Assembly (NCBI GenBank): GCA_944350415.1
Contig: CALVOY010000070.1
Span: 1-33,431 of the forward strand
Reading direction: 5' to 3'
Source of the DNA: an uncultured Bacilli bacterium
Lineage (GTDB): Bacteria > Bacillota_I > Bacilli_A > RF39 > UBA660
Length of the DNA stretch: 33,431 bases
Shown: piece by piece, positions 1 through 33,431 of the stretch
Position numbering within the stretch: position 1 is the stretch's first letter
Layout of the letters: each line of letters opens with the position of its first letter
Notes under the pieces: generated by a model
What the model was told of the DNA's origin: nothing
Database searches by the model: none
Seen by the model: the letters and a program-made list of their open reading frames with translations, nothing else
Translations under genes and position numbers: made by a program

Positions 1-87
1 GATGTTCCAGCAGTCTTAGTTGATAATAATAATGAATCTAAAATTATAGATATGGAAGATTTTTTAGAAAGAGATAATCATTTATAA
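1..87 (+). CDS. C-terminal end of an unidentified protein (partial)
   Basis: The window opens inside a reading frame that runs 28 codons to a TAA stop. The visible tail is acidic (for example IDMEDFLERDNHL at the end). Nothing in these residues identifies a family. It is read as a real gene end because the frame is open from the first base and codon use matches its neighbours, but the upstream sequence is needed to name it. Confidence 0.4.
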   Translation, partial: DVPAVLVDNNNESKIIDMEDFLERDNHL

Positions 88-118
88 CAAGAAATTATTA
101 GTAAACGGAATTTAAAAA

Positions 119-369
119 GCTGAACAGCTTAAAATAGTTTCTAATGAAAAGATTGTGTCCTGTGATTTACAAGAGACAATTCTTTTATTTTTTTGAGCAT
201 TTTCTATTATTTAAATACAATGTCAAGTGAAAAAAGAAAACAACTGTATGATATAATAAATATGCCAATAAAAGAAAATGATGAGTTTTATAATAGTATC
301 GAAGTAGTATTAAAACAGCAGTTAAATATGCAAGAAGACATAAAAAAATTAAAATTAGAAAGAAGGTAA
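119..369 (+). pseudogene. Frameshifted remnant of a small unidentified protein
   Basis: Two overlapping frames appear to be halves of one protein. The first (from GCT at 119, reading AEQLKIVSNEKIVSCDLQE) runs into TGA at 194-196, just after a run of seven T at 188-194. The second continues in another frame to TAA at 367-369 and includes the 49-codon ATG frame that starts at 220 (MSSEKRKQLYDIINMPIKEN). One more T in the run would join them. The first half has no start codon and follows a stop, so a further lesion upstream is likely. No family is recognised. It ends 3 nt before the peptidase S51 gene, suggesting they were once co-transcribed. A sequencing error in the T run is the alternative. 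Confidence 0.4.
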
Positions 370-372
370 GTT

Positions 373-1056
373 ATGTATAGTGTATTATTAAGTGAATATG
401 AAAAGGGTATGGAATTAGTAGAAAAAAAATTAAAAGATAAAATTAAAATTGATAATAAAGCTGTAATAATTGCTTGGACTTTTCCTTTAGAAATTGATAA
501 GAAGACATTTGAAGAGGATTGGTTTCCAAAGGGAGGAAGAAGATATAATAAGTATGTTGGTTCATTATTAAAATTAGGATTAAAGGAGGAAAATATAACA
601 GTATTAAATTGTTATGATACAGAAAATTTTGAAAATTTTAAAAAAATAATAGATAATAGTGACATTTTAGTAATAACTGGTGGTAATCCTGAAATGTTAT
701 ACAGCAAGGTAACACAGGAAACTGAACTTTTATATAACATAAAACATTATAAAGGAATTATTATTGGATTTAGTGCTGGTGCTGATTTACAGCTAAAAAG
801 ATATTTTATTACTGCTAAGAACAATTACTATAAATATTTTGCTTTCTATGATGGCTTTGGGGTTCTAAATGATCCTTTTTATTTAGATGTTCATTCAAAA
901 AATAATAAAAAATATTTAGAAAAATTGCAGAGGGTAGCAAATGAAAAGAATAAACCAGTTTATGCTATTTTTGATGATGGTGCTATGATTTATGATAGAA
1001 GTTCTCAAGAACTAGAACTGTTTGGAAATGTTTTAAAATTTGAACCCGGTGACTAA
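373..1056 (+). CDS. Peptidase S51 (dipeptidase E/cyanophycinase-like) family protein
   Basis: This 227-residue protein has the layout of peptidase family S51, serine peptidases with a class I glutamine-amidotransferase-like fold that cleave Asp-X dipeptides or related substrates. Visible landmarks are a GGN turn at 103-105 (VITGGNPEML), the nucleophile elbow GFSAGAD with Ser134, and a likely catalytic His174 in DVHSKNN. Length is normal for the family (about 230 residues). There is no signal peptide, so it is probably cytosolic. GAAGG lies 6 nt before the ATG. The truncated HAD gene starts just after its stop, so both were probably one operon. The family is well supported; the substrate is not. 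Confidence 0.8.
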   Translation: MYSVLLSEYEKGMELVEKKLKDKIKIDNKAVIIAWTFPLEIDKKTFEEDWFPKGGRRYNKYVGSLLKLGLKEENITVLNCYDTENFENFKKIIDNSDILVITGGNPEMLYSKVTQETELLYNIKHYKGIIIGFSAGADLQLKRYFITAKNNYYKYFAFYDGFGVLNDPFYLDVHSKNNKKYLEKLQRVANEKNKPVYAIFDDGAMIYDRSSQELELFGNVLKFEPGD

Positions 1057-1057
1057 T

Positions 1058-1132
1058 ATGAAGTTACTAGTTACTGATTATGATAATACATTAGAACTAC
1101 ATTATGATTTTACTGATAATCATTCCATTTAA
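1058..1132 (+). pseudogene. N-terminal stub of a HAD-superfamily phosphatase
   Basis: A 24-codon frame starts 1 nt after the peptidase stop. It begins MKLLVTDYDNTLELHYDF, which carries the DxDNT nucleophile motif (Asp7, Asp9) that opens HAD phosphatases. It then stops at TAA, where a family member should run for 200 or more residues. The next 120 bases show no in-frame continuation that I can recognise as HAD. It is therefore read as the remnant of a deleted gene that was coupled to the peptidase gene. Confidence 0.55.
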
Positions 1133-1261
1133 AAAAGGAGCGTGTAAGAAAATCTGAGTAAGTGATATCTATCCATGATTATTGTTCCCCAAATTTCGAG
1201 AGTGAGTCTGTAAACCAATCATTTTACTTAAAAAATAATCATATAATTTATGGGTGATAAT

Positions 1262-1645
1262 ATGCTTCCTTTTATAATAACTTTTTTAGCGGGATGCTCT
1301 ACTTTAATAGGCTTTTTCTTTATCTATTTTAGAAATTCATCTAACAAGGTCTTAATTTCCTCTTTAGCGTTTGCTAGTGGTGTGATGTTTTTGATCTCTA
1401 TCTTAGACTTGATTCCTTCTTCTTTTTCTTCTATATCTGAAATTTATTATGTAGTACCTGCTTTTTTGATCTGTAGTTTATTTGTGGTAATTGGGATTGT
1501 TTTATCTATGACCATTGATAAATACTTGCCAGACAACACTTATCATGACTCTAATTTGTATCGTGTTGGTATGATTTCCATGATTGCGATTATGCTTCAT
1601 AATATTCCAGAAGGTTGTAGTTATTATGCATCACAGATAAATTAG
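1262..1645 (+). pseudogene. ZIP-family metal transporter, 5' half, interrupted by the integrative element
   Basis: The frame encodes the first half of a ZIP/ZupT-type divalent metal (Zn/Fe) transporter. It has hydrophobic helices near residues 1-22, 28-50 and 65-85, and ends at the metal-binding helix motif HNIPEG. After the second base of that Gly codon the sequence becomes element DNA, which adds CSYYASQIN and a stop. The start is taken at 1262 because GGTGAT lies 3 nt upstream, a spacing repeated at other genes here; the in-frame ATG at 1250 has no such site. A TATAAT box sits at 1242-1247. The rest of the gene is at 14977-15367, and together they would encode about 247 residues, a normal ZIP length. 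The half protein should be non-functional. Confidence 0.85.
1608..1624 (+). other. attL: left recombination junction
   Basis: The shared core CAGAAGG is followed by the element-side arm TTGTAGTTAT. Upstream is ZIP coding sequence (CATAATATTC). The arm is nearly the reverse complement of the arm at the right junction (ATAACTTCAA), with 9 of 10 positions matching, as expected for the two half-sites of one attP. Confidence 0.8.
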
Positions 1646-1830
1646 GAATATAATGTTGGTTTGTTAAAAAGAAATAGCTATAGTTTTTATGTTGATTTTT
1701 TGATAAAATTATGATGATAGTGTTAATATATGGGAAAGCTAGAAAAAGAAAAATGTTACAAATAATTATATAGTTTAAATGTATCTTGATTATGATGTTA
1801 AGAAGGTTTAGGAATTATTGAAAATAGGAC

Positions 1831-1859
1831 TGTTTAATATTTAATAAGCTTGATATAAT
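1831..1859 (+). promoter_or_regulatory. Probable promoter of the first helD-like gene
   Basis: A perfect -10 box TATAAT at 1854-1859 lies 17 bp after a weak -35 (TGTTTA at 1831-1836). It is 30 bp upstream of the helicase start. The weak -35 suggests activator dependence, and the adjacent LysR protein is a candidate; that link is inference. Confidence 0.5.
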
Positions 1860-1889
1860 AGGTAGAAATAATGTTAGGAGTAGACTTGT

Positions 1890-3929
1890 ATGGAGGAAGA
1901 ATTAAAATTAAAAGAAGTTATTGATGAATTTCAAAATTTAATAGATGAAAACAAATTAAAACAACAAGCAGTTATGAAAAATTATAGCCATGATGTTGAT
2001 ACAATGGTAAGTTTGTTAAATTCTCTAGAAAATAAAGAACAAACTTTAAAAATAAATATAGAGAAACCATATTTTGCTAGAATTGATTTTAAGGATTCTA
2101 ATTCTTTAAAAACTGAAGTATGTTATATTGGTAAGATTGGTACTATGAATGAAGATAATAAAATAGTAACTGTTGATTGGCGTACTCCAATTGCATCTCT
2201 GTATTATGATAGTGCATTGGGAAATACTGGTTATTTAGCACCTGAAGGAAGAATAGAAGGTAATCTTTTATTAAAAAGACAATATAATATTGAAAATAGA
2301 AAACTACTTGATTATTATGATGTTGATACTGTTTCTAATGACGAGTTGTTAAACTCATGTTTGTCTACTTCTGTTGATTCAAGATTGAAAAATATAGTTT
2401 CTACAATACAAAAAGAACAAAATGACATCATAAGAAAACCTATCGAACAAGATATTATTGTACAAGGTGTTGCTGGTAGTGGTAAAACAACTGTTGCCCT
2501 TCATAGAATCGCATATTTAGTTTATCAAAATCGTGATCATATAAATATTGATCAATATATGATAATTGGTCCTAATAAATTTTTTGTTAATTATATATCA
2601 AGTGTACTTCCTGATTTAGATGTTAATGGGGTAGGAGAATTTGATTTACTAGAATTTACGAATTCTTTTTTAGGTGAAAATATTAAGTTAGATAAAACTT
2701 CAGATGATTATATCACTAAGTTTAAAATGTCAATTTCTTATAAAGATTCTTTGGATAAATATGTGGTTAAATTGAATGAATTAGTAGTGTCAAATCAAGA
2801 TCTTGAGATGTTTGGTTTTACTATTATGAAAAGAGAAGAAATTTTAAAAATATATGATAGAGTTAGTAAAGATACTGAAATAATTTTAAATAGAGTTGAA
2901 AAAACGATAATGTTTATGAAAAAAGAAATTAATTTAAGACAAGAAAAATTGATTGTTTTAGCTAATAAATATATTGATTCTTTATTTGAAAGTGAAACTA
3001 ATAATGATGTATTAAAGAAATTAGTTAAGCAAAGAGAAATGATAAAAAAAGAAATAAAAAATGATTGTTCTTCAATAATAAGAAAATATTTTAATATCGT
3101 TAATGAAAAAACGAGTTTGTTATATATTAATTTCTTAAAGAATTTTTCGGATTATGAGGAAGGTGTAACTTTAACTTTAAAAAATCAAAAGATAAAATAT
3201 GAAGATTTGGTAGCTTTACTTTATTTAAGATATAGAATAGTTGGAAATGGTGATTATTTAAAATATCAACACGTAGTAATAGATGAATCACAAGATTATG
3301 GTGACTTTTTCTTTTATACTTTGAAATGCATTTTGAGTAATGCAAGTTTTAGTGTTTTTGGTGATCTAGCTCAAACAATTTATGAATATCGTACTATTGA
3401 ATCTTGGAATAAAGTTATTGAGGTTGGTTACGATAGTAATTTATATTACTTATCAAAAAGTTATCGTACAACCATAGAGATTATGGAAGCTGCTAATAAA
3501 ATTAATAAATATTTAGGTTTAACTGAAGCTGAAGCAGTTATAAGACATGGTAAAGAAGTAGTATATGAGAAACTATCTTATAGTTTATCAAATAGAATTA
3601 ATGAATTCTTAAATAAAGGTTATAAAACTATTGCAGTAATTAGTAAAACTAAAGAAGATGCATATTTAATCCATCAACAATTAAAAGATACATTGAATAT
3701 AAATTTAATTAGTGATGAAAGTTTAGAATATAATGGTGGTGTATGTTCTATTACGTCTAGTTTATCAAAAGGATTAGAATTTGATGCAGTTATTATTAAT
3801 AAGGCAGATTCTAATATTTTTAATATTGAAAATGATTTTGATATGAAGTTATTGTATGTATCAATGACAAGGGCATTGCATGAGCTTGTTGTTACTTATG
3901 ATAACGAATTAGTTAGTGTTTTGAAGTAG
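1890..3929 (+). CDS. HelD-family UvrD-like helicase/ATPase (first copy)
   Basis: This 679-residue protein is a HelD relative: an SF1 helicase-like ATPase that binds RNA polymerase and releases it from DNA or from stalled complexes. The N-terminal arm carries the family signature KPYFARIDF (59-67), followed by CYIGKIGT and VDWRTPIASLYYD. Walker A is GVAGSGKTT (193-201) and Walker B is DESQD (465-469, usually DEAQD). Later motifs are FGDLAQTIYEYR, KSYRTT, SKGLEFDAVI and LYVSMTRALHEL, so all ATPase motifs are present. It is somewhat shorter than B. subtilis HelD (774 residues). AGGAG lies 9 nt before the ATG. A lysR gene follows after 14 nt. A second HelD closes the cargo at 10319. Role in RNA polymerase recycling or drug protection is inferred from the family. 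Confidence 0.85.
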   Translation: MEEELKLKEVIDEFQNLIDENKLKQQAVMKNYSHDVDTMVSLLNSLENKEQTLKINIEKPYFARIDFKDSNSLKTEVCYIGKIGTMNEDNKIVTVDWRTPIASLYYDSALGNTGYLAPEGRIEGNLLLKRQYNIENRKLLDYYDVDTVSNDELLNSCLSTSVDSRLKNIVSTIQKEQNDIIRKPIEQDIIVQGVAGSGKTTVALHRIAYLVYQNRDHINIDQYMIIGPNKFFVNYISSVLPDLDVNGVGEFDLLEFTNSFLGENIKLDKTSDDYITKFKMSISYKDSLDKYVVKLNELVVSNQDLEMFGFTIMKREEILKIYDRVSKDTEIILNRVEKTIMFMKKEINLRQEKLIVLANKYIDSLFESETNNDVLKKLVKQREMIKKEIKNDCSSIIRKYFNIVNEKTSLLYINFLKNFSDYEEGVTLTLKNQKIKYEDLVALLYLRYRIVGNGDYLKYQHVVIDESQDYGDFFFYTLKCILSNASFSVFGDLAQTIYEYRTIESWNKVIEVGYDSNLYYLSKSYRTTIEIMEAANKINKYLGLTEAEAVIRHGKEVVYEKLSYSLSNRINEFLNKGYKTIAVISKTKEDAYLIHQQLKDTLNINLISDESLEYNGGVCSITSSLSKGLEFDAVIINKADSNIFNIENDFDMKLLYVSMTRALHELVVTYDNELVSVLK

Positions 3930-3943
3930 GAAGTGTATTTGTT

Positions 3944-4846
3944 ATGAACTTGGAAATATTAGATTTAAATTTAGATGTTTATAAGACCTTTTATGTTGTT
4001 TGTAAGGTAAGTAGTTATTCACAAGCTGCTAAGATATTAGGAGTTTCTCAACCAGCAGTTAGTTATAATATAAAGAAACTTGAAGAAAGATTGGGAATTG
4101 AATTGTTTAATAGAAAGTCTATTGGAATTGAATTGACTAAAGAAGCGGAGTCTTTGATATCATATATTGAAGATGCTTTAACTAGCATTTATATTGGTGA
4201 ACAGAAAATTAATTCACTTTTAAATTATAGTGCTGGAATTGTTTCTATTGGTATTCCATCGCATATAGGTGTTTTCTTATTAGTTGATTTGATAAAAGAA
4301 TTTAATATAAACTATCCTAATATAAAATTCAAAATTGTAAGTAAGTCTACGAAAGAGTTATTTAGACTTTTACATAATAATAGTATTGATTTAATTATTG
4401 ATAGTGCACCTATAGAAAATGGATATAATTTTTCAGTAAAGAAAATTGGAAAAGTAGATGGTGTATTTGCTTGTCATAAATCTCGTGTTGAATTATTAGA
4501 TGTTGAACTTGAACTTCAGGATATATGTAATTATCCATTAATCGTTCCTAATAATGATTCCAGTACTACTCAGGAACTATCAAGAATATTTATAAAAAAT
4601 AAAGTTGATTTTAATCCAATGTTTGAAGTTTCAACTAGTGATATGATTGCGAATATGGTTAGTAAAAATATTGGTATTGGATTTTTGTTAGAAAATACTT
4701 TAGCACTTTATCAAGATATTAAGAAGATAAATCTTGTAACGAAATTACCTTGTTTTGAGATTTATGAAATACATAAGGAAAATAATATTTCTGTTATTAC
4801 AAAAAAGTTTATTGATTATATTAATAATTATTTAAAACAAAATTAG
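3944..4846 (+). CDS. LysR-family transcriptional regulator
   Basis: The 300-residue length and layout are typical of LysR regulators. The N-terminal winged helix-turn-helix reads SYSQAAKILGVSQPAVSYNI, followed by KKLEERLGIELFNRKS and the linker helix. The rest is a periplasmic-binding-protein-like effector domain (GIVSIGIPSHIGVFLLVDLI onward). It is co-directional with, and 14 nt after, the first helD-like gene, so they are probably co-transcribed. The promoter of the radical SAM operon lies just downstream, making that operon a plausible target; LysR proteins often control adjacent genes, but usually divergent ones. The effector cannot be read from sequence. Confidence 0.88.
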   Translation: MNLEILDLNLDVYKTFYVVCKVSSYSQAAKILGVSQPAVSYNIKKLEERLGIELFNRKSIGIELTKEAESLISYIEDALTSIYIGEQKINSLLNYSAGIVSIGIPSHIGVFLLVDLIKEFNINYPNIKFKIVSKSTKELFRLLHNNSIDLIIDSAPIENGYNFSVKKIGKVDGVFACHKSRVELLDVELELQDICNYPLIVPNNDSSTTQELSRIFIKNKVDFNPMFEVSTSDMIANMVSKNIGIGFLLENTLALYQDIKKINLVTKLPCFEIYEIHKENNISVITKKFIDYINNYLKQN

Positions 4847-4874
4847 GAAGTATATATGGCTCCCTAATTTTTTT
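4840..4874 (+). terminator. Terminator after the helD-lysR unit
   Basis: AAATTAGG at 4840-4847 pairs with CCTAATTT at 4863-4870, followed by further T. The left arm overlaps the lysR stop codon. It separates this unit from the radical SAM operon promoter. Confidence 0.65.
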
Positions 4875-4929
4875 AATTTGCTTGTAATAGACATAAATTC
4901 TTTTTATACCTATTATCAAAAAATAAAAC

Positions 4930-4958
4930 TTGTTTTATAACTGTTGTTAGAATATAAT
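4930..4958 (+). promoter_or_regulatory. Promoter of the radical SAM operon
   Basis: TTGTTT at 4930-4935 and TATAAT at 4953-4958 are separated by exactly 17 bp. The start codon of the first radical SAM gene follows 20 nt after the -10. This is the strongest promoter match in the cargo, suggesting good basal expression. Confidence 0.75.
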
Positions 4959-4978
4959 TTTGTTAAAAGGGAGGATAT

Positions 4979-6064
4979 ATGAAAAAATATAGTGTTGGAT
5001 GGGGTTTGACAAATATATGCAATATGAATTGTCAATTTTGTTATAGTAAGATAGCAAGAGATAAAAACCAAGAGTTATCATTAAGCGATTGGATTAAATT
5101 TATTGATTTGAATCATGACAACATCGAAAGTATAAATTATGGGACAGGTGAAAATACTTTAATAGATGATTTTTTTATATTTATTGATTATGTAAGAACT
5201 AATTATCCTGAAATTACTCAATCACTCACTACTAATGGTCATTTATATGAAAAAATACAGTCTAATTCTAAATATTATGAAAGTTATTTAAGAAGTATAG
5301 ATGAAGTTGATGTGTCATTAGATTTTGCTGATAAGAGTAAACATACACAATTTAGAGGACAACCTAAAGCTTATGATTGGGCTATTAATACGCTTAAAAT
5401 GTTACAACAAGATCATAAGAAAGCAACCATTGTGTTTGTTGGTTTTGATGAAACTTTAGAAAAAGAAAATATTACGGGGCTTTTTAAAATTGCTTTAGAA
5501 TATGATGCATACTTAAGATTAAATATTTATCGTCCGACTTCTTGCAATGAAGAGATTAATAAAAGATTTATTCTTTCTGAAGATAAGTTATATGATGCTT
5601 TAGATTTTATAAATGAAAACTATCGTATCTTATCTTTGAATGACAGTTTGCTTGGTAATTTATATACTGATGAATTAGTGTCAGATAATACAGGGGTTAG
5701 TAGTATTAGAATTTTACCAAATGGTATGATTTGTCCTTCTACTTATTTGATTAGTGATGAGTATTTAAGTGATTATTCAATATTAGATGGTAAAATATTA
5801 GATAATTTGGAATTTCCTCAATTTGAAGCACCACCACTTCCTAAAGAATGTGATAATTGTTTAATAAAGGATAAATGTAAAGGTGGAGTTTTAGATAGAA
5901 GATATTTATGGTATGGAAGTTTAGAGGAAAGAGATCCATATTGTCCAACTAGGTCTAGTAAGGATTTACCTAAACAGAAATATAAGATTTATAAAAAAGA
6001 AAGAATATCTGTGCATGATGGATATTTACCAACATTATTTTTTGAGAATAGAGAGGATAAATAG
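4979..6064 (+). CDS. Radical SAM enzyme with SPASM-like C-terminal cluster domain
   Basis: The N-terminus GLTNICNMNCQFCYS holds the CxxxCxxC triad (Cys14, Cys18, Cys21) that binds the SAM-cleaving 4Fe-4S cluster. A radical SAM barrel follows, then a cysteine-rich C-terminal part (ICPSTYLI, ECDNCLIKDKCKGG, YCPT) that resembles SPASM/twitch domains holding auxiliary clusters. Length (361 residues) fits the class. GGGAGGA lies 4 nt before the ATG. It is the first gene of a five-gene operon whose spacing is 2 nt, 11 nt, overlap and overlap. SPASM enzymes often modify peptides, but no precursor peptide gene is visible nearby, and the neighbours are nucleoside enzymes. The substrate is unknown. Confidence 0.8.
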   Translation: MKKYSVGWGLTNICNMNCQFCYSKIARDKNQELSLSDWIKFIDLNHDNIESINYGTGENTLIDDFFIFIDYVRTNYPEITQSLTTNGHLYEKIQSNSKYYESYLRSIDEVDVSLDFADKSKHTQFRGQPKAYDWAINTLKMLQQDHKKATIVFVGFDETLEKENITGLFKIALEYDAYLRLNIYRPTSCNEEINKRFILSEDKLYDALDFINENYRILSLNDSLLGNLYTDELVSDNTGVSSIRILPNGMICPSTYLISDEYLSDYSILDGKILDNLEFPQFEAPPLPKECDNCLIKDKCKGGVLDRRYLWYGSLEERDPYCPTRSSKDLPKQKYKIYKKERISVHDGYLPTLFFENREDK

Positions 6065-6066
6065 TT

Positions 6067-6903
6067 ATGGAAAATTTTCAACCCAAAATTGCTATTATTA
6101 TGAGAGATGATGAAATAATAAAAGAATTTAATTTAAAACGTGTTACAGTTAATACTTCATTTGGTCCTGTACATCGTTGTTATGAAGGATATATATATAA
6201 TGTTCCTGTTTTAATAATATATGGAAGATTTAATGGTGAAAAAGTTCCTTCTTCATATATTAATCATGAACAAAATATTGAAGTTGTAAAGAATAGAAAT
6301 ATTTCTAAATTAATAGGTACCTTTGTTGTAGGGGGCATTAATCCAGAAATGCCGCAGGGTTCTGTGCATATCGTAAAAGATTTAGTTGGAATGGGTCCTT
6401 ATAAGATTCACTGGAATCAAAATCAACCATTTCACAATGCAGAAATGTATGAGCCTATTTGCCCTAAATTAACTAATATGTTAATTGCTGCAACTGAAAA
6501 TTTGGATTTTCCTGTAAAAAAAGATTCAATATATGTTACTTTTTATGGTTACCCTCGTATTGAAACAAAAGCTGAATTAGATTTTTATCATAGACAAGGA
6601 TGGGATATTGTAGGTCAGACATGTGATCCAGAAGCTACTCTTGCTAGACTTAATAGAATTTGTTATGCAGCTGTTTGTGTTCAAATAGATGATCCATTAG
6701 GAAGAAGTGAATATATTGGAACACTGAAAGAAAAAAAAGAGGCTAAACAATATGTTGAGTCAATAAAATCATGTCGTAAGAGAACTTCGAAATTAGTTCT
6801 TGAATTTTTGAAAAAGTTTCATGAAGAAGAATGCGAAACATGCGGTAAATTAATTAGAAAGAATAATAATTTTAGGGAGTTTCCTGATGATTTTTATGAA
6901 TAG
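6067..6903 (+). CDS. MTAP/PNP-type nucleoside phosphorylase-like protein
   Basis: This 278-residue protein resembles methylthioadenosine/purine nucleoside phosphorylases, which split a nucleoside with phosphate to a base and ribose-1-phosphate. Family-like stretches are RNISKLIGTFVVGGINPEM (near residues 77-95), VKDLVG in place of the usual phosphate/dimer segment, FHNAEMYEPICPKL and the late GWDIVGQT...PEATLAR segment. In MTAP that last region is close to MT-PEA-LA, so the match is good. A C-terminal tail with CETCGK is unusual and could bind a metal. It starts 2 nt after the radical SAM stop, so the two are tightly coupled. One suggested role is removal of 5'-deoxyadenosine made by the radical SAM enzymes; a pathway role on a nucleoside intermediate is equally possible. 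Confidence 0.72.
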   Translation: MENFQPKIAIIMRDDEIIKEFNLKRVTVNTSFGPVHRCYEGYIYNVPVLIIYGRFNGEKVPSSYINHEQNIEVVKNRNISKLIGTFVVGGINPEMPQGSVHIVKDLVGMGPYKIHWNQNQPFHNAEMYEPICPKLTNMLIAATENLDFPVKKDSIYVTFYGYPRIETKAELDFYHRQGWDIVGQTCDPEATLARLNRICYAAVCVQIDDPLGRSEYIGTLKEKKEAKQYVESIKSCRKRTSKLVLEFLKKFHEEECETCGKLIRKNNNFREFPDDFYE

Positions 6904-6914
6904 GAGTTTTTAAA

Positions 6915-7373
6915 ATGTTTGTTTTTATAGCTATGCCATACTCACAATTATGTGATGAGAATTATTTGTTAAAGCCAGAATATAAAGATTTTTGTATAAA
7001 ATTGACAACTAAACTCAAAGAGATTGGATGCACTTATTTTTTAGCTCATGAAAGAGAAAATTGGGGTAAAGAATATTCAAAAGATATTGAAAGTACAGAA
7101 ATAGATTTTAATACGATTTCTAGATGTGATTTGGTATGTATGATACCTGGGGTTCCTGCTTCTGGTGGAGTTCATGTTGAATTAGGTTGGGCATCTGCTG
7201 CACATAAAAAAATCAATTTGTTTCTTCAAAAAGATTATTTTTATTCACCGATGGTTACTGGTATTGATATCTTAACTGATGCAAGAAAATATTATTATGG
7301 TAACGATTATGATGATAAATTAGTTGATATTATCATTGATAGTGTGAAGGAAAGGATGAATGAAAATGCTTAA
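6915..7373 (+). CDS. Nucleoside 2-deoxyribosyltransferase-like protein
   Basis: The 152-residue length and motifs fit the nucleoside 2-deoxyribosyltransferase superfamily, which makes or breaks N-glycosidic bonds in (deoxy)nucleosides or nucleotides. The start FVFIAMPYSQ is the typical first strand and loop. The active-site region GVPASGGVHVELGWASAAHK carries the glutamate expected to attack the sugar (the E of HVELGWA), preceded by CDLVCMIPG. Members of this superfamily include the CMP hydrolases BlsM and MilB of nucleoside antibiotic pathways. The gene sits between a phosphorylase and a kinase-like gene and overlaps the latter by 14 nt. The exact reaction is unknown. Confidence 0.75.
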   Translation: MFVFIAMPYSQLCDENYLLKPEYKDFCIKLTTKLKEIGCTYFLAHERENWGKEYSKDIESTEIDFNTISRCDLVCMIPGVPASGGVHVELGWASAAHKKINLFLQKDYFYSPMVTGIDILTDARKYYYGNDYDDKLVDIIIDSVKERMNENA

Positions 7374-8325
7374 AAAATATGATTTTACTATTGCAGGTTG
7401 TTGTATACATTTATATACTGATGTTTCTTCTGTTATTAAAAAACTAGATACTGAACCAAGAACAGTTCTTAAAACTATACCTTGTAACATTACAAAATGT
7501 GGTGATTTTGATCAAATATTTGAAAATCAAAATTGTGTTTTTATTTTATCAGGTAATGAGAAAACGATAAGTGTTGATAAAGAAAAAAATACAGCAACTT
7601 TAATTTCTCCAGTTGATAAATTTCGTTTTCCAGATTTTGTTTATGTGCTTTTGGGAATGTTTATAAATTTATTAAAGGATGAAAAAAAATATTTATTACA
7701 TTCTGCTACCGTAGCTGATGATAATAATCGTTCAATAATACTTGTTGGTGATCCTGGCAGTGGAAAAAGTACGCTCGCTTATCATTTGATAAGAAATTAT
7801 AATTATAAATTAATTTCTAATGATACTACTGTGTTAAGTATGGAAGATGATAAGTTAAGAACTATTGCTGGAACTAAACAAATGCAATTGCGTTTAGGAG
7901 CTGTTAAATTATATTTTCCAGATTTGTTGCCTAGTTTAGAAAAAGAAGACTCTATGAAAAATGAATGGGATTGTAAACCATATATTAATAATATTTTAGA
8001 AAATGATAACGTGGAATTTGCTGATGAATCAGTAGTTAAAAGTATTTTTCATATTACTACAGCTAAGGATACAGAATTAGCAATAAGAGAAGAAGAAGAG
8101 GTTGATAAACGTTTATATATATATGAACAATTAATCCGCCAGATTCGTAGTACTAGAAACTTAATTGTTGGTTATAATTATCCATTACCATCTTTTGAAA
8201 CAGAAGCAGTTAATTTGGATATTGCTGCCATTTCAAAAAGAATAGTAGATACTACAGCCATTTATGATATAAGAGGAAGTATAAATGAAGTTGCGAAAGA
8301 AATGGTAAAACGTCATGAAAAATAA
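7360..8325 (+). CDS. HPr-kinase-like P-loop protein
   Basis: This 321-residue protein has an N-terminal domain without recognisable motifs, then the signature of HprK-like kinases: LLHSATVADD, Walker A GDPGSGKST (residues near 129-137), ISNDTTVLS (the HPr-kinase D-D segment) and GTKQMQLRLGA. Such domains occur outside sugar regulation, for example beside lasso-peptide and other natural-product genes, where some phosphorylate the product or precursor. The ATG at 7360 is preferred because AAGGA lies 8 nt upstream; an in-frame ATG is at 7366. It overlaps the genes on both sides (14 nt and 11 nt), so it is translationally coupled. It could phosphorylate a nucleoside intermediate; this is inference. 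Confidence 0.68.
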   Translation: MKMLKKYDFTIAGCCIHLYTDVSSVIKKLDTEPRTVLKTIPCNITKCGDFDQIFENQNCVFILSGNEKTISVDKEKNTATLISPVDKFRFPDFVYVLLGMFINLLKDEKKYLLHSATVADDNNRSIILVGDPGSGKSTLAYHLIRNYNYKLISNDTTVLSMEDDKLRTIAGTKQMQLRLGAVKLYFPDLLPSLEKEDSMKNEWDCKPYINNILENDNVEFADESVVKSIFHITTAKDTELAIREEEEVDKRLYIYEQLIRQIRSTRNLIVGYNYPLPSFETEAVNLDIAAISKRIVDTTAIYDIRGSINEVAKEMVKRHEK

Positions 8326-9868
8326 AATATACTTAGTAACATTATCTCCAAATACTCATAGAACAAGTGAAGAAAATCTTGGAATTTTATATTTGAAATC
8401 TTCTTTAATAAAAGTTGGTTATCAAGTAGAAATTATTGATGGATGGTTAAATGAATATAGTATTGAAGATGTATTTAACAAAATTGTTTATGATGAAGAG
8501 CTATTATTTGTTGGAATTTCTTCTTATATGTCTAATACTAAACCTTCTATTGAGCTTGTTCAATTATTAAAAAAGGCTTATCCTGATATTAAAATAGTAG
8601 GTGGTGGATTTGGTCCTACGTTTTATCCGAATGACCATTTAGATAATGGTTATGATTTTATATGTAAGGGTGAGGGTGAGATTTCTTTAGTTGAACTTGC
8701 AGACTGTTTGAAAAGTGGTAGTAGTTATAAGGAAATAAAAGGAATTAGTTATAAAGATAATGATATTATTATTAATAATCCTTGGCAGAATTTGGTGGAT
8801 GATTTAGATAGTTTACCATTTCCTGCTAGAGATACTATAGATATTGTTTTAAAAAATAAATCAACAGTTAATATGTTAACATCTAGAGGTTGTTCTGGTA
8901 ATTGTGAATTTTGTTCTGTAATTTCTTTTTTTAGATTGAGTGATGGTAGAATTTGGAGAACTCGATCTATTACTAATATTGTTGATGAAATAGAAAATTT
9001 ATATCAACAAGGAGTATCTTATATTAAAATGGTTGATGATAGTTTTGTTGATGGTATTAGGGATGTAAAATGGTGTCATGATTTTGCTAATGAGATTAAT
9101 AAAAGAAACATAAAAGTTAATTTACGTGGTCAAATTAGAGCGGATAAAATTACTGATGAAATATTATTTTATTTAAGAGAAGCTGGTTTTTTTTCATTCG
9201 CTTGTGGAATTGAGAATGGAAGTGAAACGGCTTTAGCTAGAATGAATAAGAAGGCTACTCTAGAAGATAATAGAAGAGCTTTGAAATTATTTAAAAAATA
9301 TCAATATTTAGTTCAAATGGGATTTATTTTATTTGATAGAGAAACTACGCTTGAGGAGTTAGAGGAAAATTATCGCTTTTTAAGAGAATTTGAATATACG
9401 GTTACTAAAGGAATATTTTCAGAAATGTATTCTGCTGAAGGCACTTTTCTTAATTCTAAGTTGAGAAAAAATAATCAATTATCAGAAAGTGATTTTATAC
9501 ACAATAACAATAAATATCAGTTGGTTGTTCCGGAAGTAAAGTTAATATATGATGCACTTAAATTATGGCATAAGAGTCATAGTGAAGTTTATGATATGAC
9601 TATTGATCCGTTAACAGCTCCTAAAGCTTTACCTAGAGAAGAACTACAATTGTTTTATGATTATGCGATGCAATTAAAAAGAAAAGATTTAGAAGTTTTT
9701 AAGGGTATATTAGACTTATCTAGAAAAAATCCAAATGACATAAATGCTTTTGTTTTAGATTCTATTACTAATTCTTCGGATTTTTATGATTCTATAGAAC
9801 AAGGTGTAGCTAAAGTTTATCAAAAGAATGGATTTAATTATAATGCTTCTAGAAATCCGTTTATATAA
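8315..9868 (+). CDS. B12-binding-type radical SAM enzyme
   Basis: The first 150 residues form a Rossmann-like cobalamin-binding-type domain (IYLVTLSPNTHR, LKSSLIKVGYQVEIIDG, FVGISSYMSN, IKIVGGGFGPTFY, FICKGEGE). The radical SAM core follows with TSRGCSGNCEFCS (Cys193, Cys197, Cys200), then FACGIENGSETALARMNK, a stretch typical of this class. The usual DxHxxG B12 ligand motif is not evident, as in many class members. About 120 residues after the barrel show no family I recognise. B12-dependent radical SAM enzymes methylate unreactive carbons or, like OxsB in oxetanocin synthesis, rearrange a nucleotide sugar. It is the last gene of the operon, overlapping the kinase-like gene by 11 nt. Confidence 0.82.
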   Translation: MKNKIYLVTLSPNTHRTSEENLGILYLKSSLIKVGYQVEIIDGWLNEYSIEDVFNKIVYDEELLFVGISSYMSNTKPSIELVQLLKKAYPDIKIVGGGFGPTFYPNDHLDNGYDFICKGEGEISLVELADCLKSGSSYKEIKGISYKDNDIIINNPWQNLVDDLDSLPFPARDTIDIVLKNKSTVNMLTSRGCSGNCEFCSVISFFRLSDGRIWRTRSITNIVDEIENLYQQGVSYIKMVDDSFVDGIRDVKWCHDFANEINKRNIKVNLRGQIRADKITDEILFYLREAGFFSFACGIENGSETALARMNKKATLEDNRRALKLFKKYQYLVQMGFILFDRETTLEELEENYRFLREFEYTVTKGIFSEMYSAEGTFLNSKLRKNNQLSESDFIHNNNKYQLVVPEVKLIYDALKLWHKSHSEVYDMTIDPLTAPKALPREELQLFYDYAMQLKRKDLEVFKGILDLSRKNPNDINAFVLDSITNSSDFYDSIEQGVAKVYQKNGFNYNASRNPFI

Positions 9869-9879
9869 GCTTAATTTAT

Positions 9880-9908
9880 TTGCGGCATTATATAAAAAAT
9901 GATATAAT
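9880..9908 (+). promoter_or_regulatory. Promoter of the pyrophosphatase-like/helD unit
   Basis: TTGCGG at 9880-9885 and TATAAT at 9903-9908 are separated by 17 bp, within the 88-nt gap after the radical SAM operon. No terminator is visible in that gap, so read-through from the operon is also likely. Confidence 0.7.
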
Positions 9909-9956
9909 ATGTTTGAAAAATTAAGAGATATTATTGAATTGAATGGAGGAAGAAAT

Positions 9957-10292
9957 ATGAAAACTGAAAATTATTTAGGGCAATTAGTAAATGTAAAGAT
10001 GGATAGACCGTTAGGAACTAAACATCCAAAACATGGGTTTATTTATTTAGTTAATTATGGTTATATTCCTGGTACAGTAAGTGGAGATGGTGAAGAGTTA
10101 GATGCTTATGTGTTAGGAGAATTCGAACCACTTGATGAATTTGAGGGAAAAGTTATAGCAATTATTCGCCGTACTAATGACAATGATGATAAGTTGGTTG
10201 TAGCAAAAGAAGGTAAGAATTATACTGATGATCAAATTCGTGCGTTAGTAGAATTTCAAGAACAGTTTTTTGAATCTATAATTATTCGCTAA
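9957..10292 (+). CDS. Small inorganic-pyrophosphatase-like protein
   Basis: The 111-residue protein (MKTENYLGQLVNVKMDRPLG...) resembles family I inorganic pyrophosphatases in HPKHGFIYLVNYGYIPGT and in SGDGEELDAYVLG, which corresponds to the metal-binding signature D-G-D-P-L-D; here the third position is Glu rather than Asp. It is shorter than classical enzymes (about 170 residues) but similar short versions occur in Firmicutes. GGAGG lies shortly before the ATG at 9957, whereas the in-frame ATG at 9909 lies at the -10 box and would be too early. It may hydrolyse pyrophosphate or another phosphoanhydride made by the cargo pathway. The second HelD follows after 26 nt. Confidence 0.72.
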   Translation: MKTENYLGQLVNVKMDRPLGTKHPKHGFIYLVNYGYIPGTVSGDGEELDAYVLGEFEPLDEFEGKVIAIIRRTNDNDDKLVVAKEGKNYTDDQIRALVEFQEQFFESIIIR

Positions 10293-10318
10293 TTATAAAT
10301 ATTATTGGGGGTATAAAA

Positions 10319-12496
10319 ATGGGAGAAGAGGAAAAATATTTAGAGTATACTTTAAATTTGATAAGGAAGAGTTTAGAAGAAGAGTTAGAAAATTTTGATG
10401 AATTGGAATTTAAATATCGTAGAGATCCAGATAGATATGGTGTTGCATATAGAATCGCTTGTAATAATTTAAAGATTTTAAATAATGGTATTTTAAAACC
10501 GTATTTTGCTCGAATTGATTTTAAAACAGATGGTTGTGTTGATTCGGAAAAAATTTATATTGGAAAGTATGGTATTTATGATAGTGAATCTAAACCGATT
10601 GTTGTAGACTGGAGAGCACCAATTTCTAGTTTATATTATGATTCTGAGATTGGTATTGCTTCATATGTTTGTCCAGAAGGAGTTATAAGTGGTAGATTGA
10701 CTTTAAAAAGACAATTTGAATTAGAAGATGGAAAGTTATTAAGTTATCACGATGTTGATATTGTAAGTAATGATAATCTTTTACAGAAATATTTGCAATC
10801 TAATAATGATATGAGATTAAAAAATATTGTTTCTACAATTCAGTCTGAACAAAATGTTGCTATTCGTAAACCTTTAAACATTAATACTATTATTCAAGGT
10901 GTTGCTGGTAGTGGTAAGACTACTATAGCTCTTCATAGAATTGCATATTTAGTTTACAACTATAGGGATAAAATAAAAAATAATCAATATATGGTAATAG
11001 GTCCTAATGATGTTTTCTTAAAATATATTGAATCAGTATTACCGGATTTAGATGTCTCAGATGTTAATCAACAGACTTTTGAAAGATTTGCGAAAGAAAT
11101 AATTGATGAAGATATTCAAATTAAAAATTCTTCTAAGAAGCTTAATTTATATTTGACAAACAAAATAAATAATAATATTCCAAAATTTAAAAGTTCTGAT
11201 GAATTTAGAATGATGCTTGATTTGTTCTTAGATGATTATTTTGAAAAAGTTATATCAGATGGGTTAGTTGTAAAGGAATTTGAAGTTGTTGATAAAATAA
11301 CACTTTATCAATTGTACCAAAATGCTTTAAAACAATCACAAAATTTTAGTGAGGCAACTGATAAGTTTGTTGTGTTAGTGAAAAATTATGTTGAGGAACA
11401 CTTTGATGCAATAATTTCTAGATTAAATAAGAAATTATTAAATGAATTTCAAAATGAAAAAGTAGATAAAGATGCTTTTAATAAAAAACGTAAATCCATA
11501 TACGAAGAAATTCAAAGGGGATGCAAACAAATCTCGAGAAAATATATATCTAAGTATAATTTGACTCCAACAAAATTATATAAAATGTTTATAACGAATA
11601 TTAGAGAATATGGTTTGACTGATTATTCTTATATGGAAGAGTTAATAAGTGAGACATTAGGAAGTGTAAAAGAAAAGAGTTTTGATTTTGAAGATTTAGC
11701 CCCACTTATGCATATAAGATATAGATTAGGTATAGATAGAAGTTTTATTAATTATCGTCATGTAGTAATAGATGAAGCACAAGATTTAGGAAAGTTTAAC
11801 TTTTATGTATTAAAAGAATGCCTTCCTAATGCAACTTTTTCAATTTATGGTGATATAGCACAATCTATTTATGATTATAGAAGTATTGATTCTTGGGATG
11901 AAGTAAGAGATGTATTAGGAAATTGTGAATTAATATCTTTCAGAAAGTCATATCGTACAACTGATGAGATTATGACTGTTGCTAATAGTATTGCTGAAAG
12001 TTTAAATCTTGAAACTTCTGAGTTATCTATACGTCATGGTGAAAATGTTACATTTAATCAAGTGGAAAAAGAGAATATTCCAGCTTATATAAAGAATAAA
12101 ATTATTGAGTATAAAGAGAAAGGTTATAAAACTATTGCGGTAATTAGTAAATATCCGATTCAATCAAGTTATATTAATGATGATTTATCTTTTGAGGGTT
12201 TAACGGTTTTAAATATCGATGAAAAAACTGATGTTACTGCTAATAGTAATGGAATTTCAACTATATCTAATTATTTAGCAAAAGGTCTTGAATTTGATGC
12301 TGTAATATTAAATGATGTAAGTGAAGAAATATATAATTCAGATAATCCATCTGATATGAAAATGTTATATGTTGCATTAACAAGGGCTCTTCATGAAATG
12401 GATGTTGTTTATTCTAAAAATATAACACGTCCACTTGCTAAGTTTGTTAATGATAAAAATATTATAGAAAAACCAGTTATTAAAGTAAAAAAATAG
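10319..12496 (+). CDS. HelD-family UvrD-like helicase/ATPase (second copy)
   Basis: This 725-residue paralogue of the protein at 1890 has all HelD landmarks: KPYFARIDF and IYIGKYGIYD, VDWRAPISSLYYD, Walker A GVAGSGKTT (194-202), Walker B DEAQD (485-489), YGDIAQSIYDYR, KSYRTT, AKGLEFDAVI and LYVALTRALHEM. It is closer to the family consensus than the first copy (DEAQD rather than DESQD). GGGGG precedes the ATG. HelD proteins pull RNA polymerase off nucleic acids and, in HelR-type members, protect it from rifampicin. Two diverged copies in one element suggest a specific need for polymerase protection or recycling rather than housekeeping. Confidence 0.86.
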   Translation: MGEEEKYLEYTLNLIRKSLEEELENFDELEFKYRRDPDRYGVAYRIACNNLKILNNGILKPYFARIDFKTDGCVDSEKIYIGKYGIYDSESKPIVVDWRAPISSLYYDSEIGIASYVCPEGVISGRLTLKRQFELEDGKLLSYHDVDIVSNDNLLQKYLQSNNDMRLKNIVSTIQSEQNVAIRKPLNINTIIQGVAGSGKTTIALHRIAYLVYNYRDKIKNNQYMVIGPNDVFLKYIESVLPDLDVSDVNQQTFERFAKEIIDEDIQIKNSSKKLNLYLTNKINNNIPKFKSSDEFRMMLDLFLDDYFEKVISDGLVVKEFEVVDKITLYQLYQNALKQSQNFSEATDKFVVLVKNYVEEHFDAIISRLNKKLLNEFQNEKVDKDAFNKKRKSIYEEIQRGCKQISRKYISKYNLTPTKLYKMFITNIREYGLTDYSYMEELISETLGSVKEKSFDFEDLAPLMHIRYRLGIDRSFINYRHVVIDEAQDLGKFNFYVLKECLPNATFSIYGDIAQSIYDYRSIDSWDEVRDVLGNCELISFRKSYRTTDEIMTVANSIAESLNLETSELSIRHGENVTFNQVEKENIPAYIKNKIIEYKEKGYKTIAVISKYPIQSSYINDDLSFEGLTVLNIDEKTDVTANSNGISTISNYLAKGLEFDAVILNDVSEEIYNSDNPSDMKMLYVALTRALHEMDVVYSKNITRPLAKFVNDKNIIEKPVIKVKK

Positions 12497-12655
12497 AATA
12501 ATTAAATAGTTAGTTTTTTCTTATTAAAAATATCTATATTAGTCAATAATTAAAAAACTAGATATGTATCTATTTTAATAAAACCTTTATCAATAAGTAT
12601 TTACTCGTAATTGAAACGACATTTTTACGGTATTTTAATAGACATTTATTCCATA

Positions 12656-12683
12656 TTGACTATAAGAAATGGCATGATACAAT
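12656..12683 (+). promoter_or_regulatory. Promoter in the non-coding region after the cargo
   Basis: TTGACT at 12656-12661 and TACAAT at 12678-12683 with a 16-bp spacer. A terminator follows only about 30 bp downstream, so most transcripts from here should be very short, or it acts as an attenuated promoter for the recombinase region. Confidence 0.6.
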
Positions 12684-12689
12684 ATGATA

Positions 12690-12746
12690 GAATATGAAAT
12701 AATTTTATAGTTAAGTGCAAGTCTAAAAAAAGATTTGTGCTTTTTT
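12690..12746 (+). ncRNA. Candidate short RNA or attenuated leader
   Basis: If transcription starts about 7 nt after the -10 box and stops at the following U-tailed hairpin, the product is near 57 nt with no reading frame of note. No known RNA family is recognised. Alternatively this is a leader whose terminator must be passed to express the small gene and recombinase downstream. Confidence 0.3.
12715..12746 (+). terminator. Terminator or attenuator
   Basis: GTGCAAGTCT (12715-12724) can pair over 10 positions, including G-U pairs, with AGATTTGTGC (12731-12740) around a short A-rich loop, followed by six T. Confidence 0.7.
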
Positions 12747-12781
12747 CATATTCAAAAATCCTCCTTAATAATAAGAATAAT

Positions 12782-12798
12782 GGCCATAACTTTGTCCA
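12782..12798 (+). repeat. GGCCATAACT-TGTCCA repeat, copy 1
   Basis: GGCCATAACTTTGTCCA here recurs as GGCCATAACTATGTCCA at 13073-13089 (16 of 17 identical, same orientation). A third partial copy, GGCCATAATT, is at 13061-13070. They frame the hairpin-rich stretch upstream of the recombinase and could be protein-binding sites. Confidence 0.6.
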
Positions 12799-12879
12799 AT
12801 ATGTACATTAAAAAGTACCAGAATATGAATTGAAATTTGAAAAAAGTGTAGAAAAAATGTGTTAACATTTGTATAACAC

Positions 12880-13015
12880 CCTTATAAAATAAGGATGATA
12901 AAGTAAACGATTGTATAACATTTTCTTTAAGTGTAAACATCTAGTTTTTTACTAATACCTTATGAAATAAGGATAAACTAGCTACTAGCTAGTTGTATGT
13001 ATACGGGTTTATCCT
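12880..13015 (+). other. Hairpin-rich non-coding segment upstream of the recombinase
   Basis: This part of the 860-bp gap between the second helD and the recombinase holds no convincing gene. It contains two near-identical hairpins, CCTTAT-AAA-ATAAGG (12880-12894) and CCTTAT-GAA-ATAAGG (12958-12972). The second is enclosed by CTAGTTT (12941-12947) and AAACTAG (12975-12981). Overlapping it, AGGATAAAC (12970-12978) pairs with GTTTATCCT (13007-13015), with a CTAGCTA-C-TAGCTAG near-palindrome inside. The alternatives are mutually exclusive foldings. TTGTATAACA also occurs twice (12869 and 12911). Possible roles are recombinase regulation, an oriT-like site or a riboregulator; none is shown. Confidence 0.5.
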
Positions 13016-13060
13016 GCTTTTAATTGATTTGGATAATGTTGAAAAAATGATAATTTCTTT

Positions 13061-13089
13061 GGCCATAATTTAGGCCATAACTATGTCCA
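13061..13089 (+). repeat. GGCCATAA repeats, copies 2 and 3
   Basis: GGCCATAATT (13061-13070) is followed directly by GGCCATAACTATGTCCA (13073-13089), forming a tandem pair with 12-bp periodicity, close to one helical turn. This could place two protein monomers on one DNA face, about 90 bp before the small gene that precedes the recombinase. Confidence 0.5.
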
Positions 13090-13176
13090 TAGATTTTAAT
13101 AATTTTATAAATAAATATTATTACTTTCACATAAATTTAAATGAGTAATCAAAAAAAGAATAAAGGGGGGGATTTG

Positions 13177-13302
13177 ATGAAACAAGAATTAAAGTTTAAT
13201 TTATTTTATGACAATGTTAATGAAGACTTAGAACAGTTATTAGTATCTGCAATTATTAATTATTTAAATAATAAAAAGGAAATGGGCTTACATTTTGGTT
13301 AA
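13177..13302 (+). CDS. Small hypothetical protein (41 aa) before the recombinase
   Basis: An ATG preceded by a very strong ribosome site (AAAGGGGGGG, spacing 6) opens a 41-residue frame that begins MKQELKFNLFYDNVNEDLEQ and ends MGLHFG. It is mostly predicted helical, with an acidic middle and an LLVSAIINYLN segment. No family is recognised. It lies 55 nt upstream of the recombinase in the same direction. Small genes in this position often encode directionality or regulatory factors, but nothing in the sequence proves it here. Confidence 0.55.
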   Translation: MKQELKFNLFYDNVNEDLEQLLVSAIINYLNNKKEMGLHFG

Positions 13303-13357
13303 AGTGCGTTATTATAATTATAATCAATATTATATTTCTAATAAGTGAGGAGGTAAA

Positions 13358-14959
13358 ATGTATAATACATTAAGAAATATAGTAAAAGAATTTTTTGTTG
13401 CAATATATATAAGACTATCTAAAGAAGATGATAATTTAGGTGAAAGTGAAAGTATACAAAATCAAAAAATATTATTAACTAAATATGTTAAAGAACAAGG
13501 TTATATTTTAGTAGATATTTATATTGATGATGGATATACTGGTACTAATTTTAATAGACCTAGTTTCCAAAGAATGTTAAGAGATATTGAAAGCGGTAAA
13601 GTAAATATGGTCATTACTAAAGACTTATCAAGGTTATCAAGAGATTACATTGGTACAGGTGAATATGTGGAAAAATGGTTTCCAGCTCATAATGTTAGAT
13701 ATGTTGCACTTACTGATAATATAGATACATTTTTAGATAATTCAAACAATGATATCGCACCTTTTAAGGCAATACTTAACGATATGTATGCTAAAGATTT
13801 ATCTAAGAAGATTAGAACGGCACTTCATACTATGCAAAGCGAAGGTAAGTGGGTAGGTGGATGTCCGCCTTTTGGATATAAAGCAGATCCTAACGATAAA
13901 AATCATTTAGTCATTGATGAAATTGAAGCACCAATAGTTAGAAGAATATTTGATATGTTCGCTAGTGGGGTTAGGATTAATAAAATAAGGGATATATTTA
14001 ATAATGAAAATGTACCAACATTTTCTACAACTAGAAATAGAAATTTTGTAAGAAATGGCAGTAATGGTAATATTTATGGTTATTGGTGTAATACCACAAT
14101 AAAAAAAATATTACAGAATAGATTATATACAGGAGATATGATACAAAATAGGCGATCTAGACTTAGTTATAAATATCGAAAGATTATTTGTAATCCAAAA
14201 GAAAGTTGGATAGTTGTAGAGAATACTCATGAAGCAATTGTTGATAAAGATACTTTTAATAAAGTCCAAAAATTATTACCTAAACAACATCAAAGAAACG
14301 ATAAAAAGGAATTATTCCTATTAGATGGATTATTAACTTGTGCTGATTGTGGTCATAATATTGGAATACGTGCTAGACGTGCTAATGGTAAGAGTACAAC
14401 AGTTTGTAATTACTATAGAAAGTATAATAAAGATTTTAGATTATGTACTTCACATGGTTTTGATTATGATAAATTAGAAAAAGGTATCGTAAATGAAATC
14501 AAGAAAGTAATATATTTAGTTAATAATGATAAATTAGAGTCAGAGATTCTAAAAAGATATCAAAATAATAATACATTTGATACTTATAGAAAAACTAAAG
14601 AAAAATTAGAATTTGAACTTGAATCTATAAATAATAATTTAGATAATATGTATATTGACAAACTGGAAAATAAAATAACTGAAGAAATGTATGAAAGAGT
14701 GTATGATAAGTTAAAAAATGAAATATCTTTGAAGAAAGATAAACTGAGTGAAATTAATGAATATTTAGATAAATTAAGTAGTTATGAAGATTCATTTAGT
14801 ATTATAAAAAAAGAAGTAGGTGAGTTTAAAAATAAATATCCTACTCGTGATTTAATACTTAAATTAATTAAAAATATTTCCATACATGAAGATGGAAATA
14901 TCGATATTTATTTCAACTTTAAAGAGTTGAATATTATTTATGAAAATCATGATGCCTGA
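13358..14959 (+). CDS. Large serine recombinase (TnpX/integrase type)
   Basis: The 533-residue protein catalyses integration and excision of the element by paired double-strand cuts through a phosphoserine link. The N-terminal resolvase domain has the nucleophile Ser21 in AIYIRLSKED, then IYIDDGYTGTNFNRPSFQRM and TKDLSRLSRDYI with conserved arginines. The recombinase domain follows (GGCPPFGYKADP...TIKKILQNRLYTGD), then a zinc ribbon (CADCGHNIG ... CNYYRK ... CTSHGF) and a long C-terminal coiled coil. This order matches Tn4451 TnpX-like enzymes. GAGGAGG precedes the ATG. The stop codon overlaps the attachment arm at the right end, as usual for an integrase beside its att site. It appears intact, so the element may still move. 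Confidence 0.93.
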   Translation: MYNTLRNIVKEFFVAIYIRLSKEDDNLGESESIQNQKILLTKYVKEQGYILVDIYIDDGYTGTNFNRPSFQRMLRDIESGKVNMVITKDLSRLSRDYIGTGEYVEKWFPAHNVRYVALTDNIDTFLDNSNNDIAPFKAILNDMYAKDLSKKIRTALHTMQSEGKWVGGCPPFGYKADPNDKNHLVIDEIEAPIVRRIFDMFASGVRINKIRDIFNNENVPTFSTTRNRNFVRNGSNGNIYGYWCNTTIKKILQNRLYTGDMIQNRRSRLSYKYRKIICNPKESWIVVENTHEAIVDKDTFNKVQKLLPKQHQRNDKKELFLLDGLLTCADCGHNIGIRARRANGKSTTVCNYYRKYNKDFRLCTSHGFDYDKLEKGIVNEIKKVIYLVNNDKLESEILKRYQNNNTFDTYRKTKEKLEFELESINNNLDNMYIDKLENKITEEMYERVYDKLKNEISLKKDKLSEINEYLDKLSSYEDSFSIIKKEVGEFKNKYPTRDLILKLIKNISIHEDGNIDIYFNFKELNIIYENHDA

Positions 14960-14976
14960 TAACTTCAATCAGAAGG
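14959..14976 (+). other. attR: right recombination junction
   Basis: The element arm ATAACTTCAA (14959-14968), TC and the remaining core AGAAGG (ending 14976) are followed by ZIP coding sequence (AATCGCTACT). With the left arm this reconstructs an attP of two 10-bp inverted arms around the 8 bp TCAGAAGG. Confidence 0.8.
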
Positions 14977-15367
14977 AATCGCTACTTATTTAACTTCTAA
15001 TCATGATTTGAAACTAGGAATTACTTTAGCCATTGCATTGGCTTTGCATAATATTCCAGAGGGTATTAGTGTAGCAATTCCAATTTATTATAGTACAGGA
15101 AGCAAAAAAAGAGCTTTTTTCAATACTCTTATATCTGGAATGAGTGAGTTTTTGGGTGCTTTGTTGGCTTCTATCTTCTTAGTAGGATTCAGTAATGATT
15201 TTTTTATGGGATGCTTATATGCTATGATTGCAGGAATTATGATTCATATTTCAATTTATGAATTGTTACCTTCTAGTTTTAAATATAAAAAGCCAATGCA
15301 AACGATTTTATTTTTTATAATTGGAGTTTTATTTATGTTGTTTAGTAGTTTATTATTGCATTCATAG
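14977..15367 (+). pseudogene. ZIP-family metal transporter, 3' half, separated by the integrative element
   Basis: After the junction the frame continues IATYLTSNHDLKLGITLA, then the second ZIP metal-binding helix ALALHNIPEGISVAIPIYY and the final helices to a TAG stop. In intact ZupT-like proteins the two HNxPEG helices are about 25 residues apart, and the rejoined sequence fits that. No ribosome site precedes the ATG at 15008, so this half is unlikely to be translated on its own. Excision of the element would restore the gene. Confidence 0.85.
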
Positions 15368-15403
15368 AAATTATAGAATGGAATTTTATTGTTTGTTTTA
15401 TTA

Positions 15404-15430
15404 AAAAAAACTTCTTAAAGAAGTTTTTTT
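15404..15430. terminator. Bidirectional terminator between ZIP and PBP genes
   Basis: AAAAAAACTTCT (15404-15415) pairs with AGAAGTTTTTTT (15419-15430) across a 3-nt loop. The T and A tracts allow termination of both converging units. Confidence 0.85.
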
Positions 15431-15445
15431 GATATTTATAAAATT

Positions 15446-18112
15446 CTATTCATTAGCATTTGGACTAGGACTAGGGGTAGGGCTTGGTGTAGGACTCGTA
15501 GTTGGGCTAGGAGATGGTGATGGACTAGGGGTAGGAGAAGGAGTAGGATCTGTAGGATCGTCATATACAAAGTTGTATACTGCAGGGTCGCTTTGATTTC
15601 CACTATAATTCTGGAAAGTAGTTACGACTTTATAAGTCCCTGATATATTGGCATTCGCTTCGATAGTATATGAGTTTTCCGTAGTAAACCCTAACAGAAC
15701 ATCTCCATAATAGACTTTATAACCAAAACTACCAAAACTTTCATTTCCTGAAGGAGCATTTTGTTTTGACCATGTAATATTAATTTTCTGAGTATTTTCA
15801 TCATAGGTAACTTTTAAATTGCTTACTGTATCTAGTTTGTTGTATTTAGAAGAAGTTTCTGTTGGTTCAGTCCCTGCTTTAAAGTATTCACATGTGATTT
15901 GATCTTGTGGAGTACCAGCACTTGGAAGAGCTGCGGGCCAACTTCCATTTTCAACACAAACTTTAACTACACTGCTTGGTTGGGTAAATGTTTTTCCAGT
16001 ATTCTTATTAAAAATTACATTTCCGATCGCTCTATATAATTTTCCTCTTTCAATAACAGCGGATGTTTGATGAAGATGATTTTTGCTATCTACAATTTGA
16101 TATCCATACCACATAGATACTGTATATTCTGGATCATATCCTACAATCCATGCATCATTTACAGCATCACTAGAAAGATTAAGCTTATCTTTGGTTTCAT
16201 CATCGAAATTAGTAGTACCAGTTTTTGCTGCTAAAGTGACACCGTTTATTTTAGCTCCGCTACTTAAACCAGATTCTACAGCAGTTATTAGCATATCACT
16301 AATCATGAAAGCGGTTGCTTCACTCATTACTTTGGTTTCTTCTGGTTTGATGGTTTTTACATCGTTATTTTCTCTAAATACAATTTTGTTGATTGTTAGT
16401 GGTTCAACATATGTACCACCATTTGCAAAAGCATTATATGCAGCAGCCATTTGTAAAACGGTAATTCCATCTACTGCACCTAGTGCACTAGATTCATAAA
16501 TTTCACCTTTACTATTGGTTTCTGGTGTCAATCCTAGATTGCTAGCGAATTCGTATATTTTTTTATTTCCTACTTGTTCTTGAACTTGTTGAAAAGCTTT
16601 TAGTGCAGGAATATTTCGAGATTGCGCTAGTGCATGACGAATGCTCATTTGTCCTAAAAATTGTCTATCAGAATTGTTGATAGATTGACCAGTAGAATAG
16701 CTCCAAGGTTCATCTACAATTTGTTGATAGGTTGACCAATTTAGATATTCAATAGCAGGAGCATAGTCGAATATTGGCTTTGCAGTAGATCCAATTTGGT
16801 TGGTTTCTTGCGTAGCATAGTTTAAAGTTAAGGCTGTTGTTTTATTACGACCAGCACCAATAGCAACTACTTTTCCCGTTGCTACTTCAATTACAGCAAC
16901 ACCACTATTTACACTATCATTAATCCATTTGTATCTGGTATTTCCGTTCATGATTTCATCTAGACCAGCTTGACGAGAACGATCCATGTTTGTATAAACA
17001 AGCACAGAAGTAGTATTGGGATTAATTCCATGTTTTTCTTGCAATTCTTCAATTACAGTATCAATATATCCTTGATAATCTAAGGTTCTATCTTTATCTG
17101 CTAATAAAGAAGTAATTGGAATGGCATTAGCCATATCTGCTTCTTCTTGTGTGATATAGCCATGTCTTACCATTAAATTTAATACCTGAGCTCTTCTATT
17201 ATAAGCATTGGATGGATTTCTAAATGGATTGTAGTAGGTTGGATTATTGAAAATTCCTACTAGTAGAGCTGCTTCTGAAAGGTTCAGATCTCTTACACTT
17301 TTTCCAAAATAAGTTTGTGATGCTTGTTCTACTCCATATGCATTATTGGACAAGTCATAATTATTTACATAATACTCTATGATTTCTTCTTTTGTGAAGT
17401 TTTTTTCTAACTTGAATACTGCTAAATAGATGTCTTCTAATTTACGAATAATTCCTTCTATACCACTACTTTTTTGTCTTAATGGATCGGTATAAGTATT
17501 AGTGATTAGCTGCATAGAGATGGTAGAAGCTCCACCAGCATCACTATTTCCTAGTAATTGCCCAATTGCCGCTTTGATAAAACGCGGTGCATCGAATCCA
17601 TTATGTTGAAAGAATCTAGCATCTTCTGTAGCAATCAAAGCATCAATAAATACTTCTGGTAAATCATCATAAGTTACATTCTCTCTTAGTTCTTTTCCAA
17701 CACGAGTGATTTCTTCTCCATCTTTGTCATAAAAAATACTAGCTTCTTTTTTATTTAATTGTGTAATATCAAATTCTGGAGCATCTTGAATAATTTTAAT
17801 AACAAATCCGCCAACTACTAAACAAACTAGAATTGCTAATATTAAGAAAATAATTAAAATTATATTTAGCACTTTTCTTTGCTTTGGCTTTGATTTTATC
17901 TTGTCTAATAATCTAGCAATTCCTAAAATTAAAAGAATTCCTATTGTTAGAACAATTGTTAATTCAAAACCTAATATAAAATAGCTAAGAATAATTAGAG
18001 TTAAGATAATGAGACCAATGATTATCATTGGTTTTTCTATTTTTAATTTTTTTCTAGTTGTTGTTGTTTTGTTAGAGCTTTTTCTTTTTCCTTTTTTGAT
18101 TGATTTTGTCAT
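15446..18112 (-). CDS. pbp1A: Class A penicillin-binding protein (PBP1-like, bifunctional)
   Basis: This 888-residue protein polymerises and cross-links peptidoglycan outside the membrane. After a basic start there are three hydrophobic segments (about 28-47, 50-67, 81-107); class A PBPs usually have one. The glycosyltransferase domain shows ATEDARFFQHNGFD with Glu163, GASTISMQLITN and the later motifs. The transpeptidase domain has the nucleophile motif STAK (Ser442), SRN (498-500) and KTGT (630-633). A fibronectin-III-like domain (about 760-850) and a PSP/TPSP-repeat tail from 853 follow, ending NANE. It overlaps recU by 4 nt, the recU-ponA pairing of B. subtilis. The Pro/Ser/Thr tail probably spans or contacts the wall. 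Confidence 0.93.
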   Translation of the reverse strand: MTKSIKKGKRKSSNKTTTTRKKLKIEKPMIIIGLIILTLIILSYFILGFELTIVLTIGILLILGIARLLDKIKSKPKQRKVLNIILIIFLILAILVCLVVGGFVIKIIQDAPEFDITQLNKKEASIFYDKDGEEITRVGKELRENVTYDDLPEVFIDALIATEDARFFQHNGFDAPRFIKAAIGQLLGNSDAGGASTISMQLITNTYTDPLRQKSSGIEGIIRKLEDIYLAVFKLEKNFTKEEIIEYYVNNYDLSNNAYGVEQASQTYFGKSVRDLNLSEAALLVGIFNNPTYYNPFRNPSNAYNRRAQVLNLMVRHGYITQEEADMANAIPITSLLADKDRTLDYQGYIDTVIEELQEKHGINPNTTSVLVYTNMDRSRQAGLDEIMNGNTRYKWINDSVNSGVAVIEVATGKVVAIGAGRNKTTALTLNYATQETNQIGSTAKPIFDYAPAIEYLNWSTYQQIVDEPWSYSTGQSINNSDRQFLGQMSIRHALAQSRNIPALKAFQQVQEQVGNKKIYEFASNLGLTPETNSKGEIYESSALGAVDGITVLQMAAAYNAFANGGTYVEPLTINKIVFRENNDVKTIKPEETKVMSEATAFMISDMLITAVESGLSSGAKINGVTLAAKTGTTNFDDETKDKLNLSSDAVNDAWIVGYDPEYTVSMWYGYQIVDSKNHLHQTSAVIERGKLYRAIGNVIFNKNTGKTFTQPSSVVKVCVENGSWPAALPSAGTPQDQITCEYFKAGTEPTETSSKYNKLDTVSNLKVTYDENTQKINITWSKQNAPSGNESFGSFGYKVYYGDVLLGFTTENSYTIEANANISGTYKVVTTFQNYSGNQSDPAVYNFVYDDPTDPTPSPTPSPSPSPSPTTSPTPSPTPSPSPNANE

Positions 18113-18699
18113 TTTGACACCTCCATGTATTCTTTAATAATTTCTAAATAGTCTAATCTTGGTGCATATTTTTCTTTTATTTCATAACCTTTCTCTAAAA
18201 AATATTCATAAGGAATCGATTTTCTGTGATTGTGATCTATATAAGAAAAAAAGTCATCAGCAAATAGTAAAAAAGTTTTATGATATTCTACAAATCTGAT
18301 AATGAGAAAACCAATTCCTCCGTGTTCTATAATGTTTCTTAAATGGTTTCTTTGATGTGGATGAATATTTTCTAATGGAAAATAACTTTTATTATTGGTT
18401 TCTTTTGCTTCAAAATCAATATATTTGCCTTGATATAATCCGTTATAATCGGTAGTAGAAGGAGATTCGAAGTAAGCTTCTTTAATCGTAATTCTACCTG
18501 TCCTATTCGTTTTACTAGGATAGTCGACTTTTAATATTTTGATCGGGGTAGGTTTTTTATAAATAAATGCTTGTTTTGTATCAATATAATATTGATTAGA
18601 AATATTGATATCATTTTCTAGATTCATTCCACGATTATTATGAAATACTTGTTTTTTATTTAGGATTTCCTTCAACGAGTTTCCTTTATTATATTCCAT
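18109..18699 (-). CDS. recU: Holliday junction resolvase RecU
   Basis: The 196-residue protein cuts four-way junctions during recombination and chromosome segregation. Its family signatures are clear: NNRGMNLENDINISNQYY, KKPTPIKILKVDYP, EAYFESPSTTDYNG with the metal-binding Asp84, and YIDFEAKET with Asp95, Glu97 and Lys99 forming the nuclease centre. Length is normal. The downstream PBP gene overlaps its stop (ATGA), so the two are translationally coupled. The start at 18699 is followed by MEYNKGNSLK, and AGGTGAT lies just upstream on this strand. Confidence 0.95.
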   Translation of the reverse strand: MEYNKGNSLKEILNKKQVFHNNRGMNLENDINISNQYYIDTKQAFIYKKPTPIKILKVDYPSKTNRTGRITIKEAYFESPSTTDYNGLYQGKYIDFEAKETNNKSYFPLENIHPHQRNHLRNIIEHGGIGFLIIRFVEYHKTFLLFADDFFSYIDHNHRKSIPYEYFLEKGYEIKEKYAPRLDYLEIIKEYMEVSK

Positions 18700-18863
18700 T
18701 TAATCACCTATATCATATTATACTATACTATGATATTTTTTCCAACTTTTTTATTAGAGAATTTTAATTAGAAAGATTCCTTTTTATCTTTTTTTGACTT
18801 TTTTTGTCGAAGTTATGTTTTTTTTTATTTCATATTTTATAATATCTAAAAAAGGAGGATATT

Positions 18864-18956
18864 ATGAATTATTTACATGTGATTGAGATATTAAATCAAA
18901 TGGAGAAAAAGATTGTGGAAGCAAAATTAATCACTTATTGCCGAAATGATTCGTAA
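18864..18956 (+). CDS. Small hypothetical reading frame, possibly frameshifted
   Basis: An ATG with an excellent ribosome site (AAAGGAGG, spacing 6) and a TATAAT box at 18838-18843 opens a 30-codon frame starting MNYLHVIEILNQMEKKIVEA. It ends CRNDS after Ile-Thr-Tyr. Another frame over the same end reads IAEMIRKMRYNK and stops at TAG just before the next gene, and would continue the helical, charged pattern better. The gene may therefore have suffered a 1-nt insertion near 18930-18940. No family is recognised. Confidence 0.4.
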   Translation: MNYLHVIEILNQMEKKIVEAKLITYCRNDS

Positions 18957-18984
18957 AATGCGTTATAATAAATAGGATGGTATT

Positions 18985-19692
18985 ATGACAATTAAGGATT
19001 TAAAAGGTTTATATATAGCACATCGTGGAATTCAAACTGAACAGACTATTGAAAATACAATTCCTGCTTTTTCTTTAGCTCTTGCTAAGAAGATTCCTAT
19101 TGAATTTGATTTACATATTTTAAAAGACGGCAATATTGTGATTTATCACGATCCTAATTTATATAGGTTAATGGGAGTAGATCGAGAAATTTCAAGTTAT
19201 GATTACGAGGAACTAAAAAAAATAACTTTTCCTAATACGAATACCCATATTCCTTTATTTCAAGAAGTTTTAGATTTAGTGAAAGGGAAGGTATTGTTAG
19301 TAATTGAAATTAAAAGAACGAAAATAATTTCTTATCAAGAGTATTGTAGAAAAATAGTTTCTATTTTAGAAAACTATCCATATGATTTTGCTATTAAATC
19401 TTTTGATATTCGTATTGTAGATTGGTTTTTAAAACATACTAATTATATTACGGGATTATTGATCGCTAATAGAAAAAAATCTATTTATGATTTTTTAATG
19501 CAACGAAAATGTACTCTTTCTATATTAAAACCGAATTTTATATCGGTAGATTATACTATCATTTCCAATAAAGTAGTAAAAAACTTTAAAAAAAGAGGAC
19601 CTGTTTTAGTTTGGACTATTCGTGATGCTAAAACTTTAGGTATGGTGAAAGAGAAAGCCGATAGTTATTTGATTGAAAAGTTTTATTTCTAA
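18985..19692 (+). CDS. Glycerophosphodiester phosphodiesterase family protein
   Basis: The 235-residue protein hydrolyses glycerophosphodiesters to glycerol-3-phosphate and an alcohol. GDPD motifs are in order: AHRG (12-15), TIENTIPAF, EFDLHILKDG with Glu40 and Asp42, and YHDPNL with His55; VIEIKR supplies the later metal-binding glutamate. No signal peptide or membrane segment is seen, so it is probably cytosolic. Length is typical. AGGATGG precedes the ATG. It is followed by a separate promoter for gpsB. Confidence 0.92.
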   Translation: MTIKDLKGLYIAHRGIQTEQTIENTIPAFSLALAKKIPIEFDLHILKDGNIVIYHDPNLYRLMGVDREISSYDYEELKKITFPNTNTHIPLFQEVLDLVKGKVLLVIEIKRTKIISYQEYCRKIVSILENYPYDFAIKSFDIRIVDWFLKHTNYITGLLIANRKKSIYDFLMQRKCTLSILKPNFISVDYTIISNKVVKNFKKRGPVLVWTIRDAKTLGMVKEKADSYLIEKFYF

Positions 19693-19726
19693 CTATCAGT
19701 AACTTTTTCTATTTATAGAATGGTAA

Positions 19727-19755
19727 TTGACATTTATATTTATTTTTGTGATAAT
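19727..19755 (+). promoter_or_regulatory. Promoter of gpsB (and probably rnpB)
   Basis: A consensus -35 TTGACA (19727-19732), a 17-bp spacer and GATAAT (19750-19755) lie 28 bp before the gpsB start. It is the best -35 in the window, fitting a strongly expressed unit that probably includes the RNase P RNA. Confidence 0.8.
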
Positions 19756-19783
19756 ATTAGCATAAGGGATTGGTGAAGAAATA

Positions 19784-20119
19784 ATGATGCAAGGTAAGAT
19801 TTCTTTAACGCCTCAAGACATTTTAGAAAAAGAATTTAAGATTGACACTAGAGGATATCGTTTAAAAGAAGTGGATCAGTTTTTGGATGAGATTATTGGA
19901 GATTATGAACAATTTTATGAAATTATTAGAAATCTTGAAAAAGAGAAGGAAGATTATCTAAAAGAAATTATGAATTTGAAACAAGAACTTAGAAATGTCA
20001 AGATGAGTATTGATATTGCGAAAACTAGTGATAAAGAAGTTACTAATATGGATATTTTACGTCGTGTTTCTAATTTAGAGAAAATTGTTTATGGAAAAGA
20101 GGAAAAAGAAGAAGAATAA
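19784..20119 (+). CDS. gpsB: Cell division protein GpsB (DivIVA-like)
   Basis: This 111-residue coiled-coil protein couples division to lateral wall synthesis and binds PBP1. The DivIVA/GpsB lipid-binding N-terminal motif is visible as LTPQDILEKEFKIDTRGYRLKEVDQFLDEI (given here in two parts: LTPQDILEKEFKI and RGYRLKEVDQFLDEI), then a heptad-rich helix to residue 75 and a short C-terminal helix with ILRRVSNLEKIVYG typical of GpsB. It is too short to be DivIVA. The neighbouring rnpB begins just after its stop, the order seen in Bacillus. Confidence 0.9.
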   Translation: MMQGKISLTPQDILEKEFKIDTRGYRLKEVDQFLDEIIGDYEQFYEIIRNLEKEKEDYLKEIMNLKQELRNVKMSIDIAKTSDKEVTNMDILRRVSNLEKIVYGKEEKEEE

Positions 20120-20120
20120 T

Positions 20121-20470
20121 AATACTTTGACAAACGCTATATTCTTGTAATATAGAGGAAAGTCCATGCTCACACAATCTGTGATGATTGTAGTGTTCGT
20201 GCTAAGGGAAAAAATAACCTTAGGTAGCATTTTGCTAACGGCGATGAGGTTTCCTAAGTTGAAAGATATGGAAATAGTAATTGTAAAGTGCCACAGAGAC
20301 GATTTTTTTTCGAAAGAAAAAAGTGAAACGTGGTAAACCCCGCGAGTGAGAAACCCAAATTTTGGTAGGGGAGCTCTGATAGAGAAAACGAACGAAGTCA
20401 GGGATCGAGTAATCGATAGATAAATGTTTGTCACCTAGTAATAGGTACAGAACATGGCTTATAAAGTATT
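20121..20470 (+). ncRNA. rnpB: RNase P RNA, B type
   Basis: The catalytic RNA that trims tRNA 5' ends. Conserved parts in order are GAGGAAAGTCCATGCTC (P4 5' strand), TAGTGTTCGTGC, AAAGTGCCACAGAGACG, GAAACGTGGTAAACCCC, GAGTGAGAAACCCAAATTTT and ACAGAACATGGCTTA (P4 3' strand). The ends are set by P1: AATACTTT at 20121-20128 pairs with AAAGTATT at 20463-20470. The pattern closely follows B. subtilis RNase P RNA (B type). An unusually U-rich arm, a run of eight T then CGAAAG, closes one helix near 20310. It starts 1 nt after gpsB, so it is likely made by processing of read-through RNA. Confidence 0.96.
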
Positions 20471-20494
20471 TATTATTGATTAGAGGTGTATAAC

Positions 20495-21013
20495 TTGAAA
20501 GAAATTGGCGAGTTTTTAAAATCTTCAAGAATTCAAAATGGAATTAGTCTCGAAGAGGCTGCAGAAGATTTGAATTTTTCTGTTATTCAACTGGAAAATG
20601 TGGAAGATGGAAATGTACGAGCTTTTAAAGATGTTTTTATATTAAGAGAATTAGTAAAAGAATATGCTAAATATTTAGGGGTAGAGACAGATAATATTAT
20701 GGATGAGTTTAATGATTTTATGTTTGAGCATACTTCTAAAATTTCATTAGATGACATCTTAGAAGCTAGGAAATTGACAAAAGAGAAAGAAGTGGAGGAA
20801 AAAGAAAAAATTTCTTCTCCATATACTAAGATTCGAACTCCTAAGATTTCATGGAATCGAGTGAAATGGAAGCCGATATTGATTACAATTGGTCTTATTA
20901 TCGCTATATTAGCTATTATTGGGATTTGGTCTCTAGTTCATAAAGAGGAAGAGGTAATCTCTTCAGAATTGGTTGGAAGAAAGATGGAGGAAGTATATGA
21001 ATTTACCTACTAA
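20495..21013 (+). CDS. rodZ: RodZ-like helix-turn-helix membrane protein
   Basis: The protein has an N-terminal HTH_25 domain (LKSSRIQNGISLEEAAEDLN) and one membrane helix (about 129-149, PILITIGLIIAILAIIGIW), the layout of RodZ, which links MreB to the membrane and wall machinery. Only about 20 residues follow the helix, so the outer domain found in longer RodZ proteins is missing. The start is TTG at 20495 because AGAGGTG lies 6 nt upstream; a GTG at 20486 would overlap that site. It overlaps pgsA by 17 nt. The order rodZ-pgsA-recA matches Bacillus ymfM-pgsA-recA. Confidence 0.85.
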   Translation: MKEIGEFLKSSRIQNGISLEEAAEDLNFSVIQLENVEDGNVRAFKDVFILRELVKEYAKYLGVETDNIMDEFNDFMFEHTSKISLDDILEARKLTKEKEVEEKEKISSPYTKIRTPKISWNRVKWKPILITIGLIIAILAIIGIWSLVHKEEEVISSELVGRKMEEVYEFTY

Positions 21014-21593
21014 ATTAACTGTACTTAGAATTTTTTTAGCGCTTGTTGTAATGATTTTGTTAATGTTTCCCTTTGAAGCAATTGGAATTAGTTTTCCGGT
21101 CATTAGAGCTGGAATAGATATTGATGTTCAATATGTTATTGCAGGAATTATATTTATTATTGCTAGTTTTACGGATTTTTTAGATGGATATCTAGCTCGA
21201 AAGAATAATCAAGTAACTGATACGGGGAAAATGTTAGATGCGATAGCGGATAAAGCACTAGTTAATCCTATTTTGATTATATTTGCTGCTGAAGGTATGA
21301 TTAGTCCTATTGTGCCAGTAATCGTAGTTGTGCGAGATATTGTAGTAAATGCTATTAAAATGGAGGCTGCATCGAAAGGAAAAGTCGTGGCTGCAATTCA
21401 ATCAGGCAAAATCAAAACTGCTAGCTTAATGATCGGTATGGTTCTACTATTCTTTAGTAATGTTCCTTTTGTGTATTTGAATATTCGTGTAGATTTATTA
21501 TTTATTTATTTTGCTACGATTATGTCATTGGTATCTATGGTTCAATATTATGTATTAAATAAGAAAATTATATTTAGTGATTCTGCAAAATAG
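20997..21593 (+). CDS. pgsA: CDP-diacylglycerol-glycerol-3-phosphate 3-phosphatidyltransferase
   Basis: This 198-residue integral membrane enzyme makes phosphatidylglycerol phosphate, the first committed step to phosphatidylglycerol and cardiolipin. The CDP-alcohol phosphatidyltransferase motif is complete: Asp60, DG at 63-64, AR at 67-68, Gly77, Asp81 and Asp85 in TDFLDGYLAR...GKMLDAIADK. Several hydrophobic helices span the rest. The start is ATG 20997, with GGAGG 6 nt upstream and MNLPTKLTVLRIF as the usual N-terminus. It lies 17 nt inside the end of rodZ. Confidence 0.95.
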   Translation: MNLPTKLTVLRIFLALVVMILLMFPFEAIGISFPVIRAGIDIDVQYVIAGIIFIIASFTDFLDGYLARKNNQVTDTGKMLDAIADKALVNPILIIFAAEGMISPIVPVIVVVRDIVVNAIKMEAASKGKVVAAIQSGKIKTASLMIGMVLLFFSNVPFVYLNIRVDLLFIYFATIMSLVSMVQYYVLNKKIIFSDSAK

Positions 21594-21615
21594 ATAATGG
21601 AAATGCGTTAATTAT

Positions 21616-21645
21616 GAAAAATTCCTTAGGGAATTTTCTTTTTTT
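21616..21645 (+). terminator. Terminator after pgsA
   Basis: AAAATTCC pairs with GGAATTTT around a short TTA-containing loop, followed by CTTTTTTT. It separates rodZ-pgsA from recA. Confidence 0.8.
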
Positions 21646-21672
21646 ACTTCTTTTCGTACCCAAAAAATAAAT

Positions 21673-21686
21673 AAAACATTTGTTCG
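21673..21686 (+). promoter_or_regulatory. Probable LexA/SOS box of recA
   Basis: AAAACATTTGTTCG matches the Bacillus-type SOS box (CGAAC-N4-GTTCG) perfectly in the right half and at AAC in the left. It sits 9 bp before the recA -35, where LexA can block polymerase. LexA control of recA is normal in the phylum; this site is a one-sided match and so moderate. Confidence 0.6.
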
Positions 21687-21695
21687 AAAATGGTC

Positions 21696-21724
21696 TTGCT
21701 TTTTTTGAATAAATAGGTTATGAT
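21696..21724 (+). promoter_or_regulatory. recA promoter
   Basis: TTGCTT (21696-21701), a 17-bp spacer and TATGAT (21719-21724), 29 bp before the recA start. Confidence 0.72.
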
Positions 21725-21753
21725 GTATTTGTAAGCCAAAATAGGAGGATTTT

Positions 21754-22770
21754 ATGACAAAAAATACAAACAAGAACGAAGCGTTAGAAAAAGTATTAAG
21801 CGATATTGAAAAGCAATTTGGAAAAGGTGCTATTATGAAGCTAGGAGATAATAAGCACATGGAATTAGATGTTACTTCTAGTGGAAGTTTAACTTTGGAT
21901 ATTGCGATGGGTGTTGGTGGTTACCCTAAAGGAAGGATTATAGAAATTTATGGTCCTGAGTCCAGTGGTAAAACTACATTTGCTCTTCATGCTATTGCGG
22001 AAGTACAAAAATCTGGTGGGAGAGCTGCTTTTATTGATGCTGAGCATGCTTTAGATCCGGTTTATGCTAAAAACTTAGGTGTAGATATCAATGAACTATT
22101 ATTAGCACAACCCGATACTGGTGAGCAGGCATTGGAAATTTGTGAGGCTTTGGTACGAAGTGAAGCAGTGAATATTGTAGTTATCGATTCGGTAGCTGCA
22201 TTAGTACCACAAGCTGAGATTGATGGTGAGATGGGAGATAGTCATGTTGGTCTTCAAGCAAGACTAATGAGTCAAGCACTTCGTAAACTTTCTGGTACTA
22301 TAAGTAAGACCAAAACAACCGCGATTTTTATTAATCAGTTAAGAGAAAAAGTGGGTGTTATGTTTGGAAATCCTGAAACAACACCTGGAGGAAGAGCATT
22401 AAAATTCTATTCTACTATTCGCCTTGATGTTAGACGTAGTGAGGCATTGAAAATGGGAGATGGAATTGTAGGAAATAAGACTACAATTAAAGTAGTAAAG
22501 AACAAGGTGGCTCCTCCATTTAAGACAGCTGTTGTTGATATTATGTATGGAGAAGGTGTTAGCCGTGAAGGTGAAATCATTGATCTTGGAAGTGAATGTG
22601 GAGTGCTTGAAAAATCAGGAGCTTGGTATTCTTATAAAGGAGAAAAAATTGGACAGGGTAAAGAAAATGTCAAATTGTTTTTAAAAGATCATGTAGAACT
22701 TCGTGATGAACTTGAAAAACAGATACGAGAGTATTATGGTATAGGTGAAAAGAAGAATACAAAAGAGTAA
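21754..22770 (+). CDS. recA: Recombinase RecA
   Basis: The 338-residue ATP-dependent strand-exchange protein that also triggers LexA self-cleavage. Visible are the N-terminal [12 protein letters not shown], Walker [10 protein letters not shown] (67-75), the DNA-binding loops around [20 protein letters not shown] and [20 protein letters not shown], and the core [14 protein letters not shown]. Length is normal, with a short charged C-terminal tail ([10 protein letters not shown]). AGGAGG precedes the ATG. It is monocistronic here, with its own promoter and terminator, unlike the pgsA-cinA-recA arrangement of Bacillus; cinA is absent. Confidence 0.98.
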
Positions 22771-22784
22771 TCTTCTTTTTTTAT
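22748..22784 (+). terminator. Terminator overlapping the recA stop
   Basis: AAAAGAAGA (22748-22756) pairs with TCTTCTTTT (22771-22779), followed by more T. A further small hairpin, CTGTCT-TTC-AGACAG, is at 22788-22802 but has no T tract. Confidence 0.6.
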
Positions 22785-22816
22785 AATCTGTCTTTCAGAC
22801 AGAGAAGACATTTTCC

Positions 22817-22845
22817 TTGACTTATTTTTTATTTAAACTTACAAT
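22817..22845 (+). promoter_or_regulatory. rny promoter
   Basis: TTGACT (22817-22822), a 17-bp spacer and TACAAT (22840-22845), 58 bp before the rny start. Confidence 0.75.
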
Positions 22846-22903
22846 ATAACTAGATGTTAATGATTGAAAACAAATTTAACATATATGAAATGGAGGAATC
22901 GTT

Positions 22904-24454
22904 ATGAATATAGTAATCTCCATTTTACTAGTCATTGTTGGATTGATTGGTGGTCTTGTTTTTACTACTATTTTTAATTCTTTACGTGAAAATAATGCAA
23001 ATAAAAGAATAGAGGCAATTATTGAGAAGGCTAGAAAAGAAGCCGAAAAAACCAAAAGAGATTCTATTTTAGAGACAAAAGAAGAAATTCACAAATTAAA
23101 ATTGGATTATGATAAAGAAGTTAAGGAAAAAAAATTAGAGTTAAAAGAGTCAGAAGAGCGTTTGATTCAACGCGAGCAGAGTATGGATAAACGTGATGAA
23201 TTGTACCAAAAACGTGAGGCTAACTTAGATGAAAGAGAAAATAAATTATTTGATAAACAAAAAGAAATCCAAGATGAACAAGTGAAAGTGGAAGAAATTA
23301 AGCAACAACAGTTAGATTTATTACAAGAACTTTCCGGTATTAGTCGCGAGAAAGCGAAAGAAATGGTAATGACTAAAATAAAAGAAGCTATGTCAAAGGA
23401 AATTGCTTCTTATATCAAAGAAAGAGAAAACGAAGCCAAACTTGAAGTAGATAAAAAAGCAAAAGACTTGTTGGTTTCTTCAATGCAAAAGTTTGCTGCT
23501 GATGTTGCCAATGAGCAAACAGTAACGGTTGTTAATTTACCTAATGATGATTTAAAAGGAAGAATTATTGGTAGAGAAGGAAGAAATATACGTACTTTAG
23601 AAGCAATTACAGGGGTGGATTTAATTATTGATGATACTCCAGAAGCTGTAGTTTTATCTAGTTTTGATCCATTGCGTAGAGAGATTGCTAGAGAAACACT
23701 AGAAACGCTATTAAAAGATGGAAGAATTCATCCTACTAGAATTGAAGAGTTATATGATAAAGTTAGCAAAGATATGAAAGCAAAGATTATAGAGTATGGT
23801 AATAATGCTTTGTTTGAGTTAGGATTAACTAAAATGGATCCTGAACTCGTGGAGACAGTAGGAAAACTTCATTTTAGAACTAGTTATGGTCAAAATGCTT
23901 TACAACATTCTTTAGAAGTAGCACATTTATCTGGGGTGATTGCTGGTGAACTTGGAGAAAATGTGACTTTGGCGAAGCGTGCCGGTTTACTGCATGATAT
24001 TGGAAAAGCAATTGATCACGAAATCGAAGGAAGTCATGTAGAAATAGGAGTAGATCTTGCGAAAAAGTTTAAAGAACCAGAAATAGTAATCAATGCTATT
24101 GCTTCTCATCATGGAGATACGGAAGCAACTAGTGTTATTGCCTTTATTGTTGCGATTGCAGATGCTCTTTCGGCTTCTCGACCTGGTGCTAGAAATGATT
24201 CGTTAGAAAATTACATTAAGAGATTAGAACAATTAGAATCTATTGGTAATGATATTCCGGGCGTTGACAAGACTTTTGCTGTTCAAGCTGGTAGAGAATT
24301 GCGTGTTGCTGTAAAACCAGAAGATGTCGATGATTTAGCAGCGCATAAAATTGCTAGAGATATTAAAGAAAAAATCGAAAATACAATGCAGTATCCAGGA
24401 ACCATTAAGATTACAGTGATTCGCGAAACAAGAGCACAAGAAGAAGCTAAATAA
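22904..24454 (+). CDS. rny: Ribonuclease Y
   Basis: The 516-residue membrane-anchored endoribonuclease starts most mRNA decay in Firmicutes. It has an N-terminal membrane helix (residues 2-22), a long charged coiled coil to about 195, a KH domain with [15 protein letters not shown], and an HD domain with the metal ligands in [10 protein letters not shown] and [12 protein letters not shown]. The end [15 protein letters not shown] is typical. Length matches B. subtilis RNase Y (520). GGAGG precedes the ATG. Confidence 0.97.
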
Positions 24455-24481
24455 TTTAGTTTCTTTTTTATAGGTGATATT

Positions 24482-25072
24482 ATGAATGTTTATGATTTTG
24501 ATAATACTATTTATGATGGAGAAAGTTTAGTTGATTTTTTTATCTTTTGTATGAAAAAGAAACCAAGTCTGATTTGGTATTTGCCTCTTCTTATATATAC
24601 TTTGATTTTATATAAGTTTAGACTGTCATCTATCCAAAAATTTTATAAATTATCTAGTAAAATTTCTTCGGTTGTTATTTCTAATAAAGATCATATAGAT
24701 GGATTGGTAGAACCATTTTGGAAAAAGAATCGTTCTAAATTAAAACCAAAATTTTTAGAAATGCTAACAGCAGAAGATGTTATTATTACTGGCTCTCCCC
24801 GAATATTAATTTCCGGGATTATAAATGAACTAAAAGTTTTGCCATCTAATGTAATTTGTTCAGAATTTGACTTAAATACTGGTTGCTTTGAATTTATATG
24901 TCTTCGAGAGAATAAAGTAGAGGCGTTTACAAAAAGGTATTCTGAAGCACACATTGAAAATTTTTATACAGATTCATTGAATGATATTCCTATGATGAGA
25001 TTGGCTAAGCATTCGTATCTTGTGAAAAAGAAAAAGGATCCTGAATTAATCGATCCGAAAGTTTATCGTTAA
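24482..25072 (+). CDS. HAD-superfamily (subfamily IB) phosphatase-like protein
   Basis: The 196-residue protein starts MNVYDFDNTIYDGES with nucleophile Asp5 and acid Asp7. Motif II is the Ser/Thr of VIITGSPR, and the acidic motif is YTDSLNDIPMM. A hydrophobic cap segment (IWYLPLLIYTLILYKF) is typical of IB-type phosphatases related to phosphoserine and sugar phosphatases. The substrate is unknown. AGGTGAT sits 3 nt before the ATG, 27 nt after rny, so it may be co-transcribed with rny. A terminator follows. Confidence 0.85.
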   Translation: MNVYDFDNTIYDGESLVDFFIFCMKKKPSLIWYLPLLIYTLILYKFRLSSIQKFYKLSSKISSVVISNKDHIDGLVEPFWKKNRSKLKPKFLEMLTAEDVIITGSPRILISGIINELKVLPSNVICSEFDLNTGCFEFICLRENKVEAFTKRYSEAHIENFYTDSLNDIPMMRLAKHSYLVKKKKDPELIDPKVYR

Positions 25073-25074
25073 AG

Positions 25075-25100
25075 AAGATAGTAAAGGCACTATCTTTTTT
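25075..25100 (+). terminator. Terminator after the HAD gene
   Basis: AAGATAGT (25075-25082) pairs with ACTATCTT (25089-25096) around AAAGGC, followed by T. Confidence 0.85.
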
Positions 25101-25147
25101 GTTTTTTTTATGATATATTTTATCTAGAATATGAAGGGATGATCCAA

Positions 25148-26011
25148 ATGAACTATTCTACATTTCAAAGAAAAAATCATAAGAAGGCTAAAATTATCGT
25201 GATTTCTCTTATGGCCTTTAGTGTTATTATGATTGGCATATTTGGTTATCTAGTATATTTAGATATTCAAAATAGGCCGCTTATAGAATATCCTAAGTAT
25301 CATTTATCGACTACAGATTGGACTAGTGATAATGTAACTATTACCGTAGATTCAGAGGATGGAAAGATAAGCTCTTATTCTTTTGATGGAGGAAAAAATT
25401 ATCAAGAGTCTAATTCATATGAGGTTTTAACCAATGGCGATTTTTATTTGATTGTGAAAGATATTCATGGCAGAACCAGCAATATGATTCCGATTTCTAT
25501 TAAAAATATCGATAAAGACTCGCCGATCATTTCATTTGAAAGTACCACTACAGTTCCGCTTGGTAGTCATTTTTCTTTAAGAAGTGGAGTAAATGCCTAT
25601 GATGAGGGTTCTGGCTTAAGTAGTAATTATGTCGTTACTCCTGATTCTATCGATACTTCCATTGCAGGTGAGTATACCATTCATTATACTGCTTTTGATA
25701 AAGTTGGTAATTATACCGAAAAAGAACGCAAGATTATTGTTTCTGATATCCAGGGTAAGACATACTATCGTTATCGTACGGCTACCGTTGAATCTTATCA
25801 GTGTGAACCTTACATGTGTAATTGTGTCACTTCTAACGCTGCTTTGCAAAATCAAACTTGTCCAACGGGTTTTACTTTTAATGAACCTGATAAATGTTGT
25901 CAAACTTGTTATAAAACTTGTAAAAGAACAGTTTGGAGTGAATGGAGCGAATGGAGTCAGGAAAAGGTTACTGCTACTGCTACTCGTGAAGTAGAAACGA
26001 AAGTTGAATAA
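25148..26011 (+). CDS. Membrane-anchored surface protein, cysteine-rich with WSEWSEWS tail
   Basis: This 287-residue protein has a short basic N-terminus and one membrane helix (about 16-36, IIVISLMAFSVIMIGIFGYL), so most of it should lie outside the cell. Two immunoglobulin-like beta domains follow (SEDGKISSYSFDGGKNYQES, then a bacterial Ig-like domain near AGEYTIHYTAFDKVGNYTEK). The last 80 residues carry about ten cysteines (CEPYMCNC, CPTGFTF, CCQTCYKTCK) and WSEWSEWSQEK, like the start of a thrombospondin type-1 repeat. I know no exact family. The start is 25148, because AAGGG has proper spacing to it, not to the ATG at 25139. It converges on rnjA. Confidence 0.7.
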   Translation: MNYSTFQRKNHKKAKIIVISLMAFSVIMIGIFGYLVYLDIQNRPLIEYPKYHLSTTDWTSDNVTITVDSEDGKISSYSFDGGKNYQESNSYEVLTNGDFYLIVKDIHGRTSNMIPISIKNIDKDSPIISFESTTTVPLGSHFSLRSGVNAYDEGSGLSSNYVVTPDSIDTSIAGEYTIHYTAFDKVGNYTEKERKIIVSDIQGKTYYRYRTATVESYQCEPYMCNCVTSNAALQNQTCPTGFTFNEPDKCCQTCYKTCKRTVWSEWSEWSQEKVTATATREVETKVE

Positions 26012-26046
26012 AAAAATAAATCCAAGTATTATGGATTTATTTTTTT
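26011..26046. terminator. Bidirectional terminator between the surface protein gene and rnjA
   Basis: AAAAAATAAATCCA (26011-26024) pairs with TGGATTTATTTTTT (from 26032) across a 7-nt loop. It overlaps the rnjA stop codon on the other strand. Confidence 0.88.
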
Positions 26047-27710
26047 ATGTCAATAATAACAGGTAAAATAATTGGTCTTCTACCAGTTTTTTGTTCAATA
26101 AAAGGAATTAATTCACTAATCATTTTGCTTTTGATTTCGTTGATTCCATCATTGGTATTATCTAGCTTATCTTTAATGATGTTATAAGATGTTGCCTCAA
26201 TTTCTTTTATTAGTTGCTCGTTTTCATTTACTAAAATGAATCCTCTGGTAGTAATATTTGGCTTGATTAATAAATTTCTTTTTTCCATATTAATATTAGC
26301 AATTACCACTAAGATACCATCATTTGCCATTATCTTGCGATCTCTTAATACAACACTGCCAATTTCTCCAATACGGTTCCCATCTACATATACATCCTCT
26401 CCGGATACTTTTTCTTTTGCTTTGGTGATAACATGATTTTTTAAAGTTAAAATATCACCATTTTCAATTACGAAAGTATTTTCTTTTGGAATTCCGCATT
26501 CTACTCCTAGGTTTGCATGTCTTTTTAACATTCTGTAATCGCCATGGAAAGGCATTAAATATTTTGGATCAATTAAGCGAATCATTAATTTTAATTCTTC
26601 TTGATTAGCATGTCCTGATGTATGTAGTTCACTTAAAGAAGTATTTGTAAATACTTTAATTCCTTTTAAATATAGTTTATTGATAGTTCTTGCAATACTT
26701 ACAGCATTACCAGGAATAGGGCTAGATGAAAAAATCACAATATCATCAGGTCGTAAAGAGATTTGTCTAAATGTTCCATCGGCCATTCTGGATAAAGCAG
26801 CAAGAGGTTCCCCTTGACTACCAGTACATAAGAAGCAAACTTCACTAGGTTTTAAATTTTTAGCTTCTTCTGGTGTAATGATAATTTCTTTATGATCAAT
26901 ATATCCGCCTTCGATTGATATTTTAATGTTATTATCCATGCTTCTACCAAATACACAAATTTTTCGATTATGTTTGAAGCAAGTTTCTACAATATGTTTT
27001 AATCGATAAATGTTAGATGCAAAAGTAGCAATAATAATTCGATTGGATGTATAAGTATCAAAAATATCAGTTAGGGCGCTGTCTACTTTGGATTCACTAA
27101 TAGACATTCCCTCATTTAAGGCATTGGTAGAGTCACTAATTAATAAATCGACTCCGCGAGATCCTAATTCAGCCATTTTATGCAAATCAGCCATTGGTCC
27201 AATTGGAGTTAAGTCGAATTTAAAGTCACCAGTTGTAACTACACTACCATTTGGTGTTTTTAGGTAAATTCCATGAGAATCTGGGATCGAATGAGTTGTT
27301 CTAAAAAATTCGATTTCAAAATATTTAAATTTTAAAATATCTTTATCTGTATAAGCATAAAGATGATCATAGCGAATATTGCGATCTTGTAATTTAATTG
27401 CAATTAATTCCTTGGCTTGCTTTGGAGCATAAATAGCTGGTACATTTACTGTTTGCAATATAAAAGGAATAGCTCCAATATGATCTTCATGCCCGTGAGT
27501 AATAATTAAACATTTAATTTTCTCTTCGTTTTGTTTTAAAAAAGTATAATCCGGTAGTACATAGTCTACCCCAAAAAGTTCTCCTTCTGGAAAACGAATT
27601 CCCGCATCTATAATAACAATCTCATCTTCATGCATTAAACAATACATGTTTTTCCCAACTTCTCCTAAACCACCTAAAACAATAATCTTTGTTTCAGTGT
27701 TAGGTTTCAT
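26037..27710 (-). CDS. rnjA: Ribonuclease J (J1 type)
   Basis: The 557-residue metallo-beta-lactamase/beta-CASP nuclease has 5'-3' exo- and endoribonuclease activity on mRNA and rRNA. The zinc motif is HGHEDH (72-77), followed by TTHSIPDSHGI and TGDFKFD. The beta-CASP part shows IATFASNIYRL, FGRSM, CTGSQGEPLAALSRMADG and SSSPIPGN, and HTSGHANQEEL is the late zinc histidine region. GGAGA lies before the ATG on this strand. Length and motifs match RNase J1, which works with RNase Y, also encoded here. Confidence 0.96.
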   Translation of the reverse strand: MKPNTETKIIVLGGLGEVGKNMYCLMHEDEIVIIDAGIRFPEGELFGVDYVLPDYTFLKQNEEKIKCLIITHGHEDHIGAIPFILQTVNVPAIYAPKQAKELIAIKLQDRNIRYDHLYAYTDKDILKFKYFEIEFFRTTHSIPDSHGIYLKTPNGSVVTTGDFKFDLTPIGPMADLHKMAELGSRGVDLLISDSTNALNEGMSISESKVDSALTDIFDTYTSNRIIIATFASNIYRLKHIVETCFKHNRKICVFGRSMDNNIKISIEGGYIDHKEIIITPEEAKNLKPSEVCFLCTGSQGEPLAALSRMADGTFRQISLRPDDIVIFSSSPIPGNAVSIARTINKLYLKGIKVFTNTSLSELHTSGHANQEELKLMIRLIDPKYLMPFHGDYRMLKRHANLGVECGIPKENTFVIENGDILTLKNHVITKAKEKVSGEDVYVDGNRIGEIGSVVLRDRKIMANDGILVVIANINMEKRNLLIKPNITTRGFILVNENEQLIKEIEATSYNIIKDKLDNTNDGINEIKSKMISELIPFIEQKTGRRPIILPVIIDIKK

Positions 27711-27762
27711 TTCTATATTTTCTCCTTTCTTAAGTTCAAGTGAAAAGAACTAACTGATATGA

Positions 27763-27791
27763 ATTATACTATTTTTTTATCTTTTTGTCTA
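27763..27791 (-). promoter_or_regulatory. rnjA promoter
   Basis: On the minus strand TAGACA (27791-27786) and TATAAT (27768-27763) are 17 bp apart, 52 bp before the rnjA start. Confidence 0.75.
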
Positions 27792-27833
27792 TCCTTTCTT
27801 GATAAATTCCCTTTCGTTTACTGATTTATAAAG

Positions 27834-27862
27834 TTGCTTTTTATTTCGAGAAATAGTATAAT
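27834..27862 (+). promoter_or_regulatory. Promoter of the small gene at 27902
   Basis: TTGCTT (27834-27839), a 17-bp spacer and TATAAT (27857-27862). It diverges from the rnjA promoter. Confidence 0.72.
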
Positions 27863-27901
27863 TATTTTGTAAATAAAGTATGTTTTATGGATGGTGATGA
27901 G

Positions 27902-28126
27902 ATGGATTTCTGTATTTCTGAGACAGATGTTATAGATCCTTTTGAAAAAGAAAATACTAATTTTTTTACTCGAAATTTCGTTACATTTGTTGATTTTAGT
28001 GCTTTTGAAGTAGTTTATAAAGATTTTTCTTTGATTTCTAAAAAGAGAAATCCCTTTGCTTTACAAAGAAAGCAGATACAGATAGATTTATTTCATTCTA
28101 AAGATCAAGAAATAAAGATGAGGTAA
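27902..28126 (+). CDS. Small hypothetical protein
   Basis: A 74-residue frame beginning MDFCISETDVIDPFEKEN, with an aromatic middle (FFTRNFVTFVDFSAFEVVY) and a basic C-terminus. No family is recognised. The start at 27902 has GGTGAT 3 nt upstream, the same arrangement as at the ZIP, HAD and ylxM genes; the in-frame ATG at 27887 would include that site in the coding region. It has its own promoter and terminator, which supports a real gene. Confidence 0.6.
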   Translation: MDFCISETDVIDPFEKENTNFFTRNFVTFVDFSAFEVVYKDFSLISKKRNPFALQRKQIQIDLFHSKDQEIKMR

Positions 28127-28153
28127 AAAAGACTATGAAATAGCTCTTTTTTT
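28125..28153 (+). terminator. Terminator before ftsY
   Basis: AAAAAAGACTAT pairs with ATAG-C-TCTTTTTT around GAA, with one bulged C. Confidence 0.7.
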
Positions 28154-28184
28154 GATATTCATCCATTTATGATAGGAGAATTTT

Positions 28185-29234
28185 ATGGGATTATTTAATA
28201 AAATAAAAAATATTTTTGCCAAAGAAAATAATGAAAAACAAGAAAACTTAGGTGAATATGTTGATGCTCACCAAGAATCATTAGAAAATGTTCATACCAA
28301 ACAAGAAAAAGATATTCAAGTTTATGAAAAAGGGTTATCTAAAAGTCGTAAAGGATTTGTTTCTAATTTGATTCAGCTTACTTCTCGTTATCATAAAATA
28401 AATGAAGAGTATTTTGAGGAATTAGAAGAAATTTTGATTATGGCGGATATTGGTGTAAATACTGTTATGAAGTTTATGGATCGTTTACGCGAACGTGTGA
28501 AACATGAAAAAATAGAGGATCCTAATTTATTAAAGGAAGTTATTGTAGATGAACTGTTTATTATTTATGTAGATGATAACATTTTAGAAAGTAAAATTCG
28601 ATATAATGAAAATGGTCCTACTGTTATTTTATTTGTTGGAGTAAATGGGGTAGGTAAAACGACTACGATTGGGAAATTGGCTTGGAAAATGGTTGAAGAG
28701 GGAAAAAAAGTGTTGCTGGTTGCAGGAGATACTTTTAGAGCTGGGGCTTGCAAGCAACTAGAAGAATGGGCTAATAAGGCTGGAGCTGGTTTTTGTGGAA
28801 AAGAAGAAGGCGCTGATCCAGCCAGTGTAGTTTATGATGGCTTAGAGAAAGCTATCCAAGAAGACTATGATATTGTGATGATTGATACTGCTGGAAGACT
28901 GCAAAACAAAGTCAATTTAATGAAAGAATTAGAAAAAATAAATCGTGTGATTGGTACACATATTCCAGATGCTCCTCACGAGACACTGCTAATCATCGAT
29001 GCTACTACTGGACAAAATGGTATCAGTCAGGCAAAGAGCTTTCAAGAAATTGCTAATATTACAGGAATTGTTTTGACTAAATTAGATGGGACTGCTAAAG
29101 GTGGAATTGTTTTGGCTATTAAGGAAGAAGTTAATATTCCTGTAAAATATATTGGATTAGGAGAAGCAAAAGAAGATTTACAGTCATTTGATATTGAGGC
29201 TTATATATATGGACTTTTCAAAGATATGATGTAG
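28185..29234 (+). CDS. ftsY: Signal recognition particle receptor FtsY
   Basis: The 349-residue GTPase receives the SRP-ribosome complex at the membrane. An acidic/basic N-terminal region (about 1-60) is followed by the helical N domain and the G domain: GVNGVGKTT (152-160), DTFRAGACKQLEEWA, DTAGRLQNKVNLMKEL, TKLDGTAKGG and GLGEAKEDLQSFD. The RAGACKQL stretch is slightly unusual, since RAAAVEQL is commoner. AGGAGA precedes the ATG. It opens the SRP cluster with ylxM 8 nt downstream. Confidence 0.96.
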   Translation: MGLFNKIKNIFAKENNEKQENLGEYVDAHQESLENVHTKQEKDIQVYEKGLSKSRKGFVSNLIQLTSRYHKINEEYFEELEEILIMADIGVNTVMKFMDRLRERVKHEKIEDPNLLKEVIVDELFIIYVDDNILESKIRYNENGPTVILFVGVNGVGKTTTIGKLAWKMVEEGKKVLLVAGDTFRAGACKQLEEWANKAGAGFCGKEEGADPASVVYDGLEKAIQEDYDIVMIDTAGRLQNKVNLMKELEKINRVIGTHIPDAPHETLLIIDATTGQNGISQAKSFQEIANITGIVLTKLDGTAKGGIVLAIKEEVNIPVKYIGLGEAKEDLQSFDIEAYIYGLFKDMM

Positions 29235-29242
29235 GTGATATT

Positions 29243-29533
29243 GTGAATAAAAAGATATATTTTAATAATTTATATGATTACTATTCTCTGTTGTTAACGG
29301 AGAAACAACGCGATTATTATGAAGCTTATTACTTTCAAGATCTTTCGTTAGCAGAAATTTCTGAGAACGAGCAAGTTAGTAGAAATGCCGTTCATGGTCA
29401 AATTAAAAATGTAGAAGAACGGTTAGAGTTTTATGAACAAATTTTGGGTTTATATCAAAAATCTTTAAAAATAAAAGAATTGATTTCTGATTTAGATCCT
29501 GATTTAAAAAAGAAAATAGAAGAGTTTATTTAA
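29243..29533 (+). CDS. ylxM: YlxM family DNA-binding protein
   Basis: The 96-residue sigma-factor-like helix-turn-helix protein (LTEKQRDYYEAYYFQDLSLA, then ISENEQVSRNAVHGQI) is the known partner of ffh in Gram-positive SRP operons and modulates the SRP GTPases. It starts with GTG; AGGTGAT lies 3 nt upstream, in the end of ftsY. Unlike the usual order, ffh does not follow directly: a HerA-like gene intervenes. Confidence 0.92.
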   Translation: MNKKIYFNNLYDYYSLLLTEKQRDYYEAYYFQDLSLAEISENEQVSRNAVHGQIKNVEERLEFYEQILGLYQKSLKIKELISDLDPDLKKKIEEFI

Positions 29534-29598
29534 TTATGTAAAAGTGAATAGTCTAGAGATGCTAAAAATAGTAATCAAGAATAGGGAGGGGAACTATC

Positions 29599-31353
29599 AT
29601 GTTTGAAAAAATTATTTATATTGGGGATACGGATGTTGATATTAAATTAATTACTGGTAGTAATATACAAGGAGATATTATGAATATGCCAATTGTACTT
29701 CAGGATCGTGGTAAGGCTATTTTGGCAGAAATCAAGGATATGCATCCAGATTATGTGAAGGCAAAAATGCTAGGAGAACTAGTCGATGGAAAATTTATTG
29801 GTGGAATTTTAAGAAAACCAAGTTTAGATGCTACTATCCGTTCTTTAACGGATGATGAACTTCGATATATTGTGGGAGAAGAAAAAAAAGGTCATTTATT
29901 ACTAGGCGTTAGCCCTTTTTATAATTCTAAAAATATTTATGTAGATATGAATGAATTATTTAGTAAACATATTGGTATTATTGGAAATACTGGTAGTGGT
30001 AAAAGTTGTGGTATTGCTAGAATCATTCAGAATATTTTTAATAATCCGAATTTTATTCCTTATCGTTCTAATTTTTTTATTTTTGATTCTTCTGGTGAGT
30101 ATTATTCTGCTTTTTCAAATATCAACACCATCAATCCAAATTATCATTACCGTTTTATTACTACGAATACCAATCATGTCTATGATGGAGAGTTGCTTCG
30201 TATTCCTATTTGGTTATTAAATGTAGAAGATTTAGCATTATTATTATCTGCTACTACGCATACTCAACTATCCATTATCGAAAAAACTTCCAAACTAGTA
30301 AAAATTTTCTCTCAATCAGATGGCTCTGCTATTGACTATCAAAATCATTTGATTGCCAATGCAATGATGACAATTCTCTATTCTAATCAAAGTGCTACTA
30401 GTAAAAGAGATGAAATTTTCTCTATCTTAAATACTTGTACTACGGAAGCTTTTAATTTGAATGCCACTGTTCAGGGAATTGGATATACTAGAAGACTTCA
30501 AGATTGTTTTTTAATTGATTCTACTGATAATTTTTCAGAAAGAGTTCTTCTTACAGAATATATCAATAAATTTATAAAACCTGAATTAAATCAGTATGAA
30601 CCAGAGAAAGTTCACTATTTTACATTAGAAGATTTAGAGAAAGCATTAAACTTTGCTTTAATTAGTGAAGGATGGTTGCGCAATGAAAATGTTTATGCAG
30701 ATGCGATTGCATTAAAAGTAAAGTTACATGAATTGGTCATTGGTCCTAATAAGAAATTTTTTGATTGTAAAGAGTTTGTAAGACTGGATCAATTTGTTAG
30801 TAATTTGATTGTTCAAGATGGAAAAAAATATCAAATTGTAAATATTAATTTAGAAGATGTAGATGATTCTTTTGCTAAAAGTATTGTTAAAATTTTTACT
30901 AGACTATTATTTGAATTGTCTAAAAAAGTTCAAAGGGGCAGTATTCCTTTTAATATTTTATTAGAGGAAGCACATCGCTATGTTCAAAAAGATAGAGATG
31001 AGTCCTTATTTGGTTATAACATCTTCGATCGTATTGCCAAAGAAGGACGAAAGTACGGTGTGATTATGTCTTTGATTAGTCAAAGACCGGTAGATTTATC
31101 AGAAACCGTTATTTCACAGTGTTCTAATTTTATTATTTTCAAAATGAGTCACCCTAGAGATATTGAATATATTACCAAGATGATTCCTAATATTACAGAG
31201 GATACGATTGAGAAACAGAAATCTTTACAGGTTGGGAATTGTTTGGTATTTGGTTCAGGATTTAAAATTCCTTTAATTGCTAAATTAGAGTTTCCAAATC
31301 CAGCACCACAAAGTAGTAGTTGTAATGTTGTGGAGAAATGGACAAGTAATTGA
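29599..31353 (+). CDS. HerA-like hexameric ATPase (DUF87)
   Basis: This 584-residue protein has an N-terminal HAS-barrel-like beta domain (about 1-100) and a HerA/FtsK-type ATPase core. Walker A is GNTGSGKS (129-136), Walker B is LLEEAHRY with Glu456/457, and the sensor and arginine regions are LISQRPVDLSETVISQCSNF and RDIEYITKMIP. HerA pumps DNA and in archaea works with the NurA nuclease; in bacteria HerA proteins pair with SIR2, DUF4297 or other nucleases in phage defence. No such partner is seen here. GGGAGGGG precedes the ATG. It sits between ylxM and ffh, and a small broken frame overlaps its end. Confidence 0.85.
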   Translation: MFEKIIYIGDTDVDIKLITGSNIQGDIMNMPIVLQDRGKAILAEIKDMHPDYVKAKMLGELVDGKFIGGILRKPSLDATIRSLTDDELRYIVGEEKKGHLLLGVSPFYNSKNIYVDMNELFSKHIGIIGNTGSGKSCGIARIIQNIFNNPNFIPYRSNFFIFDSSGEYYSAFSNINTINPNYHYRFITTNTNHVYDGELLRIPIWLLNVEDLALLLSATTHTQLSIIEKTSKLVKIFSQSDGSAIDYQNHLIANAMMTILYSNQSATSKRDEIFSILNTCTTEAFNLNATVQGIGYTRRLQDCFLIDSTDNFSERVLLTEYINKFIKPELNQYEPEKVHYFTLEDLEKALNFALISEGWLRNENVYADAIALKVKLHELVIGPNKKFFDCKEFVRLDQFVSNLIVQDGKKYQIVNINLEDVDDSFAKSIVKIFTRLLFELSKKVQRGSIPFNILLEEAHRYVQKDRDESLFGYNIFDRIAKEGRKYGVIMSLISQRPVDLSETVISQCSNFIIFKMSHPRDIEYITKMIPNITEDTIEKQKSLQVGNCLVFGSGFKIPLIAKLEFPNPAPQSSSCNVVEKWTSN

Positions 31354-31478
31354 TGATGGAAAACAGTCAAAGAATTTATGAAAATTTATTGTTGCAATAG
31401 GATCATTTATCGGATTTAGAAATGATAACATTTGCTTTGATTCTAGCTCATTTACAGAATCGTTTGAATTTTAAATAA
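31353..31478 (+). pseudogene. Small reading frame broken by one amber stop
   Basis: An ATG overlaps the herA stop (TGATG), and the frame encodes MENSQRIYENLLLQ from the second ATG. A TAG at 31398 then interrupts it, after which the same frame continues DHLSDLEMITFALILAHLQN to TAA. The intact product would have about 40 residues, helical and amphipathic. TAG is a normal stop elsewhere in this window, so read-through is unlikely; a nonsense mutation is the simplest reading. No family is recognised. Confidence 0.45.
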
Positions 31479-31484
31479 TTTTTT

Positions 31485-31511
31485 AAACTAGTTCTAACTA
31501 GTTTTTTTTTT
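31485..31511 (+). terminator. Terminator before ffh
   Basis: AAACTAGT pairs with ACTAGTTT around TCTA, followed by a long T tract. ffh is therefore a separate unit; a TATAAT at 31522-31527 just after may be its -10 box. Confidence 0.85.
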
Positions 31512-31553
31512 ATTTCTTTTGTATAATAGTAATAGTTTATAGGGAGGGATAAC

Positions 31554-32861
31554 ATGTTTGAATCACTTGGAGATAGACTTCAAAATGCTCTTCATAAGAT
31601 AAAGGGTTATGGAAAAATTACAGAAGACAATATTTCTGATATGATGAGAGAAATACGTCTTGCATTATTAGAAGCTGATGTTAACTATCAAGTAGTCAAA
31701 GAATTTACAAATACAGTAAAAGAGAAAGCTTTAGGAGAAGAAGTACAGAAAAGTATTAAACCTGGGGATTTGTTTGTTAAGATTGTAAAAGATGAATTAA
31801 CAGAATTATTGGGGGGAGAAAGTGCACCTCTTAATATGACTGGCAATCCTGCTATTTTAATGCTAGTTGGACTTCAAGGTTCTGGTAAGACTACAACGAT
31901 TGGAAAATTAGCTAATTTCTTAAGAAAAAAGCATAGTAGAAAACCACTACTTGTTGCTTGTGATGTATATCGTCCAGCGGCAATTGATCAATTAAAACAA
32001 CTAGGAAAACAGTTGGGAATTGAAGTATATGAAGAGGGTAAAAAAGATCCTGTTGAAATTAGTAAAAATGCTATTTCCTATGCCAAAGAAAATGGCTATG
32101 ATTATGTCTTAATCGATACTGCTGGTAGACTGCATATCGATGAAGAATTAATGGAAGAGTTGCAAAATATTAACAAAGAAGTTCATCCACATGAGATCTT
32201 ATTGGTAATTGATTCTATGATGGGACAAGATGCTATTAATGTAATTCAGGGATTTCATAATAGTTTAAACTTAACAGGAGTAATATTAACGAAATTAGAT
32301 GGAGATACTCGAGGTGGAGTAGCTTTATCAGTTCGACATTTAACGAATGTACCAATTAAGTTTATTGGTGTTAGTGAAAAGCTAGATGGTTTAGAAAACT
32401 TCGATCCAGAACGAATGGCAGGAAGAATTCTAGGTATGGGAGATATTATTTCTCTTGTTGAAAAGGCTACTGAAGTCATTGATGAGAAAGAGGCTATGAA
32501 TACTGCTAAAAAAATGCAGTCTGGTAAATTTGACCTTGAAGATTTTTTAAAACAAATGAAGCAAATAAAAAAATTAGGCCCTCTTGAAAATCTGATTAAA
32601 ATGTTACCAGGAGCTAAAAAAATGGGTTTAACCAATGTCAATATTGATCCAAAGCAACTGGCACATGTTGAGGCTATTATTCTTTCTATGACACCAAAGG
32701 AAAGAAGAAATCCTGATATTATTAAAGCTAGTCGTAAAACAAGGATCGCCAAAGGTTGTGGACTTTCTGTTCAAGAAGTGAATAAGTTATTGATGCAATT
32801 TGAACAAATGAAAAAAATGATGAAACAAATGTCTAATGGTAATTTTAAAATGCCGTTTTAG
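31554..32861 (+). CDS. ffh: Signal recognition particle protein Ffh
   Basis: The 435-residue GTPase of the SRP binds signal peptides through its M domain. Visible are the N domain (MFESLGDRLQNALHKIKGYG), GLQGSGKTT (106-114), DVYRPAAIDQL, DTAGRLHIDEELM, TKLDGDTRGG, and GVSEKLDGLENFDPERMAGRILGMGD (quoted here as GVSEKLDGLENF and RMAGRILGMGD). The M domain has RNPDIIKASRKTRIAKGCG, which contacts SRP RNA, and a methionine-rich end. GGGAGGG precedes the ATG. Length is normal. Confidence 0.97.
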   Translation: MFESLGDRLQNALHKIKGYGKITEDNISDMMREIRLALLEADVNYQVVKEFTNTVKEKALGEEVQKSIKPGDLFVKIVKDELTELLGGESAPLNMTGNPAILMLVGLQGSGKTTTIGKLANFLRKKHSRKPLLVACDVYRPAAIDQLKQLGKQLGIEVYEEGKKDPVEISKNAISYAKENGYDYVLIDTAGRLHIDEELMEELQNINKEVHPHEILLVIDSMMGQDAINVIQGFHNSLNLTGVILTKLDGDTRGGVALSVRHLTNVPIKFIGVSEKLDGLENFDPERMAGRILGMGDIISLVEKATEVIDEKEAMNTAKKMQSGKFDLEDFLKQMKQIKKLGPLENLIKMLPGAKKMGLTNVNIDPKQLAHVEAIILSMTPKERRNPDIIKASRKTRIAKGCGLSVQEVNKLLMQFEQMKKMMKQMSNGNFKMPF

Positions 32862-32936
32862 TATATACTGTAATTGTATTTTTAAAAGAATGATTACTTT
32901 AATAAAAAAGTCTAAATAGATTAGGCCAATCAATTA

Positions 32937-32966
32937 TTGCATAGTTTTTTATCATCATACTATAAA
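32937..32966 (+). promoter_or_regulatory. Promoter of the CotD-like gene
   Basis: TTGCAT (32937-32942), an 18-bp spacer and TATAAA (32961-32966), 22 bp before the start. It looks like a vegetative promoter, not an obvious sporulation-sigma site. Confidence 0.5.
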
Positions 32967-32987
32967 CTAGATAGGAGGAAAGAAACT

Positions 32988-33200
32988 ATGTTTAGAAATT
33001 GTTGTTACGATAGGCAAAACGAAGTAAATAACACTTTCAATGCACAAAATATGGATGTTGATATGAACATCGAGATGACAAACAATCAAATGGGAGGAAT
33101 GGCTCCTCAAATGGCTGGAGGTATGCAACGACCAATCGTTGAACCTATGCAAGAAAGAGTTGTAAATCGTACTATCGTACATGAAGTTCCACAAGTGTGA
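32988..33200 (+). CDS. CotD-like small protein
   Basis: The 70-residue protein begins MFRNCCYDRQNEVNNTF, has a Met/Gly/Gln-rich middle (NNQMGGMAPQMAGGMQRPIV) and ends ERVVNRTIVHEVPQV. The end resembles the hallmark of CotD-type spore coat proteins, where a HEVPH segment is followed by CP and a His-rich tail; here the protein stops right after it. AGGAGG precedes the ATG at 32988. Its promoter looks vegetative. It may be a shortened relative kept for another role; a chance match of a low-complexity protein is possible. Confidence 0.5.
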   Translation: MFRNCCYDRQNEVNNTFNAQNMDVDMNIEMTNNQMGGMAPQMAGGMQRPIVEPMQERVVNRTIVHEVPQV

Positions 33201-33248
33201 TAATTTATGATAGACCAAATATATTAAGAGATAAATAAGTACAAATTT

Positions 33249-33277
33249 AAAGGCATTTTGATAAGAAATGTCTTTTT
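33249..33277 (+). terminator. Terminator after the CotD-like gene
   Basis: AAAGGCATTT (33249-33258) pairs with AAATGTCTTT (33266-33275) with one G-U pair, followed by T. Confidence 0.75.
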
Positions 33278-33280
33278 GTG

Positions 33281-33289
33281 TGGTATAAT
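33281..33289 (+). promoter_or_regulatory. Extended -10 promoter of the last gene
   Basis: TGGTATAAT is a consensus extended -10 (TGnTATAAT). No good -35 is seen at 17 bp, which such promoters can lack. Confidence 0.6.
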
Positions 33290-33297
33290 GGATATAG

Positions 33298-33325
33298 AAT
33301 AATTAATAATTAATAATTAATAATT
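33298..33325 (+). repeat. Four tandem copies of AATAATT
   Basis: A perfect 7-bp unit is repeated four times between the -10 box and the start of the last gene, in what would be the 5' untranslated region. Copy number changes by slippage could alter expression. Confidence 0.85.
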
Positions 33326-33342
33326 ATTAATTTGAAAGTGTG

Positions 33343-33431
33343 ATGATAATTTTGAATATTGATTATAATAGATGTAAAGAAATTGTAGAAAAACTTAACA
33401 ATTATTTTGCGGATAAAGAAGGAGTAGCAAA
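33343..33431 (+). CDS. Start of an unidentified protein (partial)
   Basis: A frame runs open to the end of the window. With ATG at 33343 it reads MIILNIDYNRCKEIVEKLNN; a TTG at 33352 with GTGAT 7 nt upstream is an alternative start. About 30 residues are visible, helical and charged (ending FADKEGVA). Too short to name. Confidence 0.5.
   Translation, partial: MIILNIDYNRCKEIVEKLNNYFADKEGVA

Follow-up and report, generated by a model that had tools for sequence, protein, structure and literature searches.

In the biosynthesis of oxetanocin and albucidin a B12-dependent radical SAM enzyme is combined with an HD hydrolase or with a second radical SAM enzyme, respectively (PMC13331322, PMC7074753). 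A three-gene radical SAM cluster, thmABC, makes 4'-thiothymidine (PMC12691670). Stalled RNA polymerase is released by HelD, which also displaces rifampicin (PMC11464796). Here we report a cassette from an uncultured Bacilli bacterium in which two radical SAM enzymes, nucleoside enzymes and HelD are joined. The window, i.e. the whole stretch of DNA analysed, comprises 33,431 nucleotides. We interpret the cassette as a mobile biosynthetic pathway that makes or modifies a nucleoside or nucleotide; substrate or product data do not exist, and we put the probability of this reading at about 0.58. The enzyme pathway is previously undescribed, and no description of this gene combination was found in the open-licence literature.

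The conserved unit contains, in order, a LysR-type regulator, a first radical SAM enzyme (rSAM1), an MTAP-like protein, a MilB/BlsM-like CMP hydrolase, an HprK-like protein, a B12-binding radical SAM enzyme (B12-rSAM), a small pyrophosphatase and HelD. Many other genomes share this order, so it is not due to chance. The preliminary description had listed a five-gene operon from rSAM1 to the B12-rSAM. All five open reading frames are present as described and their family assignments hold by profile; the unit, however, is longer and extends to LysR upstream and to the pyrophosphatase and HelD downstream. Gaps of 2 nt (rSAM1 to MTAP-like) and 11 nt (MTAP-like to CMP hydrolase-like) are followed by overlaps of 14 nt (CMP hydrolase-like and HprK-like) and 11 nt (HprK-like and B12-rSAM). 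The near-consensus promoter reported ahead of rSAM1 could not be upheld: the -10 box TATAAT (4953-4958) is perfect, but the -35 box TTGTTT (4930-4935) matches at only three of six positions. Promoter-like sites in the region were no more frequent than in shuffled sequences, and a search for a riboswitch found none. The LysR-type regulator (3944..4846, plus strand; Pfam HTH_1 and LysR_substrate) adjoins rSAM1 in 12 loci and, by inference, may sense a small molecule.

The set of relatives was opened by a search with HprK in the bacterial family. The whole unit recurs in synteny at more than a dozen further MAG loci of Bacilli, in this family as well as outside it. MTAP stands beside the B12-rSAM in 13 loci and HprK in 18. 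The core, B12-rSAM plus SPASM-type rSAM and usually the pyrophosphatase, also occurs in Clostridia, in a CPR bacterium (Liptonbacterium) and on plasmids of Streptomyces clavuligerus and Enterococcus. Thus, the five families are found together beyond one genome, and the radical SAM pair recurs across phyla. The accessory genes vary and mostly encode nucleoside or nucleotide enzymes, i.e. cytidine deaminase, CMP hydrolase, dTMP-kinase-like, guanylate-kinase-like and HD hydrolase proteins, further either an MTAP-like protein or an amidohydrolase resembling 5'-deoxyadenosine/MTA deaminases.

The cassette resides on an integrative element of 13.36 kb (1615..14976) inserted in a ZIP transporter gene. 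Halves of this gene, which is split at the 7-bp core CAGAAGG (1608-1614 and 14970-14976), lie at both element ends, and joining the sequence at the core restored a ZIP reading frame of 251 amino acids. In a genome of the same genus (G014) the ZIP gene is intact and represents the empty site; window positions 1-1614 and 14970-19453 both align to this genome, overlapping by 7 bp. A large serine recombinase (13358..14959, plus strand; PF00239, PF07508, PF13408) is located at the element end, and another genome (G016) carries an 87% identical recombinase copy at the same ZIP site. Terminal recombinase, split target, core repeat and an empty site in a relative, all that is asked of a serine-recombinase element, are present. 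This demonstrated boundaries and empty site of the mobile element that had been proposed. Insertion being established, the recombinase would also spread the cassette as a whole.

rSAM1 (4979..6064, plus strand; PF04055, 1.5e-14) has SPASM-like C-terminal cysteines, and its CxxxCxxC motif is present in 15 of 15 members of the protein family. In the B12-rSAM (8315..9868, plus strand; PF02310 and PF04055) a B12-binding domain is fused to a radical SAM core with CxxxCxxC, as is the case in OxsB and AlsB. The extra N-terminal domain of OxsB is absent, and the alignment starts at OxsB residue 137-154. OxsB, to which the preliminary description had pointed, is the closest PDB entry (6.5e-27) and thus the best solved-structure match by sequence. 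The relationship is distant (68.5 bits by single sequence) and the best NCBIfam score is obtained with BchE; therefore, OxsB-type chemistry is not implied. The reaction characteristic of OxsB/AlsB is ring contraction of 2'-deoxyadenosine nucleotides. A tree including an OxsB fragment had very long branches so that kinship with OxsB cannot be read from it. We infer that the SPASM-type rSAM and the OxsB/BchE-like B12-rSAM may jointly remodel a nucleoside or nucleotide.

The second gene of the operon encodes a nucleosidase or phosphorylase of the MTAP/PNP superfamily whose phosphate site is rewritten (6067..6903, plus strand; TIGR01694; PDB MTAP 5e-19). With 94.9 bits it misses the TIGR01694 cut-off of 274.85. 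An Arg-His pair and a Thr, which we take to bind phosphate in MTAP, are not conserved, and the protein does not qualify as an MTAP on this count either: the archaeal PRHGRG is opposite YGRFNG and SAVGS is opposite FVVGG. The replaced motifs are themselves kept within the family. An AlphaFold model was of low confidence (pLDDT 41). On plasmids, e.g. of Neorhizobium, MTAP matches are not accompanied by the other cassette genes. When searched singly, the MTAP-like protein had no matches in genome or viral contigs, and the B12-rSAM had none in viral contigs. The third gene encodes a deoxyribosyltransferase-like protein (6915..7373, plus strand) which its PDB profile matches place with the MilB/BlsM-type CMP N-glycosidases (4jen, 5e-31; MilB, 7e-26; BlsM, 3e-21), as against only 0.005 for deoxyribosyltransferases. 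The BlsM/MilB analogy likewise corresponds to the best solved-structure matches by sequence. The protein contains GGVHVELGWAS, and the motif GxHxE(L/I)GWAS is found in eight of nine family members; its Glu is presumably the catalytic residue. Judged by family, both enzymes would open N-glycosidic bonds and thereby supply or trim base or sugar; in some cassettes the amidohydrolase takes the place of the MTAP-like protein. The actual step, and hydrolysis of CMP or 5-hydroxymethyl-CMP by the MilB/BlsM-like enzyme, are inferred.

The HprK/PEPCK-fold kinase-like protein (7360..8325, plus strand) possesses a Walker A motif that is present in 18 of 18 family members. PEPCK and HPr kinase were the structural matches of its AlphaFold model (pLDDT 86.6). 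With 16.9 bits against a cut-off of 240 the HPr(Ser) kinase/phosphatase model is not met. While the fold is shown, the substrate is inferred: the protein is probably a kinase for the product or for an intermediate. The small family-I inorganic pyrophosphatase-like protein (9909..10292, plus strand; PF00719, 3.2e-10) is encoded near 28 of 34 B12-rSAM loci and, by its family, could remove PPi. Plasmids of Priestia and Paraclostridium encode it without the other genes, so that by itself it marks nothing.

Do the nucleoside enzymes indicate the product at all? The MTAP-like protein or the amidohydrolase could instead clear the 5'-deoxyadenosine made by the radical SAM enzymes. Possibly both do no more than recycle the 5'-deoxyadenosine and S-adenosylhomocysteine released by the two radical SAM enzymes, and the pair itself makes an unrelated building block, e.g. 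an unusual amino acid; the product would then be no nucleoside. Models of 5'-deoxyadenosine deaminase and of MTA/SAH-deaminase-like proteins match the amidohydrolase with good scores. In Bacilli the amidohydrolase never shares a locus with MTAP, and in the B12-rSAM tree one locus that carries it (L038) is placed among those with MTAP. The two thus alternate, and both are enzymes for 5'-modified adenosines. In addition, the core in Enterococcus is joined to an amino acid adenylation/carrier protein, so that it might yield an amino acid or a carboxylic acid; an MFS transporter is also part of this cassette. Plain recycling, however, leaves the CMP hydrolase, cytidine deaminase, dTMP-kinase-like and guanylate-kinase-like genes unexplained, and an MTAP serving this purpose should have kept its phosphate site. 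We consider such a purely recycling role unlikely, yet it has to be kept in mind.

The window contains two HelD-like RNA polymerase recycling motors, copy A (1890..3929, plus strand) with 384.5 bits and copy B (10319..12496, plus strand) with 392.2 bits against the B. subtilis HelD model NF041464 (cut-off 419). Both are within 35 bits of the cut-off, which is exceeded in two relatives, L047 (477.8) and L027 (433.4). In 15 loci the pyrophosphatase is followed by HelD at a distance of 4-33 nt. Only 12 of 58 genomes of the bacterial family have HelD, yet it is present in five of five genomes with the cassette; this suggests RNA-polymerase protection or recycling. It would then let the host tolerate an effect of the product on transcription, the role that appears most plausible for HelD; as the weakest step of the scheme it remains doubtful. 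HelD also adjoins sugar-type clusters (L026, L027), so that its association with a nucleoside is unspecific. More speculative, and in our estimate unlikely, is the full proposal of a horizontally mobile pathway family, with hosts as different as tiny-genome gut bacteria and Streptomyces, whose conserved SPASM-rSAM and B12-rSAM pair makes an unknown nucleoside or nucleotide scaffold acting on RNA polymerase, with HelD as built-in self-protection.

The HelD linkage is also compatible with an anti-phage defence of the viperin sort, in which phage polymerases would be halted by a modified nucleotide from the radical SAM enzymes and HelD would remove host RNA polymerase that has stalled. The patchy, mobile distribution, the nucleotide kinases in some versions and a weak similarity of rSAM1 to prokaryotic viperins (53 bits) fit with this. 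Yet the NCBIfam viperin model yields 48.4 bits at a cut-off of 180 and a mycofactocin-type rSAM scores higher, PADLOC gives only weak superfamily matches, and the LysR regulator and the Enterococcus exporter suggest a secreted metabolite. A defence function is thus improbable.

SPASM radical SAM and B12-rSAM enzymes both modify peptides elsewhere, and lasso peptide clusters can contain HprK-like proteins. Accordingly, a RiPP pathway with a precursor gene elsewhere is conceivable, as the highest scores of rSAM1 and rSAM2 are those with peptide maturases, mycofactocin maturases among them. In no relative, however, is there room for a precursor peptide gene between the core genes, and the widest site, between LysR and rSAM1, shrinks to 51 nt; the annotation of S. 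clavuligerus and Enterococcus shows none close to the core, and nucleoside enzymes are found instead. The RiPP alternative is very improbable. An island for breakdown or salvage of an unusual nucleoside taken up from outside, for which the glycosidic bond-cleaving enzymes and the LysR regulator might speak, is hardly tenable with no transporter gene in the Bacilli block, the large investment in two radical SAM enzymes and B12 chemistry, and kinases present while lower sugar pathway genes are absent. The preliminary description, which had already noted the lack of a precursor gene, would have been refuted by homologous operons that always contain one or by neighbours found together in a single genome only. 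Since the relatives are precursor-less and the block occurs in many genomes, its interpretation, a nucleoside or nucleotide pathway on a mobile element, is not refuted but supported; a nucleoside or nucleotide product remains an inference.

Should the product prove to be a nucleoside-type antimetabolite, bacteria of the gut type with genomes of 1 Mb would be trading antibiotic-like pathways on serine-recombinase elements; to our knowledge, secondary metabolism is not known from such bacteria. The radical SAM pair occurs in culturable hosts, on the plasmids of S. clavuligerus and Enterococcus, which makes its chemistry testable. If the link between HelD and the pathway holds, a widespread RNA polymerase recycling motor would have a natural role beyond rifamycin protection. 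Different from RNA polymerase recycling and rifamycin protection by HelD/HelR, HelD here is cargo of a mobile biosynthetic cassette without rifamycin genes. Oxetanocin A biosynthesis (OxsB with OxsA) is similar in that a B12-rSAM and a phosphohydrolase act on a nucleotide, and one relative (L039) has an HD-domain gene in its operon. Identity is low, however, OxsB has 744 residues with its extra N-terminal domain (PMC13331322) compared to 517 in the B12-rSAM of the window, an HD gene is missing here, and the cassette adds a second radical SAM enzyme, the HprK-like protein and hydrolases. In mildiomycin and blasticidin S biosynthesis MilB and BlsM, together with 4jen, group by profile with the deoxyribosyltransferase-like protein; yet the window lacks cytosylglucuronate-type pathway genes and the cassette hosts are not actinomycetes. 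Albucidin (AlbA/AlbB = AlsA/AlsB) shares the principle that two radical SAM enzymes, one of them B12-dependent, yield a remodelled nucleoside (PMC7074753, PMC13331322). AlbA, however, is biotin-synthase-like whereas rSAM1 is SPASM/mycofactocin-like, and pyrophosphatase, HprK-like protein and HelD are not reported for albucidin. Finally, thmABC consists of three genes of other families without a B12-rSAM, yet resembles the cassette in its very small size and in combining radical SAM nucleoside chemistry with kinase and triphosphatase functions (PMC12691670).

The five open reading frames of the preliminary description were recovered at the claimed positions. The first two junctions leave 2 and 11 nt between genes, and at the last two the genes overlap by 14 and 11 nt. 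Pfam and NCBIfam agreed with the families assigned: a radical SAM enzyme (rSAM1), a PNP/MTAP superfamily member, a nucleoside deoxyribosyltransferase-like protein, an HprK-like P-loop protein and a B12-binding radical SAM enzyme (B12-rSAM). The proposed near-consensus promoter fared less well; its -10 box matches the consensus in full, the -35 box at only three of six positions, and promoter-like sites were equally many in shuffled sequence. The feature is larger and more widespread than first described. With the HprK-like protein as a query against 243 genomes of the organism's family, six strong relatives were found apart from the window (36-43% identity). Four of these keep the order LysR, rSAM1, MTAP, (CMP-hydrolase-like), HprK, B12-rSAM, pyrophosphatase, HelD, with 59-73% identity for rSAM1, MTAP, hydrolase, B12-rSAM and pyrophosphatase; one of the four (L017) has an extra cytidine-deaminase-like gene. 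In the other two relatives (loci L018 and L019) a different SPASM radical SAM enzyme, rSAM2, and an amidohydrolase replace rSAM1, MTAP and the hydrolase. L018 also carries, beside an intact copy, a second B12-rSAM (521-1993) in which the CxxxCxxC cluster motif is lost, suggesting a putative catalytically dead partner.

A genome-wide scan with a B12-rSAM profile returned 35 loci, of which 34 were usable for neighbour counts after gene calling. An rSAM partner was close by in 33 of the 34, pyrophosphatase in 28, HelD in 21, HprK in 18, MTAP in 13, the hydrolase in 9, an amidohydrolase in 5 and cytidine deaminase in 2. Because several contigs stop near the block and some loci duplicate those of the genome set, these counts are not fully independent. 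Spacing between neighbouring block genes ranged from overlaps up to 132 nt; therefore, no precursor gene fits.

Carriage on a mobile element, also proposed earlier, was borne out. Halves of one ZIP transporter gene lie at both ends of the region (1250-1645 and 15008-15367), and a 251-codon frame re-forms when position 1614 is joined to 14977. In a genome of the same genus (G014) the gene is intact and 99% identical; alignments of the window flanks to it overlap by 7 bp, CAGAAGG. A large serine recombinase (13358-14959) occupies the right end of the element. Since genome G016 has a different 4-kb element with other cargo at the same spot, its recombinase being 87% identical, the ZIP site is a hotspot. 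That cargo includes genes judged by eye to be ASCH-like and GNAT-like. In all, three other genomes of the genus (L075, L077, L079), G016 among them, have recombinase sequence beside the ZIP gene, and related recombinases lie near clostridial cassettes (L049, L050, L051, L053, L054, L055). The window further contains a bacterial class B RNase P RNA (20122-20466; Rfam RF00011, 293 bits).

Both window copies of HelD are HelD-like (384 and 392 bits against a cut-off of 419); two relatives score above it. In a sample of 58 family genomes HelD was present in 12 (E below 1e-60) and adjoined the cassette in all five cassette genomes (G000, G047, G109, G112 and G053, the last with a contig showing pyrophosphatase, amidohydrolase and HelD). 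The chance of HelD in all five is about 2 in 10,000 (hypergeometric, 792/4,582,116; shared ancestry ignored). HelD is a recycling factor for stalled RNA polymerase and also dislodges rifampicin (PMC11464796). Protection against the product of this pathway is only an inferred function, and the presence of HelD at other small clusters (L026, L027) points to a broader role as a partner. These operons (L026:7384-16909, L027:5881-17346), with HprK-like, APH kinase, PHP, UDP-glucose dehydrogenase and HelD genes and in one case a serine recombinase, are another set of HelD-linked small pathways. Tandem HelD genes beside PHP-like and kinase-like genes, without the cassette, were seen in G025 (L088:274-4693). 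Three loci (L023, L024, L025) hold a different operon of glycosyltransferase, archaeal-type AdoMet synthetase (PF01941; a second SAM synthetase), HprK-like protein and Nudix.

Beyond Bacilli, Clostridia MAGs retain rSAM2 and B12-rSAM, spaced 12-13 nt, usually with pyrophosphatase nearby on the opposite strand; extra genes encode a histidine phosphatase, a SAM methyltransferase, dTMP-kinase-like and guanylate-kinase-like proteins and a further P-loop protein. A fragment of this type in a MAG labelled Bacilli (L056, bin shared with L041), near-identical to L054/L055, reflects either mis-binning or recent transfer. Relatives also occur in an Oscillospiraceae MAG (L060) and a CPR bacterium (L059), the latter's B12-rSAM apparently split into two frames. 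Culturable hosts carry the rSAM pair on plasmids. In Streptomyces clavuligerus (L080:11968-17061) a full-length, 41% identical B12-rSAM is followed by rSAM2-type, APH kinase and HprK-like genes; in Enterococcus sp. M190262 (L081:9986-17353) a 36% identical one is followed by rSAM2-type, pyrophosphatase, adenylation-carrier protein and MFS transporter genes.

Gene content, synteny, mobility, families and folds of the cassette are established. For the hydrolase the best matches are CMP N-glycosidases (4jen, 5e-31; MilB, 7e-26; BlsM, 3e-21), true deoxyribosyltransferases being distant. OxsB is the closest relative of B12-rSAM among solved structures; because the best curated family score is nevertheless BchE, a class and not a reaction is implied. 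Alignment shows that the canonical phosphate site is gone from the MTAP-like protein, which keeps its own invariant motifs, YGRFN and VQIDDP. The model of the HprK-like protein (pLDDT 86.6) matches PEP carboxykinase and HPr kinase in fold. An amidohydrolase occupies the place of MTAP in L038 and L039; the related L018 enzyme gave scores with deaminase-like models for 5'-deoxyadenosine and MTA/SAH. In the B12-rSAM tree L038 nests among MTAP carriers, as would be expected if amidohydrolase and MTAP carry out the same step in two alternative ways. A known parallel is the futalosine pathway, adenine being removed there either directly or after deamination.

We propose that the rSAM pair would remodel a nucleoside or nucleotide and the HprK-like protein would phosphorylate; base or adenosyl parts may be processed by the glycosidases or the alternative deaminase, the pyrophosphatase may pull reactions or remove PPi, and HelD would guard transcription. 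The leading alternative is that MTAP and amidohydrolase only recycle 5'-deoxyadenosine and that some other building block is made by the rSAM pair; the adenylation-carrier protein of the Enterococcus cassette keeps this possibility alive. The original observation and its interpretation as a nucleoside or nucleotide pathway hold; action of the rSAM enzymes on such a substrate remains inferred. Searches of the open literature turned up no account of these enzymes in combination, and every cassette enzyme belongs to a known superfamily. Precedents are albucidin for two rSAM enzymes, oxetanocin for a B12-rSAM (PMC7074753, PMC13331322) and 4'-thiothymidine for a mini-cluster (PMC12691670).
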